In this document: positions 1 to 64,000 of the stretch, piece by piece
Layout: the number at the start of each line of letters is the position of its first letter
Numbering within the stretch: the stretch's first letter is position 1
Source: Chitinophaga vietnamensis
GTDB lineage: Bacteria; Bacteroidota; Bacteroidia; Chitinophagales; Chitinophagaceae
Length of the DNA stretch: 64,000 nucleotides
Assembly (NCBI RefSeq): GCF_902167635.1
Contig: NZ_CABHMS010000002.1
Location: 1-64,000 of the forward strand
Direction of reading: 5' to 3'
Made by a program: the position numbers and the translations under genes
The notes under the pieces: model-generated
Seen by the model: the letters and a program-made list of their open reading frames with translations, nothing else
What the model was told of the DNA's origin: nothing
Database searches by the model: none

Positions 1-83
1 ATTGATTTAATTGAAGCGGAGATAGCAACATTGTTCGTCTCCGCTTCAATTAAATCAATAAATCCGTAAATCAATAAATTCGA
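1..83. repeat. 22-bp perfect inverted repeat followed by two 16-bp AAATCAANAAATCCGT-family units
   Basis: Positions 1-22 are perfectly complementary to 38-59, with a 15-nt loop. The right arm runs into tandem 16-bp units at 52-67 and 68-83, the second slightly diverged. The same unit recurs near 16.4, 25.1 and 47.0 kb. It may terminate a gene lying to the left of the window as well as being a dispersed repeat. Confidence 0.8.
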
Positions 84-133
84 AAATCTTAAATAAATGG
101 TTTGTCTCTTTTATTTTAATAGTGTTTTAAAAT

Positions 134-148
134 TTGAACAGTGTTCAA
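134..148. promoter_or_regulatory. Candidate TetR operator (15-bp palindrome)
   Basis: TTGAACAGTGTTCAA is a perfect odd palindrome centred on position 141. It lies just upstream of the TetR gene and abuts its -7 element, as expected for an autoregulatory operator. Binding is inferred. Confidence 0.6.
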
Positions 149-156
149 TATATTTG
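149..156 (+). promoter_or_regulatory. Bacteroidota -7 promoter element TATATTTG
   Basis: This is an exact match to TAnnTTTG, ending 4 nt before the ATG at 161. Transcription would start at or within a base or two of the start codon, so the TetR mRNA may be leaderless. Confidence 0.55.
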
Positions 157-160
157 CAGG

Positions 161-754
161 ATGAATAATAAAAAGGCCATACAGGAACAACGCGTAAGGG
201 CTTACTTCATAGAAGCCACGAAAGACCTGCTAAAGAGTGAAGGCCTCAAAAGCGTGAGCGTACGCAATATCGCCGACCGCGCCGGCTACTCTTTTGCCAC
301 CCTGTATAATTATTTTAAGGATGCGAAAGACCTCGTATTTCTTTGTGTGGAAGACTTCTGCGAAGAATGCCGTCAACACGTAGCCGGCAGGAGAGGGAAC
401 ACCGCGCCCGGCATCAAACGGCTGAAAGTAGCGATACTGGCGTATATGGAGTACTTTATCCAATACCCTGGCATCTTTGATCTTTTCTTCAATGAAAAAT
501 TATCGGAGATCGGTCATAGCAACGATACCGGCCAACTCGTCAGCTCCCTGCTCAATGAACTTTGTGCGGAAGACTGGGAAGCCTGTATCGACAAAGAAAT
601 ATTCACCATCCGGGAAACCGGCGCCAGGAAAGCCGCCATATTATACGGCGTCACCGGCCTGCTGACCCTGTACCTCAACAGACGCCACCCCGGCAGCTAT
701 GAACAGTTCCAGAAACAAGCCATACACTTTATCGATCAACAGCTAAAACATTGA
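161..754 (+). CDS. TetR/AcrR family transcriptional regulator
   Basis: A TetR-type repressor of 197 residues. The N-terminal helix-turn-helix has the usual pattern, with VRNIADRAGYSFATLYNYF forming the recognition region at about residues 33-51, followed by an all-helical ligand domain of the usual size. The reading frame extends upstream to a TTG at 134, but the ATG at 161 is preferred because the palindrome at 134-148 and the -7 element at 149-156 lie between them. It is 3 bp upstream of the GIY-YIG gene, so the two are very likely cotranscribed and the repressor probably controls that gene. The ligand cannot be inferred. Confidence 0.9.
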   Translation: MNNKKAIQEQRVRAYFIEATKDLLKSEGLKSVSVRNIADRAGYSFATLYNYFKDAKDLVFLCVEDFCEECRQHVAGRRGNTAPGIKRLKVAILAYMEYFIQYPGIFDLFFNEKLSEIGHSNDTGQLVSSLLNELCAEDWEACIDKEIFTIRETGARKAAILYGVTGLLTLYLNRRHPGSYEQFQKQAIHFIDQQLKH

Positions 755-757
755 CCC

Positions 758-1111
758 ATGAGCGCAAAGAAAGAGCTGAAGCAGCAATACAAAGAAATGC
801 AATTCAGAAAAGGGGTGTTTCAATTAAAGAACACCCGCAACAATAAAATATTCATCGGCAGCAGCATGGACCTCGACCGCGCCTGGAACTCGCTGCGCAT
901 GCAGCTGATGAATAACTCACACGCCAACGAAGCCCTGCAACACGACTGGAACACACAGCAGGGAGAAGGTTTCATCTATGAAATCATAGAAGTGCTCAAA
1001 GTCTCCGACGATCCGCAAACCGATCCCAAACAGGAGATCAAAACATTGGAAAAGCTGGTGATGATGGAGCTGGAACCCTATGGCGACAAAGGCTACCATC
1101 AACAACGGTAG
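758..1111 (+). CDS. GIY-YIG nuclease family mini-protein
   Basis: A 117-residue protein resembling the GIY-YIG-fold proteins of Bacteroidota. The signature appears in degenerate form: GVF at about residues 19-21 stands for GIY, and KIFIGSS at about 30-36 stands for YIG. The conserved SHxNxALQxDW segment follows at about residues 54-65. Both signature tyrosines are replaced (Phe at each), so nuclease activity is uncertain. It starts 3 bp after the TetR gene and shares its promoter. The cellular role is unknown. Confidence 0.75.
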   Translation: MSAKKELKQQYKEMQFRKGVFQLKNTRNNKIFIGSSMDLDRAWNSLRMQLMNNSHANEALQHDWNTQQGEGFIYEIIEVLKVSDDPQTDPKQEIKTLEKLVMMELEPYGDKGYHQQR

Positions 1112-1139
1112 AGGGATAATGATTATCTTTAGAGCTATT

Positions 1140-1300
1140 GATTGTGTATCGCTACCGGGCTATCGCTCCTACGGAGCTCGATTGATGCGATTGCATTGGT
1201 GCTACCGGGCTACCGCTCCTACGGAGCGGCATATTGGTAGATGCAACGTTGCTACCAATATGTCGCCCCGGTAGGGGCGATAGCTCGGTAGGGGCGGCAC
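1140..1300. repeat. Composite intergenic repeat of CTCCTACGGAG / CGCCCCGGTAGGGGCG type
   Basis: Inside the gap 1112-1337. Two near-identical direct copies of a GCTACCGGGCTAYCGCTCCTACGGAGC-like block (about 1155-1180 and 1201-1228) are followed by its imperfect reverse complement. Positions 1202-1240 pair with about 1252-1290 around a short loop near 1241-1251. The core resembles elements at 6880-6924 and 24970-25015. I see no gene in this gap. Confidence 0.75.
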
Positions 1301-1337
1301 GCCATCAATCATTCAAATAACAAACATTCTTTCAACT

Positions 1338-2219
1338 ATGGATTTCGGCGCCAACTGGCAACAATATAATCAACTATACCGCCCGCTGCCACCTGATGAA
1401 TGGGTGACCGGCAAAACACTGCGTGGCACGCCCGCTGCGGATAGCCCGCTGAGAATAGGCACCTCCGGCTGGAGCAGAAAGGAATATAACGGTACCCTCT
1501 ATACGAAAAATATCAAGGACGCCGGCCAGCTCACGGAATACAGCCGCCTCTTCAATTGCGTAGAGCTCAATGCTACGCATTACAAAATATACAGCCCGGA
1601 AGATATCCGTAAATGGGTGGAGAAAGTGAAAGGCCGCGATTTTTTGTTCTGCCCGAAAGTACCGCAGTCCATCAGCCATAACAGCACCCTGCTGAATGCC
1701 GGTGAAGAAACAGCTGCCTTCATTGACGGTATCCGTGCCTTCGGGCCGCAGCTGGGGCCTGTATTCCTGCAACTGAGCGAATACTTTTCGCCCCTGCGCA
1801 AAATGAACCTGTACAAATACCTTGAACAGCTGCCGGAAGATATCGACTTCTTCGTGGAAGTGCGTCACCCCGACTGGTTCTCGGAAACGGCTACACGCCG
1901 CGAGTTCTTTAACGTACTGCGCGAACTGAGTATAGGCGCCGTGCTCACAGATACGCCGGGGCGGCGCGATTGCCTCCACATGGGCCTCACCACGCCGCAA
2001 CTGTTTTTAAGGTTCGTGACGCAAGGCGGCCATGAACTGGATTCCCTGCGCCTGCTGGATTGGCATGAACGTATCCTGACCTGGAAAGAACAAGGACTGG
2101 AAGATATCTACTTCTTCCTGCATGTGCATGACGGCAGGCATGAAGCTGCCTTTTACCGGGAAGTACAAACGCTCTTCGGCTTAAGCCAGCCACAACAACA
2201 GCAGATGACACTCTTCTAA
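1338..2219 (+). CDS. DUF72 (YecE-like) family protein
   Basis: A 293-residue member of the DUF72 TIM-barrel family. Characteristic segments are RIGTSGWSRKEYNGTLY near residue 39, FNCVELNATHYKIYS near 70, the FCPKVPQSISH strand near 104, and FVEVRHPDWF near 171. The biochemical function of the family is not firmly established. The C-terminus ends in QQQQMTLF, whose last five residues (QMTLF) resemble the QLxLF-type sliding-clamp binding peptide, suggesting a link to DNA metabolism. It follows a repeat-filled gap and appears to be transcribed alone. Confidence 0.9.
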   Translation: MDFGANWQQYNQLYRPLPPDEWVTGKTLRGTPAADSPLRIGTSGWSRKEYNGTLYTKNIKDAGQLTEYSRLFNCVELNATHYKIYSPEDIRKWVEKVKGRDFLFCPKVPQSISHNSTLLNAGEETAAFIDGIRAFGPQLGPVFLQLSEYFSPLRKMNLYKYLEQLPEDIDFFVEVRHPDWFSETATRREFFNVLRELSIGAVLTDTPGRRDCLHMGLTTPQLFLRFVTQGGHELDSLRLLDWHERILTWKEQGLEDIYFFLHVHDGRHEAAFYREVQTLFGLSQPQQQQMTLF

Positions 2220-2225
2220 AAGCAG

Positions 2226-3203
2226 CTAGCCTAGCGCCTTCCGGACATATTTGTTTTTGTATTCCACCGGCGTCATGCCAGTGATGCGGCGAAAAATATC
2301 GCGGAAGGTCTGGGTATCTGTATAACCCACCTGCTCCATCACTTCCTGTATCGATTTCCTGCCGATCTCCAATTGCTTTTTAGCGCCCTCTATCTTCACC
2401 CGTTGAATATATTCCGCCACCGTATGCCGCGTGGCTTTTTTGAAGCGCCGCTCAAAGGTGCGGCGGCTCATGTTGAAACGCCCCGCCAGCTCATCTACCG
2501 TGAGTTTGCTGCGGTGATGCTTTTCTATATATGCCTGCACTTCTTTGATCACCTCATCCGGATGGTCTTTTAATCCGTGGAATACGATGAAGGGAGATTG
2601 GATGTTTTTGTCGAGATCGATGACGAAGTATTTGGCGGCATAGATGGCAATCTCTCTGCCGGCGTACTTCTCCACGAGATGTAATAATAAATTCCAGTAA
2701 GCATTGCCGCCACCGCTGGAATAAAGCCCGTGCTGGTCGGTGATCATGCGTTCGTCTACCACATCAATGCCGGGGTAGAAATATTTCAGCTCGTTGGCAT
2801 AGCTCCAATGCGTGGTGCATTGCTTGCCTTTCAGTACGCCGGAAAAGGCCAGCAGGAATACGCCGGAGCCAAGACTGGCAATCTCGGTGCCCTCTTTGTA
2901 TTGCCCGGCGGCCCAAAGGCAGTATTCACGGTTCAGCATTACGGCGGTGGTCATATCGCCGGTGAGCGCGGGGATGATCACCAGGTCGGCGCCCTTCACT
3001 TCGTGCAGCCGCACATCCGGTTTGATGCGGAAAAGATGACCATTGTATCTGACCTCTTCGGAGATGCCTGCCAGCTGCACCTCAAATAAGGGCGCCTTGC
3101 CGCGCTCCGTCAGGAAGTGGTTCACCATCGTGAAAACCTGCTGGCAGTCGGCAATAGAGGCCACCGCCGCATTCCTTACTGTAAGTATGTAGATGCGGAT
3201 CAT
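2226..3203 (-). CDS. AraC family regulator with DJ-1/PfpI (GlxA-like) sensor domain
   Basis: The N-terminal two thirds are a class-I glutamine-amidotransferase-like domain (start MIRIYILTV; LVIIPALTGD near residue 75; LGSGVFLLAFSGVL near 112). In this family it acts as a sensor rather than an enzyme. The C-terminus is an AraC HTH pair (LAGRFNMSRRTFERRFKKAT and QVGYTDTQTFRDIFRR). The frame is open upstream to 3266, but the ATG at 3203 gives the normal domain start and sits 4 nt from a -7 element. It is divergent from the VOC protein gene, a likely target. The effector is unknown. Confidence 0.9.
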   Translation of the reverse strand: MIRIYILTVRNAAVASIADCQQVFTMVNHFLTERGKAPLFEVQLAGISEEVRYNGHLFRIKPDVRLHEVKGADLVIIPALTGDMTTAVMLNREYCLWAAGQYKEGTEIASLGSGVFLLAFSGVLKGKQCTTHWSYANELKYFYPGIDVVDERMITDQHGLYSSGGGNAYWNLLLHLVEKYAGREIAIYAAKYFVIDLDKNIQSPFIVFHGLKDHPDEVIKEVQAYIEKHHRSKLTVDELAGRFNMSRRTFERRFKKATRHTVAEYIQRVKIEGAKKQLEIGRKSIQEVMEQVGYTDTQTFRDIFRRITGMTPVEYKNKYVRKALG

Positions 3204-3207
3204 AGCC

Positions 3208-3215
3208 CAAAAGTA
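3208..3215 (-). promoter_or_regulatory. -7 promoter element TACTTTTG on the minus strand
   Basis: An exact TAnnTTTG match whose final G lies 4 nt before the ATG at 3203, the same spacing as for the TetR gene at 161. It predicts a leaderless or nearly leaderless mRNA. Confidence 0.5.
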
Positions 3216-3287
3216 AAATAAAACAATGACGCAAACACCCACCAAAGCTTGCCGTATTTGCCACACCGCGGCAAGGCTTTCTGTCTC

Positions 3288-3295
3288 TATCTTTG
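3288..3295 (+). promoter_or_regulatory. -7 promoter element TATCTTTG
   Basis: An exact TAnnTTTG match 27 nt upstream of the VOC gene start at 3323. It gives a short conventional leader. No clear -33 TTTG is seen at the usual distance. Confidence 0.55.
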
Positions 3296-3322
3296 TATTA
3301 TCAATAACAAAAATACACTACC

Positions 3323-3754
3323 ATGCAGGCAATAACCACCTACTTCAATTTCATGGGCAATACCGAAGAAGCCATGAACTTCTACAAATCCGTATTCGGC
3401 GGAGAATTTACCACCTTCGCACGTTTCGGCGACAGTCCCGGCGGAGAGAACATGCAGCCGCATGAGCGCAACAAGATGATGAACGTTTCCCTCACTACCA
3501 AAAGCGGCGCGGTGCTCATGGCTACCGATTTCCTGGATTCTATGGAACAAAAACTAATCCCTGGCAATAACGTACACCTGGTGATACATGCTGATTCGGA
3601 AGAAGAGGTAGACGAATTGTTCAAACAATTATCTGAGGGCGGGAAAGTGGAGATGCCCGTCAATAAAACATTCTGGGGCGCTTACTTCGGTATGTGTGAA
3701 GACCGCTTCAGCATCAAATGGATGCTCACTTATACTTATCCTAAAAGTAACTAG
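3323..3754 (+). CDS. VOC superfamily protein, PhnB-like
   Basis: A 143-residue protein of the PhnB-like branch of the vicinal oxygen chelate superfamily. It begins with the typical YFNFMGNTEEAMNFYKSVFGGEF and ends with FWGAYFGMCEDRFSIKWML. Such proteins are metal-binding or degenerate glyoxalase-fold proteins, often without a known substrate. It is divergent from the AraC/DJ-1 regulator with about 120 bp of shared promoter region, so coregulation is plausible. Confidence 0.9.
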   Translation: MQAITTYFNFMGNTEEAMNFYKSVFGGEFTTFARFGDSPGGENMQPHERNKMMNVSLTTKSGAVLMATDFLDSMEQKLIPGNNVHLVIHADSEEEVDELFKQLSEGGKVEMPVNKTFWGAYFGMCEDRFSIKWMLTYTYPKSN

Positions 3755-3760
3755 GGAGTA

Positions 3761-3795
3761 AAGCCCCTGATGCGTTCAACGCGCATCAGGGGCTT
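3761..3795. terminator. Bidirectional hairpin terminator
   Basis: A 14-bp perfect stem (3761-3774 with 3782-3795) and a 7-nt loop between the convergent VOC and GH16 genes. No long T-run follows on either strand, but the position fits termination of both. Confidence 0.7.
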
Positions 3796-3799
3796 GCTG

Positions 3800-4624
3800 C
3801 TATTGATATACTTTTACCCAGTCGATAATCATCTGCACCGGCAGGTGCGCAGGATTTACCTTCCCCACCCAGCTACCGCCCAGCTGTTCATCTATCAATA
3901 AAAAGAAGGGCTGGTCATACGGCCACTGTGAAGGATCTACATCTTTTACGCGCGGATAGGTAAATGTTTCTTTACCGTTTACACAAAAAACAATTTTGTC
4001 AGGATACCATTTGATGCCGAAAACGTTGAACGCTTTCGGGTCAATTTTCGCTGTGCTATAGTGCGGCGGATGTTCGGTTTGTTTAAGATCGAGCGTATAA
4101 TAAGAATGCGTGGTTTGATACACGATGGAGTCGTAATTGAGATGTTCCATGATATCGATCTCGCCGTTCCTTGGATATTTGCCGTATTTGTTGGTTTCGG
4201 AGAGCATCCACATGGCGGGCCAGGCGCCCTGTGCGCATTCAAGCCTGGCGCGGATTTCTACCATGCCATACTGAAATGCGAATTTCCCTTTGGACCAGAT
4301 GCCGGCGGTAAGGAAAGGCCGCGGATCTTTGGCGGTATCAGGATTGTTGATGCCGCGCAGGTATAACATCCCGTCGTGTAAAGCGTAACAGCGGCTGTCG
4401 CTGCTCATGTGCCGGTCCCAGTCGGAACGACCAGGCGGGATGAGCGACCATTTGCTGGTATCAAGTGCAGGCTTGCTGAAATCATCTTCCCAAACCAGCT
4501 TCCATGGCTTGTTTTCGCGGCCTTCCTCTTGCAGGTACAGGTGGCCGTTGCGATGGGTGATGTGTGTACTGTGACAGGCGCACAAGGTAGCCAGCAACAG
4601 TAAATAGTGCATTTTTATTTTCAT
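3800..4624 (-). CDS. Glycoside hydrolase family 16 lipoprotein
   Basis: A 274-residue secreted beta-glucanase-type enzyme. The N-terminus carries a lipoprotein signal ending LCAC (lipid-modified Cys at about residue 17). The GH16 catalytic motif EIDIME is at residues 155-160, giving nucleophile Glu155 and acid/base Glu160. The WPAMWML and WKLVWEDDF motifs are also typical. GH16 enzymes cleave beta-1,3 or beta-1,4 glucans and galactans; the substrate cannot be chosen here. It is last in the leftward operon that starts with the DGPF protein, about 20 bp after the GNAT gene. An ATG at 4612 is an alternative start. Confidence 0.93.
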   Translation of the reverse strand: MKIKMHYLLLLATLCACHSTHITHRNGHLYLQEEGRENKPWKLVWEDDFSKPALDTSKWSLIPPGRSDWDRHMSSDSRCYALHDGMLYLRGINNPDTAKDPRPFLTAGIWSKGKFAFQYGMVEIRARLECAQGAWPAMWMLSETNKYGKYPRNGEIDIMEHLNYDSIVYQTTHSYYTLDLKQTEHPPHYSTAKIDPKAFNVFGIKWYPDKIVFCVNGKETFTYPRVKDVDPSQWPYDQPFFLLIDEQLGGSWVGKVNPAHLPVQMIIDWVKVYQ

Positions 4625-4644
4625 TGTTCATCAGATTAGGAAGA

Positions 4645-5205
4645 TCAGGCCCAGTCCCAGATCACAACATCCCAGGTGCTCAGCTCATCTTTGTAGGTAT
4701 GGATGGTGCGGAAGCCCGTGCGTTGATGCGCGCGCAGGGAGCGGTGATTGTGCACCGATATCTCCGTTACCAGGAAGTCATATTGTTGGGCAAACAGGGT
4801 TCGGTGATGTTCATACAGCAATTGGAATACGCCCTTGCCGCGATAGTCCGGATGTACGCATACCTGTCCCATCACATAAAAATGATAATCATTCAGCGTT
4901 TTCCCCTCGTATTCGATCTGCTCCAGATGCGCCAGCATGGCCTGTAAGGGCGGATATACAGTGGCGCCTTCTTTGGTGAGCACGATGGCATAGCCGGCAA
5001 CGGTATCGCCATCTTTTACGATCACACTGGGACTGATATGATGTAAGCGCTGCAAGGTGGCGGTGTCGTAAGACCACGTGAGGAAGCCATCCCTGGCTTT
5101 TTCCGTTGCGCTGAGCAGCGTGGTATTGTTGGATTTGGAAAGTGCTGCGATCTGTTGTAGTTCATCGTTGTTGGTAACAACTGTTGCGTAGATTCCTTGT
5201 TCCAT
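4645..5205 (-). CDS. GNAT family N-acetyltransferase
   Basis: A 186-residue acetyl-CoA-dependent acyltransferase. The acetyl-CoA loop is HPDYRGKGVFQLL at about residues 117-129, preceded by the beta-strand MGQVCV and followed by TEISVHNHRSLRAHQRTGF, typical of the fold. The acceptor substrate is unknown. It lies between the ECF42 sigma gene and the GH16 gene in one leftward operon. Confidence 0.9.
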   Translation of the reverse strand: MEQGIYATVVTNNDELQQIAALSKSNNTTLLSATEKARDGFLTWSYDTATLQRLHHISPSVIVKDGDTVAGYAIVLTKEGATVYPPLQAMLAHLEQIEYEGKTLNDYHFYVMGQVCVHPDYRGKGVFQLLYEHHRTLFAQQYDFLVTEISVHNHRSLRAHQRTGFRTIHTYKDELSTWDVVIWDWA

Positions 5206-5242
5206 GTTTTCCGTTTGATCTGGCGGGTAAGATATAAAAAAA

Positions 5243-6487
5243 TCAGCGCTTATTCACCAGGCGGGCCATGGCTTTCATCAGGGTATGTTTTTCAGATGCA
5301 GACCCGGTGAGCGCAATTGCCTGCTGGTAATGCATGATAGCTTTGTTGGTATCGATGCTGGCGTAAAGATATCCTAACAGGGAGTGATAATAGTTCAGTG
5401 TATGTAGCTGCAAGGCGCTGGCTTCGCGGATGCCGGCTTCGGGGCCATATACTTTGGCATAGGCGAAGGTTCGGTTAAGGGCGGTCATGGGAGAGTAGGC
5501 GGCGATGACCAGCTGGTTATAGAGGCGCAGGATGTGTTCCCATTTGTGGGGATCGTCTGGAATGGTGTGCCAGTAAGCAATGCCGGCTTCGAGATGGTAG
5601 GGGGAGGCCTCGTCGCCGGAGCAGGCCTGCACGAAATAGTAGTGGCCTTTTTCTATCAGCTCGCGGCTCCAGCGGCTTTTGTCCTGCTCTTCAAACAGGA
5701 TGGCGTTGCCGGCATCATCTTCCCGTGCATCGAGGCGGGAACTTTGATAGCACATCAAAGCCAGCAGGGCATTGGTTTGCGGGGTATTGGTGAGCGGGTG
5801 TTCGGTCAGCAGCAGGGTAAGCCGGATGGCTTCGGAGCATAGTTCCTTGCGGATCAGCTGGTTGCCGGTGCGGGAGGCGTAGCCTTCGTTGAACAGCAGG
5901 TACAGGGTGCGCAATACCGTATCCAGCCTGGATTGTATGGCATCCGTGCCAGGCTGCCTGATCTCGAAATTATCTTCCCGTAACTGTGCTCTTGCGCGTA
6001 GCAAACGTTTTTTGATGGTCTCTGTTTTGGAGAGGAAGGCGCTGGCGATGGCAGCTACGCTGAACCCGCAGAGGATTTGCAGGGCGAGGCATATCTGCGC
6101 TTCCCTGGAATTGGAAGGATTGCAAACGGCAAAGATCATCGCCAGCTGGCTGTCGGCAATAGTTTGCTGCGAGAAATCAAAATCAGTGGCGGCGCTGATC
6201 TCTTCTGCTGCTATCCCGCTCCTGATCTTCGTATCAAAGAGATGCTGCCGTTTGAGATAATCTTTCGTTTTATTTTTAGCGACGGTATACAACCAGGCCG
6301 CGGGCTTCTCTGGAATACCTTGCTCACGCCAGTTTTCGGCTGCCTTTAAAAATGTTTCGCTGGCAATATCTTCCGCTACGCTGATGTGCTGCAGCCCGAA
6401 ATGCCGGCACAATACGGCCGTGATCCGGGTGTATTCAGACCGGAACAACTGTGGTATCAGATCGTCGGGGAGCGTATGCATCATCAT
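5243..6487 (-). CDS. ECF42-type RNA polymerase sigma factor with C-terminal extension
   Basis: A 414-residue sigma-70 family protein. Region 2 (SVAEDIASETFLKAAENW, about residues 36-53) and region 4 (CGFSVAAIASAFLSKTETIKKRLLRAR) are followed by a long helical extension with NEGYASRTGN, typical of the ECF42 group. ECF42 genes are known to pair with DGPF/YCII genes and to lack an anti-sigma factor; this gene overlaps the DGPF gene by a few bases, so the two are translationally coupled. A second, diverged copy of the pair lies at 44.2-45.9 kb. Three consecutive ATG codons make the exact start uncertain by up to two residues. Confidence 0.92.
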   Translation of the reverse strand: MMMHTLPDDLIPQLFRSEYTRITAVLCRHFGLQHISVAEDIASETFLKAAENWREQGIPEKPAAWLYTVAKNKTKDYLKRQHLFDTKIRSGIAAEEISAATDFDFSQQTIADSQLAMIFAVCNPSNSREAQICLALQILCGFSVAAIASAFLSKTETIKKRLLRARAQLREDNFEIRQPGTDAIQSRLDTVLRTLYLLFNEGYASRTGNQLIRKELCSEAIRLTLLLTEHPLTNTPQTNALLALMCYQSSRLDAREDDAGNAILFEEQDKSRWSRELIEKGHYYFVQACSGDEASPYHLEAGIAYWHTIPDDPHKWEHILRLYNQLVIAAYSPMTALNRTFAYAKVYGPEAGIREASALQLHTLNYYHSLLGYLYASIDTNKAIMHYQQAIALTGSASEKHTLMKAMARLVNKR

Positions 6488-6828
6488 CCGTGTTCACCGG
6501 GCCGCAGGATGGCCCGCACTTCTACAGATCCGCCGTATTTCAGGATGGGATTGGCTTTGGCCAGTTCCACCGCCTCTTCCAGGGTATGGGTTTTTACCAC
6601 CACATAGCCGCTGATAAATTCCTTGATCTCGGTATAAGGCCCGTCGGTGACCACCGCGCCGGGCTTAACAGTCTTTGCCAGCGAAGACGACAGGCGGTTG
6701 CCCTGATCGGCCAGCTGCTGCTGCGCCACTATCTTGTCCAGCCATTCCATCCGCTCCTGCAATACCTCGGGAGAAGGCTGCTGGTGCGCATGGTCGCTGT
6801 TTCTGAAAATTAACATGAACTCTTGCAT
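6484..6828 (-). CDS. DGPF/YCII domain protein (ECF42 partner)
   Basis: A 114-residue YCII-related protein. The family motif is present as TDGPYTEIKEFISGYVVV at about residues 61-78, and the protein begins MQEFMLIFRN as usual. DGPF proteins are the conserved genomic partners of ECF42 sigma factors and are thought to modulate them or to be their output; the chemistry is not known. It is the first gene of the leftward operon DGPF, sigma, GNAT, GH16. Confidence 0.92.
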   Translation of the reverse strand: MQEFMLIFRNSDHAHQQPSPEVLQERMEWLDKIVAQQQLADQGNRLSSSLAKTVKPGAVVTDGPYTEIKEFISGYVVVKTHTLEEAVELAKANPILKYGGSVEVRAILRPGEHG

Positions 6829-6879
6829 GATCGGAATTTATATTACTTAACGATCGATAAAACCCAAAGGGGACATTTA

Positions 6880-6924
6880 CCAATATATCGCCCCGTAGGG
6901 GCGTCAGCGGTTGGTATGCGATAT
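6880..6924. repeat. CGCCCCgtaGGGGCG hairpin repeat
   Basis: A 6-bp GC stem (6889-6894 with 6898-6903) within ACCAATATATCGCCCC; a further ATATCGC/GCGATAT pair (6885-6891 with 6918-6924) flanks it. It is the same family as the repeat near 1250-1290. Confidence 0.65.
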
Positions 6925-6991
6925 AGATACGTTCCGCCGGAAGTAAAGCCGCTAACATTGCATAACGAATATATACTTTTTAGCTCCCCAG

Positions 6992-7164
6992 ATTAATAAG
7001 ATTTTCCTGATTTAACGCGAGGACCAATTCGGTTCCAGCCCTTGAAGCGCTCGAAGCGCTTCAAGGGCTTCTTCGCTTAAATCCTCCTCGCTTAAATCCT
7101 TCTCGCTTAAATCCTCCTCGCTTAAATCATCTCCGCTTAAATCTCCCTGTAAAATCTTATTAAT
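6992..7164. repeat. Nested inverted-repeat element enclosing five 15-bp tandem repeats
   Basis: Outer arms ATTAATAAGATTTT are at 6992-7005 and, inverted, at 7151-7164. Inside are a 15-bp-stem hairpin (7037-7051 with 7055-7069) and five copies of CGCTTAAATC at exactly 15-bp spacing (starting 7074, 7089, 7104, 7119, 7134). Together with 6880-6924 it fills the 461-bp gap 6829-7289. No credible gene is seen. The minus-strand frame through it encodes DLSEE pentapeptides only because of the repeat. Confidence 0.8.
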
Positions 7165-7205
7165 CCTATAAATCCGTTTAATCCTGGTCCATTTTCCGCT
7201 TAAAA

Positions 7206-7246
7206 CCACATTAGAAAACACTGCAAACCACATTAGAATCCTCTAA
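7206..7246. promoter_or_regulatory. Candidate response-regulator binding sites upstream of its own gene
   Basis: CCACATTAGAA occurs as a direct repeat at 7206-7216 and 7228-7238, exactly 22 bp apart. The second copy forms an inverted pair TTAGAatccTCTAA at 7233-7246. The same TTCTAA hexamer (reverse complement) recurs upstream of the SusC gene at 8103. Binding is inferred. Confidence 0.5.
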
Positions 7247-7274
7247 TACAGCTCCGCATATCGGCCATGCGCGC

Positions 7275-7282
7275 TAATTTTG
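7275..7282 (+). promoter_or_regulatory. -7 promoter element TAATTTTG
   Basis: An exact TAnnTTTG match ending 7 nt before the ATG at 7290, so the leader would be only a few nucleotides long. Confidence 0.5.
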
Positions 7283-7289
7283 AGCCGTC

Positions 7290-7976
7290 ATGAAAATTCT
7301 GTTAATCGAAGACGAACCCAGAATTGTAGCATTTATCAGGAAGGGGTTAGAACAGCACGGCCATACGATCACCGCAGTGTACGACGGACAAGACGGCTGT
7401 CATGTAGCATTACATTATGATTTTGATCTGGTGATACTGGACCTTATGTTGCCCGGCCTTCCAGGGCTGGATGTTTGCAGTCAGATAAAGGCGAGCAAGA
7501 AGGAGCTGCCCGTGCTGATACTGTCAGCATTGGGCAGCATTGGTGATAAGGTAGAAGGTTTTCATCATGGTGCGGACGACTACCTGCTGAAGCCGTTTCA
7601 TTTTGAGGAACTGCTGGCGCGCATCAATGCTTTGCTGCGCAGAACGCAGCTGGCGGCTACCGCCAAAACCTACCGGGTGGCCGATCTGCAAGTACATGTC
7701 GGTAATCGCTCCGTGACCCGCAACGGCAGAGAAATATTTCTGACAGTAAAAGAATTTGAGCTGCTGGAAGTATTGCTGGCCAACAAAGGCCGCGTGCTGT
7801 CGCGTGCTTTCCTCTCTGAACAGGTATGGCAGGTGGATTTCAACCGCCGCACCAATCTCGTAGATGTATATATTAATTATCTACGTGCAAAGATCGACAA
7901 AGGATATACGCCTGCCTTAATACATACTGTTACCGGGGTAGGGTATATGTTGAACGATCTCTACAACCCGCTGTAG
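7290..7976 (+). CDS. OmpR/PhoB family response regulator (orphan)
   Basis: A 228-residue two-component response regulator. The receiver domain has acidic residues Glu7/Asp8, phospho-acceptor Asp51 (LVILDLMLPG), Ser79 and Lys101 (DDYLLKPF). The C-terminal winged helix spans about residues 130-225 (FELLEVLLANKGRVLSRAFL; NLVDVYINYLRAKID). No histidine kinase gene is adjacent. The SusC/SusD pair follows 126 bp downstream on the same strand, and both promoters share TTCTAA-type sites, so that transporter is a likely target. Confidence 0.93.
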   Translation: MKILLIEDEPRIVAFIRKGLEQHGHTITAVYDGQDGCHVALHYDFDLVILDLMLPGLPGLDVCSQIKASKKELPVLILSALGSIGDKVEGFHHGADDYLLKPFHFEELLARINALLRRTQLAATAKTYRVADLQVHVGNRSVTRNGREIFLTVKEFELLEVLLANKGRVLSRAFLSEQVWQVDFNRRTNLVDVYINYLRAKIDKGYTPALIHTVTGVGYMLNDLYNPL

Positions 7977-8010
7977 CAGCGGTTTACAGGCTGACGTAAA
8001 CTTCATTTAT

Positions 8011-8029
8011 TTCTAACTATATTCTAACT
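8011..8029. promoter_or_regulatory. TTCTAACT direct repeats at 11-bp spacing upstream of susC-like gene
   Basis: TTCTAACT occurs at 8011-8018 and 8022-8029. One-turn direct repeats are the usual binding arrangement for OmpR/PhoB dimers. Further TCTAAT copies at 8056-8061 and 8070-8075 run up to and into the -7 element. Confidence 0.5.
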
Positions 8030-8071
8030 GTTACACTGTCTTGCATTAATGCCCCTCTAATGACCCGCTTC

Positions 8072-8079
8072 TAATTTTG
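8072..8079 (+). promoter_or_regulatory. -7 promoter element TAATTTTG of the first SusC/SusD operon
   Basis: An exact TAnnTTTG match 23 nt before the ATG at 8103. No -33 TTTG is found at the normal distance, which fits a promoter needing an activator bound at the upstream repeats. Confidence 0.5.
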
Positions 8080-8102
8080 CCGCGTATCCAAATACATTCA
8101 TC

Positions 8103-11100
8103 ATGCGTTTCAAAACTACTTTCTTACTAGTATGCATTTGCGTGCTGTCCTTTGCCGCACGCGCACAGGAACGGCTGATCACCGGCGCCGTTACTGATTC
8201 TCTCACCCATGAACCGCTGATAGGCGTAACGGTGGCCGTTCCCGGCACAACTGCAGGTACTGTTACCAATGGCGAAGGCCATTACTCATTTCGTGTACCC
8301 GATAACGTTAGTAGCCTCCGTTTTTCGTTTATGGGTTATCAGGACCGCCTTGTTAGCGTTATCAATAATAACATGAAGGTGGAGTTATCGCCTGTATCCA
8401 CTGCTCTGAGCGGCGTGGTGATCACCGGCTACACCCAGCAGAGCAAATCCCGTACAACCGGCGCTGTGAGCAGCATTCCGGCATCGGTGGCTACACAGGC
8501 GCCGGTAGGGTCTTTCGATGTAATGTTGCAGGGCCGTGCACCCGGACTGTATGTTGGGACTCCTACCGGTCAGCCGGGAGAGCCAGGACGGGTGTCCATC
8601 CGCGGCCTTGGTTCTATCAACGGCGATGTGAACCCCTTGTACGTGGTAGACGGCGTGCCCGTGGCCAACAATTCCTTTGCGGCCCTCAACCCGGAAGACT
8701 TTGAAACGATCCATGTGTTGAAAGATGCGGCATCTACCGCGCAATACGGCTCCCGCGCGGCGAATGGCGTGATCGTGATCACGACAAAGAAAGGCAAGGC
8801 ATGGGAAGATGGAAAGACCCGCGTCAACTACCGCGGGCAATATGGCGTCTCCTCACTCAACAGCGCTAAATGGGATATGATGAATACTACGGAGCGCCTG
8901 CGTTTTGAAGAGATCATCAAAGATCCCAACCTGCCTGGATGGGCTTACTCAAAAAATAATCCTGACAAAATTGTGAATGGCATCGCCGTACCAAAAACAG
9001 CAGAAGATTTCGCATTTGGCGCGCGCTATCTTGATAGTCTCCGCGGCATCAATACCGACTGGCGCAAATACTTGCTGCGCCAGGGCCGCACGCAATCGCA
9101 TTCGATCAATATGTCCGGCGGAAATGAGCATACCGTATTTTATTTGTCCGGCGCCTACTTTAACCAGGAAGGTATTGCCCTTAACTCGGGCCTGGAGCGT
9201 TACAGCTTGCGTGCAAACATCCAGCACCGCGCGGGAAGGTTTAAATCTACCCTCAACATCGGTATCTCTTCTGCGCAGGTGAAGTATATACAAGACGAAG
9301 GCGTGGCGCCGGCTGGCGGTGCTGCCACCGGTGGCGGCGGTATCACCGAGAAGAACCCGATTGCGGCGCTGTACTATGCGCTGCCGTATGAGTCGCCCTT
9401 CGGAAGGCCCGGCCCTGGCCGCTATGGCGCCAATGCCCTCGATGCGTATGCCAATACGCTTAAAAAAGATAACCAGCTGAAAGGGGTGATGTCTTTCAAT
9501 GAGATGGTGCAACTCAATGATGCCTTTCAGCTCACAGGTACTGTGGGCATGGATTTCCAGCAGATCACCAGCACGAATTATATCAATCCCGATTCCTGGT
9601 ATGGAAAATTAGTGACAAACGGCAACCAGGGCTCTTATGCCAAAGGGCTGGCTACCCGCCTTGGGCTGGTAGCTACCGGCGGTCTGCGTTACAACAAACG
9701 GTGGGGGCTACACGAAGTAGAAGCCAATTTGCTTGCGGAAGTGAACCGCCTGAAGGGCAGCGGCTTCGGATTCACCGGCTATGGCCTGATCGGCGAGCTG
9801 CCCAATACACCGGCAGGCATTACGCCCGGCACGGCCGATAATAATTTTATACCTAACGTCAACGGACAAACGACGCCCGACCGGATGTTGGTATCGCAGA
9901 TCGCACTGGCCCGTTATTCTTATGGCGAGAAGTACACTTTTTCCGCCAACCTGCGCCGTGATGGCTCCTCGCAGGTACCTGCGCTCAACCGCTATAAATA
10001 TTTCTACGCCTTTGGCGCTAACTGGAACGTGCTGGCAGAAGATTTCATGAAAGGCCGCCACACCTTTAGCACCCTGCGTTTACGCGGCAGCTATGGCCTC
10101 ACCGGCAATGCCGGCGGCTTCACTACCGACTATGGTTTCCGCACGCTCTATGGTGCGGCAGACTATAACGGCGGCAAGGCGTTGGTACCGCAAACGCCCG
10201 GTAACCCTGCCTATAACTGGGAAATGAACCGCATCGCTGATGTGGGCCTCGAATTTGCTTTCTTCCACGATCGACTTCGCGGTGAAGTGGATCTCTACAA
10301 CCGTGTTACAGAAGGCCTCTTCGTGAATCGTAATCTCTCGCTTACCACCGGCTTCCCGTCTATCGCCGCCAATGCCGGCAGGGTGCGCAACCGTGGCGTG
10401 GAGCTGACGCTCGAAGGTGATCTGATCCGCAAAAAAGATCTCACCTTCACCATGGGCCTCAACCTGGCATACAACAAAAATAAAGTCCTCAGTCTCGGTG
10501 GCGATCAACAGGTATTTACAGACGAAACCGCCATGAACATGGTAGGCCTGCCGCTGGGCAGCTTCCGTGCGGTACGCTGGAAAGGGGTAGACCCGCAAAC
10601 CGGCGCGCCCATCTATCTCGATAAAAACGGTAAAGAAACAAATATCTATAATGCAGATGATGCCGTGCCATTGAAAGCCACTTACGATCCGCCACTGATC
10701 GGCGGTGTAACGTTCAGCATTAAATATAAACGTTTCGATGCGTCCATGCTGGTGAGCTTTATTCATGGCATGTCCCGTCTCAACTACCCCAATCTGTTTG
10801 CGCATTCCGGCAGCCCGGATTACCGCCAGTACAGCCAGTCGAAAGATATGCTGAACATCTGGCAGAAGCCGGGCGATATCAGCGAATATCCGGCCGCAAA
10901 GTATCCTACCTACTTTACATCAAGGGATGTGATGAGCGCAGATTATATCAAGCTGCGTAATATCACGCTGGGGTATAATATACCGGTACATAAATATGTG
11001 CGCAATGTGAAAGTGTTTGCATCCGGGCAAAACCTGCTCTCCATCATGAAATGGCGCGGCTTTGATCCGGAAGATGCAAACGATATCGCACAATATGAAT

Positions 11101-11147
11101 ATCCCATGCCGCGCATCATTACCGGCGGTCTTAATGTATCCTTCTAA
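8103..11147 (+). CDS. SusC/RagA family TonB-dependent outer-membrane receptor
   Basis: A 1014-residue receptor. Signal peptide residues 1-21 end in ARA; a carboxypeptidase-regulatory-like domain follows (about 24-105). The plug contains LYVVDGVPV and the SusC signature IHVLKDAASTAQYGSRAANG, and a 22-stranded barrel ends in the aromatic-terminal GGLNVSF. There is no STN domain, so sigma/anti-sigma signalling through it is not expected; control by the upstream response regulator is more likely. The SusD partner starts 18 bp downstream. Substrate unknown; no glycoside hydrolase is adjacent. Confidence 0.95.
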   Translation: MRFKTTFLLVCICVLSFAARAQERLITGAVTDSLTHEPLIGVTVAVPGTTAGTVTNGEGHYSFRVPDNVSSLRFSFMGYQDRLVSVINNNMKVELSPVSTALSGVVITGYTQQSKSRTTGAVSSIPASVATQAPVGSFDVMLQGRAPGLYVGTPTGQPGEPGRVSIRGLGSINGDVNPLYVVDGVPVANNSFAALNPEDFETIHVLKDAASTAQYGSRAANGVIVITTKKGKAWEDGKTRVNYRGQYGVSSLNSAKWDMMNTTERLRFEEIIKDPNLPGWAYSKNNPDKIVNGIAVPKTAEDFAFGARYLDSLRGINTDWRKYLLRQGRTQSHSINMSGGNEHTVFYLSGAYFNQEGIALNSGLERYSLRANIQHRAGRFKSTLNIGISSAQVKYIQDEGVAPAGGAATGGGGITEKNPIAALYYALPYESPFGRPGPGRYGANALDAYANTLKKDNQLKGVMSFNEMVQLNDAFQLTGTVGMDFQQITSTNYINPDSWYGKLVTNGNQGSYAKGLATRLGLVATGGLRYNKRWGLHEVEANLLAEVNRLKGSGFGFTGYGLIGELPNTPAGITPGTADNNFIPNVNGQTTPDRMLVSQIALARYSYGEKYTFSANLRRDGSSQVPALNRYKYFYAFGANWNVLAEDFMKGRHTFSTLRLRGSYGLTGNAGGFTTDYGFRTLYGAADYNGGKALVPQTPGNPAYNWEMNRIADVGLEFAFFHDRLRGEVDLYNRVTEGLFVNRNLSLTTGFPSIAANAGRVRNRGVELTLEGDLIRKKDLTFTMGLNLAYNKNKVLSLGGDQQVFTDETAMNMVGLPLGSFRAVRWKGVDPQTGAPIYLDKNGKETNIYNADDAVPLKATYDPPLIGGVTFSIKYKRFDASMLVSFIHGMSRLNYPNLFAHSGSPDYRQYSQSKDMLNIWQKPGDISEYPAAKYPTYFTSRDVMSADYIKLRNITLGYNIPVHKYVRNVKVFASGQNLLSIMKWRGFDPEDANDIAQYEYPMPRIITGGLNVSF

Positions 11148-11165
11148 ACCATCAATTACAATTAT

Positions 11166-12530
11166 ATGAATAATACTTTGTTAAAGAGATGGCTGATCGC
11201 GCTCGTCATCCTGACTGCTTTCTCCTGTAATAAAATGCTTGATATAAAACCTGCCGACCAGGTAGATGGCGGAGATATTTTCAAATCCGTCACTACGTTG
11301 AACAAGGCCGTACTGGGCGTGTATGCCGACTGGCGCGAGGAATATGCCTTTCGCATCGGATCGGTGATGGCTGATGAATGCCGCATCGGGCCTGATAACG
11401 CCGGCGTAAACGGGTCGGCGCAGCATCTCTTCCGCTGGACTTTCTCCGGCGCTGATACCGAGATCAGTGATATGTGGAGCAATGCCTACCAGGTGATCAA
11501 CCGCGCCAACCGCCTGCTGGAAGGCATCGACCAGGTGCCTGCCAACAGCAGCGACGATCAACAACAAAAGCAACAGCTGAAAGGCGAGCTGCTGGCTATC
11601 CGCGCCTTTGAGCATTTTGAGCTGTACCGCAGCTTTGCAGCCGCCGGTGTGTACCAGGCCGGCGCGCTCGCGGTACCATACGTGACCAACAGCCATATCG
11701 ACAATAAACCTTCGCGCCCTGCCGCCGCCGATTTTTTCAAAGCCCTGCAAGATGATATCACTGCGGCCTTGCCACTGCTGAGCAACAACAACGATGTGAT
11801 CAGAATGGGGCGGCAGGCCGCACTAGCCTTACAGGCAAGGGTGGCGCTGTATACCGGCAACTGGGCCATGGCAGCGGAAAGCGCGACTACGGTGATCGCC
11901 GCTGCGCCACTCGCCGGCAACGATGCCTTCCCCGCTATCTGGACGGATCAACGCAATGATGAAGTGATCTTCAAACTGAAACGCACCAACCAGAGCAGCT
12001 TCCGCCCGGGCGATGTATGGTACAATGCAGCGATGAATATCCTGTATTTCCAGCCCTCGTTAAAACTGTTGCAGTCGTATGATGCAATTAACGATGTCCG
12101 CTACAGCGCTTACTTCCGGGGAGATACCATCAGCAAGTACCAGGGCGCGCCGGGCGCAGTGAACCTCAATGATGTGAAAGTGTTCCGCACAGGAGAGCTG
12201 TACCTGATCCGCGCAGAGGCGATGGCGCGTCAGGGCAACCTCACAGCTGCCTTAGCTGATCTCAATACGCTGCGCGCCGCGCGTATCAAAGGCATTGAGC
12301 CGGTAGTAGCACACGATACGGAACAACTGCTGAAAGCTGTGATGGATGAACGTTTCAGGGAATTGCCTTTTGAAGGGCACCGTTATTTTGATCTGAAGCG
12401 ATTGGGATGGCCGGTGGAGAGAGAGGACCAAACGGTACTGGCGCCCGGCAGCCAGTACTATTTCCTGCCGATCCCGCAGGCGGAGGTATTGGCGAATCCG
12501 AATATCAAGCCTAATAACCCCGGATGGTAG
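11166..12530 (+). CDS. SusD/RagB family nutrient-binding lipoprotein
   Basis: A 454-residue surface lipoprotein partner of the preceding SusC protein. The lipobox TAFSC places the modified cysteine at residue 21. The TPR-like SusD fold is supported by the N-terminal NRANRLLEGID segment and the C-terminal DERFRELPFEGHRYFDLKRLG, typical of RagB/SusD proteins. It binds the substrate over the SusC channel. A hairpin terminator follows at once. Confidence 0.94.
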   Translation: MNNTLLKRWLIALVILTAFSCNKMLDIKPADQVDGGDIFKSVTTLNKAVLGVYADWREEYAFRIGSVMADECRIGPDNAGVNGSAQHLFRWTFSGADTEISDMWSNAYQVINRANRLLEGIDQVPANSSDDQQQKQQLKGELLAIRAFEHFELYRSFAAAGVYQAGALAVPYVTNSHIDNKPSRPAAADFFKALQDDITAALPLLSNNNDVIRMGRQAALALQARVALYTGNWAMAAESATTVIAAAPLAGNDAFPAIWTDQRNDEVIFKLKRTNQSSFRPGDVWYNAAMNILYFQPSLKLLQSYDAINDVRYSAYFRGDTISKYQGAPGAVNLNDVKVFRTGELYLIRAEAMARQGNLTAALADLNTLRAARIKGIEPVVAHDTEQLLKAVMDERFRELPFEGHRYFDLKRLGWPVEREDQTVLAPGSQYYFLPIPQAEVLANPNIKPNNPGW

Positions 12531-12541
12531 TAAGGGAATGT

Positions 12542-12574
12542 AGCCCTTGAAGCGCTTTGAGCGCTTCAAGGGCT
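12542..12574. terminator. Bidirectional hairpin terminator (AGCGCT family)
   Basis: A 15-bp perfect stem with a 3-nt loop (12542-12556 with 12560-12574). The stem sequence is identical to the hairpin at 7037-7069 and close to that at 50328-50370. It separates the convergent SusD and 520-residue protein genes. Confidence 0.8.
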
Positions 12575-12583
12575 TTATTATTT

Positions 12584-14146
12584 TTAAATAGACTCAATAG
12601 AATACTTTGTTGTTTTCTCCTTGCTGTTATACTCTGATACCAGCACGTGGCCTTCTTTCGCAGGGAAGATAAGCGTGCTCACATTGCCATCTTTACGCGG
12701 AATGGAACGCACGATCTTTTTCTGGTCTACACTGTAGAAAGTGATGTTCTTTGCTTCCGTGATCACCAGGTAAGTGGATTTGGTTTCGGGAGCAGTAACG
12801 GTATAATATGATTTGTTATCCCGCATCAGGCTGGAATAGGGCGCAGGCACGCCGCGGCCATGCGCCACGGGGATGCTGGTTTCCAGCGACAGCTCACCTT
12901 TAGGAGTTTGTTTTAATAACAGCGCATCGCGCATGGCAAACTTGCGCGTACCGAAATAGCCCAGCAGGTAGGGCGGTACGATGATCGTGGGGATAGTAGC
13001 TACTTCGGCGATCACCATGCCGGTATTCATCGAGCGTTTGAGGGCGGAACCGGTGAAATAGGTATTGCCTTGGTAATCCCTGAAAGCAGGGCCCGCCATC
13101 AGGAAGGATTTGTTGGCTTTTAACCTTCCTTTGGAATTGGCCAGTGGCGACTCGCCTGTATTCCAATAGTTAAATACCGGTTTGATACTGTTCTTTTCAT
13201 GGCTGCCCAGGTTTATGCTGTACATGCCAAGATACGCGCCCCTGGCGATGAGCCGCGGAGTAGGATATTTATGGCCCTTGCGGTTGTTGATGATCTGTCC
13301 GGAAAGGAATGGCTTGCCGGTTGCCGGATCATTCTCGAAAGAGAGCACATTCAGCTGGTTGCCTTTTTTATCTTTCAGATAGTATTTCGGAATATTCGTA
13401 CTGTCGTCGAGGTTATAGCCCAGCACGCAGTAGCCGCCTTGTTTGATGCGGTCTTCTTTTTTGATCAGGAAGTAAACATCATGACCGGAAACGAGCATGT
13501 GGTAATCGCCATCGCCTTCCACGATGCGCTTCTGCCAGGTTTGTTTGCCGGTGGTATCATATACCAGCAAGGTTTTGCCGCGGTCGTCGCCATAGAAGCA
13601 GGCGAAACCTTTGCCGCTGATATTATCTACGCGCAGCGGCGCTTTCAGTCCGCCATTGCCGATGGTCATCTGTCCTTTCCTGTATTCATCTGCCACGTCT
13701 ACACTCACCTTGAAAGTGTTGGAACGGATGATCTTTCCGCTGAGATTGATGAACTGTGTGAGTATCGCGATATATCCTTTTGATACTGCCGCTTTGATCT
13801 CTCTGCGGCCTTTGGTGGCATGCCCCAGCAGGTTGCTCTTCATATAGGAGAGGCAGAGCACTTCCTGTTCAAAGGCTACGGAACGCAGGTCCAGCTTCAG
13901 TTCTGTGAAGTTGACCACGCCGATGTCGTTGAGGTTCTCATCCATGATGGTGATCTTGTAGTGGAACGAATCTTCGTTGGCCCGTTCCAGTTCGGTGAAT
14001 ACAAGATAGCCGATCAGGGTACCATCTTGCGTGATGGCTTTCATGGAGGAAGAGATGCCTTCGCTCACTTCCTTGAATACTTTGGTCTGGGACCGGCCTT
14101 GCATGAAAAGCAGGAGCAGGGCGCATGCGGTCAGTACATGTTTCAT
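12584..14146 (-). CDS. Secreted protein of unknown function (possibly DUF6770-like)
   Basis: A 520-residue protein with a clear signal peptide (MKHVLTACALLLLFMQGRSQ). The remainder is rich in predicted beta-strand, with repeated phrases of the kind LLVYDTTGKQTWQKRI and MLVSGHDVYFLIKK, suggesting a beta-propeller-like periplasmic or surface domain. I do not recognise catalytic motifs. The resemblance to the DUF6770 family is from memory and weak. It lies 34 bp downstream of the M48 protease gene on the same strand and is probably cotranscribed with it. Confidence 0.8.
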   Translation of the reverse strand: MKHVLTACALLLLFMQGRSQTKVFKEVSEGISSSMKAITQDGTLIGYLVFTELERANEDSFHYKITIMDENLNDIGVVNFTELKLDLRSVAFEQEVLCLSYMKSNLLGHATKGRREIKAAVSKGYIAILTQFINLSGKIIRSNTFKVSVDVADEYRKGQMTIGNGGLKAPLRVDNISGKGFACFYGDDRGKTLLVYDTTGKQTWQKRIVEGDGDYHMLVSGHDVYFLIKKEDRIKQGGYCVLGYNLDDSTNIPKYYLKDKKGNQLNVLSFENDPATGKPFLSGQIINNRKGHKYPTPRLIARGAYLGMYSINLGSHEKNSIKPVFNYWNTGESPLANSKGRLKANKSFLMAGPAFRDYQGNTYFTGSALKRSMNTGMVIAEVATIPTIIVPPYLLGYFGTRKFAMRDALLLKQTPKGELSLETSIPVAHGRGVPAPYSSLMRDNKSYYTVTAPETKSTYLVITEAKNITFYSVDQKKIVRSIPRKDGNVSTLIFPAKEGHVLVSEYNSKEKTTKYSIESI

Positions 14147-14180
14147 GTGTAGATTTTATAGGGATAATTGTATAAGGGGA

Positions 14181-15629
14181 TTATTTTTTATCGAATTGCG
14201 CGGCATATTCACAATACATATTGGTATTATTGGCAGTGATGAATGATTTGGCGGCGCTTCTCCGGTCGCTGCCGGGGGTGTTGATGAGCGTATGCAGAAA
14301 GGATTTGAAAGCTTTTTCCTGTCCGGCTACATTGCCCCAGAAGGCCAGCTGCTGCGTGGTTTTGTAGTATTCTTCCAGTTTTTCGCGCGGCATCTGCTCA
14401 AACATGGTTTGCAGCTCGTAATAATTTTTGGAGATGTATTCTTTCGGCTTCACCGAAATGGCGTTGAAGCGGTTAAGTTCTTTGTCGGCGAAGTAAAGTC
14501 CGGCGATCACGTTGTGGAACATGAAATCGTACCATACATCGCTATTGCCTTTGTCTTTTTCCAGCAGGATGCGGTACATGGCGGCGGTCATATAACCATT
14601 GCAGTAGATGTTCCAGATCAGCATCTTCATCGCTTTCTGCTGTAAGGCAGCAGGGATGGGCGTGAAAGAAGATGCGGCAGATTGAAATGCCTTGTTCTGG
14701 TTATAGCGTTCCTGGCAATCGGGATGCGTTTTCAGGGAATCTTCCAGGGTAGTGGAGGCGACGAAATTATAGTTTCGGGCAGAAAGCCCTTTGGTGCGTT
14801 TAGTCATCCAGGCATCTTCTGTTTTGAGTTGATAGGCCGCAAAGTATTCGCTGATGTTCTTTTTCAGCGGCTGGCGGTACTGGATATCGGCACTGTCGAG
14901 CCGCAGGAAAAATGCCGCATCGATATTCATATGGCTGTTGCGCAGCAGTACGATGGCCAGTGAGTCGGCATCACTCTCATGATAGCGCTGGTGGCGGCTT
15001 CTATCGAAGGAGTACCCTTCAAAAACTTTTTTAAGGCGGGTGAGCCGTTCGTATTTGGAATCCATCACCGCATTGATAGACTGTTTATATTCATCGGAAG
15101 TGAGCCATTCTGCTTTCTTCTTCATGCCATTCTCCGGGTGCTGCATGATGTTGTGCGCCAGTTCGTGCGCGAGTACCAGCGCCAGCTCTTCACGCGTTTT
15201 AACAAAGGCCATCAGTCCTATGTTGACGGCGATCATGCCATTGCCGCTGGCATAGGCATTTACGGAGGAGTTTCTGTCGATCATCAGGAAAGGCTTCTTC
15301 GGCAGGAGCTGGCTGTTGCCCCTGGCGATCTGGCTGATCACGCCATCCAGGTAATTATAAATCTCCCGCTCATAAACATATCCATCTTCTTCTATCGCAT
15401 TTACAATAAAATCGGTACGGTTATCCCATATCTCGCGATATTTTTTCTGGGTCTCTTTCTCTTTATATATACTGGGACAGGTCCATGCTTTTTTCAGGGA
15501 ATCCTTTTGCCGGGCATAACGGGTGTGGGAGAGGTCCTGGTAATCATACAAACTGCCTGGTTGCTGGGCATAGGCGATGGCACTCACAAACAGCATAGAG
15601 GCTGCTGACAACAATTTGAAAATAGACAT
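14181..15629 (-). CDS. Secreted M48 family metalloprotease
   Basis: A 482-residue zinc protease. From the ATG at 15629 there is a signal peptide (MSIFKLLSAASMLFVSAIAYAQ). The zinc motif HELAH is at residues 155-159, and the third-ligand segment HESDADSLA appears about 75 residues later. The flanking VNAYASGNGMIAVNIGLM is typical of M48. The frame stays open to 15719, but a -7 promoter element at 15659-15666 lies inside that extension and the signal peptide begins at 15629. Likely a periplasmic or lipoprotein-quality protease; targets unknown. Confidence 0.9.
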   Translation of the reverse strand: MSIFKLLSAASMLFVSAIAYAQQPGSLYDYQDLSHTRYARQKDSLKKAWTCPSIYKEKETQKKYREIWDNRTDFIVNAIEEDGYVYEREIYNYLDGVISQIARGNSQLLPKKPFLMIDRNSSVNAYASGNGMIAVNIGLMAFVKTREELALVLAHELAHNIMQHPENGMKKKAEWLTSDEYKQSINAVMDSKYERLTRLKKVFEGYSFDRSRHQRYHESDADSLAIVLLRNSHMNIDAAFFLRLDSADIQYRQPLKKNISEYFAAYQLKTEDAWMTKRTKGLSARNYNFVASTTLEDSLKTHPDCQERYNQNKAFQSAASSFTPIPAALQQKAMKMLIWNIYCNGYMTAAMYRILLEKDKGNSDVWYDFMFHNVIAGLYFADKELNRFNAISVKPKEYISKNYYELQTMFEQMPREKLEEYYKTTQQLAFWGNVAGQEKAFKSFLHTLINTPGSDRRSAAKSFITANNTNMYCEYAAQFDKK

Positions 15630-15658
15630 AGTATAGGCTAGGTATAGGCTTTGGGCGT

Positions 15659-15666
15659 CAAAGATA
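15659..15666 (-). promoter_or_regulatory. -7 promoter element TATCTTTG of the M48 operon
   Basis: An exact TAnnTTTG match on the minus strand, 29 nt upstream of the ATG at 15629. It supports that start over the longer open frame. Confidence 0.55.
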
Positions 15667-15798
15667 GCCGTTTTAGTTAAAATTTTTATAATGATACATA
15701 ACATGGAAACTTTTTTCATCTCATTTTTTAAACTTCTATTTTCTGTCTGCGTCTACCTATACATTACTTATTTTATTAATTAAAAACTGAACGCACAC

Positions 15799-16335
15799 AT
15801 GAAAGCACTTCTCATCTTATTGCCATTCGCAGTTCTTGCAACCACCGCTGCACAGGCCCAGAACGCCCATCGTTTAATGCATGATGCACATGATATCAGG
15901 CACGATCGTCATGATATACACCAGGACAGAAAAGAGATCAACGCAGACAAGAAAGATATTTCGAAAGACAGGAAAGACCTCAGCAAAGACCGCAAAGATG
16001 CCGCGCATGACAGGAACGATATCAACAAGGACAACAGGGATATCGCGCACGACAAAGCCGAGATCAAAAATGAGCGTGCAGAACAAAATGCTGATGTGAA
16101 GAAAGGCGATTACAAAGATGCCTGGAAAGAACAGAAAGAGATCAACGCTGAAAGCCGCGACCTGAGCAAGGATCGTAAAGATCGTAACGGCGATGTAAGA
16201 GACCTGAACAAAGATCGTAAAGACATCAATGGCGACAAACATGATCTGAACAAAGACAAACGCCAGCTGAACAACGAGCGCAAAGACCTGCAACACGACA
16301 AAAAAGATCTGAACAAAGACAAACAACAAATTTGA
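15799..16335 (+). CDS. Secreted, highly charged heptad-repeat protein
   Basis: A 178-residue protein with a signal peptide (MKALLILLPFAVLATTAAQAQ). Almost all of the mature part is a 7-residue repeat of the form D-[IL]-x-x-D-[RK]-K, seen about 18 times (for example KDISKDRKDLSKDRKD). One hydrophobic residue per heptad between Asp and Lys/Arg suggests a long charged helix or disordered rod rather than a classical coiled coil. Similar proteins are common in Chitinophagaceae, to my recollection, but I know no function. A 47-bp inverted repeat begins directly after the stop codon. Confidence 0.85.
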   Translation: MKALLILLPFAVLATTAAQAQNAHRLMHDAHDIRHDRHDIHQDRKEINADKKDISKDRKDLSKDRKDAAHDRNDINKDNRDIAHDKAEIKNERAEQNADVKKGDYKDAWKEQKEINAESRDLSKDRKDRNGDVRDLNKDRKDINGDKHDLNKDKRQLNNERKDLQHDKKDLNKDKQQI

Positions 16336-16458
16336 GGATTTTTTGATTTACGGATTTCTTGATTTGTGGAAACGGCAATACCTGAAAATTTATGGTATTG
16401 CCGTTTCCACAAATCAAGAAATCCGTAAATCAAAAAATCCGTAAATCAATAAATCCCT
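16336..16458. repeat. Perfect 47-bp inverted repeat built from 16-bp AAATCAANAAATCCGT units
   Basis: Arms 16336-16382 and 16394-16440 are exactly complementary around an 11-nt loop. The right side reads as three tandem 16-bp units at 16411-16426, 16427-16442 and 16443-16458. It fills the gap between convergent genes and may serve as a terminator, but the stem is far longer than needed. Confidence 0.9.
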
Positions 16459-16464
16459 AAATTT

Positions 16465-17805
16465 TCAACTCCCTACCAGGCGCGTTAGCTTAAACAGAAA
16501 GCCGAAAGGCAAACCGGCGGGCACTACTGTTCTGGCTCTATTGATGGCAGGATTATCGGAAGTGACAGCCGTTCTGTAAGAGACCACCCTGAAACGATCG
16601 CCGGTATTGAGCCGTACCACGCCGTTCAATGAGATGCCATTTGCCATACCAGAGGCATTGTTGTTGGTAAGATAATATTGATAGGCATTAGAGGCCACTA
16701 CGCTCCAACTGCTTGCCTGGGTGGCGTCTGCGGCGGCAGGGCATCTGATGATAACGGATATCACCCCCACGCCTCCTGTTTGTGTGGCGCCGGTGAATGC
16801 GTTGAATGAAATACCCAATGCAAAGAAACAATACACGTTAAAAAGCCCTCCTTGTCCTACCGTAATAGTACCGGTAGTATTATCCAGTGTCGCATTGATG
16901 GAATTAAACATTATGTTAGGGTTGTTGTTGCCCCAGTTGCAAGCATTGTTAAATGTATTGGAGAGGGTTTGGTTGCTGCTGAAATTGGTGGAGATATCAT
17001 TAATAACAGAATTGGTTGCCACGGTAGAAGTGAATACCAGTCCATCTCCCCGGGTGATCAATGTACGGAGGCTGTCTCTCACCGGCGTTTTACCGATGGC
17101 GGTGGCCAGCGAGTCTTTGATCAACTTCACGATGCCGGCGGTGAGTATAACAGAGTCTTGCCATACAGGGGGGATATTGCTGCTGCGGGAAGTTAATATT
17201 TGTCCGCTATTACCGGCGACGCCGCCGGGCATCAGGGCTTGCGACAATTGAGTATTGCCGCTGATATGCAATTTTTGTAATGGAGTACTGGTACCGATGC
17301 CGGTGTTGCTGTTATTGCTGGCCAGCAAAGCTGTATCCCCGCTACGTTTGCGCACCATGAAATTGCCGTTGCCATTGGTTTCCCATTCGCTGTTAAAATT
17401 ATTCAGGGTATCGATGGTTTTGCGGTTTAATTGTCCGCCAAGCACGGCCACCGTATCTTTTAAAGTAAGGCCGTTGTTGATACCACTTACCACCTGGCGA
17501 TTATTGCTGCCACAAAGATAGGCCCATGCGCTGCGGTCGGAGCGGGTAGTGTCCAGGTACTGCGCAATGCATGCGCTGTCGGTATTGAACACGGCAAGGC
17601 CGTAGATGGCGCCTTTGCGGGGACTATTCATAGAGATGGCTTCCATCTGTGTGGTGCTCACCCGCGGCATCAGGAATCCCTGGGTGCTGGAACTGAGTTC
17701 CAGTACGGCTTTGGGGTTGATCACGGTTTTATCGCCGCCCAGTTTCACTTGTGAATAGGCGGCTAACGGTAACAGGTATACGAAGAAAAGTAAAAATGTT
17801 CTCAT
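16465..17805 (-). CDS. Secreted tail-fibre-like protein with C1q/TNF-like C-terminal domain (copy 2)
   Basis: A 446-residue protein with a signal peptide ending AAYSQ. The N-terminal part has the layout of Bacteroidota tail-fibre/adhesin-like proteins (GFLMPRVSTTQMEAIS, then GLAVFNTDSACIAQYLDT and NSGQILTSRSSNIPPVWQDS). The C-terminal 150 residues (GTITVGQGGLFNVYCFFALG to LPFGFLFKLTRLVGS) look like a C1q/TNF-type jelly roll, which usually trimerises and binds ligands. It is 10 bp downstream of a paralogue with the same architecture. Surface display is inferred. Function unknown. Confidence 0.75.
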   Translation of the reverse strand: MRTFLLFFVYLLPLAAYSQVKLGGDKTVINPKAVLELSSSTQGFLMPRVSTTQMEAISMNSPRKGAIYGLAVFNTDSACIAQYLDTTRSDRSAWAYLCGSNNRQVVSGINNGLTLKDTVAVLGGQLNRKTIDTLNNFNSEWETNGNGNFMVRKRSGDTALLASNNSNTGIGTSTPLQKLHISGNTQLSQALMPGGVAGNSGQILTSRSSNIPPVWQDSVILTAGIVKLIKDSLATAIGKTPVRDSLRTLITRGDGLVFTSTVATNSVINDISTNFSSNQTLSNTFNNACNWGNNNPNIMFNSINATLDNTTGTITVGQGGLFNVYCFFALGISFNAFTGATQTGGVGVISVIIRCPAAADATQASSWSVVASNAYQYYLTNNNASGMANGISLNGVVRLNTGDRFRVVSYRTAVTSDNPAINRARTVVPAGLPFGFLFKLTRLVGS

Positions 17806-17815
17806 GCCATCTCTA

Positions 17816-19195
17816 TTAACGGATACCTACAACTTTGGTTAATTTAAACAGAAAGCTCATCGGGATATCGCCGGGATCAGCAAGATTGGCGGATGATATT
17901 GAAGGCGAGGTAGTACTGGTAGTACCTCTGTAGCAGAGCACCCGCAGTTTGTCGCCGCTGCCCAGCTGGGCCAGGCTGCTGCAGAACATACTGGAAGAAA
18001 CCGTGTTGGACAGCACATAGGGCTGACGGTTGCCGGCTATCACGCTCCAGTTGGCAGATGATGTAGCATCTGCGCCGGCCGGGCATCTTATCACAACCGT
18101 ATTCACTCCAATCCCGCCGGTTTCTGTTGCGCTGGTATTCGCGGTGAAAGCAATTCTCAGGTTAACCAGCGCATACAGCTCATACAAGCCGGCATTACCG
18201 ATAGTGATAGTGCCGTCGGAATTGGAAAGCGTTGCCGACAGGGTATTGAGCACGATCGTAGGACTGTTGCCCCACTGACAGGCATTATTGAATACGTCAG
18301 TGAAAGAGAAGTTGTTGTTGAAATTATTGAGGAGATCCTGTGTAAGCCCTTTGGCAGTGAAGTAGAAGCCGTCGCCCTGGTTGAGCATGGAGCTGAGGGA
18401 ATCTTTTACGGGAGATTGTCCCATTGCTTTGGCGAGGGAGTCCAGTGCGGGTCTTTTGTTGATCACATCTGCGAGGAACTGGGTGGAATCTTTCCATACC
18501 GGCGCGGCGCCTGCGCCTCTGGAGATCAGTACCTGCCCGCTTTTCCCGGGATCGCCTGCCGGCATCAACGCCTGCGAGAATTGTATGTTGCCGGCTACAT
18601 CGATACGTTGTGCCGGCGAGCCAACACCAAAGCCGGTATTACCACTGTTGCTGATGAACAGGGTAGTATCGCCTTTGTTGGCAGTTCTTTTTCTCACCAT
18701 AAAATTACCGCTGCCATTGGTTTCCCATTCCATGTTAAAACCATTGAGGGTATCGATGGTTTTACGGTCGAGCGATCCGCCGAGCACCACATTGCTGACA
18801 TCCATCTGCAGGCCGTTACGGGCGCCGCGCACAATGATTTTGTTATTGCTGCCACAGAGGTAGCGCCAACCCCTGGTATCTGTATAGTTAGTATCTACAT
18901 ACTGGGCAATACAGGCGCTGTCTGTATTATAAACCATCAGGCCATAGATAGGATGCCTGCTGGTGGCGGTACTGCCAAAGTTGGAAATCGTCTGCATCTG
19001 GGCGGTGTTCAATCTTGGCATGAGGAAGCCCTTGTCTTTACTCTCCAGTTCCAGCAAAGCCTGTGTGGTGAGTGTTTTGAGGTTATCGCCCATTTTTACT
19101 TGTGCCCTGATAGAAAAGCCCGACAATACGATTATAAACAGCATAGGAATACCCCGCCTCAAAGCATTCTGCTGTGATGCCATTATTGTTTTCAT
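17816..19195 (-). CDS. Secreted tail-fibre-like protein with C1q/TNF-like C-terminal domain (copy 1)
   Basis: A 459-residue paralogue of the next gene. Shared blocks include RKTIDTLNGFNMEWETNGSG, the LMVYNTDSACIAQYVDT segment, SQALMPAGDPGKSGQVLISR and the C-terminal SFLFKLTKVVG. The start at 19195 precedes a signal peptide whose hydrophobic core is IPMLFIIVLSGFSIRA, with a longer charged n-region than usual. The two genes form a two-gene leftward operon and probably arose by tandem duplication. Likely cell-surface or matrix fibres; no enzyme motifs are seen. Confidence 0.75.
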   Translation of the reverse strand: MKTIMASQQNALRRGIPMLFIIVLSGFSIRAQVKMGDNLKTLTTQALLELESKDKGFLMPRLNTAQMQTISNFGSTATSRHPIYGLMVYNTDSACIAQYVDTNYTDTRGWRYLCGSNNKIIVRGARNGLQMDVSNVVLGGSLDRKTIDTLNGFNMEWETNGSGNFMVRKRTANKGDTTLFISNSGNTGFGVGSPAQRIDVAGNIQFSQALMPAGDPGKSGQVLISRGAGAAPVWKDSTQFLADVINKRPALDSLAKAMGQSPVKDSLSSMLNQGDGFYFTAKGLTQDLLNNFNNNFSFTDVFNNACQWGNSPTIVLNTLSATLSNSDGTITIGNAGLYELYALVNLRIAFTANTSATETGGIGVNTVVIRCPAGADATSSANWSVIAGNRQPYVLSNTVSSSMFCSSLAQLGSGDKLRVLCYRGTTSTTSPSISSANLADPGDIPMSFLFKLTKVVGIR

Positions 19196-19273
19196 TACCG
19201 GTAAATAGATCTAAGAAATTAAAGTACCACTTGACATTAAGTCGACCGGAGCAGCAAAAAGGGTGAACGAGTT

Positions 19274-19455
19274 TACTCAGGATTATAATGATTGAAAGGA
19301 TTACCAGGATTTTTTTTTTGATTATAAGGATTAAAGGATTGGTGAAGGATTACGAAGAATAAAATAACATCTCCTCCGTAATCTTCGCCAATCCTTTAAT
19401 CCTTATAATCAAAAAAAAATCCTGGTAATCCTTTCAATCATTATAATCCTGAGTA
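19274..19455. repeat. Long imperfect inverted repeat with about 80-bp arms
   Basis: Positions 19274-19354 pair with 19377-19455 around a 22-nt loop, with only one substitution and two single-base length differences. The arms are rich in AAGGATTA-like heptads and contain a 9-10 base T/A run. It fills most of the 274-bp gap 19196-19469 between the fibre-like pair and the M57 protease gene, which point the same way. Its sequence is unrelated to the 16-bp unit family. Confidence 0.85.
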
Positions 19456-19469
19456 GGACAAACTTCGCG

Positions 19470-20231
19470 TTACAGCGGGTAAAGCGCTACAGCTGCTTGT
19501 TTGTCTTTGGTAGACAGTACGGTGGCGCCGCTGCCGCACTGGCCTCCGTTCATGATGGAGGTGGCGTCGGTGCCGGGAACGCCGGGTACCGGGGTAGCGG
19601 AAGATTCGCCGATAGCAGCCCAGTTAGTATGCCGGAAAGAAACGTTGTGTCCCATTTCATGGCAGATGGTGCGGGCGCGTTGCGCGAAGCTGTTGCCGGC
19701 GATGTAGCTGGCATTGATGCGGATCAGGTTTCCTGCGAGACCGCCGGAAGGGAAGGTACCCTGGCCGCAAACGCCGGAGCCCAGGTTGTAATCAGTGATC
19801 AGCACATCATAAGAGGAGCCGGTCACGATTGACCAATGGATACGGCATCCGCTGATGCTATTCCACTGGGCGATAGCAGAGTTGATCTCTGATGTCAGCC
19901 CCGACATGGAAGGATCTACTTTCAAACGGATGTTGGTGACATTGGTAGATGATACCAGGCTGCCGGTGTAGAACTGCTCTGTTCTGGGTTTACCATATTC
20001 AGGTACTTTCATGTTCTTCGGGAAGATGATATCATCTTCCACAATAAATTCTGTGCTGTTCTCGACGATCCTGTGTGCGGGGAATCCCAGGTCAACAATG
20101 TAGCTCAGTACTTTTTTCGCGTTGTCGGTTTGGGTTACAGCCGGTTCAGCAGGTGTGCCATTGTCTTTTTTACACGCTGTGAAAGCTACGGCGAACAGAG
20201 TTGCCAAAAGGAAAAGGGTGTTCTTTTTCAT
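19470..20231 (-). CDS. M57-type zinc metalloprotease lipoprotein
   Basis: A 253-residue lipoprotein protease. The lipobox FTAC gives lipidated Cys20, followed by KKD, which fits a Bacteroidota surface-export signal. The extended zinc motif HEMGHNVSFRH is at residues 191-201, so His191, His195 and His201 are the predicted ligands and Glu192 the catalytic base. SIMNGGQCG near residue 228 supplies the Met-turn. The arrangement matches peptidase family M57. Substrate unknown. Confidence 0.88.
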   Translation of the reverse strand: MKKNTLFLLATLFAVAFTACKKDNGTPAEPAVTQTDNAKKVLSYIVDLGFPAHRIVENSTEFIVEDDIIFPKNMKVPEYGKPRTEQFYTGSLVSSTNVTNIRLKVDPSMSGLTSEINSAIAQWNSISGCRIHWSIVTGSSYDVLITDYNLGSGVCGQGTFPSGGLAGNLIRINASYIAGNSFAQRARTICHEMGHNVSFRHTNWAAIGESSATPVPGVPGTDATSIMNGGQCGSGATVLSTKDKQAAVALYPL

Positions 20232-20559
20232 GTGTCATTTGATTTTGGTGAAATAATAGATCGTATGAATAATGCTACAAGTAATGGCAATAACATGCCT
20301 CGGGCTACAGTATAGCAATGGCGGTGCTCTCCGGCCTTGGCGCTATCTTTCGTGCTCTTTCAAAAAGTAATAAAATGAAAAAATAAAAACGGGTTATCAG
20401 GTTTTTAGATTCGGTATAAACAATATTACAAATATTTATTTACCGGAGAAATTTTTTTTATCAAGATACTGCGGAATGGTAACACCCGCATAAAAAATAC
20501 TTGTTAATTTTCCGGTTGTTTGTCGCTGCCAGTCTATGTTACATTTGTAAAAAAAAGAT
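20232..20559. other. Divergent intergenic region without a recognised gene
   Basis: A 328-bp AT-rich gap between the leftward M57 gene and rightward ada. I see no reading frame worth calling. The only clear signal is the ada -7 element at 20540-20547. Both genes should start from this region. Confidence 0.6.
20540..20547 (+). promoter_or_regulatory. -7 promoter element TACATTTG of ada
   Basis: An exact TAnnTTTG match 12 nt before the ATG at 20560. Confidence 0.5.
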
Positions 20560-21603
20560 ATGCTCACACACGAGATCATGTATAAAGCGATGGTGGAGAA
20601 AGATCCTTCTTACGAAGGCATCTTTATTTCAGCTGTTAAAACCACCGGTATTTTCTGTCGCCCTACCTGTAGCGCCAGGAAACCGAAACCGGAGAACGTA
20701 GAATTTTTTGAAACCACGAAAGAGGCCATACTAAAGGGTTACAGACCATGCAAAGTATGCCGCCCTTTGGAGCTGGCAGGAGAAACGCCTGCCTATATCA
20801 AAGCGATATTGGATGAATTGAATGCCGATCCCTCCAGGAAATTCAAAGACTGGGACCTTACGCAGCGCGGCATCGAACCCAGCAAGATCCGGCGCTGGTT
20901 CCTGAAAAATCATGGCATCACTTTTCATGCTTATCAACGGATGTTCCGTATCAACAATGCCTTCAAGAAAATACAACACGGTGAGCCGGTGACGGCGGTA
21001 GCATATGACAGCGGTTATGAATCATTGAGCGGTTTTGGCGATACCTTCAAATCCCTGGTGGGCGCGGCCCCCGCGCATAGCAAAGATAAACGCATCATCA
21101 ACCTCACCCGCCTGGAAACGCCTTTAGGCACGATGATCGCCTGCGCCGTAGATGAAGGAATATGCCTGCTGGAATTTACCGACCGCAAGATGCTGGAAAC
21201 AGAATTGAAATACCTGCAAAAACACTTGCGCGCTAATCTCATTCAAGGCGAGCATCCGCATTTCATCACGCTGAAAGCGCAGCTGGACGAATATTTCGCC
21301 GGGCAGCGCACTGATTTCACCGTGCCGCTCTTCACGCCAGGCACGCCTTTTCAACAATCCGTATGGGACATCTTGCGTAAGGTGCCTTATGGCGAGTTAC
21401 GTTCTTACAAACAACAGGCGGTGGCATTACACAGGCCCGAAGCAGTACGCGCCGTAGCCGGCGCCAATGGTATGAATCGTATCTCCATACTGGTGCCATG
21501 CCACCGTGTGATCAGTGAAGATGGCAGTCTCACAGGCTATGGCGGCGGCGTATGGCGCAAGCAATGGTTGTTGGATCTGGAGAAAAAGCACGCAAATTTT
21601 TAA
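20560..21603 (+). CDS. ada: Bifunctional Ada: methyl-sensing activator and O6-methylguanine-DNA methyltransferase
   Basis: A 347-residue adaptive-response protein. The N-terminal Zn domain has Cys33, Cys37, Cys64 and Cys67 (GIFCRPTCSARKPKPENV; RPCKVCRPLE), where Cys33 is the expected methylphosphotriester acceptor. A middle AraC HTH follows (VTAVAYDSGYESLSGFGDTF). The C-terminal MGMT domain carries PCHRV with active-site Cys314. All catalytic residues are present, so it should both repair and sense alkylation. Its stop codon abuts the remnant M43 protease frame, whose open frame overlaps the last 52 bases of ada. Confidence 0.95.
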   Translation: MLTHEIMYKAMVEKDPSYEGIFISAVKTTGIFCRPTCSARKPKPENVEFFETTKEAILKGYRPCKVCRPLELAGETPAYIKAILDELNADPSRKFKDWDLTQRGIEPSKIRRWFLKNHGITFHAYQRMFRINNAFKKIQHGEPVTAVAYDSGYESLSGFGDTFKSLVGAAPAHSKDKRIINLTRLETPLGTMIACAVDEGICLLEFTDRKMLETELKYLQKHLRANLIQGEHPHFITLKAQLDEYFAGQRTDFTVPLFTPGTPFQQSVWDILRKVPYGELRSYKQQAVALHRPEAVRAVAGANGMNRISILVPCHRVISEDGSLTGYGGGVWRKQWLLDLEKKHANF

Positions 21604-24600
21604 GGGTGCCACTGGCGGCCAATCTGCACATCACCTTCCGCCTGGCGAACATTGACCCGCAGGGAAACCCTACCACCGGCGTTACCTATCATTTCAACGA
21701 TCTCGATGGCCGCTCGCCCGATGGCTATGGCAGCGCGGTAAAGAAGGTCTCTTACTGGCCTGCTGAAAAGTATCTCAACATCTGGATCGTGAATGAGGTG
21801 GAAAAGAAAGGCGTATTCAATAATTCCGGCTGGACCTTCCTGCCGGATGATTGGGTGTTTGCCAATCATCTCGATGGCGTAGTGTACAATCCGCTGTACC
21901 TCGGCGCTGAAGGCATCGGTTGCTCGCAGGTGGGCTACCCAGGCATGAAACGCGTGCTTACACATGAAGTGGGGCACTTCCTCAATTTATATCACACTTT
22001 CGAGAATGGTTGTAACGCGCCCGGTGATTATGTAGATGATACGCCGCCTACTACCGTCAACTCCGGCTGCGATGTAAATGCGCATCCCTGCGGCCCCGTG
22101 GCAAATATCGAAAACTATATGGACTATACCTCCTGTACCAAGATGTTCACCAACGGCCAGCGCCAGCGTATGTACGCAGCTTTGAACAGCGGGGTATCTA
22201 TGCGTAATAATTTATGGTCGGCCGCCAACCTCGCCGCTACCTTGCTAACGTTGCCGGCTAAACGCTTTTTGTTTTCCACGGTCCGTTTTGTAGAAACTGA
22301 TGCCAACGATGGCAGCGTAGGGGTGGACCTCGGCAATGGCAACTACGGCTCTGCCACTATCCAGGGCCTGGATGGCGCGCGCTTTTCCCGCAGCAGCGGC
22401 GTATTGCAGCCGGGCGTGGATTTTACCACACAAAACCTGCCGGCAGGCCTTGCCGTGAAGATCGAATTGCAGAACGACAGCACCGCTACCTTGTCATTTA
22501 CCGGTAATGCTACACAAAATAATGCTGTCAATAATAACGACAGCATCCGCATTATCCTCCAGAACCCGGCAGTGGCGGGAGGTACAGCGGGACTTTATAA
22601 TACGTCTACCACCGTAGGCATACATTTCATCGATCCTTATACGATCGTATTTAAAGATATCCCCGACATACCGGTTGATTCCGTGAATAACTTCACCTGG
22701 TTCTCGCTGGGCGCCGGCGATGCTAATTACGGCGGCTGGTGGTACCAGGGCAATCTTCGCTTTGAGGCCTACCAGAAGGGCATCGTTTGCGAAGGACAAA
22801 CCGCCAATATCACACCACTGGCTTATGGGCTGCGTATTGACTCTACCTCCAATTTCGCCACTGGCGGGGCATTCCCCAATGAGCACTTCATCTACGCTCC
22901 CGGCTATACGAAATGGGATGGCACTATGGGCTTCATGGGCATACGTTTTACCGTCAATGGTAAATACCGCTATGGCTGGATGCGCCTCACCGCGGCGCCG
23001 GGCGGCAAAGGTTATGTGATCCAGGACTATGCCTATAAAGAAGCGCCTAATGCCGCCATCAACGCGGGAGAAGTGGCGGGCCCGCAATTATCGTGGAGCA
23101 ACACCGGTTTCCGTGAAGCGCTCATCAATGATGGCAGCTTCGCTGATACTGCCCGTTTGTACATGTACAGTACCCGTTTCAGAACGGCAGGCGCTTTAAC
23201 CAGGAACACGGATTTCACTGTGAGCAACCTGCCCGCCGGCCTGGAACCCGTGGTGGTAGTGGATGCCAGCCAACGCAATGCGAAACTGTATTTCACCGGC
23301 AAAGCCTATCAGCACAAGGCGGCAGATGCGCCTTCCAATGTGGTGATCACTTTCCAGCCCGGCGCTTTCGAAGGGCTTACCGCATCGCAAGCTTTTGCCA
23401 GCGCATCGCATACGCTGGACATATCTTTCCGCGATCCCTATATGATCCATTATGTAGATGTGCCGGATACCACGGTGAACGCGGCTAACCCCTGGTCGTA
23501 CTTCCGGCTGGATGGCGCGCCAGATGCGGCTTATGGCCTGTGGATACAGAATGGCCAATGCCGTTTTGAAACCTATAAACGCGAGATGGTATGCGCCGGC
23601 AATACCCTCAACATCGCCTTGCTGCCCGCTAATAGCTGGATCAGCAGCAACTCAAACTTTGTAGCCGGCGGCGATTACCCGAATGAACATAATATCAACA
23701 GCGCCGGCTATACCGCCTGGAACGGACAAACAGGCTATGCAGGCTTCCGTTTCACTATCAATGGCGAAACCAACTACGGCTGGTTCCATTTCCGGGTGGC
23801 GGCCGACGGGCAATCCTATACATTGCTGGATTATGCCTACAATACCAAACCTGGTGATTCACTGCGCGCTGGCCAGCAGGCGACCGACAGCAGCCTGTTG
23901 CCCGTAGCGGCTTTCAGCGCCAGCAAAACGAAAGCCCGCCCGGGTGATACCATCAGCCTCTATGATCAAAGCACCGGCTACATCGTACGCCGCCACTGGT
24001 ACTTCCCGGGAGCTACGCCTGCTGAAGATACCAGCGCCAACCCGCGTGTGTCTTATGCGCAAAATGGCGTGTATGCGGTCACGTTAGTGGTGTCAGGTCT
24101 GTATAGCAGCGATACCCTGCGCGCGGCTAACTACATCACCATCAGCGGCGATTCGCTGGCACATAGCGGCAACTACTGCCCAGCCGCCACCTTGCTGAAT
24201 TACAACCGTATCACACGGGTGCAGCTCAGCGATCTTGATCATACGTCAGACTGGAACAGCTATAACGACTTTACCGCATTCAAGGCGAACGTAAGTCCTG
24301 GCGGCAGCTATAATCTGCGCATCACTCCGCAGATAGACTACTGGCCGGACATTTCCGTGGCAGCATGGATAGACTGGAATGGCGATAAAGTATTTGACGA
24401 AGCCACTGAGAAAGTATATGTGAAACGCGGCACAGGGCCTTTTGCCGCTTCCATTACCGTGCCTGCCAACGCCGTACCAGGAGCCACGCTCATGCGCGTA
24501 CGCCTCGGTTACGGTACTGACCTGATCAGCTGCGGTACCGATACCTACCAGGGCGAAGTGGAAGACTATACCGTATATATCAGCAATGGCGCCGGTGCTG

Positions 24601-24881
24601 CCGGCCCTGTACCGGTGCATTCGCCGGCAACAGAAAATAATCTTAGGGCTATCAGTCCGTTCACGGATCAGTTACAGCTTTGGTATACTGCCAAACAGGA
24701 AGGCAATGTGCTCATCCGCCTTTACGATCTGCGTGGTCACCTCTTGTTACAAAGTATCAGCCATGCTAGGGCAGGCAGCAACAGCTTCCGCCTCAATGGC
24801 CTGGAACACTTGCCAGCAGGCATTTACATCACAGAGGTAGCATCACCCGGAACACGTGTAGCCGTGAAGGTGGTGAAATGA
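21604..24881 (+). pseudogene. 5'-truncated M43 (pappalysin-like) protease with PKD, GEVED and T9SS sorting domains
   Basis: The frame is open from within ada (ATG at 21552). Protease homology starts right after the ada stop with NLHITFRLANIDPQGNP, a segment that lies well inside normal M43 proteins. The signal peptide and N-terminal region are missing, yet the zinc motif HEVGHFLNLYH (frame residues 138-148 from 21552), the Met-turn NYMDY, two related beta-rich modules of about 270 residues, a PKD-like domain, a GEVED-like domain and a C-terminal type A sorting domain ending VKVVK all remain intact. A T9SS cargo without a Sec signal cannot be exported, so I call it a pseudogene made by a deletion. 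A frameshifted upstream exon is not visible. Confidence 0.7.
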
Positions 24882-24889
24882 TTTTCGGA

Positions 24890-25100
24890 TTTTCGGATTT
24901 TTTGATTTACGAATTTTTTGATTGAGGTTTTGTGGCCCGGTGTTTTGTTGTTAATAACAAATGTAGATCGGCCCCGTAGGGGCCAAAGCTCGGTAGGCCC
25001 GGGTGTAAACCCGGGTAAAAAAAACGGGCCATCAACAACAAAAAACAAAATACCAGGCCACAAAACCCAAATCAAAAAATCCGTAAATCAAGAAATCCCT
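24890..25100. repeat. Composite inverted repeat with 16-bp units and nested GC hairpins
   Basis: Lies in the 309-bp gap 24882-25190. Imperfect arms of about 54 bp (about 24896-24950 and 25047-25100) contain GATTTACG and GTTTTGTGGCC blocks. The right arm includes 16-bp units at 25069-25084 and 25085-25100. Between the arms are hairpins GGCCCCgtaGGGGCC (24970-24984) and CCCGGGT/ACCCGGG (24998-25015), linking the 16-bp family to the CCCCGTAGGGG family. No gene is seen here. Confidence 0.8.
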
Positions 25101-25190
25101 AAATATTAATATCTGAGCAAAACCGGATAATATCCAAGCTGTTTTTGGTAGATGGAATTATAATTTAGCAGCAGTAACGATACCTGCTGC

Positions 25191-25739
25191 ATGTTTCAGG
25201 AAGTATATATGGATAAGGAGCAGCGGTTTGCTGCCTTGTTTGATCAGTTCCATGACCGGCTGTTGCTGTTTGCGCAAGGGCTGCTCTCATCAAACGAAGA
25301 GGCGGCAGACCTGGTACAGGACGCATTTGTGGCCCTGTGGCAACGCCTGGACAATTTTAACGATGTGGCGGCAGTAAAGGTATTTCTCTATCTCACCGTA
25401 AAAAATAAATGCCTCAACATACATAAACATGAACAGGTAGTACGCAAGTACCATACCTATCAACCGGCGATTACAGCAGAAAAACCGGTGATGCTGAAAT
25501 TGATAGAAGCGGAGGTGATAGGGGAGATACAGCAGGCCATCGCGCGATTGCCGAAGGGCTGCCGGGAAGTGATCAGCCTCGGATATTTTGAAGGCCTCCG
25601 CAACCACGAGATAGCCGCACAGTTGCAGGTATCTGTTAATACCGTGAAAACTCAGAAGGCACGGGCGCTCCGCCTGATGCGAGACATCCTCAAACGACAA
25701 CCATTACACCTGCTCATCTTCTTCGGAAAAATTTTTTAG
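25191..25739 (+). CDS. FecI-like ECF sigma factor
   Basis: A 182-residue extracytoplasmic-function sigma factor. Region 2 shows EEAADLVQDAFVALWQRLDN (about residues 37-56), and region 4 shows the HTH EIAAQLQVSVNTVKTQKARA. An ATG at 25209 is an alternative start (MDKEQRF). It is followed 58 bp later by a FecR gene and then an STN-domain SusC gene, the classical cell-surface signalling arrangement in which substrate binding outside frees this sigma factor to transcribe the receptor operon. Confidence 0.93.
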   Translation: MFQEVYMDKEQRFAALFDQFHDRLLLFAQGLLSSNEEAADLVQDAFVALWQRLDNFNDVAAVKVFLYLTVKNKCLNIHKHEQVVRKYHTYQPAITAEKPVMLKLIEAEVIGEIQQAIARLPKGCREVISLGYFEGLRNHEIAAQLQVSVNTVKTQKARALRLMRDILKRQPLHLLIFFGKIF

Positions 25740-25797
25740 CACTTTCTTCTTTTCTTTTCACCCCGATCTTCGATCCTGTTGTTTATGACTATACGTT

Positions 25798-26994
25798 ATG
25801 AAGTATATCAGCAGTCAATTGAATATAGCGGGCCTGATCGTGCGGCAGCTGACAGGAGAAATTACATCGGAAGAATGGCGGCAGCTGCAGGCCTGGCGCC
25901 GCCGGCAGCCAGAAAATGAGCAGCTGTATCAGCAGCTGATAACGCCTTCCTACCTGGAGGAGCGCTTAAGCCATTCCAGTAGTGCAGGCCGTTCAGCGGC
26001 CTATGAGCAACTAATCGCGCGGATCAGGCAGGAGCCGGAGCTTGATACTCCCGCCCTCCGCTATTCCTGGCGCCGGTGGCGATATGCCGCTGCACTGCTG
26101 CCTATCCTCGCGATAGCCGCCTGGTGGCTGCATCGGGGCCATCCTGCCACAAAACCGGCTACCATTACACAAGAGGCCAAACAATTGGCCACTGCCAACA
26201 CCGTACAGCTGATCATCGGGCATGATGATCCTATCTCCCTGAACAAGCAGGGCCAACAAACGATCAACAGTCATGGCGTGGTGGCCCACAGCAGCAATGG
26301 CTATCTCAGCTATCCCATCGTTACCGGTGCAGGCAGCGTGCCGCCGGAGCAGCTGCTGATCACTCCCCGCGGGATGGACTACAAACTCATGCTGCCCGAT
26401 GGCTCCAAAGTATGGCTGGGCGCCGCTTCCAAGCTCCGCTTCCCGTCTGCATTCACCAGTAATGAACGCCGCGTAACACTGGATGGAGAAGCCTATTTTG
26501 AAGTGACGGCCGATGCGCATCATCCCTTTATCGTGAATACCGCCAGAGGCTGCACCCGCGCGCTGGGTACCGCCTTCAACATCAAAGCGTATAGTGGTGA
26601 ACGTTATGAACAGGCTACCCTGGTAACAGGCGCTGTTACCGTTGTTGCTCCGGCAGATAAAATCACCCTGTCCCTGAAACCGGGCGAGCAGGCCTTGCTG
26701 GCCGGCGATGGCGCCACCCGCGTGCAGCCCGCCGATATGAAAGTGGTACTGGCATGGCAGAAAGGACTGTTCTATTTTCAGAGCGCATCGCTGGAGAATG
26801 TGATGGAGGAATTGTCGAGATGGTATAATGTGCAGGTGGTGTATGAAGCTGGCACTAACCGTTCGCTGCACTTCACCGGCCGCATTGCCCGCAGTCCGCA
26901 GATCAGCGAGGTGCTGCAATTCCTGGAAGCTACCGGCAAAATACATTGTTCGCTGCGAGGCCAGCAACTGAAGATATCATCAGCCAACCATTAA
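25798..26994 (+). CDS. FecR-type anti-sigma factor
   Basis: A 398-residue single-pass inner-membrane regulator. A cytoplasmic N-terminal segment is followed by a transmembrane helix at about residues 98-114 (YAAALLPILAIAAWWL). The periplasmic FecR domain contains LPDGSKVWLGAASKLRFPS and LDGEAYFEVTADAHHPFIV. The C-terminal DUF4974-like part contains SLENVMEELSRWYNVQVVY. It should hold the preceding sigma factor inactive until contacted by the STN domain of the next gene product. Confidence 0.93.
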   Translation: MKYISSQLNIAGLIVRQLTGEITSEEWRQLQAWRRRQPENEQLYQQLITPSYLEERLSHSSSAGRSAAYEQLIARIRQEPELDTPALRYSWRRWRYAAALLPILAIAAWWLHRGHPATKPATITQEAKQLATANTVQLIIGHDDPISLNKQGQQTINSHGVVAHSSNGYLSYPIVTGAGSVPPEQLLITPRGMDYKLMLPDGSKVWLGAASKLRFPSAFTSNERRVTLDGEAYFEVTADAHHPFIVNTARGCTRALGTAFNIKAYSGERYEQATLVTGAVTVVAPADKITLSLKPGEQALLAGDGATRVQPADMKVVLAWQKGLFYFQSASLENVMEELSRWYNVQVVYEAGTNRSLHFTGRIARSPQISEVLQFLEATGKIHCSLRGQQLKISSANH

Positions 26995-27026
26995 AAATGA
27001 TCAACCAATAATCACTGCAAAAAAAA

Positions 27027-27048
27027 CGGGAATGCGCTAACATTCCCG
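27027..27048 (+). promoter_or_regulatory. Hairpin between fecR-like and susC-like genes
   Basis: CGGGAATG (27027-27034) pairs with CATTCCCG (27041-27048) around a 6-nt loop. It may be a weak terminator or mRNA stability element separating the low-expressed regulators from the receptor genes. It has no downstream T-run. Confidence 0.45.
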
Positions 27049-27109
27049 GTACAAGTGCTAACAACCTGACTGTATTTGTGAAAAGGAGACAGGCAGGTAT
27101 TGTCTAACA

Positions 27110-30100
27110 ATGCAAACCAAATGTATGAAAAAAAACTTGTGTCCCGGCCGCCGGCCGGACATCCAACTATCGTTGGTCCTAATTTCACGAACGATGAAAC
27201 TCACCTTCCTGTTACTCCTGGCAGGCCTGATGCAAGTACATGCGGCGGTTTACTCCCAGGACATCAAATTATCAGTATCGCTGCATGAAGCCAGGATCGC
27301 CAACCTGTTCGCTATCATCCAGCAGAAAAGTGATTACCAGTTTTTGTATAATGATGAAGATGCACAGCATGCGCCGCTGATCTCCGTCAATCTCAAAAAC
27401 GCTACCATCCCCGAAATCCTTGATGCAGCTTTCCGTGGCACTGCCATGCATTACCGTATCAGCGGTAATACCGTGGTGGTGTTCGCGGCTGGCGCCACTG
27501 CGCCTTTGCCGGCGCTGCCACAGGAGATCGTTGTAAGCGGCGCCGTAAAAGATGCGGAAGGCAAACCGCTGGCTGGCGTTACCGTAGGCCTGAAAGGCAC
27601 TACCACCGGTACACAAACGGATGAAGGCGGGCATTACACCTTGCATCTCAAAGAAAATACCGGCACGCTCATCTTTTCGTCTGTAGGGTATATGAGAAGG
27701 GAAGAGGCCATCAACGGCCGCGGCACGGTGAACATTACCATGCAGCCTGTTGTGTCGGCACTCAACAACGTTGTGGTGATCGGTTATGGCACCAAAAAAC
27801 AAGTGGACGTTACCGGCTCCGTTGCTACCGTAAAAGGAACAGAGATCAAACAGAGCCCGGCGCCTAACCTCTCCAATGCCCTCGCAGGGCGCATCACCGG
27901 CGTATTTGCCAACAACCGCAGCGGCGAACCCGGTAACGACTATTCCACACTGCTCATCCGCGGTAAAGGCACCCTCAATGACAACAGTCCCCTCATCGTG
28001 ATCGATGGAGTGGCCAACCGCGGCGCCTTTGAACGCCTCAACCCCGATGACGTGGAAAGCATCACGGTGCTGAAAGACGCTTCTGCAGCCATCTACGGCG
28101 CACAGGCGGCCAATGGCGTGATCCTCGTTACCACCAAAAGAGGAAAGCCCGGCAAACCAGTGATCACCTACAATGGCAGCTATGGCCTCTCTCAGCCTAC
28201 CATGATCACGCCGCTGCTCAATGCCGGCGACTATGCCACCTATATGAACGAGAAATATGCACGCGCCAACAAACCCCTGCTCTTTACCAATGACGACATC
28301 AAAAAATATTATGATGGCAGCGACCCGCTCGGCCATCCCAATACCAACTGGTATCATGCCGTGCTCAAAGACCTCTCTCCGCAAACAAGGCATGCCCTGT
28401 CTGTCAATGGTGGCGGTGAGAAGACCGATTATTTTATCTCCGGTGAATACCTCTACCAGGACGGTATCTACAGAAAATCTGCAACAGACTATCATCAATA
28501 TAACCTCCGCTCTAATGTGGGCGCCAGCATCACAAAGAATCTACGTGTAGCCGTTGACGTTTCCGGCCGGCTGGAAGACCGCGCCTACTCTAATTATAGC
28601 AGCGGCTCCATCTTCGGAGAGGTGTTATCCGCCTATCCCACCTTGCCCGACTATTACCCCAACGGCTTGCCAGGCCCGGGTTTGGCCAGTGGCCGCAACC
28701 CCGTGCTGATGGCCTCCGGTAAAACAGGTTATAATAAAGTGAAAGATTATTTTCTGCAATCAAACCTGTCGTTCGATCTCAAACTGCCCTCCATCACGCC
28801 AGGGCTTTCACTGAGCGGCCTCGCAGCTTACGACTTCCAGTTCCACCAGGAAAAGAAATTCATGAACAACTGGGACGCCTATCGCTATAATCCCAATACC
28901 AAAACTTATGATAACGTACGCAACACCGAAGGCCTCATGCGCCTGGACGAAGGCTTCCGCAACTACCGCAATAAAACCTACCAGCTGAAACTGGCCTATG
29001 AGCGCAGGTTTGGCGTGCATGATATCAACGCCTTCGTAGCGTACGAACAAAGCGAAGGATACGACGAAGGCATCACCGCCATGCGTAAAGACTTTCTCAG
29101 CGACCAGGTAGACCAGATATCCCTCGGCGCCGATAAAGATAAAGACAATAGCGGCGGCGCCTCACAGGTGGCCCGCCAGAACTTCTTTGGCCGCGCCAGC
29201 TACGGCTATGCCAATAAATATCTCGCGGAGCTGATCCTCCGTCACGACGGCTCTTTTAATTTCCCTCGAAACCACCGCTGGGGTACATTCCCCGGCATCT
29301 CCCTGGGATGGCGCATTTCAGAAGAGCCCTTCTTTAAGAACATCACCAACACCGTGGATCAACTGAAGCTGAAAGCCTCCTGGGGCAAGATGGGGAACGA
29401 CAAGATCAGTCCCTATCAGTATGTGCTGCAATACAACAAAGACAATGGCGCGTATTTCGGCAGCGATCCGCAACGCGTACCAGGGCTCTCTGCCGGCGTA
29501 TCTCCCAATCCCAACATTACCTGGGAAGTGGCCGAAACAAAGAACATCGGTATTGAATCCGCCTTCTGGAATGGCCTGCTGATCGTGAATGGCGACTATT
29601 TCTTTTCCCACCGCTCCAATATCCTTGTGGCGCGCAATGCCTCCGTACCCGCTACCACCGGCCTTAGCGGCAGCCTGCCGCCGGAAAATATCGGCATCGT
29701 CAACAATCATGGCGTTGAACTGGAAATAGCGCACCGCTACCGTGTGAATGATCGTCTCAGCTACAATGTAGGCGTGAACTATACTTTCGCGAAAAACGAA
29801 GTGGTGTTCAACGACGAACCCGCTAATATTCCGGCATGGCAGCGCGTACAAGGGCATCCCATGGGATCATGGCTGCTCTACAAATCTGCGGGCATCTATC
29901 ACAATCAACAAGAGATCGATCAGTCTGTACACCCCGCTGGCACACAGCCCGGCGATATCCGCTATATCGACGTAACAGGCGATAAACAGATCACTTCCGA
30001 CGATATGGTACGCGTGTACGAAAGCACTACGCCTACCAGCATCTACGGCATCACCATGGGAGTTAATTACAGGGGATGGGGACTGAACATATTATGGCAA

Positions 30101-30496
30101 GGACAGGCAGGCGCCAAGATGATGATATTGCCTGCACAAAACGGCGGCGCACTCACGCCGCCCAAATGGATGTTCGACGACCGCTGGACCGCCACCAACC
30201 CGAATGGCAGCATGCCCGCTTCTTTCGACCGTGATAATTACATCACCAACAGGCCTTCCGATTTCTGGCTGAGAAACGCCGCCTTCCTGCGTTTGAAGAC
30301 GGTGGAGCTGTCTTACACTTTCCCCGCGCCCTTCCTCTCCCGTATGAAATTGCAGTACCTGAAAGTATATGCCAACGGCTTCAACCTGCTGGTGCTGAGT
30401 CAGGTGAAGCACTACGATCCTGAACTCAACACGATCTCCGGTAACTATTATCCGCAAACCAGGATCTTCAACGCCGGCGTAAGCATCTCCTTATGA
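27110..30496 (+). CDS. SusC/RagA family TonB-dependent receptor with STN signalling domain
   Basis: A 1128-residue receptor-transducer. After a long n-region, the hydrophobic signal core is at about residues 29-48 (MKLTFLLLLAGLMQVHAAVY). An STN domain follows (about 50-125; SVNLKNATIPEILDAAFRG), then a carboxypeptidase-regulatory-like domain (about 140-220), the plug with LIVIDGVANRGAFERLNPDD and VLKDASAAIYGAQAANGVIL, and a barrel ending SISL. The STN domain should contact the FecR protein encoded upstream. ATGs at 27125 and 27194 are alternative starts. The SusD gene overlaps its stop region. Confidence 0.94.
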   Translation: MQTKCMKKNLCPGRRPDIQLSLVLISRTMKLTFLLLLAGLMQVHAAVYSQDIKLSVSLHEARIANLFAIIQQKSDYQFLYNDEDAQHAPLISVNLKNATIPEILDAAFRGTAMHYRISGNTVVVFAAGATAPLPALPQEIVVSGAVKDAEGKPLAGVTVGLKGTTTGTQTDEGGHYTLHLKENTGTLIFSSVGYMRREEAINGRGTVNITMQPVVSALNNVVVIGYGTKKQVDVTGSVATVKGTEIKQSPAPNLSNALAGRITGVFANNRSGEPGNDYSTLLIRGKGTLNDNSPLIVIDGVANRGAFERLNPDDVESITVLKDASAAIYGAQAANGVILVTTKRGKPGKPVITYNGSYGLSQPTMITPLLNAGDYATYMNEKYARANKPLLFTNDDIKKYYDGSDPLGHPNTNWYHAVLKDLSPQTRHALSVNGGGEKTDYFISGEYLYQDGIYRKSATDYHQYNLRSNVGASITKNLRVAVDVSGRLEDRAYSNYSSGSIFGEVLSAYPTLPDYYPNGLPGPGLASGRNPVLMASGKTGYNKVKDYFLQSNLSFDLKLPSITPGLSLSGLAAYDFQFHQEKKFMNNWDAYRYNPNTKTYDNVRNTEGLMRLDEGFRNYRNKTYQLKLAYERRFGVHDINAFVAYEQSEGYDEGITAMRKDFLSDQVDQISLGADKDKDNSGGASQVARQNFFGRASYGYANKYLAELILRHDGSFNFPRNHRWGTFPGISLGWRISEEPFFKNITNTVDQLKLKASWGKMGNDKISPYQYVLQYNKDNGAYFGSDPQRVPGLSAGVSPNPNITWEVAETKNIGIESAFWNGLLIVNGDYFFSHRSNILVARNASVPATTGLSGSLPPENIGIVNNHGVELEIAHRYRVNDRLSYNVGVNYTFAKNEVVFNDEPANIPAWQRVQGHPMGSWLLYKSAGIYHNQQEIDQSVHPAGTQPGDIRYIDVTGDKQITSDDMVRVYESTTPTSIYGITMGVNYRGWGLNILWQGQAGAKMMILPAQNGGALTPPKWMFDDRWTATNPNGSMPASFDRDNYITNRPSDFWLRNAAFLRLKTVELSYTFPAPFLSRMKLQYLKVYANGFNLLVLSQVKHYDPELNTISGNYYPQTRIFNAGVSISL

Positions 30497-30516
30497 TCAT
30501 CTCAAAAAAGAACATT

Positions 30517-32154
30517 ATGAACAGAAAAATATATCCCTGGCTGGCCGCCGCTTTTTGTATGTGGATAGGGCTGGCCTCCTGTAATAAGAGCATCCTCGAT
30601 AAACAACCGCCGATGAGCTATTCCGACGATGTGATGTGGTCGGACCTGCGATTGGTAGAAGCCTATGTTAATGCCCGCTACTGGATACTGCCGCACTTCA
30701 TCGACAACTCCACCAAAGCCAGTACTACCGGCCTTTCCGGAGCATCCGACGAAGGTTATGACCACTGGAATTATGAAAATGAATTCCGTTTCAATCTCGG
30801 GCAGATCACGCCGGACTATACCGGCCTTGACAACTGGACCGACGATTATGCCTACATCCGCAGCTGCAATATTTTCTTTGAACGCATCAGTAAAGTGAGT
30901 GGAGATACCGCCTGGAAGAACCGCCTCGCCGGCGAGATGAAATTTATCCGCGCCTGGTGCTATTTCGATCTGATGAGCCGCTATGGCGGCGTGCCGCTGA
31001 TCACCAAATCTTATTCCATCACGGATACCAGCTTCCTGGTAAAGCGTAATACCTATGATGAATGCCTGGCTTTTGTGAGCAAGGAACTGGATGATGCACT
31101 GCCTTTGCTGCCTTATCAATACAATGATGCCAATACAGGCCGTATCACCAAAGGCGCCGTGCTCGCATTGAAGTCACGGTTATGGCTATACGCTGCCAGC
31201 GCGCTGCACAATCCTGCCGGCGACAAAGCCCGTTGGCAACAGGCGGCCGATGCCGCCAAAGCCGTGATAGACCTGGCCGCACAAGGATACTATTCCCTCG
31301 ATCAGCGTGCGGACTATAAACAGATCTTCCTCGACAAAAAAACACCGGAGTCTATTTTGTCCTTCGGTATGAATGCCACTTATGGCGATAACTACATCGA
31401 TATCTACATCTATCCCAATGGCTCTCATGGCTATTCTGCTTATGTACCCTCGCAGAATATGGTAGATGCATTTGAGATGAAGAGCGGGAAGATGATCACC
31501 GACGCTGCTTCCGGCTATGATCCTGCGCATCCGTATGATAACCGCGATCCGCGATTTTATGCCAATATCCTTTACAATGGCGCTACCTTCAAAGGCAGGA
31601 CCCTGGAGTATTTCACAGGAGGGATGGATAGTCCGCAAAGTTCTGTTGATAACTGGAATGCCAGCTTCACCGGTTACAACTGGCGCAAGTATGCCGATGA
31701 AAGCAACAACAACCTCGATGGCGGCAGCGGGCAAAACTTCATCATGTTCCGCCTGGCGGAATTTTACCTGAACTATGCAGAAGCCAGTTTTGAATTAGGG
31801 AATGAGAACACTGCACGGCAGTACCTGAACCTCATACGTGAGCGTGCCAGCGTGCATCTGCCGGATATCACCGCTACCGGAACGGCGCTGCGCGATGCCA
31901 TCCGCCACGAGCGCCAGATAGAGCTTTGCTTTGAAGGCCACCGCTTCTATGATGTGCGCCGCTGGAAGATCGCAGAGGTTACCGATAACCTGCCACTGAA
32001 AAGGGTGAGCATTACCAAACAATCAGATGGTACATTTACTTATACCTACCTCACCTTGCAGGATCGCAAGTTTAATTTGAACAATTATCTTTTCCCTATA
32101 CCTAAAGATGAAATGAATAAAAATAACTTGCTTGTTCAGAACCCCAATTACTAA
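30517..32154 (+). CDS. SusD/RagB family glycan-binding lipoprotein
   Basis: A 545-residue surface lipoprotein. From the ATG at 30517 the signal peptide ends LASC, giving lipidated Cys22. SusD-fold segments include GEMKFIRAWCYFDLMSRYGG and the C-terminal RHERQIELCFEGHRFYDVRRW. The frame opens at 30493, overlapping the SusC stop, but the 30517 start gives the proper signal peptide. It is the partner of the preceding SusC and supplies glycan to it; the enzyme gene downstream completes the locus. Confidence 0.94.
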   Translation: MNRKIYPWLAAAFCMWIGLASCNKSILDKQPPMSYSDDVMWSDLRLVEAYVNARYWILPHFIDNSTKASTTGLSGASDEGYDHWNYENEFRFNLGQITPDYTGLDNWTDDYAYIRSCNIFFERISKVSGDTAWKNRLAGEMKFIRAWCYFDLMSRYGGVPLITKSYSITDTSFLVKRNTYDECLAFVSKELDDALPLLPYQYNDANTGRITKGAVLALKSRLWLYAASALHNPAGDKARWQQAADAAKAVIDLAAQGYYSLDQRADYKQIFLDKKTPESILSFGMNATYGDNYIDIYIYPNGSHGYSAYVPSQNMVDAFEMKSGKMITDAASGYDPAHPYDNRDPRFYANILYNGATFKGRTLEYFTGGMDSPQSSVDNWNASFTGYNWRKYADESNNNLDGGSGQNFIMFRLAEFYLNYAEASFELGNENTARQYLNLIRERASVHLPDITATGTALRDAIRHERQIELCFEGHRFYDVRRWKIAEVTDNLPLKRVSITKQSDGTFTYTYLTLQDRKFNLNNYLFPIPKDEMNKNNLLVQNPNY

Positions 32155-32166
32155 TACTTTAAGGGC

Positions 32167-32197
32167 AAACCAGGCAGATTTCTGCCTGGTTTTTTTT
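32167..32197 (+). terminator. Rho-independent terminator after SusD gene
   Basis: A 12-bp stem (32167-32178 with 32181-32192) is followed by a T-run. It separates the SusC/SusD transcript from the glycosidase gene, perhaps partially. Confidence 0.8.
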
Positions 32198-32225
32198 ATT
32201 TTGTTTTTTAAAAATCGATTTTGCG

Positions 32226-34208
32226 ATGAAGCGTATTTTTTTAGCGTTGATATGCATGGGCGTTGCTTATGCTGCCACAGCGCAATCACTGCGGTGGAGC
32301 ATGTATCCCGGCAATGGCATCTACTGGAAGGTGCAGCCAGGGCCTGCGCACAGCGATCATATCGAGATGAGCGGTAAACAGCTATCAGGCATCATCACCT
32401 ATGGCGCCGATAGCACCGGCGGTCTGCTGCTGAAGAAACAGCTGGTGTTTCCCATGCTCCGTACTATTCCTAATAATACACATGCGAGTTTGTCGGCCGT
32501 TTTTGGCGATAAGGAATTACCTGTTACTACCGTAGATGGCGCTGCTTTGCAGCTCAAGCCGCTCGGCTTCGAACTGAATGGCGTGCTCACGATCACCTCC
32601 CGCGGTAACGGCGGACTAACGGTAACGGATATACTCTATCCGTCGGTAGACAAGCCCGTGTTCCTGCAATGGCGCGAGTTCAGGAATGACGGTAACAAAA
32701 CCCTCACCTTGCAACTGGATTCATTGGTATCCGAACGGCGCACGCCCGCTGACAAAGGGGTATATGGAGCATATGTGATCACTGCCGCGAGTAATGTAGC
32801 AGGCACTTTCCAACTGTCGCCCGGAGAGCGTTTGGCCGTATCCATCGTGAGCGGCGCCCGTGTGGCGTCAGCGCCGCCGGCCTATTATGCTGCCGCTTAT
32901 GAACTGGCGCGCCGCCAGGATTTTGTATCCGGTTTGATGCAAACACTGGTGCTGGAAACGCCCAACGATACACTGAACCGCGGCTTTGCCTTCGCCAAGA
33001 TACGTGCTGCGGAAAGCATCTATGATACCAAAGGTGGACTGATGCATGGTCCTGGCGGTGGCGCCTATTATGCTGCCATCTGGGCCAATGACCAGGCGGA
33101 ATATGCTAACCCTTTCTTTGCTTTCCTCGGTGATATCACTGCCAACGAATCCGCTATCAACAGTTTCCGGCATTTTGCGCGCTATATGAATCCAGCCTGG
33201 AAAGCGATCCCCAGCTCCATCATCGCGGAGGGGGATGGCTATTGGAATGGCGCGGGCGACCGCGGCGATCAGGCCATGATCGCCTATGGCGCTGCACGTT
33301 TTGCATTGGCCTATGGCGATACCGCCACTGCGCGTCAATTGTATCCTTTGGTAGAATGGTGCCTGGAATATCTCGCGCGGCATCGCCGGGCAGATGGTAT
33401 CATCACCTCCGATTCCGATGAGCTGGAAGGCCGCTTCCCTGCTGGTAAAGCCAACCTCTCCACCAATACGCTGGCCTATGGCGCTTATGAAAGCGCTGCG
33501 CACCTGGCTGCCGCGCTCGGGAAAAAAGATACTGCGCTCGCCTGGCAACAACAGGCACGCGCGCTCCGCGGGGCCATCGAAAAATATTTCGGCCACCAGG
33601 TACAAGGATTCGATACGTACCGCTATTATGAAGAGAACACGAAACTGCGTTCCTGGATATGCCTGCCGCTGGTGATGGGCATCTTCGATCGCAAAGCCGC
33701 TACCATGCAGGCTTTATTCTCACCCTACCTCTGGAGCCGCAACGGCGTGCTCACGGAATCGGGCGATAAAACTTTCTGGGACCGGTCTACCCTGTATGCT
33801 TTCCGCGGCCTTTTCTTTGCCGGCGCTACAGATAGTGTGCTGCCTTATTTTTCTTACTATACCAGTCAACGCCTGCTGGGAGAGCATGTGCCTTATCCGG
33901 TAGAAGCCTGGCCGGAAGGCGGCCAGCGGCACCTCTCTGCTGAAAGCGCGCTCTATTGCCGCACAGTAACAGAAGGCCTGTTTGGCATCGTGCCTGTCGG
34001 TCTCCGGCAATTTGAGCTGTGCCCGCGCCTGCCCGCAAAATGGAACCGGATGGCGCTGCGCCACATCAAAGCCTTTGCCGCTGACATGGATATTGAAGTG
34101 ACTCGTGCGAAGAACGGATTGATAGTAACGGTAACGGACAAACGAAAAGTAGTGTTCCGCCGGAACTGGGATGGAAAGTCGCCGTTGACAGTAGTATTGC
34201 CATCATAA
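32226..34208 (+). CDS. Secreted six-hairpin ((alpha/alpha)6) glycosidase-like protein
   Basis: A 660-residue protein with a signal peptide (MKRIFLALICMGVAYAATAQ). A beta-sandwich N-terminal part is followed by an (alpha/alpha)6 barrel resembling GH78/GH95-type enzymes: AAIWANDQAEYANPFFAF, SIIAEGDGYWNGAGDRGDQA, RADGIITSDSDELEGRFPAG and HVPYPVEAWPEGGQRHLSAE. Glu in AEGDGYW and in VEAWPEGG are candidate catalytic acids. The exact GH family cannot be fixed by eye. Located straight after the SusC/SusD pair, it probably degrades the glycan that pair imports. Confidence 0.82.
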   Translation: MKRIFLALICMGVAYAATAQSLRWSMYPGNGIYWKVQPGPAHSDHIEMSGKQLSGIITYGADSTGGLLLKKQLVFPMLRTIPNNTHASLSAVFGDKELPVTTVDGAALQLKPLGFELNGVLTITSRGNGGLTVTDILYPSVDKPVFLQWREFRNDGNKTLTLQLDSLVSERRTPADKGVYGAYVITAASNVAGTFQLSPGERLAVSIVSGARVASAPPAYYAAAYELARRQDFVSGLMQTLVLETPNDTLNRGFAFAKIRAAESIYDTKGGLMHGPGGGAYYAAIWANDQAEYANPFFAFLGDITANESAINSFRHFARYMNPAWKAIPSSIIAEGDGYWNGAGDRGDQAMIAYGAARFALAYGDTATARQLYPLVEWCLEYLARHRRADGIITSDSDELEGRFPAGKANLSTNTLAYGAYESAAHLAAALGKKDTALAWQQQARALRGAIEKYFGHQVQGFDTYRYYEENTKLRSWICLPLVMGIFDRKAATMQALFSPYLWSRNGVLTESGDKTFWDRSTLYAFRGLFFAGATDSVLPYFSYYTSQRLLGEHVPYPVEAWPEGGQRHLSAESALYCRTVTEGLFGIVPVGLRQFELCPRLPAKWNRMALRHIKAFAADMDIEVTRAKNGLIVTVTDKRKVVFRRNWDGKSPLTVVLPS

Positions 34209-34209
34209 A

Positions 34210-34764
34210 CTATTTTCCCGCCTGGTAGCGGAGCAGTACCACGCCTTTGTCGAAGGTTTGCGTGCCGATGAGCTCCAGGCGGGATATAATGTCGCTGTCT
34301 TTGAAGAAACGCAGGCCGCTGCCCATCACCACCGGATGCACCAGCAGGCGGTATTCATCTACCAGTCCGGCCGCAGCAAGGGATTGTACCAATATACCGC
34401 TGCCTTCTACCTGTATCTCTTTGCCTGGCTCCTGTTTCAGTTTGTTGACCGCTGTTACCAGGTCGCCGTTTATCACAGATGTATTTTCCCAATCTGCTTT
34501 TTTCATGGTAGAAGATACCACGTATTTGGCCATGCTGTTGAGTTGTCCGGCCACGCCCATTTCATTATTTTTCAGGGAAGACCAGTAAGGATGCAACATC
34601 TCGTAAGTATGGCGGCCCAGCAGCAGGGTATCGCTGCCGAGGATGCCCTCGCGGATATATTGCTGGCGGGCTTCGCTGTCGAAGGGCGCGAACCATTGTC
34701 CCATAGAGGTGGCGTCAAAAATGCCGTCGATAGTGATCCAGGTGGATACGATAAGCTTTCTCAT
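34210..34764 (-). CDS. Dihydrofolate reductase family protein (RibD C-terminal-like)
   Basis: A 184-residue protein of the DHFR/RibD C-terminal fold. Typical elements are MRKLIVSTWITIDGIF at the start, the LLLGRHTYEMLHPYW segment, IQVEGSGILVQSL and LLVHPVVMGSGLRFF. These are NAD(P)H-dependent reductases of unknown substrate and not canonical folate reductases. The ATG at 34764 is chosen over 34788 because the domain begins there. It lies downstream of an AraC regulator gene on the same strand, separated by 69 bp. Confidence 0.9.
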   Translation of the reverse strand: MRKLIVSTWITIDGIFDATSMGQWFAPFDSEARQQYIREGILGSDTLLLGRHTYEMLHPYWSSLKNNEMGVAGQLNSMAKYVVSSTMKKADWENTSVINGDLVTAVNKLKQEPGKEIQVEGSGILVQSLAAAGLVDEYRLLVHPVVMGSGLRFFKDSDIISRLELIGTQTFDKGVVLLRYQAGK

Positions 34765-34833
34765 AGTAATGTGTTTTTGTTGATACAAAGTAACGACGGC
34801 AGGAAATGGCGGTATAGAATAAACCCGACAAAA

Positions 34834-35625
34834 TCATCCCGGGAAGCCTTGGGCAAGGCGCAGGTATTCGCCGGGAGTATGGTGTGTAAATGTTTTGAAA
34901 GCCCTTATGAGATGGCTTTGATCGGCATAGCCGTTTTCATAGGCGATGCCCGGCATATCTGAAAACCCTTGCTGGTTCAGCATTTGCAAGGCCGCCTGGA
35001 ACTGGCAGATGCGGCCGAATGTTTTGGGAGAGATGCCCACATGTTGTTCAAACTGGCGCTGAAGGGTGCGTTCAGTGATACAGAGTTCCTGCTGCACCTG
35101 CATCATAGAGAGCTGCCCTTTGTGTTGCAGGATTAAACGTGTAGCGTAGATGACCGTTTCATTCGTGATCAGCCGTTGACGCCCGGCCAGCCTGGCCACA
35201 TAATTACCAAGCAGCTCAAGCCGCTGTTGCTGACTGCCCGCATTGAGCAGCCGTTCCCGCAAACGCAGGTCCCTGGCGGCAGGGAGCAGGTCGATATCGA
35301 TGCATTGATCGGTCAGTTCTTTGGCATGTATGCCAAACAAGGCATATAACATATGCGGATAAACGAAGAAGGCGATCACGGTTAGATGCCTGGCGGTATG
35401 CAGCTGTATGGGTTCGAGGTTCTGTCCGTACAGCACCAGGTTATCCACCTTGCGCGGCCCGCCGATGATCATGCCCGGATCAGTGAGCTGAAAAGCAATG
35501 CTGGGAAAGCCTCTGGGGATCAGCGGGAGAACGGCTTCGTGGAAAGTGTGTTCGTTCTCCATCACGATGATCTCGCTTATGTAAGCCGCAATGGCCGCGG
35601 GAGGTGTGATGGACTGGACTTTCAT
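34834..35625 (-). CDS. AraC family transcriptional regulator
   Basis: A 263-residue regulator. The N-terminal sensing part begins MKVQSITPPAAIAAYISEI and contains VLPLIPRGFPSIAFQL and VIAFFVYPHMLYALFG, resembling the DUF6597-type domain. The C-terminal AraC HTH region has ERTLQRQFEQHVGISPKTFG and IAYENGYADQSHLIRAFKTF. Probably controls itself or the DHFR-family gene downstream. Confidence 0.9.
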   Translation of the reverse strand: MKVQSITPPAAIAAYISEIIVMENEHTFHEAVLPLIPRGFPSIAFQLTDPGMIIGGPRKVDNLVLYGQNLEPIQLHTARHLTVIAFFVYPHMLYALFGIHAKELTDQCIDIDLLPAARDLRLRERLLNAGSQQQRLELLGNYVARLAGRQRLITNETVIYATRLILQHKGQLSMMQVQQELCITERTLQRQFEQHVGISPKTFGRICQFQAALQMLNQQGFSDMPGIAYENGYADQSHLIRAFKTFTHHTPGEYLRLAQGFPG

Positions 35626-35675
35626 ATTGCACTTCTCTCTCTAAAATAACACATTCTTCTCAAATGCATCAACCC

Positions 35676-36821
35676 TCACGGCGCTCGCCAGAATGCTGCC
35701 GGGTTATTCGTCCGGAATGTTATATACGACGTTTTGGTAACCTTATTCGTGCTCACAGATTTCTCCAACGACTTTTTAAAATAATCCAGCGGGATCAGGC
35801 GGATGTAAGTGATCTGCTTGCCCGGCTTCGTGGTTTCGGTATCAAACCCGCTGTGGACGGAGCATTCCAGCATGTAGAGGTTCTTGGCCATATAGCTGTA
35901 GAGGTACCCTTCTTTGGTTTGAGAAGAGCGGCGATTCCAGTTGGCATCCGGGTTGAGGATGAGAGGACGGCCATCTATAATGCGGGCACGCACTTCCTCG
36001 ATGCCGAGTAGTTCTCCTTTTTCATTCATCACATAAGCGTCGAAGGTGGGATCGATCCATATCCATTTCTTCAGCCCGGAAACATATACCATATTGATCA
36101 CGTGGCAATCATTATCGATACCCAGACTGTCTTTCGGCAGGCAGGTCACATAGCGGGAGGGGATGCCCAGGGAGAGGTAGCATTCGTTCAGCGCCATGGC
36201 CAGGCCCCTGCAATTCAGGCCACGCTTGTCTTTGCGGCATACTTCGATCATGTTCATGGCATTCCGCACTTCAGGGTTGCCATGACTACCATCATGCGGT
36301 ACGAGGCCGTGGATCCAGTGCATGAGGTTCATGATCCTGGATACTTCGCTGCCCTGGCCGGCGATAGAATCGAGATGATACGTTTTGCGCAATGCGGTGA
36401 GATTGGAATCTTCGGCAGACTGATAAGTAAAGGCAGGCAGTTCCTGTTTTTCAGCGAGATTGTATTTGCCTGCTTTCTTCAGGGTAGCCAGCGTATCATA
36501 GGCGTAGACGCCTGTGAGCGCAGTATCTTTTCCTTTCAGCAAAATATTGAAAAGCACACAGGAGTTGGGCTTTACCGTAACAGTGATGGAGTCCTGGTCT
36601 GTATAAAAAGTCACCTGTTTACTTTTCTTCGGCACAGCGGTCGTATATACGTCTGGCTTGGTTTCCGGCGAGATGGTCCAGGCGTCTTTTCTCAATATGT
36701 CATTGTCGCGGATGCTGACAAGCAGGGAATCTGCTTTGATCAACGGCAATGCTTTTTGTTGTGCAGAAAGTGTGTTGGCGGCCAGCAGCAATGCGGCGTA
36801 CAGGAACGAGATTTTGGTCAT
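35676..36821 (-). CDS. Secreted transglutaminase-like (TGc) domain protein
   Basis: A 381-residue protein with a signal peptide (MTKISFLYAALLLAANTLSAQ) from the ATG at 36821; the frame is open to 36851. The TGc catalytic triad is visible in the second half: Cys in KRGLNCRGLAMAL, His in IDNDCHVINMVYV and Asp in IWIDPTFDAY. Such bacterial proteins act as periplasmic cysteine proteases or amidases rather than true transglutaminases. It appears monocistronic. No partner is evident. Confidence 0.88.
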   Translation of the reverse strand: MTKISFLYAALLLAANTLSAQQKALPLIKADSLLVSIRDNDILRKDAWTISPETKPDVYTTAVPKKSKQVTFYTDQDSITVTVKPNSCVLFNILLKGKDTALTGVYAYDTLATLKKAGKYNLAEKQELPAFTYQSAEDSNLTALRKTYHLDSIAGQGSEVSRIMNLMHWIHGLVPHDGSHGNPEVRNAMNMIEVCRKDKRGLNCRGLAMALNECYLSLGIPSRYVTCLPKDSLGIDNDCHVINMVYVSGLKKWIWIDPTFDAYVMNEKGELLGIEEVRARIIDGRPLILNPDANWNRRSSQTKEGYLYSYMAKNLYMLECSVHSGFDTETTKPGKQITYIRLIPLDYFKKSLEKSVSTNKVTKTSYITFRTNNPAAFWRAP

Positions 36822-36906
36822 GTGTGGCGGTTTAGAGATAAGCCATGTCAAGATACAAATACTGCCGCAAATTTGTTATGCTTCTTTGAGCTTGACAAAA
36901 AAATAA

Positions 36907-36929
36907 GGGCTTATCAGAACGATAAGCCC
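36907..36929 (-). terminator. Hairpin terminator on the minus strand
   Basis: GGGCTTATC (36907-36915) pairs with GATAAGCCC (36921-36929). On the minus strand it is followed by TTATTTTTTT, a good intrinsic terminator. It would stop leftward transcripts, for example read-through from the phosphatase gene, before the TGc gene promoter. Confidence 0.65.
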
Positions 36930-37125
36930 GGGTAGCAGAGATATTTTGACAGGGAAAAGAATACCCTTACAAATATCTGTATGATGAGCAAAACCAATGC
37001 AGTGAAAAATAGCTTTTGCTGTGGCGGTTTTCCTCCAGGCGGGAAAAATAACCTGGGAGAAAGTACATTTTCACTTTCCACAATCCCTTATCTCTCCCTA
37101 TCTTTATCTTACAAAATACTATCTG

Positions 37126-37254
37126 ATGAAACGCCCCATGGAGATAATAGCAGTGATACTGGTCACTATTTTACTGGCTGCTACTTGTCTACGTTGTAAC
37201 AGCGAGCGGAAAGACCGCGAAAAAGGACTGGCAGCCTACCATTCCGGAAAATGA
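37126..37254 (+). CDS. Possible small single-pass membrane protein (42 residues)
   Basis: A short frame beginning MKRPMEIIAVILVTILLAAT: a Lys/Arg start, about 18 hydrophobic residues, then a charged tail CNSERKDREKGLAAYHSGK. It has the shape of a small membrane or lipoprotein, though Thr before the Cys is a poor lipobox. Its stop codon abuts the stop of the convergent phosphatase gene (shared TGATCA). No homologue is recalled, and coding status is uncertain. The frame is open upstream to 37021, but that extension has no protein-like character. Confidence 0.4.
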   Translation: MKRPMEIIAVILVTILLAATCLRCNSERKDREKGLAAYHSGK

Positions 37255-38064
37255 TCAACGGGTATACTTAGCCCTTAATGTTTTCATTTCATCAGGACCG
37301 ATACCCAGTCCTTGTTGGAAGAAATTTTCCACAGAGCCATATGATTTCGCCAGGTTGTCGAACATGATGCGGAGATAGGCCGGTTTTAGGGCCATCGCAT
37401 CCTGCACCTCTGCTTCCGTCATGCCGGTGAGTTGTTGCAGACCTTTGAACATACGTGCGTTTATGGGTTGCAGGTATACGTTGCTGGCGGTGAAATCCGC
37501 TTCTATCACGTCTTGCGGCACTTGCAGTGCATACAGGAAAAGCGCGGAGGCCATGCCGGTCCGGTCTCTGCCGCCGGTGCAATGGTACATCACCGATTCA
37601 TTATCCGGCAGCACCAGTAATTGCTGGAACAGGGGCTTGTAGCGCTCGGCCAGCGGCGTAACGTTACCATAAAATTTTTCAAGGAAGTTGCCCGATTTGA
37701 TGGCGACTGCGATCTGCACAGGATTAGGGAGACTATCACTGCCTGCGGGGCACAGCGTGTATTTAGTGTCGGGCAGCAGGCGGTCCGGCGCGGCGGCTGC
37801 TTCTTTCGTTCCGCGGAAATCAAATACGGTATGTATATGTTTTTCTTCCAGGGTGCGGAGGTCCTGGTCGGTGAGGTGGCTCACTTCAGCAGAGCGGAAT
37901 ACTTTACCGGTGATCACTGTTTTGCCGCTACTGGTTTTGTAGCCGCCGGCGTCCCGGAAATTAACGGCGCCCTGCATGCGTACCAGTCGCACGGAACTGT
38001 CGGCCAATTGCGCAAAGGCCATGGCAGGCATCAGCAACAAAAGTGCGCAAGAAATTTTTTTCAT
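37255..38064 (-). CDS. Exported tyrosine phosphatase (DSP/PTP-like)
   Basis: A 269-residue protein with a signal peptide (MKKISCALLLLMPAMAFAQ). The phosphatase loop is HCTGGRDRTG at residues 161-170, with nucleophile Cys162 and Arg168. It opens with the VNFRDAGGY motif of this bacterial family (residues 34-42), and GKVFRSAEVSHLT is also typical. Export makes a periplasmic phosphoester or phosphoinositide-like substrate more likely than cytoplasmic phosphotyrosine. It appears monocistronic. Confidence 0.92.
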   Translation of the reverse strand: MKKISCALLLLMPAMAFAQLADSSVRLVRMQGAVNFRDAGGYKTSSGKTVITGKVFRSAEVSHLTDQDLRTLEEKHIHTVFDFRGTKEAAAAPDRLLPDTKYTLCPAGSDSLPNPVQIAVAIKSGNFLEKFYGNVTPLAERYKPLFQQLLVLPDNESVMYHCTGGRDRTGMASALFLYALQVPQDVIEADFTASNVYLQPINARMFKGLQQLTGMTEAEVQDAMALKPAYLRIMFDNLAKSYGSVENFFQQGLGIGPDEMKTLRAKYTR

Positions 38065-38080
38065 GGTCAGGTGTTTGCAG

Positions 38081-38088
38081 CAAATTTA
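38081..38088 (-). promoter_or_regulatory. -7 promoter element TAAATTTG of the phosphatase gene
   Basis: An exact TAnnTTTG match on the minus strand, 16 nt upstream of the ATG at 38064. Confidence 0.45.
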
Positions 38089-38174
38089 AAGATGCCTGCG
38101 CCGATGGCATGTTATGAAATTATTACCGCCACGCTGAAAACAAGAGCGCCGGTGCTGATGACACCGGCGCTGCG

Positions 38175-38756
38175 CTATGATTCAAAGAATTTACTTTTCC
38201 ATTCATTGAAAGCTGCCTGGTGTTTTGCCTGTGCAGGCGCTACGATCTCTTCTTCCACATCTTCCGGAGGCGTAAGCTGGAACTGCGTTTTCAGCCAGGC
38301 CTGGTAATCGTCCGCGTATTCGGAAGGCTCGTAATATTCGTCATCTTCATCTTTGAAGTAAGATACGCCGTCATGGTCTACGCCGGCTTCTACATCATAG
38401 GAGAGCACGCGGAGCAGGCCCGCGATATTTTCCGCCACTACATGCTCGCCGCCTTCATCACCGAAAACAACGATGGGCAGCTCGCTCAGCTCATTAGAAG
38501 AGCCGTTGAGCCAGATGGCATAAAAAGAACCGGAGCCGTTAGCCTGCGCAAAAGGCAGCAACTGTGCGAGGAATGCGGGATCGGCAGACCAGCCATTGGC
38601 GAGCCCCGATTTATCGTCATACATCAGGCCAAAGCCCTGTGCATAGTTTTCAAATCCTGCTTCTTCCTGAAAGGCCCACAGGCGGGCGAGTGCGTCGGGT
38701 ACAGGGTGTGTACCAAAGGTCTTCGAAAATTCCTGGATACTGGTCATAATTTTCAT
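38175..38756 (-). CDS. SMI1/KNR4 (SUKH)-like protein
   Basis: A 193-residue cytoplasmic protein. The central part resembles the SUKH fold (FYAIWLNGSSNELSELPIVV followed by FGDEGGEHVVAENIAGLLR). The C-terminal third is very acidic (FKDEDDEYYEPSEYADDY and PPEDVEEEI). SUKH proteins include many toxin-immunity proteins, but isolated family members of unknown role are common. It is about 1 kb from the peptide exporter, so an immunity role is conceivable but unsupported. A second ATG at 38747 is an alternative start. Confidence 0.7.
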   Translation of the reverse strand: MKIMTSIQEFSKTFGTHPVPDALARLWAFQEEAGFENYAQGFGLMYDDKSGLANGWSADPAFLAQLLPFAQANGSGSFYAIWLNGSSNELSELPIVVFGDEGGEHVVAENIAGLLRVLSYDVEAGVDHDGVSYFKDEDDEYYEPSEYADDYQAWLKTQFQLTPPEDVEEEIVAPAQAKHQAAFNEWKSKFFES

Positions 38757-38814
38757 TCAATTGATGGGTAAACAAAAACGGGCCGAAGATAAATGATTTC
38801 TTCAACCCGCCTTG

Positions 38815-39222
38815 TTATTTTTTGAATGAAGCCAATATTTCGAGATAATGCGGATTATACATGATGCCAAGGATATTGCCGAAGGGATCTTTTACGGCTG
38901 CCGTTACAAAGCCATGGCCGCGTTCTTTGACAGGCTCCTGTACGCTGGCGCCCAATCCGGTAAGGCGTTCCAGCGTGGCCGGCAGGTCATCTACATGCCA
39001 ATACAGGATGGCGCCGGCGGGCTGTCCTACGGGATGCTGCGCATAGCGGCTGTCGATAATACCCAGTTCCTGCTGGTAATCGCCGACGCGAAATTCTGCA
39101 TAACCCGGAACCTCAAAATAAGGAGCGATGCCCAGCACTTCGCTATACCATTGTTTGGCGGCTTCGTGATCGGCTGCAAAGAAACTGATGGTGGCGATGC
39201 CGCGTAAAGTAGTGTTTGTCAT
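38815..39222 (-). CDS. VOC (glyoxalase/bleomycin-resistance-like) protein
   Basis: A 135-residue single-module VOC protein starting at 39222 (MTNTTLRGIATISFF); an upstream extension to 39267 is not credible. It shows AKQWYSEVLGIAPYF, then ILYWHVDDLPATLERL and the terminal KDPFGNILGIMYNP with a likely metal-binding or structural residue pattern. Substrate unknown. It is divergent from a GNAT gene across 85 bp. Confidence 0.9.
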   Translation of the reverse strand: MTNTTLRGIATISFFAADHEAAKQWYSEVLGIAPYFEVPGYAEFRVGDYQQELGIIDSRYAQHPVGQPAGAILYWHVDDLPATLERLTGLGASVQEPVKERGHGFVTAAVKDPFGNILGIMYNPHYLEILASFKK

Positions 39223-39307
39223 GATGAGTTTTTTTGTTAGTACAAAATTCCACGCGGCATGTGACAACCCTATGTCAGCAATAAAAAAGAATTTTTAACT
39301 TGATGGC

Positions 39308-39826
39308 ATGGAATATATTATCTCTACGCTTACAGAAGATATTTCAACAGTTGCCGCTTTATCTGAGCTGATCATTGAAACAGTGGCTCATGGCGGCTCC
39401 GTGAGCTTCATGCACCCGCTGGCGCCGGAAGCGGCAACGGCGTTCTGGAGCAATGCGCTGGCTGCGGCCAGCCGTGGCGAAAGAGTGATACTGGGCGCTT
39501 TTGATCAACAGTTGCTCGTAGGCACCGTTACCTTGTTGCTGGATTGCCCGCCCAATCAGCCACACCGGGCAGAGATCGCGAAAATGATGACCCGGGTGAG
39601 CCACCGCGGCCGCGGTATTGCGCGGTCGCTGTTACAGGCCGCAGAAAAGATCGCCGTGGAAAAAGGCCGTACGCTGCTTACGCTCGATACTGCGGAAGAG
39701 GAAGGCGCCGCCTTTCTGTACGACAGCATGCAGTATCAACGTGCCGGCGTAATCCCCGGCTTTGCGCTGAAGCCCCATGGCGGCCTCACGGGCACGATCC
39801 TCTATTTTAAAAATATCGGGAAATGA
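39308..39826 (+). CDS. GNAT family N-acetyltransferase
   Basis: A 172-residue acetyltransferase. The acetyl-CoA-binding loop is RVSHRGRGIARSLLQAA at about residues 98-114, followed by GRTLLTLDTAEEEGAAFLYD. No substrate can be assigned. Its stop codon is directly adjacent to the stop of the convergent exporter gene (TGATCA at 39824-39829), leaving no room for a terminator. Confidence 0.9.
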   Translation: MEYIISTLTEDISTVAALSELIIETVAHGGSVSFMHPLAPEAATAFWSNALAAASRGERVILGAFDQQLLVGTVTLLLDCPPNQPHRAEIAKMMTRVSHRGRGIARSLLQAAEKIAVEKGRTLLTLDTAEEEGAAFLYDSMQYQRAGVIPGFALKPHGGLTGTILYFKNIGK

Positions 39827-42013
39827 TCAGGTGCTCATCATGCCCTGGTGATGGCTCCATAATTTTGCATATACCCTGTCTTTCATCATCAGCTGGTGAT
39901 GCGTGCCTTCTTCGGCCAGGGCGCCATTTTGCAACACCACGATCTTGTCGGCATTCACCACGGTGCTGAGGCGGTGTGCGATCACGATCACCGTTTTGCC
40001 GGCATGCCGCAGTTGCTGCATCACTTGCTGTACATGGTGGTCGGATACCGGATCGAGCGATGAAGTGGCTTCGTCCATGATCAATATTTGCGGATCACGA
40101 TAGAGCGCCCGCGCGATGGCCAGCCTTTGCCGCTGGCCGCCGGAGAGGTTCACGCCATGCTCGCCAAGCATCGTATGGAAGCCGTCGGGCAATTGCTCAA
40201 TGAAGCCGCTAATGTCCAGCCAGCGCGTGATCTGAAGGATACGCTGCATATCCGGCTCAAATTCTCCCACGGCAATATTGGAGGCTACGCTGCCGTGGAA
40301 AAGGTCTATCTGTTGTGGTACTACGCCTATCCAGCGGCGCAGACTTTCAGGATGGATGTATTTGATATCGGTTTGTCCGATGGTGATGCTGCCTTCCCGC
40401 AAAGGATAAATGTGCTGTAAGAGCGCCATCAGCGTGGATTTGCCGGAACCGCTCTCGCCTACTACCGCGGTGATGCTTCCCCGCTTCACCTGCATGCTGA
40501 ACTGCCGGAACACTTCTTTCCGGGTGCCATAGCTGAAAGATATATTGTTGAAAATGATATCGCCATCATGATCGGCGGGCAGTTCTATTTTATTGGCGGT
40601 ATCTTCCTGTTGCAGGTCCATGATCTCGAAGAGGCGGTCTGCCGCGATGAGCGCATCCTGTATGCTTTTGTTGGCGCCGATCAGGCTGGCGGCCGGTCCT
40701 GTGAAATAGTTGATCAGCGCATAAAACGATAGCAGCGCACCTGCGCTCAACTGTTGATCAAGCACATAAGAGGCGCCGGTCCACAAGATGATGATCACAA
40801 AAAGATTGGTAACGATATTCGTGAAGCTGCCGATGTACAGGTTGCTCACGGAAGAATGGTAAGTGGTTTTCAACACTTGTATGAAACGGTTTTCCGTTTT
40901 CATATTCGCATATTCCTCCAGTGCAAAGCGTTTGATCGTGGAAACGGTATTCAGCGATTCTACCAGCTGGCTGCCCAGTTCCGCGTTTTCTTCCATCAAT
41001 CTCCGTTGATATTTTTTATTCACCTGGTTACTGATCGCATAAATGATCAGGAAGAGAGGAATGATGGCGAGCATGATCAGGGAGAGCTTCCAGTTGTAGC
41101 TGAACATCAGCGTGAAAGAGAACAGCACGATGAAACTGTTCACCACCAGCGATATGGACACATCGTTGATGAAGGCGCGGATCTTGATGGCGTCGTTGAT
41201 GCGCGATGTGATTTCGCCTACGCGCATGGTATCGAAGAACTGCTGCGGCAGCGTCAACAGATGTTTATAGTAGCCGAGTATCAGCCGGGCATCCAGCTGC
41301 TGGCCTGTTTTGAGGATGAAGATGCTTTTCAGGTTACCGATGAACAACTGTAACACCAATATTACCAGCATCACAATACTGAGCAGGTTGAGCAGGTTCC
41401 TGTTACCGCCTACCAATACATTGTCTACAATTTTTTGTACATAGATAGAAGTGGACAGGCCCAGTACCGTATAGATCATGGCCCCGAAAATAGCTTGTAT
41501 CACCACGCCGCGGTGCGGGCGCATGAGATACCAGAAACGTTGCAGGTGCGATACTTTGTTGTTGCCCGACTGGAACTGGTCTCCGGGCAACAGCAATACG
41601 AGGATGTTGGTCCATATGGCTTTGAAGGCCTCATGTGTGAGACGGTGATACTGGCCATCTGCAGGGTCCATTACCACTACGTGTTTGGCTGTTACCTGGT
41701 ATATCACCACAAAATGTTGCAGCATGCCGTTGATGACCACGTGGGCGATGGTGGGCTTGGGAATGCCTGCCAGCGCGTCGAAAGGGCCTTTTACGCCTTT
41801 CGCCTGGAAGCCCAGTTGCTGCGCGGCGGTGATCAGGCCCATTACGCTGGTACCTTTTTTATCGGTGCCAGCATATTGCCGGATCAGGGCCAGCGGCAAT
41901 TGCAGCTTGTGCCAAGTGGCTACAGAGGCCAGACTTGCAGCACCGCAATCGGTGATATCATGTTGTTTGATCCTGGCCCTGCGTTTGAGCCGGACGGAAT
42001 GTTGAGCGCTCAT
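39827..42013 (-). CDS. Peptidase-containing ABC exporter (C39 peptidase, membrane domain, ATPase)
   Basis: A 728-residue bacteriocin-type exporter that cleaves double-glycine leaders and exports the core peptide. The N-terminal C39 peptidase has Gln17 (oxyanion), Cys23 in DITDCGAAS, His100 in LQHFVVIY and Asp116 in VMDPADG, so it is predicted active. Six transmembrane helices follow (about 160-440). The ATPase has Walker A GESGSGKST, signature LSGGQRQ and Walker B ILIMDEATSS. It lies 16 bp after the HlyD-like gene and faces two double-glycine peptide genes. Confidence 0.96.
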   Translation of the reverse strand: MSAQHSVRLKRRARIKQHDITDCGAASLASVATWHKLQLPLALIRQYAGTDKKGTSVMGLITAAQQLGFQAKGVKGPFDALAGIPKPTIAHVVINGMLQHFVVIYQVTAKHVVVMDPADGQYHRLTHEAFKAIWTNILVLLLPGDQFQSGNNKVSHLQRFWYLMRPHRGVVIQAIFGAMIYTVLGLSTSIYVQKIVDNVLVGGNRNLLNLLSIVMLVILVLQLFIGNLKSIFILKTGQQLDARLILGYYKHLLTLPQQFFDTMRVGEITSRINDAIKIRAFINDVSISLVVNSFIVLFSFTLMFSYNWKLSLIMLAIIPLFLIIYAISNQVNKKYQRRLMEENAELGSQLVESLNTVSTIKRFALEEYANMKTENRFIQVLKTTYHSSVSNLYIGSFTNIVTNLFVIIILWTGASYVLDQQLSAGALLSFYALINYFTGPAASLIGANKSIQDALIAADRLFEIMDLQQEDTANKIELPADHDGDIIFNNISFSYGTRKEVFRQFSMQVKRGSITAVVGESGSGKSTLMALLQHIYPLREGSITIGQTDIKYIHPESLRRWIGVVPQQIDLFHGSVASNIAVGEFEPDMQRILQITRWLDISGFIEQLPDGFHTMLGEHGVNLSGGQRQRLAIARALYRDPQILIMDEATSSLDPVSDHHVQQVMQQLRHAGKTVIVIAHRLSTVVNADKIVVLQNGALAEEGTHHQLMMKDRVYAKLWSHHQGMMST

Positions 42014-42029
42014 GTTGCTGGATAAAAGA

Positions 42030-43220
42030 TCAGATGTTGTTTGCTGCCAGACTATTATCAGATGCGGCTTTTCTCCTGTCGGGATTGATCCAGTCGTCGG
42101 TTTTGTCGTACAACAGCTGGAACAGGCTGCGCCTCGTGAGGATGAACCTGGCCTGCAAGGTCATGCCTTTTTTCAAAGCGGCGCTCACACCGTTGGTGGT
42201 ACTGAGCGTGGTGCCGGCAAACCCGCACCGCACCTTGAATGCGGGTTGGTTGTTGATCAGCACGAAATCATTATCGATAGATTGTATCACGCCTTTTGCC
42301 ATGCCCCATTCGTTGTAATTGAATGCATCTACCTGGAACCTTGCAGGCATTCCTTTTTTGAGGTAGCCGATATCGCGGGGAGAAACATAGCACTCTGCAA
42401 TGATGTTGGAATCAGGGGAGATGATGCCCAGCAGTTCGCCGGGTTGCAGGTAACCGCCGGCATATTTCCCGGTGAACTGCTGCAAGGTGCCGCTCACAGG
42501 GGCTTTTACCAGGTTCCATTCTTTCTCTTTGGAGAGCTGCCGGTTATCGGCCTGCAGGCGGTTGTCTTCCAAACGAAGCTGATTCAGCTCCGCTGCCCAG
42601 GCGCTCCGCTGTTGCTGCACGGCGGAGTGATAGGCTGCCTTACTTTTTTCATATTCAAATTTGCGGTCGAGATACTCTTTTTTAGCAATCACTTTTTCAT
42701 TGAAGAGCTTTTCATACATCTCCAGGTCTATACGTTGTTTTTCCACGGTGGCGGCCAGTTCCTGCAGGGAGGCGCGGAAGCGCGCATATTGCTGCTGGTA
42801 CAAAAGGGATTGCAGCCTGCTGCCGCCGGCTACCAATGTTTCGAGGTCATGTATCTGGGCTTCCCGTTGCGATAGCTCATATTGGTTTTGTGTGAGTTTG
42901 CTGTTGCTGATATCTTCCTGCAGGCGAAGTAATACCTGTCCTTTCTGTACGCTGGCGCCATCGGCCACCAGCACCTGTTCTATGGTGCCGGCTACCATGC
43001 TGCGCAATTCCGTTTTTTCCGTAACAGGCCGCACAATCCCGCTGGCAGCGATAGACACATCCACCTTGATCAGGGGTAGCGCGGCTAATGTACACAGGAT
43101 AACTAACAATACGGTTACATAGATGACCTGTGTGTGACTGCGTACCCTGGGTAGCCAGGTAAACACAGAACGCTGCATAATAGCGGCGGGGAAAAGGATG
43201 GGTTTCATGAACGGGATCAA
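42030..43220 (-). CDS. HlyD family periplasmic adaptor of the peptide exporter
   Basis: A 396-residue membrane-fusion protein. One transmembrane helix lies near residues 30-50 (VIYVTVLLVILCTLAALPL), followed by a barrel-sandwich/lipoyl half motif (EQVLVADGASVQKGQVLLRL), a long helical hairpin (about 105-220, with QKQ/KEYLDRKFEYEKSKAAYHS) and a second half motif (VKAPVSGTLQQFTGKYAGGY). It joins the ABC exporter to an outer-membrane channel, not encoded nearby. ATG at 43208 is an alternative start. First gene of the exporter operon. Confidence 0.94.
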   Translation of the reverse strand: MIPFMKPILFPAAIMQRSVFTWLPRVRSHTQVIYVTVLLVILCTLAALPLIKVDVSIAASGIVRPVTEKTELRSMVAGTIEQVLVADGASVQKGQVLLRLQEDISNSKLTQNQYELSQREAQIHDLETLVAGGSRLQSLLYQQQYARFRASLQELAATVEKQRIDLEMYEKLFNEKVIAKKEYLDRKFEYEKSKAAYHSAVQQQRSAWAAELNQLRLEDNRLQADNRQLSKEKEWNLVKAPVSGTLQQFTGKYAGGYLQPGELLGIISPDSNIIAECYVSPRDIGYLKKGMPARFQVDAFNYNEWGMAKGVIQSIDNDFVLINNQPAFKVRCGFAGTTLSTTNGVSAALKKGMTLQARFILTRRSLFQLLYDKTDDWINPDRRKAASDNSLAANNI

Positions 43221-43509
43221 ATGGTCTCTTCCAATATAGCTATTTAACGCTCAATAGTGCGTGTTCAGGCGCATAAAGAACAAATTGAACGGCGATTTTC
43301 AGAATGAATAAAAATGAACAACGAATGTGATCGTAATCCGTTGCTGATGGGTTAAATTTGGTAGCGGCAGTAATGTACAGCGCGCGTCATGTGAAGGCGG
43401 CAATCTTCTGCACAAGCATCGTTAAACAACCTTCCCCCAACATTTTGGAGCCATTTTATTTATGATACAGGTATCATGACCAGTTTTTTTATACTTTAAA
43501 TTTAACACC
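43221..43509. other. Divergent promoter region of the peptide-secretion locus
   Basis: A 289-bp gap between the leftward exporter operon and the rightward peptide genes. It has no gene. Notable elements are the palindrome at 43462-43477 and an AT-rich TATACTTTAAATTTAAC stretch just before the first peptide ATG, containing TAAATTTA, one mismatch from the -7 consensus. Confidence 0.6.
43462..43477. promoter_or_regulatory. 16-bp palindrome, candidate operator of peptide genes
   Basis: ATGATACAGGTATCAT: two perfect 7-bp half-sites around AG, 33 bp upstream of the first double-glycine peptide gene. It could bind a dimeric regulator; none is encoded next to it. Confidence 0.45.
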
Positions 43510-43761
43510 ATGAAAACAAAGTATCAACTTGAACCTTTGTCTGACAAGGAATTGCTCAGCACAAACGGCGGCGGTTTACTGGATGGTTTCTTCGGATCTG
43601 CTGTTACCGGTGGCGACAGCAGTACGGTGGACTATACAGGCTATACCACCGGAATGGGATTCACCTATTTTGCATTCGGGAACGGCCACGCTACTTATAT
43701 GGCAGCCAGTGGCGCCGGAATGTACAATTTCCTCAGTAACCTGAGATTCCCGACCTCCTGA
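43510..43761 (+). CDS. Double-glycine-leader secreted peptide, 62-residue core
   Basis: An 83-residue precursor. The leader MKTKYQLEPLSDKELLSTNGG fits the class II bacteriocin/ComC leader consensus (LSxxELxxxxGG), with predicted cleavage after Gly21. The core begins GLLDGFFGSAVTGG and is rich in Gly, Thr, Tyr and Phe, with no Cys. It lies divergent from a C39-peptidase exporter gene, the enzyme that recognises such leaders. Role is inferred: bacteriocin, signalling or other secreted peptide. I recognise no homologue. Confidence 0.8.
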   Translation: MKTKYQLEPLSDKELLSTNGGGLLDGFFGSAVTGGDSSTVDYTGYTTGMGFTYFAFGNGHATYMAASGAGMYNFLSNLRFPTS

Positions 43762-43811
43762 GGAATCCTGTACTTTTTTATCCGCATTTCGTCACACAAA
43801 AAAACTTTAAC

Positions 43812-44105
43812 ATGAAAAACTTTGAACAACTGGAACAATTTACAGAACTGAATCTGGAAGAAGCAATGGATATTAACGGCGGCGACCTGCTGGGCCTGAA
43901 TGGCCTGGGAACTGGTCTTGGCGTTGGTCTTGCTGCACTTGGCGGCGGTCTTGGCACTGGTCTTGCCGGCGTGGGAACCGGCTTTGGCGCCGGTCTGCTG
44001 AACCTCGGCGCTGGTCTTACCCTGGTAGGCGCTGGTCTCGGCATTGGCCTGGCCAATATCGGCATCGCCTTCAACCACTTCTTCAGTGGGGTTTTACACA
44101 AATAA
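43812..44105 (+). CDS. Double-glycine-leader peptide with glycine-zipper-like core
   Basis: A 97-residue precursor. The leader ends LNLEEAMDINGG (cleavage after Gly24 predicted), matching the same consensus as the peptide 50 bp upstream. The 73-residue core contains 24 Gly spaced among Leu, Ala and Val (GLGTGLGVGLAALGGG), with internal repeats of about 14-15 residues, and ends FNHFFSGVLHK. This GxG-rich, Cys-free sequence suggests a membrane-inserting or self-assembling peptide, like glycine-zipper bacteriocins. Export by the C39 ABC protein is inferred. Confidence 0.82.
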   Translation: MKNFEQLEQFTELNLEEAMDINGGDLLGLNGLGTGLGVGLAALGGGLGTGLAGVGTGFGAGLLNLGAGLTLVGAGLGIGLANIGIAFNHFFSGVLHK

Positions 44106-44134
44106 TCATCCAAATTGTACTAACCAAAGTGCTG

Positions 44135-44164
44135 AAAAACCGCCTTGCACGGGGCGGTTTTTTT
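44135..44164 (+). terminator. Rho-independent terminator of the peptide operon
   Basis: The stem AAACCGCC/GGCGGTTT (44137-44144 with 44153-44160) is followed by a T-run to 44164. It closes the two-peptide transcript. Confidence 0.85.
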
Positions 44165-44169
44165 GTGCG

Positions 44170-45438
44170 CTATAATTCGCTGATCTTCCTCATCAGTAAT
44201 TTCTTCTCCACCTCAGAACGGGTAAGCGCGATGGCCTGGCGGTAGCAATCCGCCGCAGTGGCCGGCGCCAGCGTAGCATAGATATCGCCGCGCAAAGCAT
44301 GATATAAATAATTTTTCTCCCATTCTTTTTTATAAGGAGAGATGGCTATTTCTTCAAGGGTACGGGTGGGGCCATACACCTTGAAGATCACTGTTAAACG
44401 GTGCAGCATCACAATGGCGTTGGGATGTATCTGTACCAGCATGTTGTAGTACGACAGGATATGTTGCCAGTTGGTATCGGCGAAAGTGGCTGCCATACAG
44501 TGTTCATACGCGATGGCGGCTTCCACATGGTAAGTGCTGATCACCTCACCGAAAGCGGCCTTGTTGAGATAACGGTTCCCCTCTGCGATCATCTGCCCGT
44601 CCCACAGGCTACGGTCCTGGTCCGACAGCAACACAATATTGCCATCTGCATCGATGCGGCTGTTGATACGTGCTGCATGAAAATACATGAGCGCCAGTGC
44701 GGCGAATGTTTGCGGCAACGCCGTAGCGGCATTTTCCGTGAGCAGCTTGCAGAGGTACATGGCCTGGTCCAGCAGGTCTTTGCGGATGAGCGTATCGGTA
44801 TGGGTGGCGTTGTAGCCTTCATTGAAGAGGAGGTAGATACTGCGCAGCACCGCGTCCATGCGCCCGCTGAGCTGCGCTGGCGGCGGAAATGCGGGCTTTA
44901 TCCGCTTCTCCCTGAAAAAAATTTTTGTCCGGTATAATCGTTTGGAGATGGTATCTTCTGCCGTAACAAACGCTTTGGCGATCTCGCTGGTAGAGAACCC
45001 GCAAAGGGTTTTCAGGATCAGGGTGATCTGGTTTTCCGGCGCTATCTCCGGATGGCAGCAGGCAAACATCATGCGGAGCAGGTCGTCCTGTATTTCATCA
45101 TCCCGCCAGAGTTGATCGATAATGGTGGTCATGGTGTATTCCGATTGAAGCAATGCTCTCTCGGGCGCATTAAAATCCACAAGCGTGGAGAATTTATTTC
45201 TTCTTAATACATCGATCGCTTTATTTTTCGCGACACGGAACAACCAGGCGGAAGGGTTGTCTGGCACGCCTTTCAGCGACCATGCCTTTACGGCGGCAAT
45301 AAAAGTATCCTGCACCACATCTTCCGAGATGTCGAGATTTTCGGTACCGAAAATTTTTGTCAACAGGGCTACCATCTTTCCTGCTTCATGGCGGAAAAGA
45401 TGTTCGGTAAGCCGGTTAATATCGAATGATGCGCTCAA
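44170..45438 (-). CDS. ECF42-type RNA polymerase sigma factor (second module)
   Basis: A 422-residue sigma factor, distant paralogue of the one at 5243-6487. Region 2 has DISEDVVQDTFIAAVKAW, region 4 has CGFSTSEIAKAFVTAEDTIS, and the C-terminal extension has LLFNEGYNATHTDTLIRKDL and a TPR-like tail. It is last in the leftward operon DinB, VOC, DGPF, sigma. Its target regulon is unknown; ECF42 factors often control their own operon. Confidence 0.92.
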   Translation of the reverse strand: MSASFDINRLTEHLFRHEAGKMVALLTKIFGTENLDISEDVVQDTFIAAVKAWSLKGVPDNPSAWLFRVAKNKAIDVLRRNKFSTLVDFNAPERALLQSEYTMTTIIDQLWRDDEIQDDLLRMMFACCHPEIAPENQITLILKTLCGFSTSEIAKAFVTAEDTISKRLYRTKIFFREKRIKPAFPPPAQLSGRMDAVLRSIYLLFNEGYNATHTDTLIRKDLLDQAMYLCKLLTENAATALPQTFAALALMYFHAARINSRIDADGNIVLLSDQDRSLWDGQMIAEGNRYLNKAAFGEVISTYHVEAAIAYEHCMAATFADTNWQHILSYYNMLVQIHPNAIVMLHRLTVIFKVYGPTRTLEEIAISPYKKEWEKNYLYHALRGDIYATLAPATAADCYRQAIALTRSEVEKKLLMRKISEL

Positions 45439-45511
45439 AAGTGGTTTGTACGTCTACCGTAAAATTACAAAGCGGATGATGAATGCCCGTTTATCCATCA
45501 TCCGCTGTTAT

Positions 45512-45868
45512 TTAGATGTGGACCATATTATTGATCTCACGAACTTCCACCGTACCGTTGATATCGAGGATAGGACAGCCTTTGGAAAGCTCTACTGCTT
45601 CGTCGAGGCTATCGGCTTTGCAGATGAGATAACCGGCCACCATTTCCTTTCCTTCGATGAAAGGCCCGTCTGTAACAACTCTGCCATTGCCATTCACCAC
45701 TTTGCCTCCGGTTACGAGTGGCTGTGCGCCGCCAAACCGTCCCTGGTCGTTGAGATCGGCCATCCATTTGGTCCATTTCTCCATGTGCGCCTGCCATTTC
45801 TCCGGCGATTTCAGTTCCGCTTGCCGGTCTATATCGCCGCCACAGAATAAAAAAAGATATGCTGTCAT
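45512..45868 (-). CDS. DGPF/YCII domain protein (partner of second ECF42 factor)
   Basis: A 118-residue YCII-family protein from the ATG at 45868 (MTAYLFLFCGG); the frame is open to 45910. The DGPF motif is RVVTDGPFIEGKEMVAGYLI. It is the first partner gene of the downstream sigma gene (73-bp gap) and parallels the pair at 5.2-6.8 kb. Confidence 0.9.
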   Translation of the reverse strand: MTAYLFLFCGGDIDRQAELKSPEKWQAHMEKWTKWMADLNDQGRFGGAQPLVTGGKVVNGNGRVVTDGPFIEGKEMVAGYLICKADSLDEAVELSKGCPILDINGTVEVREINNMVHI

Positions 45869-45887
45869 ATGTGCCCGTTTTGTAAAA

Positions 45888-46280
45888 TTATTTGCGCGCG
45901 TGTAAGGCAATGCGGTTACCTTCCGTGTCGATGAAAAATGCCATGTAGCCGATATCTTCCGAGATCTGCGTTTTGGGCATCACCACTTTGCCGCCGGCTG
46001 CTTCGATCTTGTCTACCACAGTCTGCAAGTGCGGGTTGGCATTCAGGTACAACACAGGACCATCTTTGCCAGGTATGTGCATCTGTCCTTTTACCAGTGC
46101 GCCGGAAACCTTGCCTGCGCCGGGTTCCCAGGGGAACATCGTCATTTCCATGCCCATCGTCTCCTGTGTTTGCATCTTGATGTTGAAGATGTGTTCATAG
46201 AATTGCTTTGCTCTTTTGGTATCTTTTACTGGTATTTCAAACCAGTTGAGCGAATTGGTTTTTTCACTGATTTTTTCCAT
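45888..46280 (-). CDS. VOC family protein
   Basis: A 130-residue VOC-fold protein: SLNWFEIPVKDTKRAKQFYE at the start, LYLNANPHLQTVVDKIEAAG in the middle and AFFIDTEGNRIALHA at the end. VOC proteins are frequent members of ECF42/DGPF operons. It lies 19 bp upstream of the DGPF gene in the same operon. Confidence 0.9.
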   Translation of the reverse strand: MEKISEKTNSLNWFEIPVKDTKRAKQFYEHIFNIKMQTQETMGMEMTMFPWEPGAGKVSGALVKGQMHIPGKDGPVLYLNANPHLQTVVDKIEAAGGKVVMPKTQISEDIGYMAFFIDTEGNRIALHARK

Positions 46281-46331
46281 AACACGGTGTTTTAAAGTTA
46301 TTGAATATTATCCAACATTCATTTGCCTGGA

Positions 46332-46814
46332 TCAATAGGCCATAGCCCTTTCGGTATGATATTTTTTGAGAAAGGCCATCTGGCCGATATCATAGCTTTC
46401 GTGCTGGGCGAAGAAGGCGAGAGTGCCGCCGGTGCTCATTTCACCGATAGGGCTGGGCAGGGGGGAAGTGCTGCTGAGATGGTCTTCCGATACATCTTCC
46501 AGCGCCTGCAGCAGCAGTTCGCTGGCCTTTTTCCATTCCTGTTTCACTTCGGAAAGCGAAGGCTGGGTATCGGCGGGGTTGTAAGGATTGTCTTTGCCGA
46601 AGCGATCCTTATATGGATTGGTTACCGGCTGGCCTAGCAAGGCTGCGGCATTATATCTTGCCCACACGGTATGTGCGGCAATCCAGATGAGCGGGTTGTT
46701 ATGGCCGCTGATGCGCTCCTGCGCCTGTTCTTCGCTCACGCCGTCCAGCGCGTTAACGAAAAGCCTCTCGTTCATCCTGAACATTAATGAGGAATGATAA
46801 GCTGAATTTTTCAT
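46332..46814 (-). CDS. DinB superfamily protein
   Basis: A 160-residue four-helix-bundle protein of the DinB/YfiT type. The ATG at 46814 (MKNSAYHSSLMFRMNERL) is chosen over the open frame to 46952, whose translation has no domain character. Histidine candidates for metal binding are in NPLIWIAAHTVWARY and AFFAQHESYDIGQMAFLKKY. Possibly a thiol-dependent transferase; substrate unknown. First gene of the second ECF42 operon. Confidence 0.85.
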   Translation of the reverse strand: MKNSAYHSSLMFRMNERLFVNALDGVSEEQAQERISGHNNPLIWIAAHTVWARYNAAALLGQPVTNPYKDRFGKDNPYNPADTQPSLSEVKQEWKKASELLLQALEDVSEDHLSSTSPLPSPIGEMSTGGTLAFFAQHESYDIGQMAFLKKYHTERAMAY

Positions 46815-46940
46815 CGTATTACTGGTTTGTTCAGGATAATGACGAAGCATTTTGCCCGATTTGGACAGAGATGAAAAAAAATCAAAAAAAATTTTCAACG
46901 GCTTGAGGCTACGGGGCAAGAATACAGCGAAGACCGGCCA

Positions 46941-46995
46941 ATCAATCATCAAATAACCCCATCAAATCAATAAATCCGTCAATCAAAAAATCCGC
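46941..46995. repeat. 16-bp AAATCAANAAATCCGT repeat units
   Basis: One exact unit at 46964-46979 and a diverged one at 46980-46995, in the 274-bp gap before the S41 peptidase gene. No long inverted partner arm is seen here. Confidence 0.7.
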
Positions 46996-47088
46996 AAATC
47001 CGGATTCGTCCATACACATTATCGACCGTCAAACACAATCAAAAAAGCGGCATATCTTTTTTTATTTAGATTTAATAAAATCTGAACT

Positions 47089-50000
47089 ATGCGGAGAAAA
47101 ATAATGTTAGCCCTCATCGGCTGTGTGGCAGGCGGGCGGCTGACGGCACAAGTAAATGCCGGTTTGTTCCGGTTCCCCGATGTATCCCGTACACAAATTG
47201 TTTTTGCCTATGCCAATGATATCTGGATCGTTCCCAAAACAGGCGGAGAGGCAGTGAGGATCGTTTCACCTCCAGGCGTGGAGAGCTTTCCCAAGTTCTC
47301 ACCGGATGGTAACAGGATCGCCTATACGGCAAATTATGATGGTAACAGCGACGTATATGTATTACCGGTAAGCGGCGGCGTACCACTGCGCCTCACGGAA
47401 TACGGCGGCCCTGACCGCGTGATCGACTGGACGCCCGACGGCAAACAGGTGCTCTTCTCTTCCGGCCGCGAAAGCACCAAGGCGCGCTTCAACCAGTTCT
47501 ATACCATTCCCGCCACCGGCGGCGCAGCGGTGAAACTGCCGCTGGCCTATGCCGAATTTGGCTCCTGGTCGCCCGATGGATCCAAAATGGCCGTCACCAC
47601 CCGCACACAGAGCTTTGCCAACTGGAAACGCTACCGCGGCGGCATGAAAGCATTCATCCACATCATGGACCTGGAAAAGAAACAATCTGAAAATATCTCT
47701 ACCAACAACGATGCGGGCGATGAATTCCCGATGTGGTACAAAGATTATATCTACTTTTTGTCGGACCGCGGCGCCGAAGAACGTATGAACATCTGGCGGT
47801 ATAATACCACTACCAAAGCTGCGGAACAGCTCACCCATTATAAAGATTACGATATCCATTTCCCCTCTATGGGACCGGAAGACATTGTATACGAAGCTGG
47901 CGGCAAATTATACCTGCTGTCGCTCGCCACGCAACAGTCAACGGAAGTGAAAGTGAGCGTCGCCACTGATTTTGCGACGATGAAGCCACGAAGCATGCGG
48001 GTATCTAAATTTATACAATCCGCTTCGCTGAGCCCTGATGGCAAGCGCGCAGTGATCAGCGCACGTGGCGATGTGTTTTCTGTACCGGCCAACTATGGCT
48101 ATGTAAAAGACCTTACACAAAGCAGCGGCGCCGCTGAACGTTACCCGGTATGGTCGCCCGACGGCAAACAGATTGCATGGTGGAGCGATCGCTCCGGCGA
48201 ATATGAACTGTGGATCGCCACCGCCGGCAAAGAAAAAGAAGCCAAACAGATCACGCACTACGGCCCTGGCTTCCGCTATAAAGTGTATTGGTCGCCCGAT
48301 AGCCGGCAAGTCGCCTTCATTGATCAGATGAGCCGTTACCAGGTGCTGGACATCGCCAGCGGCAAAACCACCGTGATCGATACCGCCCTGCGTTATTCAC
48401 CGGATGCCTATGAGGGCGTTACCTTCAGCTGGACGCCCGACAGCCGCTGGCTTACCTATAGCCGCGACCTGGATAACAACCACGAAGCCGTATTCCTCTA
48501 CGATACCCGCGATCATCGGCGCTACCAGGTTACCAGCGGCTTCTATGACTGTCGCCGTCCCATCTTCGATGAATCCGGTAAATATCTTTATGTGATCACC
48601 AACCAGATCTTCAATCCTACTTACAGCACTATCGATAATACTTTCGTATATGAGAAGAGCGCGGTAATAGGCGTGATCGGTCTTACCAAAGAAACACCCT
48701 CACTGCTGGCTACCCGTAATGATGCGGTGAATGTAAAAGAAGAAGTGAAAGAGAAAGAAGTAAAAGAGAAGAAGACCACACCTGAAAAGAATAGCACTGC
48801 CATCGATCTGGACAACATGGAATCCCGCCTCATCCTGCTGCCCGTAGCACCTGACCGCTACAGGCGTTTGGGCGCAGTAAAAGGCAAGATATTATTTCTT
48901 ACACTGTCGCAGGATGATGAAGATGGCAATGCTAAATCTGTTTTGAAATATTACGATATTGCCACGCAACAAACGAAAACGATCATCAGTAACCCCGGCC
49001 AGTACGAGCTTTCCGCCGATGGTGAAAAAATTCTTGTTACCGGCGGCCCTTATGGCGTGATCGATGTAGCCTCCAATCAAAAGATAGATACCGTGATGCG
49101 GATCGATGATATGGAGATGGTGGTGAACCCCGCCGAGCAATGGCGGCAGATGTTCAACGATGCCTGGCGCTTTGAGCGCGACTTCTTCTACGATCCGCAC
49201 ATGCATGGCGTGGACTGGAACGGCGTAAAAGAAAAATACCTGCGCCTTGTAGATGGCGTGCGTACACGGGAAGAGCTCAACTTCGTGATCAATGAGATGA
49301 TAGGAGAGATCAGTTCCTCCCATACTTACAACATCGGCGGCGACCTCGAAACCGGCCGCAGGGAAAATGTAGGTTACCTCGGTGTGGACTATGAAGCGGA
49401 TGGCCAGTACTACAAAATTAAACACATCGTCCGCAGCGCGCCCTGGGATGCGGAAGCGCGCAATCCTTTAGATGAACCCGGCGTCAGGATCAAAGAAGGG
49501 GATTACCTTCTCGCGGTGAACGGTGTGCCGCTTACCACTGCCACAGAGCCTTACAGCGCTTTCCAGCTGCTGGCCGACAAAACAGTAGAACTCACTTTCA
49601 ACCATCATCCTTCCTGGGATGGCGCACAAACTACCATCGTCAGAACACTCGCCAGCGAATACCGCCTGCGGCATCTTGCCTGGATAGAGAGCAACCGCAA
49701 ACGCATTGCAGCAGCCACTAACAACCAGGTGGGATATATCTATGTGCCCAGCACCGGCGTCGACGGGCAGAATGAATTGATCCGTCAGTTCAATGCGCAA
49801 TGGGACAAGGCAGGTCTCATCATCGACGAGCGTTTCAACAATGGCGGGCAGGTGCCTGACCGTTTCATAGAGCTGCTGAACCGTCACCCCTTGGCCTATT
49901 GGGCCAATCGTCCTGGTCTGCCATCACAAGGCCCGGCCTATGCGCACTTTGGCCCCAAAGTGATGCTGATCAATGGCTGGAGCGGTTCCGGCGGCGATGC

Positions 50001-50322
50001 CTTCCCGGAATATTTTCGCAAGAGAGGCCTTGGCCCGCTCATTGGTACACGCACCTGGGGTGGCCTCATCGGTTACAGCAATACGCCTGACCTGGTCGAT
50101 AACGCTGCCATTACCGTACCTTCTTTCAGAGAGTTCAATGTGGATGGCGCCTGGTTCCGTGAAGGCCATGGCGTTGACCCTGACATCCTTGTTGATGAAA
50201 ACCTCGGCGATATGGCCCGCGGCATCGATCCGCAGATAGAACGCGCCATCATCGAAATCAAGCAGCTGCTGCAAACAAAAGGATTTAAACCGCCGGCACA
50301 ACCCAAGTATGAAGTGAGATAA
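47089..50322 (+). CDS. Tricorn-like S41 family peptidase
   Basis: A 1077-residue protease resembling tricorn core protein. After a short signal-like N-terminus come beta-propeller repeats of the TolB/PD40 type (about residues 30-560: FPKFSPDGNRIAYTANYDG, YPVWSPDGKQIAWWSDRSGE). A charged linker (VKEKEVKEKKTTPEKN) leads to more propeller, a core helical domain, a PDZ domain (about 760-850) and the S41 serine peptidase domain with nucleophile Ser in NGWSGSGGDAF. Probably periplasmic, degrading peptides. It appears monocistronic. Confidence 0.94.
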   Translation: MRRKIMLALIGCVAGGRLTAQVNAGLFRFPDVSRTQIVFAYANDIWIVPKTGGEAVRIVSPPGVESFPKFSPDGNRIAYTANYDGNSDVYVLPVSGGVPLRLTEYGGPDRVIDWTPDGKQVLFSSGRESTKARFNQFYTIPATGGAAVKLPLAYAEFGSWSPDGSKMAVTTRTQSFANWKRYRGGMKAFIHIMDLEKKQSENISTNNDAGDEFPMWYKDYIYFLSDRGAEERMNIWRYNTTTKAAEQLTHYKDYDIHFPSMGPEDIVYEAGGKLYLLSLATQQSTEVKVSVATDFATMKPRSMRVSKFIQSASLSPDGKRAVISARGDVFSVPANYGYVKDLTQSSGAAERYPVWSPDGKQIAWWSDRSGEYELWIATAGKEKEAKQITHYGPGFRYKVYWSPDSRQVAFIDQMSRYQVLDIASGKTTVIDTALRYSPDAYEGVTFSWTPDSRWLTYSRDLDNNHEAVFLYDTRDHRRYQVTSGFYDCRRPIFDESGKYLYVITNQIFNPTYSTIDNTFVYEKSAVIGVIGLTKETPSLLATRNDAVNVKEEVKEKEVKEKKTTPEKNSTAIDLDNMESRLILLPVAPDRYRRLGAVKGKILFLTLSQDDEDGNAKSVLKYYDIATQQTKTIISNPGQYELSADGEKILVTGGPYGVIDVASNQKIDTVMRIDDMEMVVNPAEQWRQMFNDAWRFERDFFYDPHMHGVDWNGVKEKYLRLVDGVRTREELNFVINEMIGEISSSHTYNIGGDLETGRRENVGYLGVDYEADGQYYKIKHIVRSAPWDAEARNPLDEPGVRIKEGDYLLAVNGVPLTTATEPYSAFQLLADKTVELTFNHHPSWDGAQTTIVRTLASEYRLRHLAWIESNRKRIAAATNNQVGYIYVPSTGVDGQNELIRQFNAQWDKAGLIIDERFNNGGQVPDRFIELLNRHPLAYWANRPGLPSQGPAYAHFGPKVMLINGWSGSGGDAFPEYFRKRGLGPLIGTRTWGGLIGYSNTPDLVDNAAITVPSFREFNVDGAWFREGHGVDPDILVDENLGDMARGIDPQIERAIIEIKQLLQTKGFKPPAQPKYEVR

Positions 50323-50327
50323 ACTGC

Positions 50328-50370
50328 GCATAACCCTATGAAGCGCTCAAAGCGCTTCATAGGGTTATGC
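50328..50370. terminator. 20-bp-stem hairpin terminator (AGCGCT family)
   Basis: 50328-50347 pairs perfectly with 50351-50370 around a CAA loop. It shares the GAAGCGCT core with hairpins at 7037-7069 and 12542-12574. Confidence 0.8.
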
Positions 50371-50584
50371 TTTCGTCTGTTCATTTTTTATATAAATGAA
50401 TAGAAATTATAAATATTTGGCTATTAGTTTTTTATGACGAAGAATAGACTGGACCATGCTATTGCCGGGCAGGCCTGTTCATTTTAGCCCTTGTTGATCT
50501 TTTTGTTCTTTTTATCCTTTCGTGCAGGAGATAGTTAAACAGATCATTTTCTTATTTAACTTCTCATGTAGAAACGAATAGGAG

Positions 50585-51742
50585 ATGATAACGAACCAAA
50601 ATCTGGTTACTCCGAAGCACTTTTACAGCCTGGACGCTATCAGGGGGGTAGCATCAATAATAGTGGTTCTTTACCACTGGCAACTTTTCTTCTGCCCACA
50701 GGATGTTTTTGTACCCGGCGCTGATTATTCCGACAAACTGCCGGGATATAGATGGCTCTCCTTTTTTTATGATAGCGGTATGGTGTCGGTGGATTTGTTC
50801 TTTGCACTTTCGGGATTCATTTTTTTCTGGCTGTATGCCGACAAGGTAGCAGCGCGCACTATGTCTTTCAGCCGTTTTCTGATGTTGCGGCTGAGTCGAT
50901 TGTACCCGCTTCACTTTGTATTGTTGTTGACGGTAGCATGGCTTCAGTGGCTGATGTTGCAGCGTGCGGGTCATTATTTTGTTGTGCCGTTCAATGATAT
51001 GCGGCATTTTATCCTGCACCTGTTTTTTATTCAAAGCTGGGGATTTGAGGAGGGGCATTCATTTAACGGCCCGGCGTGGTCGGTATCTGTTGAAATATTT
51101 CTCTACCTGTTATTTTTTGTGATCTGCTGGTGCCGCTTGCAACGAAACCGTTTGTTACTGCTGCTGCTGATACCTGTTGGCGCCATAATGCAACACTATG
51201 GCCTGATCACTGGCAAAGGGATGTTCTCTTTTTTCATCGGCGCGCTGGTATATTACATTTATCAGTTTGTATTGCAACAACAAAAGAGGCGGACCTATCT
51301 GACCTTTATCATTGTGCTGACCGTACTCTTATGGTGTGTGGCGGTGACGGAACACTATTATCACTTTTTACACCCCTGGCTGGACCTGCAGCGTGGCGGG
51401 GTAGTGAATAACCTGCTCTTCCGGGTAACGGTGTCTCCGTGCACGATATTAAGTCTGGCCTTGCTGGATACTTTTGCAAAATTGAAATTCAAGCTCGTAG
51501 TATGGCTCGGCAATAGCAGTTATGCGCTATACCTATTGCATTTTCCTTTACAGATTGTTTGTGTATTAATGCTCGATTATTTTCACATCAGCCGTAATGT
51601 GATGGAACAACCACTAGTCATGTGTCTTTTTTTCCTTGTGTTGATTCCGATGAGCGGACTGACCTATTACTATTTTGAATTACCGGTACAAGAAAGGTGG
51701 AGGTATCTGTTTAACAGAAAAAGAAACACTGTATTAAGCTGA
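50585..51742 (+). CDS. Acyltransferase family 3 (OafA-like) membrane protein
   Basis: A 385-residue protein with about ten transmembrane helices. The N-terminal motif FYSLDAIRGVASIIVVLYHW holds the conserved Arg and His of the family, and GMVSVDLFFALSGFIFFW follows. Such enzymes add acetyl or other acyl groups to sugars. It lies just upstream of the exopolysaccharide genes (106 bp before the Wza homologue), so decoration of that polymer is likely. An AGGAG directly abuts the ATG, closer than a normal ribosome binding site. Confidence 0.92.
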   Translation: MITNQNLVTPKHFYSLDAIRGVASIIVVLYHWQLFFCPQDVFVPGADYSDKLPGYRWLSFFYDSGMVSVDLFFALSGFIFFWLYADKVAARTMSFSRFLMLRLSRLYPLHFVLLLTVAWLQWLMLQRAGHYFVVPFNDMRHFILHLFFIQSWGFEEGHSFNGPAWSVSVEIFLYLLFFVICWCRLQRNRLLLLLLIPVGAIMQHYGLITGKGMFSFFIGALVYYIYQFVLQQQKRRTYLTFIIVLTVLLWCVAVTEHYYHFLHPWLDLQRGGVVNNLLFRVTVSPCTILSLALLDTFAKLKFKLVVWLGNSSYALYLLHFPLQIVCVLMLDYFHISRNVMEQPLVMCLFFLVLIPMSGLTYYYFELPVQERWRYLFNRKRNTVLS

Positions 51743-51848
51743 GAGAAGCAACGCGGATTCAGAAATTAATAAAATATTTTGTTGGTTAGCGAAATAGATT
51801 GGCCTTGGTGGCCTGTGACGACCTCTTTCATTAAACTGTCAAATCGGT

Positions 51849-52625
51849 ATGTTCAAATCAGGAACTTTATCCGCTATCCTACTGCTGTTGGGCTGGCTGT
51901 TCGTACTTATGGGTTGCTCTTCCACCGGGAAGCTCACCTACCTCAATGATATAGCTGCCCGCAATGGCGTGGATCCGGTCAATCACAACGAGCAGCTCCG
52001 CATAGGCCCAGGTGATATCCTGCAGATCACGGTCACCACTTTCGATAGAGAAGTATCACAGATATTCAACCCGGGAACCGCTACCATGGCATCTTCCGGT
52101 AATATGGCCAATATTGACCAGGGCTACCTGGTAGATAGCAGCGGATACATCACTATGCCCGTGGCAGGAAAGATACTGGTGAAAAACAAAACTACTACTG
52201 CTATCAATGATATTGTACTGACCGAATTAAAGAAGACAATAAAAAATGTGTACGTATCTACCCGGCTGGTCAATTTTCGTATATCCGTGCTCGGTGACGT
52301 AGCCAGGCCGGGCTCCTTCCACATCGGAGGCGAGCGGGTATCGATACTGGACGCATTGAGCATGGCCGGCGATCTCAATGCTACCGCCGTCAGAAAGGAT
52401 GTAATGGTGATCAGGGAAATCGATGGCGTTAAAGAGTATGCTTCTCTTAATCTCAATAACAGTGAAATATTCTCTTCTCCATATTTTTTTCTGACAAACA
52501 ACGATGTGGTATATGTGAAACCGGGCCGTGGCCGTAAGTTCCAGACATCCAGAACAATTCAGTTATTACCCGCGATAATCAGTGCAATGTCTCTTGTAAC
52601 AACCATCATTCTATTAAAAAAATGA
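51849..52625 (+). CDS. wza: Polysaccharide export lipoprotein (Wza family)
   Basis: A 258-residue outer-membrane lipoprotein. The signal peptide ends LMGC (Cys23). The poly-export domain shows RIGPGDILQITVTTFDREV, and a SLBB domain follows (ISVLGDVARPGSFHIGGER). A hydrophobic segment ends the protein (LLPAIISAMSLVTTIILL), unusual for the large Wza but normal for the short Bacteroidota form. Its stop overlaps the start of the Wzc-like gene by 4 bp, so the two are translationally coupled. Confidence 0.93.
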   Translation: MFKSGTLSAILLLLGWLFVLMGCSSTGKLTYLNDIAARNGVDPVNHNEQLRIGPGDILQITVTTFDREVSQIFNPGTATMASSGNMANIDQGYLVDSSGYITMPVAGKILVKNKTTTAINDIVLTELKKTIKNVYVSTRLVNFRISVLGDVARPGSFHIGGERVSILDALSMAGDLNATAVRKDVMVIREIDGVKEYASLNLNNSEIFSSPYFFLTNNDVVYVKPGRGRKFQTSRTIQLLPAIISAMSLVTTIILLKK

Positions 52626-55006
52626 GATTGCGAAAAATGGCGCCCTATAAGACATCTGTAAACCGGAATAACAATAACAATGGGATCGATCTGAACGACC
52701 TGTTTCGGAAGATGATCTTTCATTGGCCGTTATACCTGATCATCCTCTTGCTCGGCATGGTGGGGGCCATGCTATATCTGAAATATAAACAGCCGGTGTA
52801 TATGTCTGTAGCCAGGTTGTACCTGAAAGATGAAAAGAAGAGCGGAGAGGAGATGGATATACTGAAATCCTTGTCCTTGTTCGGTAACGGCAAGAATATG
52901 GAAAACGAGATGGAGGTGCTGCAATCGCCCGTGTTGCTGCAACGTGTGATCAGCGACGGGCATTTCAATATCCGGTATTTTGAAGAAGAGAATGTCAGGA
53001 ATATAGAACTATACGACAAAAGCCCGCTGGTATTGCGGGCCTTAGGCGACAGCGCCAACGTGGGCAATTACCGCATGGAGATAATACCCGATGGAGAGCA
53101 ACTGCAAGTGAGGGCAAGTGGAGGATCATTGAAAACGCCTGTTGAATTGAATGTACGTGAAGAACAGCCATTTACACTGGGGAAAGATGATTTTGTTATC
53201 AACCTGAAACCTAATTCCGGCGGGCAGCTGGCGCATCCGGTGCGCGTGCGGGTGGATTCCATACAGGAAATATCATACAAAGTAATCGATAATATCAGTA
53301 CCTCGCTGGTGAACCGCGATGCCACCGTGGTATTGATCACCTATAAAGATGTGCTGGCAAGTCGCTCGGCGGATTTTCTGAACGCGATACTGGAAGAATA
53401 CAACAACTATACGTTGAACGACAAAAACAAGGCGGCTATCAAAACGATCACCTTCCTTTCCAGCAGGATCGACTCGCTGAAAACCGAACTGGGCACACTG
53501 GAGAAAGCCGAAGAAACATTCAAGGTGCAACGCGGTATCACAGATATTGACGCCAGTTCCAAGCTGGCACTTGAACAGATCAAAGAAGCAGATACCCGCC
53601 TCAGTGAAGCCAATATGCAGCTATCGGTGCTCAACCAGGTAGAACATTATGTCAATAATCCAGGCTCCGGCAGCCCTGTGGCGCCGGTCGCCGGCAGCGT
53701 GGATCAGACGCTGACGGCCATGGTGAATCGCTATGAAGAAGGATTGAAAGAGCAGCGGCGGCTGTCGCTTTCGTTACAACCATCGAGCGCTATCATGCGT
53801 AACCTCGATGCACAGATCAATGATGCACGCAGAACTATCCGTGATTATATCGCCGGATACCGGCGCAATGCGGGTATCGTGCAGAAGAAAACGCAGGACA
53901 AACTAGGCCAGATACAGGGAAAGATCGCGAATATACCGGCCTATGCCCGCGAATATATCAATATCAAAAGACAGCAAGGCGTTAAGGAAAACCTGTATCT
54001 CTACCTGCTGAAGAAAAAGGAAGAGGCGGCGGTTTCATACGCCAGCAATGTAACAGACAACAAAGTAATTGCGCCGGCCTTCGTTCCGGATAAGCCTATC
54101 GCTCCCAAGAAACCATTGGTGATAGCTGGTTTCCTGGCTGTGGCATTCGTTATCACAAGCATTTATATCTACATAAAATATTTCCTTAACCCGCGGGTGC
54201 TTGATAGAAAGGAGATAGAGCGCCTGTCAGGTTCGCCTGTAATTGCAGAGATCTATCAACACAGCGAAGGCCTGAAAGATTTTTCACTTAATAACCGTCA
54301 TGTCCTGACGGAGCAGGTGTTTAACCTGCGCACGAATCTCAAATTCCTGCTGGCCGAACATAAAGGCCCGGCGGTGGTAATGCTTACTTCCTGTCTGTCA
54401 GGTGAAGGCAAAACTTTTTTATCGGCGCATCTTGCTAACTCCCTTACGGTTAGCGGCAAGAAGGTAGTGATGATAGATATGGATCTGCGGCGGCCCAAGC
54501 TGGCGCGCTTCTTCGGCCTGGATTATACTTCCGGTATCACCAGTTATGTGGTGGGCAACCAGACGATTGAAGAGATCATCCACAAAGTGCCGGGCACAGA
54601 TGGGCTGCATCTCATCCCTTCCGGCCCTATACCGCCCAATCCGATAGAGATGATTGAAAGCAACGGGATGGCGACCTTGTTGTCGTATCTGAAGGAGCGG
54701 TTTGATTACATCATTGTAGATACTTCGCCAGTGGGCATTGTATCGGATGCTAAAAGTATTGCATCCTATGCGGACTGCACGCTGTTTGTAGTGCGCTACA
54801 ATTTTACCCTGAGGTCGAAACTGGCGACAGTGCTGGAAAATATGAAAGACAGCAATTTCCGCAAGAGGGGAATTGTTTTCAATGGCGTTGAGCAATATAC
54901 CTTCTATCCATACTATTACTATGATCAGTACGCGTATCGCGAACATCATAGCAGGAAGCATGTGTGGATAGCTTTTCTGAAGAAAACGATCAGTCGAATT
55001 GCATAA
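52622..55006 (+). CDS. wzc: Wzc-like chain-length determinant and BY-family tyrosine kinase
   Basis: A 794-residue inner-membrane protein. The Wzz domain spans about residues 20-520, with transmembrane helices near 37-55 and 500-520 and a coiled-coil periplasmic region. The cytoplasmic BY-kinase has Walker A SCLSGEGKTFLSAHLA, Walker A' VVMIDMDLRRPKL and Walker B YIIVDTSP. A C-terminal tyrosine cluster (YTFYPYYYYDQYAY) supplies autophosphorylation sites. It controls polymer length and export with the Wza homologue upstream. Confidence 0.95.
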   Translation: MRLRKMAPYKTSVNRNNNNNGIDLNDLFRKMIFHWPLYLIILLLGMVGAMLYLKYKQPVYMSVARLYLKDEKKSGEEMDILKSLSLFGNGKNMENEMEVLQSPVLLQRVISDGHFNIRYFEEENVRNIELYDKSPLVLRALGDSANVGNYRMEIIPDGEQLQVRASGGSLKTPVELNVREEQPFTLGKDDFVINLKPNSGGQLAHPVRVRVDSIQEISYKVIDNISTSLVNRDATVVLITYKDVLASRSADFLNAILEEYNNYTLNDKNKAAIKTITFLSSRIDSLKTELGTLEKAEETFKVQRGITDIDASSKLALEQIKEADTRLSEANMQLSVLNQVEHYVNNPGSGSPVAPVAGSVDQTLTAMVNRYEEGLKEQRRLSLSLQPSSAIMRNLDAQINDARRTIRDYIAGYRRNAGIVQKKTQDKLGQIQGKIANIPAYAREYINIKRQQGVKENLYLYLLKKKEEAAVSYASNVTDNKVIAPAFVPDKPIAPKKPLVIAGFLAVAFVITSIYIYIKYFLNPRVLDRKEIERLSGSPVIAEIYQHSEGLKDFSLNNRHVLTEQVFNLRTNLKFLLAEHKGPAVVMLTSCLSGEGKTFLSAHLANSLTVSGKKVVMIDMDLRRPKLARFFGLDYTSGITSYVVGNQTIEEIIHKVPGTDGLHLIPSGPIPPNPIEMIESNGMATLLSYLKERFDYIIVDTSPVGIVSDAKSIASYADCTLFVVRYNFTLRSKLATVLENMKDSNFRKRGIVFNGVEQYTFYPYYYYDQYAYREHHSRKHVWIAFLKKTISRIA

Positions 55007-55007
55007 T

Positions 55008-56324
55008 ATGCTTGAAAATAGTGTCTGGTTATTAATCGACAAGTTGAGCAAGATCTGTCCCGGGCTGTTGGTGTGGGCCCTGGTAGCGAGGTATCTCGGA
55101 CCGGAATTGTTCGGGGTATGGAGCTATGCCGTTGCGCTGACCACCATTGCCAGCACGGTGTCTATGCTGGGGATGGACAAGCTCGCTGTGAAGGAATTGG
55201 TGAATCATGAATCGCGGCAGCAAATTACGGTAGCTACTGTTATTTTCATGCGCATCGTGGCTGCGGTTGTTTGTATGATAGCTTGTATGTTAATTGTGTA
55301 TGTGACAAAAAAAGCGGAGCCGCTCTACCTGCTCTGTACCGGTTTTGCGTCATTCACCATTTTGTTTCAGTCGTTCGATGTAGTCGATTATTTCTACCAG
55401 GTGAAGCATGATATCAGCCGTACGATTCTTCCGAAGGTAACTGTATTTATTATTTTTTGCGGGATCAAGGCGGTGGTGATATGGCTGGATGGCGGTATGA
55501 TGGCTTTTTTGTGGGTATCCTTGCTGGAGTTGCCGGTCACTTACGGCGTGGTATTGTTACGTTATAAAAAGCAGGCGCCTTTGTCGTCGTTGTTGCGCGC
55601 AAGCCTGCCCTTGTCTGCGCAGTTGCTGCGGCAAAGCTGGCCCCTGATGTTTTCGAGCCTGGTGGTGGTGCTGTTTGTAAAGATCGATCTCCTGATGCTG
55701 GATTATATGAGCGATCCTTCGGAGCTGGCGCGTTACGTAGCGGCGGCGCGCATTTCGGAGCTATGGTATGCGCTGCCGGTGGTAATAGCTACCGCGGTGT
55801 TGCCGGGATTGATACGTACCAGGGAAATGAGCTATGCTGCCTATTTGTTGATGGTAGAACGTTGGTTGCGCCTCTCGTGCTGGCTGAGCATCGCCATTGC
55901 CGTAGCGATATCCATCATGGCTCCTGTGCTCATAAGAGTGATATATGGCGTGCAATATGAAGCGGCGGCATCTATGCTGATGATCCATATCTGGGCATGT
56001 ATCCCGCTATTCATTATGGTGGTAATTGTGCAGTACCTGTTCGTGGAAGGGAAATACAAGTTGTTCTTTTACGGGAATGTTACAGGGCTGCTGGCCAATA
56101 TTCTGATCAACCTTGTGCTGATACCCGCTGCGGGCGGCGTTGGCGCCGCGATCACCACTGTGGCCACCTATTGGATCACCTTTATGGTGTACGTTTCATT
56201 TGACAGCAGCGGGCAGGCATGGGTGCTGACGAAAACAATGTTGCAACCCGGACGATTGTATGCAGATATGAAATATATCAAAGCTGGAGTAAAAGTATTC
56301 AGGAGAAGGGCGCAGTGGCTGTGA
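55008..56324 (+). CDS. wzx: Polysaccharide flippase (Wzx-type)
   Basis: A 438-residue membrane protein of the MATE-like oligosaccharide flippase family with about 12 transmembrane helices. It begins MLENSVWLLIDKLSKICPGL and contains ALVARYLGPELFGVWSYAVA, typical of the N-terminal helices. It moves lipid-linked repeat units across the inner membrane. ATG at 55008 is preferred over a TTG at 54999 that overlaps the preceding gene. Confidence 0.92.
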   Translation: MLENSVWLLIDKLSKICPGLLVWALVARYLGPELFGVWSYAVALTTIASTVSMLGMDKLAVKELVNHESRQQITVATVIFMRIVAAVVCMIACMLIVYVTKKAEPLYLLCTGFASFTILFQSFDVVDYFYQVKHDISRTILPKVTVFIIFCGIKAVVIWLDGGMMAFLWVSLLELPVTYGVVLLRYKKQAPLSSLLRASLPLSAQLLRQSWPLMFSSLVVVLFVKIDLLMLDYMSDPSELARYVAAARISELWYALPVVIATAVLPGLIRTREMSYAAYLLMVERWLRLSCWLSIAIAVAISIMAPVLIRVIYGVQYEAAASMLMIHIWACIPLFIMVVIVQYLFVEGKYKLFFYGNVTGLLANILINLVLIPAAGGVGAAITTVATYWITFMVYVSFDSSGQAWVLTKTMLQPGRLYADMKYIKAGVKVFRRRAQWL

Positions 56325-56406
56325 TACCGCGCATGGCATGTACCTGTCTCGGCTGTTCCGAATGCAGTAATTACACCGGAATGAACGGTGTGCAAATTTA
56401 TCCCGG

Positions 56407-57852
56407 ATGGAAACAGGATATAGTATTTTTCAAAGTGATAATCTGTTGGTGGAGTGCTTCCGCGAAAGCATGCCGTTGATCATCGCCTGCACGCTGTTGT
56501 ACCTTTATTACAAGGGAAGGATAAACGTGATAGATACCATGCTGTATGCAATTGCAACGGAAGCATACACCATGGTGGTGATAGGGCCTACGTTTAACGC
56601 TACTTTTTTCATCAGCATCTTCTTCATGGTGGAACAAATACACCAGCTGCTTACCGGCAGGCAGTTTATCCGTAAGGAATATTTTATCCTGCTGATACTG
56701 CCGTTGCTGTCGCAGGTGACGGTGATGCTGGTAACGCAGTTGTATAAAAATCCTTTTTACTATCCCGGGAATAACCTGACCGCCTTTTATCTGCGGCCTT
56801 TGTATTTCTATTTCAAGACCTATATACCGCTGTTTGCAGTAGGAGCCAAGATTGTACAGGACCGCGAGGATTTGTCGTTTGAACTTTTTGCTGCATCCGT
56901 TATGCGCATTGCCTGTATCTCCTGTTGCATTGCCTGTTTTCAGTTGCTGGTCGTGTTTGTCTTCCATGACCAGACGCTGGGAGAAATACTAGGCCTGCAA
57001 CACCGGTATATGATAAGAGAGATCAATGGGCTGCTGGGCGTGCGTGTGCAGGCATTTTTTTCGGAACCGAAGATATTGAGCGCTTTCCTCTCGCTCTCCG
57101 TTCCGCTATTTTTCAATGCGCGCCGGTTCATCTGGGCATCTGTGGCTATTATCATGGGCGTGCTTACGTCGTCGCAAACTTTCTGGATCAATATACTTGC
57201 GGCGGCTTTACTGTTCCCGGTTTTTGCCAGGTTGCATTCCGTACGGCTCAAGATACTGTGTACGCTGGCATCGCTTGTAGGCTTGTTCCTGCTGGTGGCG
57301 GCATCCCGGAACCAGCTGCTGGAACATTTTGCGGCCAATCGTGATAACGAGATATACGCGAAATTTTTTGAAAGATCGATAGACAGATATGATAATGAAT
57401 ATTGGCAGAAAGATAACGTGATACTGGGTATCCCCTTGCAGCGCGATCTCGAACTGCCGGTAGTGGATTTCCTGAAGGATGAACCTTACCTGCTGTTATC
57501 AGGGTATGGCGCGGGTAACAGCACGTTCATCCCCAGCGCTTATTTTTTCGGACAACAGAATTACGCCAATCACGTGGCCGGCATTGGCGGTCATAACCTG
57601 AATATGCGCTGGTTCTTTATCCTGGCGGAGTTTGGCGCCATATCGCTGGTGTTCTTCTTCCTTATTCTTACAAGAACTGATGAGCAATTATCTGCTTTCA
57701 ATAAAGATTATCTCGCCTATGTAGCGATCTGTTTTTTCTTCAGCCAGATAGACCTGTTCCTGGTAATTATAGCACTGTTGAGTGCCTATGGTGTTACTGA
57801 TAATAAATATATCTATGGAAAAGATGTCCGTCATACTGGAAGGCTTGCGTAA
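56407..57852 (+). CDS. Probable polysaccharide polymerase (Wzy-like) membrane protein
   Basis: A 481-residue protein with about 11-12 predicted transmembrane helices. A large loop (about residues 310-400) carries GYGAGNSTFIPSAYFF and then GGHNLNMRWFFILAEFGAIS, similar to the conserved loop of O-antigen polymerases and ligases. Primary sequence similarity in this family is always low. Its position between Wzx and the glycosyltransferases supports the polymerase role. The 3' end overlaps the next gene. Confidence 0.75.
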   Translation: METGYSIFQSDNLLVECFRESMPLIIACTLLYLYYKGRINVIDTMLYAIATEAYTMVVIGPTFNATFFISIFFMVEQIHQLLTGRQFIRKEYFILLILPLLSQVTVMLVTQLYKNPFYYPGNNLTAFYLRPLYFYFKTYIPLFAVGAKIVQDREDLSFELFAASVMRIACISCCIACFQLLVVFVFHDQTLGEILGLQHRYMIREINGLLGVRVQAFFSEPKILSAFLSLSVPLFFNARRFIWASVAIIMGVLTSSQTFWINILAAALLFPVFARLHSVRLKILCTLASLVGLFLLVAASRNQLLEHFAANRDNEIYAKFFERSIDRYDNEYWQKDNVILGIPLQRDLELPVVDFLKDEPYLLLSGYGAGNSTFIPSAYFFGQQNYANHVAGIGGHNLNMRWFFILAEFGAISLVFFFLILTRTDEQLSAFNKDYLAYVAICFFFSQIDLFLVIIALLSAYGVTDNKYIYGKDVRHTGRLA

Positions 57853-58684
57853 GCGTTCCTTATTGCTGTACCAGTTTTTGTTCAACGCAGATGCAAGGCA
57901 ACGTACACGCCTGCACGAAATGATGTTCCACCTGTTCTCTCCCTCAATGTACAAAGCGGCGATGCAGCAATCGACGATGGTGGAAGAAGATGATGTGTAC
58001 CGTTACTACGAGATCAAGGGTTATAAAGATGTTTTCATCTATCCGAAGGCGGCGCCGGATTATAGCCTGGCGATGATCCTGTCGGAATCAAGGCCGCAGC
58101 ACTGGCACTACTACGAGATACCTGAAACGGCCGTTGCACCGGGCGATGTAGTGGTGGATTGCGGCAGCGCGGAAGGGTTCTTTGCTTTCAAATATCAGCA
58201 TGTGGCGAGCCGCATCTTTGCCCTGGAACCTTTGCCGATGTTTGTGGCGTCGCTGAAGGCGCTGTTCCGCTCCAGCCCTTCGGTGGAAGTGCTGCCCGTG
58301 GCGGCGGGCGACAACTGCTGCAAAGCCTTTATGCAGGCGCCCTCCGGACCTACTGCCCTCGATGCTACCGTTTGCATACAGCCGCAGGACGGCAACGCCG
58401 TAGAAGTGGAGGTGGTCACGATCGACAGCCTTTTCGCAGACAAAGGCATACATATCGATTACCTCAAAGCGGATATAGAAGGCTTCGAAGAGCCGATGAT
58501 CAAAGGCGCTTTGCGCACCATCCGCGACAGCAAACCCAAGATCGCCGTTACCACCTATCATAAAGGGCAGGACTATAAAAAACTGATCTCGCTGGTCAAG
58601 GCAGTGGTGCCGGAATACAAGTACCGGGTAAAAGGTATTGATTTCGCATCCGGCAATCCCGTGATGCTGCATATGTGGATATGA
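57815..58684 (+). CDS. FkbM family methyltransferase (first)
   Basis: A 289-residue SAM-dependent methyltransferase. Motif I is VVDCGSAEGFFAFKYQ, motif II region IFALEPLPMF, and the C-terminal family signature DYLKADIEGFEEPMIKGA. The frame opens at 57782, but ATG at 57815 or 57824 is more likely, and still overlaps the polymerase gene by 29-38 bp. Probably O-methylates a sugar of the exopolysaccharide. Confidence 0.9.
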   Translation: MEKMSVILEGLRKRSLLLYQFLFNADARQRTRLHEMMFHLFSPSMYKAAMQQSTMVEEDDVYRYYEIKGYKDVFIYPKAAPDYSLAMILSESRPQHWHYYEIPETAVAPGDVVVDCGSAEGFFAFKYQHVASRIFALEPLPMFVASLKALFRSSPSVEVLPVAAGDNCCKAFMQAPSGPTALDATVCIQPQDGNAVEVEVVTIDSLFADKGIHIDYLKADIEGFEEPMIKGALRTIRDSKPKIAVTTYHKGQDYKKLISLVKAVVPEYKYRVKGIDFASGNPVMLHMWI

Positions 58685-58693
58685 AAAAAACTT

Positions 58694-59791
58694 ATGGAAC
58701 TGTATCTCGACAATATCGTTTTTACCATTCAACAGGTAGGCGGCGTATCAGTATACTGGTATGAATTGCTGAAAGGTATCTGCAACAGCGGGCTGCGTCT
58801 GCATTTCCTGAATGCGAACCACAACGGCGGCAATCTGCTGGAACAGCAACTGGATTACCGCGCAGCAGACTGTATCCGCGAGAGCCGCGTGCATCCGGCA
58901 TTGCTGCGCTACCTGCCACTGCGCTACAAGCTGCCGCCAGGCGCTGTTTTTCATAGCGGATACCTGCGTGTGTCGCCACAGAAAGATATCCTGAATATCC
59001 TCACCATTCATGACTTTGCACATGAACGCCGCCTGGTAACGCGCTTCCCGCGTGGACTGGTAAACACCACGCAGAAAGCATATGGTATCCGCCATGCCGA
59101 TGGTATCATCTGCATATCGGAACACACCCGCAGCGATCTGTTTCATTTTTATCCGGATACAGACCCCAACAGGGTATGCGTGATACATCACGGCCTTGCA
59201 CATGATTTCTTTCCTGTCAGCAAACAACCCAAATGCCCGCTGCCACTGGATTTGTGGTCGCGCTATGTTTTGTATGTCGGCGCCCGGCGGAGGTACAAGA
59301 ATTTCAACACCGCCTTGCGCACTATGGAGTTGTTGCCTGCCTGCTACCAGCTGGTGGTGGTGGGCGGCGAACCATGGACCGAAGAGGAAATAACACAACT
59401 GGAAAAACATATCCCCGGCCGTTACCTGTTGTTGCCGGCGGTGGCGACGGCAACGCTGAATATCCTTTACAATTATGCATTCTGTTTTTTCTATCCATCG
59501 CTATATGAAGGTTTTGGCTTCCCGCCGGGAGAGGCCATGAAAGCGGGTTGCGCGGTAGTATGCACGCGGGCGGCCGCTATCCCGGAAGTGGTAGGCGACG
59601 CTGCGTTGATGCCCCTTGCGCCAACGCCGGCGGCATTTGCCAGGAAGATAATGGAACTGGAGCATCCAGAGCGCCGCCATATGCTGCGCCAGCGAGGGCT
59701 GGAACAAGCTGCGCGCTTCAGCTGGGACAAAACGGTGCAGGAAACAATAGCTTTTTATCATCATTGCTGGGAACATAAATTTCAACGATGA
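58694..59791 (+). CDS. Glycosyltransferase family 4
   Basis: A 365-residue GT-B glycosyltransferase. The C-terminal half holds the nucleotide-sugar site: YVLYVGARRRYKNFNTAL, then SLYEGFGFPPGEAMKAG with the E-x7-E motif, and PEVVGDAALM. The N-terminal acceptor domain has ILTIHDFAHE. It adds one sugar to the lipid-linked repeat unit; which one is unknown. It overlaps the next gene by 4 bp. Confidence 0.93.
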   Translation: MELYLDNIVFTIQQVGGVSVYWYELLKGICNSGLRLHFLNANHNGGNLLEQQLDYRAADCIRESRVHPALLRYLPLRYKLPPGAVFHSGYLRVSPQKDILNILTIHDFAHERRLVTRFPRGLVNTTQKAYGIRHADGIICISEHTRSDLFHFYPDTDPNRVCVIHHGLAHDFFPVSKQPKCPLPLDLWSRYVLYVGARRRYKNFNTALRTMELLPACYQLVVVGGEPWTEEEITQLEKHIPGRYLLLPAVATATLNILYNYAFCFFYPSLYEGFGFPPGEAMKAGCAVVCTRAAAIPEVVGDAALMPLAPTPAAFARKIMELEHPERRHMLRQRGLEQAARFSWDKTVQETIAFYHHCWEHKFQR

Positions 59792-60528
59792 ACATTCTGT
59801 TTAAAATGAGCGATGCGGCCCGTGTATGGCTGCGTTCAGGCCGGAGCCTTTCCGGCCTGATGCAACGCGGCGCCTCTGTGGCCTCCCTGCAGCTGTTACA
59901 CAATTGCAGGCACTATATCCCTACGCTGCAAACCGTGCTGGACGTGGGCGCTAACCAGGGGCAGTTTGCGCTGGCCGCCGCCTGGCGTTACCCGGAAGCC
60001 AGCATCTATTCCTTCGAGCCGCTGCCCGATACCTACCGCCTGTTACAACAGCATACACGAAGAACGCCCGCTATCAAAACGTTCAACTTTGCGCTGGGCA
60101 GCAGCGATGGCGTACTTCCGTTTTTCAGCAATAACTACTCTCATGCCAGCTCGGCATTGCAGGTATCGGCATTGCAACAACAACTGATGCCGCAAACAGC
60201 CACCACCAGGCGGATTGAAGTACTGATGAAAAGAATGGATGCACTGGCCGGAGAGATACCGCTCAAAGCGCCCGTGCTGCTTAAAATGGATGTACAGGGA
60301 TTTGAAAAAGAAGTGCTGCGCGGCGCCGCCGCCAGCCTGCAACATATAGACTACCTGCTTTTTGAATCATCCTTTGTACCGATGTACGACGGAGAACCAC
60401 TGTTCGATGAAATGCACCAATATGTGAAAACGCTGGGTTTTGAACTGATCGCACCCGTAGGCTTTCTGCAATCCGGCAAACTACAGATACTGCAAATGGA
60501 TCTTCTCTATAAAAGGAAACCACAATGA
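59788..60528 (+). CDS. FkbM family methyltransferase (second)
   Basis: A 246-residue SAM-dependent methyltransferase. Motif I is VLDVGANQGQFALAAAWRYP at about residues 51-70, followed by SIYSFEPLPDTYRLL and the signature LLKMDVQGFEKEVLRGA. It is only distantly similar to the FkbM protein encoded two genes upstream. Both starts and stops overlap neighbours by 4 bp (ATGA), so it is translationally coupled. Confidence 0.92.
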   Translation: MNILFKMSDAARVWLRSGRSLSGLMQRGASVASLQLLHNCRHYIPTLQTVLDVGANQGQFALAAAWRYPEASIYSFEPLPDTYRLLQQHTRRTPAIKTFNFALGSSDGVLPFFSNNYSHASSALQVSALQQQLMPQTATTRRIEVLMKRMDALAGEIPLKAPVLLKMDVQGFEKEVLRGAAASLQHIDYLLFESSFVPMYDGEPLFDEMHQYVKTLGFELIAPVGFLQSGKLQILQMDLLYKRKPQ

Positions 60529-61922
60529 AATCGTTTATCAACTTTACACGGCTGTTGCGAAAGCTGATCGACTGCATCATACTTGAGGCAGCCTTCCTGC
60601 TCGCATACAAGTACATTACCCTGGAAACAGGATTTGTATTCACGTCTATCGACTTCAGGCTGCTTGCGCTGAGCATGATCATATGGATCGCAATTGGCTC
60701 TTTCCTGCACCTGTACGATGATTACCGGTCGAGGCCCTTCTCCTATGAATTTATAGCTATCCTCAAAGCGGCGATGCTGAACAGCTGTATCCTCACATTC
60801 GTCTTTTTCTATTTCTTCAAATATTTTCCCTATTCGCGGACCTTCCTCATCGTGTATACCATCAATATTTTCATAGGCGTTACCATCTCCAAATTTATCA
60901 TCAAAAAATTCATGCTCAGGTTCTGGACAAAAGGAGTCAATACAAAAAATATCCTGATCGTAGGCGCCGGAGAAACAGGATTGAACTTTCATCAGACCAT
61001 TGCCAAGAACGATCATTTTGGATACCGGTGCATTGGCTTTGTTGACGACAAGGCCAATCCCTCCCTCAACGGGCAATACCTGGGGCGGGTGTCGGAGCTG
61101 CGCAATATCCTTGAATCGCACGAGGTAGATGAAGTGGTGTTGGCCATGCCGGAGAGCACGCGCGAACTCACCGAAGATGTGATCGTGGCCAGCGAGAAAG
61201 CGGCGAAGCGCGTACGCATCATCGCCGACTGCTACCGCCATTGTTCCTCCACGGTGAGTATGAGTTTGTTTGGCGCTTTTCCATTGATCACGATCCGCTC
61301 TTCACCACTCGATGATGCCGGTTACCAGGTATTGAAAAGGGCTTTCGATGTGATTTTCACGCTTTGCCTGCTGGTAGCGTTCTCCTGGCTCTTCCTGCTG
61401 ATCGCCATATTGATCAAACTCTCCTCGAAAGGGCCCGTGATCTACTGCCAGGAACGTTGGGGACTGAAGAATAAAAAGATGATCTGTTACAAATTCAGGA
61501 CGATGAGGCTCAACAATGAAGACGGGAGCAAGGGCAAATATGTGCCTACTTCCCGCAACGATCCAAGGGTAACGCGCATCGGGCGTTTCCTGCGGCGTAC
61601 CAATCTTGACGAGTTGCCGCAGTTTATCAATGTGCTCAAAGGAGAGATGTCGTTCGTAGGCCCGCGCCCGCATCCCACGCCCATGCACCTGGAACTGAAA
61701 GAAACCATACAACATTACATGCTGCGTCATATGGTGAAGCCCGGCATTACAGGCTGGGCGCAGGTTAACGGCTGCCGTGGCGAAAACCATGTGCCCGGGC
61801 AAATGCAGAAGCGTATCGATTTCGATATCTGGTATACCGAGAACTATAGCCCCTGGCTGGATTTTCAGATCATCTTTCAAACAGTGGTAAATATGATCAA
61901 GGGAGATAAAAATGCATATTGA
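60525..61922 (+). CDS. wcaJ: Undecaprenyl-phosphate sugar phosphotransferase (WcaJ-type)
   Basis: A 465-residue initiating transferase of exopolysaccharide synthesis. Four N-terminal transmembrane helices and a CoA-binding-like domain ([14 protein letters not shown]) are followed by a fifth helix ([18 protein letters not shown]) and the catalytic domain with [36 protein letters not shown] and [16 protein letters not shown]. It transfers sugar-1-phosphate (usually glucose) to the lipid carrier. It overlaps the methyltransferase gene by 4 bp. Confidence 0.94.
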
Positions 61923-61925
61923 AAA

Positions 61926-63143
61926 ATGCGCTTGCTACTCATCACAGGATTTTTTGCACCGGAGCCCAGCGGCATCGGCAAATACAACGGGGAGATGATC
62001 AGCTGGCTGGCCGCCAGAGGACACGAATGTACCGTGATCACCACTTATCCCTTTTATCCGCAATGGCGGGTACAGGCGCCCTATCATTCGCGCCGGTTCC
62101 TTTATACAAAAGAAAAGCAAGGCAATGTTACAATATATCGTTGCCCGCAGTATGTGCCCGCACGGCCTTCCGGCATGAAACGCATGATACTGGATGCCAG
62201 CTTTTGCTTGTCGTCGGCCTGGAAATTGCTACAGCTGGGCTTTTCACGCCGCTATGATGTGGTGATGACGGTAGCGCCGTCGTTTCAGCTCGGCTTGCTG
62301 GCGGCGCTGTATAAAAAATGCCGCCGCGCAAAATTTATCTATCATATCCAGGACTTGCAGATAGAGGCTGCGCGCGACTTACAGATGATCCGCTCCGGAT
62401 GGCTCATTCGCCGGCTGTTACAAATAGAGCGGTTTATTTTAAAACGGGCAGATGTGATCAGCAGCATTTCCACCGGTATGATACGCCGGATCAGCGAGAA
62501 GGCCGGAAAAGAAGTGTTGTTTTTCCCCAACTGGGTAGATACCCGCTTGTTCTATCCGATCGCCGACAGAAACGCCTTGAAAGCGCAGTTCGGTTTTAGT
62601 GTTAATGATAAAGTCATCCTCTATTCCGGCGCCATTGGCGAGAAGCAAGGGCTGGAGGCGATCCTGCATGCCGCCGTAGCGCTGAAACATCAGCCGGCAC
62701 TGAAGTTCCTGATATGTGGCTCTGGCCCTTACCAGCAGCGGCTTAGCGCTATTGCCGCACAACATGCATTGCAAAATGTAACCTTCCTGCCATTACAGCC
62801 CGCGCAAGTCTTTAATCAGTTCCTCAACATGGCCGATGTGCATCTCATTATCCAGAAGGCCAGCGCCAGCGACCTGGTAATGCCTTCCAAACTCACTACC
62901 ATCATGGCGGTGGGCGGCCTTGCCATCGTTACCGCCAACAGCGGCACCAGTTTGCACAGCCTGATACAACAGCATCAGATCGGTATGCTCATAAATGCCG
63001 AGGATCAGGAGGCGCTGCGCGAAGCCATCAGCAAGGCAATATATGAACCGGCCCATGTGATACGCAAAAATGCCAGGGCATTTGCGGAGAATTATTTGTC
63101 GATAGAGAAAGTGATGACCGGTTTCGAAGCCGCTATTTCCTGA
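61926..63143 (+). CDS. WcaI-family glycosyltransferase
   Basis: A 405-residue GT4-type glycosyltransferase of the WcaI branch. The N-terminus MRLLLITGFFAPEPSGIGKY and CTVITTYPFYPQWRV are characteristic. The C-terminal donor site includes VILYSGAIGEKQGLEAIL and MPSKLTTIMAVGGLAIVTAN. It starts 3 bp after the WcaJ-type gene and is the last gene of the polysaccharide operon; a tandem repeat follows instead of a clear terminator. Confidence 0.92.
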   Translation: MRLLLITGFFAPEPSGIGKYNGEMISWLAARGHECTVITTYPFYPQWRVQAPYHSRRFLYTKEKQGNVTIYRCPQYVPARPSGMKRMILDASFCLSSAWKLLQLGFSRRYDVVMTVAPSFQLGLLAALYKKCRRAKFIYHIQDLQIEAARDLQMIRSGWLIRRLLQIERFILKRADVISSISTGMIRRISEKAGKEVLFFPNWVDTRLFYPIADRNALKAQFGFSVNDKVILYSGAIGEKQGLEAILHAAVALKHQPALKFLICGSGPYQQRLSAIAAQHALQNVTFLPLQPAQVFNQFLNMADVHLIIQKASASDLVMPSKLTTIMAVGGLAIVTANSGTSLHSLIQQHQIGMLINAEDQEALREAISKAIYEPAHVIRKNARAFAENYLSIEKVMTGFEAAIS

Positions 63144-63149
63144 TCATTG

Positions 63150-63204
63150 AAGCCAGGTTCAAGCCAGTATAAAGCCAGTATAAAGCTAGTATGAAGCCAG
63201 TATG
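63150..63204. repeat. Five 11-bp tandem repeats AAGCCAGTATA
   Basis: Units start at 63150, 63161, 63172, 63183 and 63194, each exactly 11 bp, with small changes (last two end in G). The spacing is about one helical turn. It sits at the 3' end of the exopolysaccharide operon. Confidence 0.85.
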
Positions 63205-63295
63205 AAGTGCTGGAGCATGCCATCAACAGGCCCCCTTACCTCCTGAGGGCTAATTATCACTTTTTCCATACATTGCAGCTACATAATCTGCAATC

Positions 63296-63586
63296 ATGTA
63301 CTACTACTATAAACTCATTCCGCCACGCCCCACTTTCCATACGGATATCACCGCAGCAGAACAGGAGATCATGAACCAGCACATCGCTTACTGGGGCAGC
63401 CTCACAGAACAACGCACCGCCATCGTATTTGGCCCGGTGTTCGACCCTTCCGGTGTTTTCGGTATCGGTATCATAGAGGTGAGCACCCCCGAAGAAGCCC
63501 GCCAGGTGCCGGAACAAGACCCCGCCATCCGCTCCGGTACATTCAAATATGAACTGTTTCCAATGGAGATCGGGTTTATCCGGTAA
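63296..63586 (+). CDS. YCII family protein
   Basis: A 96-residue YciI-like protein. It begins MYYYYKLIPPRPTFHTDITA and contains HIAYWGSLTEQRTAIVFGPV and the C-terminal FGIGIIEVSTPEEARQV, the usual YCII layout with a conserved His (MNQHIAYW). It is a third YCII-fold gene in this window but has no sigma gene beside it. Function unknown. Confidence 0.88.
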   Translation: MYYYYKLIPPRPTFHTDITAAEQEIMNQHIAYWGSLTEQRTAIVFGPVFDPSGVFGIGIIEVSTPEEARQVPEQDPAIRSGTFKYELFPMEIGFIR

Positions 63587-63798
63587 GATCAGCGATCGTT
63601 AGATCAAGATTACCTGCTGAGCAGCTAAACCAGCCCCTCCAGATAAATTTTTGCAGTTCTGGACTTTTCCCTTAATTTCATCGGGAGTGAGTAACCATTT
63701 TTTACGTAACCATTGACCATTTTCACAAGTAGCCGGGTACCCATTGCACTAATTAGAATGCCGTTGTGACTATCACAATTTTTAATGACCATTATCTT

Positions 63799-64000
63799 AT
63801 GCGCCGCCCCTTTTTGTTGTTGAGTATTGTTTTGTTACTGCTTTTCGTACTGATGGCAGTATTTATGGTATCCGGATATCGCATTCACCGTCACAGCGCC
63901 AAACAGTTGCTGCTGGCTGCCGACACGCTATCGCAGGATAATCCCGGTCTTCGCCTGATGGACTCTTCCCTGCTCACCCTCAGTGATGCAGAGAATAATT
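63799..64000 (+). CDS. Membrane protein, N-terminal fragment (cut by window end)
   Basis: An open frame from ATG 63799 to the end of the window, 67 residues visible. It starts MRRPFLLLSIVLLLLFVLMA, a transmembrane helix with a short cytoplasmic Arg-rich start, followed by an extracytoplasmic segment (SAKQLLLAADTLSQDNPGL). This shape fits a sensor histidine kinase or an anti-sigma-like regulator, but nothing decisive lies inside the window. The 212-bp gap before it (63587-63798) shows nothing I can name. Confidence 0.65.
   Translation, partial: MRRPFLLLSIVLLLLFVLMAVFMVSGYRIHRHSAKQLLLAADTLSQDNPGLRLMDSSLLTLSDAENN

What the first reader, a model, noticed from the sequence alone, without database searches (positions are those of the whole stretch)
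39827..44164. Undescribed two-peptide secretion locus with C39-peptidase exporter
Two adjacent small genes (43510-43761 and 43812-44105) encode precursors whose leaders end in NGG and match the double-glycine consensus. They face a HlyD adaptor and an ABC exporter with an intact C39 triad (Cys23, His100, Asp116). The set is self-contained: precursor, processing, export, terminator. The core peptides differ greatly and I recall no family for either. Known: C39 exporters cleave such leaders. Inferred: these are a two-component bacteriocin-like or signalling system. No modification enzyme and no obvious immunity gene is present, which is unusual.
Basis: partly seen in the sequence, partly recalled or inferred. 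Interest (0 to 1): 0.88.

Follow-up and report, generated by a model that had tools for sequence, protein, structure and literature searches.

The report
Two-peptide bacteriocin-like export locus in Chitinophaga
A soil-type bacterium carries two small glycine-rich peptide genes beside a pump that should cut and export them, most likely as a two-part antibacterial weapon laid out like a known bacterial killing system, but with no recognisable protection gene beside it.

Summary
Two precursors (43510-43761, 43812-44105) with double-glycine leaders diverge from a HlyD adaptor and a C39-peptidase ABC exporter with Cys23/His100/Asp116 intact. The adaptor-exporter pair recurs across Bacteroidota. 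In 43 sampled Chitinophagaceae loci, 39 have at least one leader-bearing small ORF within 5 kb (one looks spurious), with very variable cores. A same-genus relative has the same divergent layout with similar leaders but different cores. The exact pair occurs, adjacent and in the same order, in 4 of 4 genomes with a strict P0001-type gene; in 2 of those 4 it lies away from any exporter. That weakens 'self-contained' and strengthens 'two-component'. The two cores are probably distant members of one family. No linked immunity gene or modifying enzyme was recognised; bacteroidetocins are a precedent for lacking immunity. Best reading: a two-peptide bacteriocin working like Caulobacter Cdz or class IIb bacteriocins, exported with a TolC partner encoded elsewhere. 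Processing and export are implied by sequence; killing is inferred. Surface-matrix and signalling roles stay open. New variant of a known kind, moderate interest.

The parts
43510..43761 (+). Precursor 1 (P0001, 83 aa): 21-residue leader, 62-residue core (19% Gly, no Cys); C-terminal GxGxxxFLxxLxxPT stretch resembling other precursors
43812..44105 (+). Precursor 2 (P0002, 97 aa): 24-residue leader, 73-residue hydrophobic core (33% Gly, no Cys) with an 11-residue repeat
42030..43208 (-). HlyD-family adaptor (ORF opens at 43220 with TTG; likelier start ATG 43208)
39827..42013 (-). PCAT-type ABC exporter with N-terminal C39 peptidase (Cys23, His100, Asp116)
43209..43509 (.). About 300-bp intergenic region between divergent operons, presumed to hold both promoters (not shown)
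   Evidence: similar spacing in L238
44134..44163 (.). Strong hairpin with T run, probable terminator between precursor 2 and the converging sigma-factor gene

Best explanation
The locus encodes a two-peptide, unmodified bacteriocin-like system of Chitinophaga. Both precursors are recognised by their leaders. The C39 domain of the ABC protein cuts after Gly-Gly (after residue 21 in P0001 and 24 in P0002), and the cores leave through the ABC-HlyD pair and a TolC-like channel encoded elsewhere (steps inferred from family knowledge and leader conservation). The glycine-rich hydrophobic P0002 core, an 11-residue repeat predicted at low confidence to form two long helices, would insert into or oligomerise on membranes. 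P0001, probably from the same peptide family, is its partner (inferred from their constant linkage). The likely outcome is damage to the envelope of competing bacteria, either diffusing as class IIb bacteriocins do or held at the surface as in Caulobacter Cdz. Self-protection is not encoded beside the peptides as far as could be seen.
For: Leader-bearing ORFs cluster at this exporter. In 43 Chitinophagaceae loci a rule written after looking at the sequences found 63 within 5 kb and 3 further out, and 7 hits among 3632 shuffled ORFs; the near zone is also the longer one. A profile tested on 71 loci not used to train it gave 49 hits within 4 kb and 2 further out, 9.35 against 0.33 per 100 kb; 2 of 9611 shuffled ORFs passed the same threshold. 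The exporter's best PDB relatives are 8vp3 and 4ry2 (E 3.6e-162 and 3.8e-162). The pair is adjacent and in order in 4 of 4 genomes with a strict P0001-type gene. dN is below dS for both precursors. Cargo changes while layout stays: in L238 the adaptor is 86% identical and the layout is the same, leaders match P0002's in 20 and 17 of 24 residues, and the cores differ by eye. P0002-type cores show the 11-residue repeat in 5 of 5 (p 0.0002-0.0006). Among 15 aligned members, weak hits at E up to 1: ComC 7, Bacteriocin_IIc 5 (best 5.7e-5), Lactococcin 5. Divergent exporter and two-peptide operons without a TolC gene match the published Cdz layout.
Against: No assay exists. No immunity gene is shared around the 4 pair loci: apart from the peptides, the exporter genes and frames overlapping them, nothing matched. 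Neither window precursor hits any Pfam family at E up to 1. P0001 has no GxxxGxxxG motif, and GxxxG in P0002 is not enriched beyond its glycine content (10 against 7.3 expected, p 0.12). In 2 of 4 genomes the pair is far from an exporter. At 8 bits the leader profile found nothing near the exporter in 38 of 71 loci, and three same-genus exporters have no leader ORF nearby (L051-L053). The 'strict' cut decides the 4 of 4: a weaker full-length match (G085, 8.1e-13) lies in a four-precursor array without a P0002-type partner. Structure models are of low confidence (mean pLDDT 59.1 and 56.1). The five P0002 types are homologues, not independent, and lag 11 was picked after looking.
Confidence: 0.55

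Rival explanations
1. Surface or matrix peptides: the glycine-rich cores are exported to self-assemble into an extracellular or outer-membrane layer (adhesion, gliding, biofilm) and kill nothing.
For: Very hydrophobic repetitive P0002 core (GRAVY 1.09, 33% Gly). Gly spacing peaks at 162-164 degrees per residue, which fits two stripes on a helix or a twisted strand. No immunity gene found. In G437 the pair lies beside ORFs of 1461 and 1662 aa, the larger visibly repetitive.
Against: Cores differ between close relatives with the same layout; leaders and exporter resemble bacteriocin export; structural genes would be expected in more than 3 of 79 genomes of the genus.
Confidence: 0.2
2. Secreted signalling peptides, like ComC-type pheromones.
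For: Leader-only similarity of P0002 to ComC (NF033214, 16.1 bits against a cut-off of 50) and weak hits of 7 of 15 aligned members to Pfam ComC; variable cores also fit pherotypes; a helix-turn-helix gene follows the exporter in 12 of 43 loci, not in the window.
Against: Cores of 62-73 residues are long for pheromones (recalled). None of 12 neighbouring genes scanned is a sensor kinase or response regulator by Pfam; the AraC-type regulator at 34834-35625 is about 4 kb beyond the exporter. The ComC match is confined to the leader.
Confidence: 0.13
3. Remnant or orphan cargo: the pair is a degenerating or selfish cassette and the exporter mainly serves other peptides.
For: Patchy distribution (3 of 79 genus genomes); same-genus exporters L051-L053 with no leader ORF nearby (the single L050 hit looks spurious).
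Against: Open frames and dN below dS for both genes; the precursor-family profile found only these two genes in this genome at E up to 0.001.
Confidence: 0.12

Closest known systems
Cdz system of Caulobacter crescentus (CdzABCDI; PMC5380434: abstract, five sections and passages read)
   Same: Divergent operons, type I exporter without its own TolC gene, two adjacent small precursors (86 and 84 aa there), glycine-rich hydrophobic core in at least one; one to three toxins per system in its relatives
   Different: No CdzI-like immunity gene found here; P0001 lacks a glycine zipper; the pair can sit away from the exporter; Bacteroidota host. Sequences of CdzA-D were not compared, so it is open whether the two are homologous; contact killing untested
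Class IIb two-peptide bacteriocins / Pfam Bacteriocin_IIc (features recalled; paper listing only)
   Same: Double-glycine leaders, C39 exporter, two peptides side by side, GxxxG in one hydrophobic core
   Different: Bacteriocin_IIc is not reached by either precursor; no immunity gene found; Gram-negative host with HlyD adaptor
Bacteroidetocins (PMC6671954, passages read)
   Same: Bacteroidota, double-glycine peptidase transporter, double-glycine leader, no immunity gene
   Different: Those have at least two Cys, a five-TM protein and mostly a thiol oxidoreductase; the two cores here have no Cys, and no such genes were recognised beside them
PCAT1 (PDB 4ry2, 8vp3, named there 'ABC-type bacteriocin transporter'; the name PCAT1 is recalled)
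   Same: Alignment over residues 10-724 with the C39 residues aligned
   Different: Here paired with a HlyD adaptor; different cargo

Membership tests
Peptidase-containing ABC transporters (C39) | N-terminal C39 domain with Cys/His/Asp, ABC membrane and ATPase domains | tested here: met
Cdz-like systems (criteria of PMC5380434) | Precursors 60-151 residues with leader ending G[G/A/S] | tested here: met
   83 and 97 aa, both NGG
Cdz-like systems | Type I secretion genes within 10 kb | tested here: met
   met in the window and C. polysaccharea; not in the other 2 of the 4 pair loci
Cdz-like systems | One or two glycine zippers not interrupted by Pro or charge | tested here: inconclusive
   P0002: GxxxGxxxG at residues 31 and 53, uninterrupted, but no more than its composition predicts (2 against 2.2); P0001: none
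[quoted passage not shown]
   P0001 ends NLRFPTS, P0002 ends SGVLHK; read by eye
Cdz-like systems | Small transmembrane immunity protein in the peptide operon (CdzI in Caulobacter) | tested here: not met
   a hairpin follows P0002 at once; no further small ORF shared around the 4 pairs at E up to 0.001. The paper says immunity genes were hard to find in its relatives
Cdz-like systems | Sequence similarity to CdzC/CdzD | not tested
   CdzC/D sequences not fetched
Cdz-like systems | Contact-dependent killing | not testable with these tools
   needs the bench
Pfam Bacteriocin_IIc (PF10439) | Score over the curated cut-off | tested here: not met
   0 families at E up to 1 for both precursors; weak hits for 5 of 15 aligned members
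Bacteroidetocins | At least two Cys, TM protein, mostly thiol oxidoreductase | tested here: not met
   no Cys in either core; no thiol oxidoreductase among 12 neighbouring genes scanned

The most novel reading that the evidence does not exclude
A contact-dependent two-peptide toxin module of Bacteroidota: a glycine-repeat peptide and its partner always travel as a pair, plug into a widely conserved adaptor-exporter hub that may be encoded elsewhere in the genome, vary by swapping cores behind a similar leader, and need no dedicated immunity protein.
Probability: 0.25. Interest if true: 0.7.

Novelty: new variant of a known kind. Interest (0 to 1): 0.45.

Why it matters
If right, environmental Bacteroidota hold a large, little annotated stock of unmodified peptide weapons that share one exporter type. 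Pairs that can sit away from the exporter, and that lack a linked immunity gene, would raise a testable question about how producers survive their own peptides. Variable cores behind similar leaders give a simple search rule for more of them.

Tried and rejected
Looked for a conserved immunity gene: ORFs of 25-350 aa within 5 kb of the four pairs compared with each other at E up to 0.001; only the peptides, the exporter genes (window and L090) and frames overlapping these matched. A helix-turn-helix gene family occurs in 14 of 43 exporter loci (12 of them just after the exporter) and a membrane-protein family in 7 of 43; neither cluster includes the window. Pfam on 12 neighbours of the cassette (34834-50322) showed ordinary families (GNAT, sigma factor, glyoxalases, YCII, DinB, phosphatase, transglutaminase-like, AraC-type regulator, tricorn-type protease); two gave none. 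Antisense ORFs over P0002 (43695-44078, 43778-44113) were set aside because orthology and dN/dS support the + frame. Glycine-zipper enrichment as such was rejected for both cores; the 11-residue repeat (lag 7 is also raised) is what stands out in P0002. Fourier analysis could not separate helix from twisted strand for the Gly spacing. Structure models, from alignments of 9 sequences, were too weak for a fold search, which was not run. PDB search with P0002 gave only weak hits (best E 0.12). No plasmid match for P0002. A genome-contig scan with P0002 alone found nothing. The sigma-factor flank is conserved in relatives but the other side is not, so no clean empty site was shown. One P0001-type (G437) was not clear of shuffles against the family core profile (20 of 2000), and against a P0002-only core profile two of four P0001 types were not clear (100 and 5 of 2000), so the shared family is a moderate claim. 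The P0001 profile (A5) was trained on three of the four pair loci (window, C. polysaccharea, G102); only G437 is an independent find. Contexts were fetched for 43 of the 46 adaptor places; G388, G075 and G377 were left out. Nine loci from the training genomes or a close sister were dropped before the count.
Full report
OBSERVATION. The four ORFs named in the finding exist at the stated places. On the minus strand lie a 728-aa ABC exporter with a C39 peptidase domain (39827-42013) and a HlyD-family adaptor (to 43208 or 43220); on the plus strand, about 300 bp away, lie precursor 1 (43510-43761) and precursor 2 (43812-44105). The domains are over Pfam's curated cut-offs. Cys23, His100 and Asp116 are kept in 43 of 43 aligned exporters, and the best solved relatives are 8vp3 and 4ry2. 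A strong hairpin follows precursor 2. Neither precursor matches Pfam at E up to 1. In NCBIfam, precursor 2 matches ComC weakly through its leader only, and precursor 1 gives one weak, apparently irrelevant hit.

ORGANISM. The named genome with the most similar adaptor is Chitinophaga polysaccharea (82%), and the genome search places the records of C. tropicalis and C. polysaccharea in the window's own genus (names by matching contig lengths and coordinates). The window is therefore from a Chitinophaga; the species was not identified.

THE EXPORTER IS COMMON, ITS CARGO VARIES. Relatives of the adaptor at E up to 1e-20 occur in 45 of 394 sampled genomes of the family. A scan of named genomes with an adaptor alignment confirmed 218 of 242 stretches and kept the best 80. 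By their titles 79 of those 80 are Bacteroidota (Chitinophaga, Pedobacter, Algoriphagus, Flagellimonas and others); the other, L107, is titled Beijerinckiaceae but is by length and match position the contig L055, which the genome search places in the window's family. In 43 fetched contexts (of 46 places) an exporter gene lies next to the adaptor in all 43, cut by the contig end in some. A rule for double-glycine leaders, written after looking at the sequences, finds at least one small ORF within 5 kb in 39 of 43 loci (38 if a spurious-looking one in L050 is dropped). The counts per locus are 0 (4 loci), 1 (22), 2 (13), 3 (2), 4 (1) and 5 (1). There were 63 such ORFs within 5 kb and 3 further out, the near zone being the longer; 7 of 3632 shuffled ORFs passed. 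A profile built without the window's precursors, tested on 71 loci after nine training or sister loci were dropped, gave 49 hits near the exporter in 33 loci and 2 far at 8 bits or more; 2 of 9611 shuffled ORFs reached that score. At that score 38 of 71 loci had none nearby, so the profile covers only part of the cargo.

THE PAIR. A strict P0001-type gene (E below 1e-20) was found in 3 of 79 genomes of the genus and 2 of 394 of the family, four genomes in all: the window, C. polysaccharea (L090), one inferred to be C. japonensis (G437, L229), and one inferred to be Pseudoflavitalea sp. G-6-1-2 (G102, L013). Three of these four trained the profile; only G437 is an independent find. Ten more family genomes match more weakly (best 8.1e-13, G085), several only in the leader. 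In all four strict cases a P0002-type gene follows directly, in the same order and direction. In L090 the pair reads towards the adaptor instead of away from it. In L229 and L013 there is no exporter beside the pair; both genomes hold adaptor and exporter elsewhere, next to other leader-bearing ORFs. So the pair behaves as a unit separable from the exporter. In another same-genus genome (L238), whose adaptor is 86% identical, the same divergent layout carries two precursors whose leaders match P0002's in 20 and 17 of 24 residues and whose cores differ by eye. A P0002-like gene also occurs without a strict P0001-type (L063, 53% identical).

ARE THE TWO PEPTIDES RELATED? They align with 13 other precursors, with a shared leader and a similar C-terminal GxGxxxFLxxL stretch. 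A core-only profile from ten other members scores P0001 at 15.7 bits and P0002 at 14.0, with 0 of 2000 shuffles as high for each; but the G437 P0001-type was not clear (20 of 2000), and against a P0002-only profile results were mixed (0, 100, 5 and 0 of 2000). I take common origin as likely, not proven.

CORE CHARACTER. The P0002 core (73 residues) is 33% glycine and strongly hydrophobic, with an 11-residue repeat in it and in four relatives (p 0.0002-0.0006); the lag was picked after looking and the five are homologues. GxxxG motifs are present but no more than composition predicts. Gly spacing fits two stripes on a helix or a twisted strand. AlphaFold gives helices 26-51 and 58-95 for P0002 and 23-33 and 51-77 for P0001, at low confidence. 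The P0001 core (62 residues) shows no repeat. Neither core has cysteine.

NO LINKED HELPERS RECOGNISED. Pfam on 12 neighbours (34834-50322) found no peptide-modifying enzyme. By contrast, three of the other four C39 exporters of the same genome lie beside maturation enzymes: L016 and L018 beside proteins with the TIGR03891 domain of thiopeptide-type bacteriocin biosynthesis (L018 also with a class I lanthipeptide leader hit), and L017 beside an ATP-grasp maturase. No small ORF other than the peptides, and apart from the exporter genes and overlapping frames, is shared by the pair loci. TolC-family (OEP) genes are plentiful elsewhere in the genome (60 domain matches).

MECHANISM. Most likely the C39 domain cuts both leaders and the cores leave through the ABC-adaptor pair and an unlinked TolC channel; the two cores then act together on membranes of competitors. 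Shown by sequence: leaders, intact catalytic residues, linkage, dN below dS. Inferred: cleavage, export, joint action, target. Confidence in the bacteriocin reading is 0.55, with matrix (0.2), signal (0.13) and remnant (0.12) as rivals.

AGAINST WHAT IS KNOWN. The layout is that of Caulobacter Cdz (abstract, five sections and passages of PMC5380434 read), whose authors reported one to three toxins per system and difficulty in finding immunity genes in relatives; the word Bacteroidetes occurs in that text only in a reference. One feature of Cdz, the immunity gene, was tested and not found, and sequence homology was not tested, so I do not file the locus as a Cdz member; it is laid out like one and may work like one. 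Bacteroidetocins (passages of PMC6671954) show that a Bacteroidota peptide toxin can lack immunity. A preview article on IIBacFinder (passages of PMC12648078) says class II bacteriocin precursors are predicted in Bacteroidota, so the kind is known. In the listings (8 to 20 rows each) I saw no title on this Chitinophaga pair; the library is incomplete and most of those papers were not opened.

Noticed in passing
L068 8851-9336 and six other loci (L069, L070, L072, L076, L085, L087): A membrane protein of 156-171 aa lies upstream of the adaptor in 7 of 43 loci; the one tested (L068) is Rce1/CPBP-like (PF02517, 36.0 bits, cut-off 22.4). It is a candidate immunity or processing gene there; the cluster does not include the window.
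   Followed up: partly
L069, L072, L076, L078, L085-L089: Another precursor family with double-glycine leaders in 9 of 43 loci, several members ending like YQxSLPxNLKK.
   Followed up: no
Own genome: L016, L017, L018, L019: Four further C39 exporters: two beside TIGR03891 proteins (one with a class I lanthipeptide leader hit), one beside a grasp-with-spasm-like ATP-grasp enzyme (221.9 bits, cut-off 230), one beside a small GG ORF with no NCBIfam family.
   Followed up: partly
L090 13359-14811: Downstream of the C. polysaccharea exporter: a third leader-bearing ORF, then a DUF2975 membrane protein and a Cro/C1-type regulator.
   Followed up: partly
L229 10201-19817: Next to the exporter-less pair lie two very large ORFs (1461 and 1662 aa), the larger visibly repetitive, perhaps surface proteins.
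   Followed up: no
L067, L074: Leader-bearing precursors whose cores begin like IPLLIIGA and contain a GC, lipoprotein-like by eye; L074 has five leader-bearing ORFs, four of this sort.
   Followed up: no
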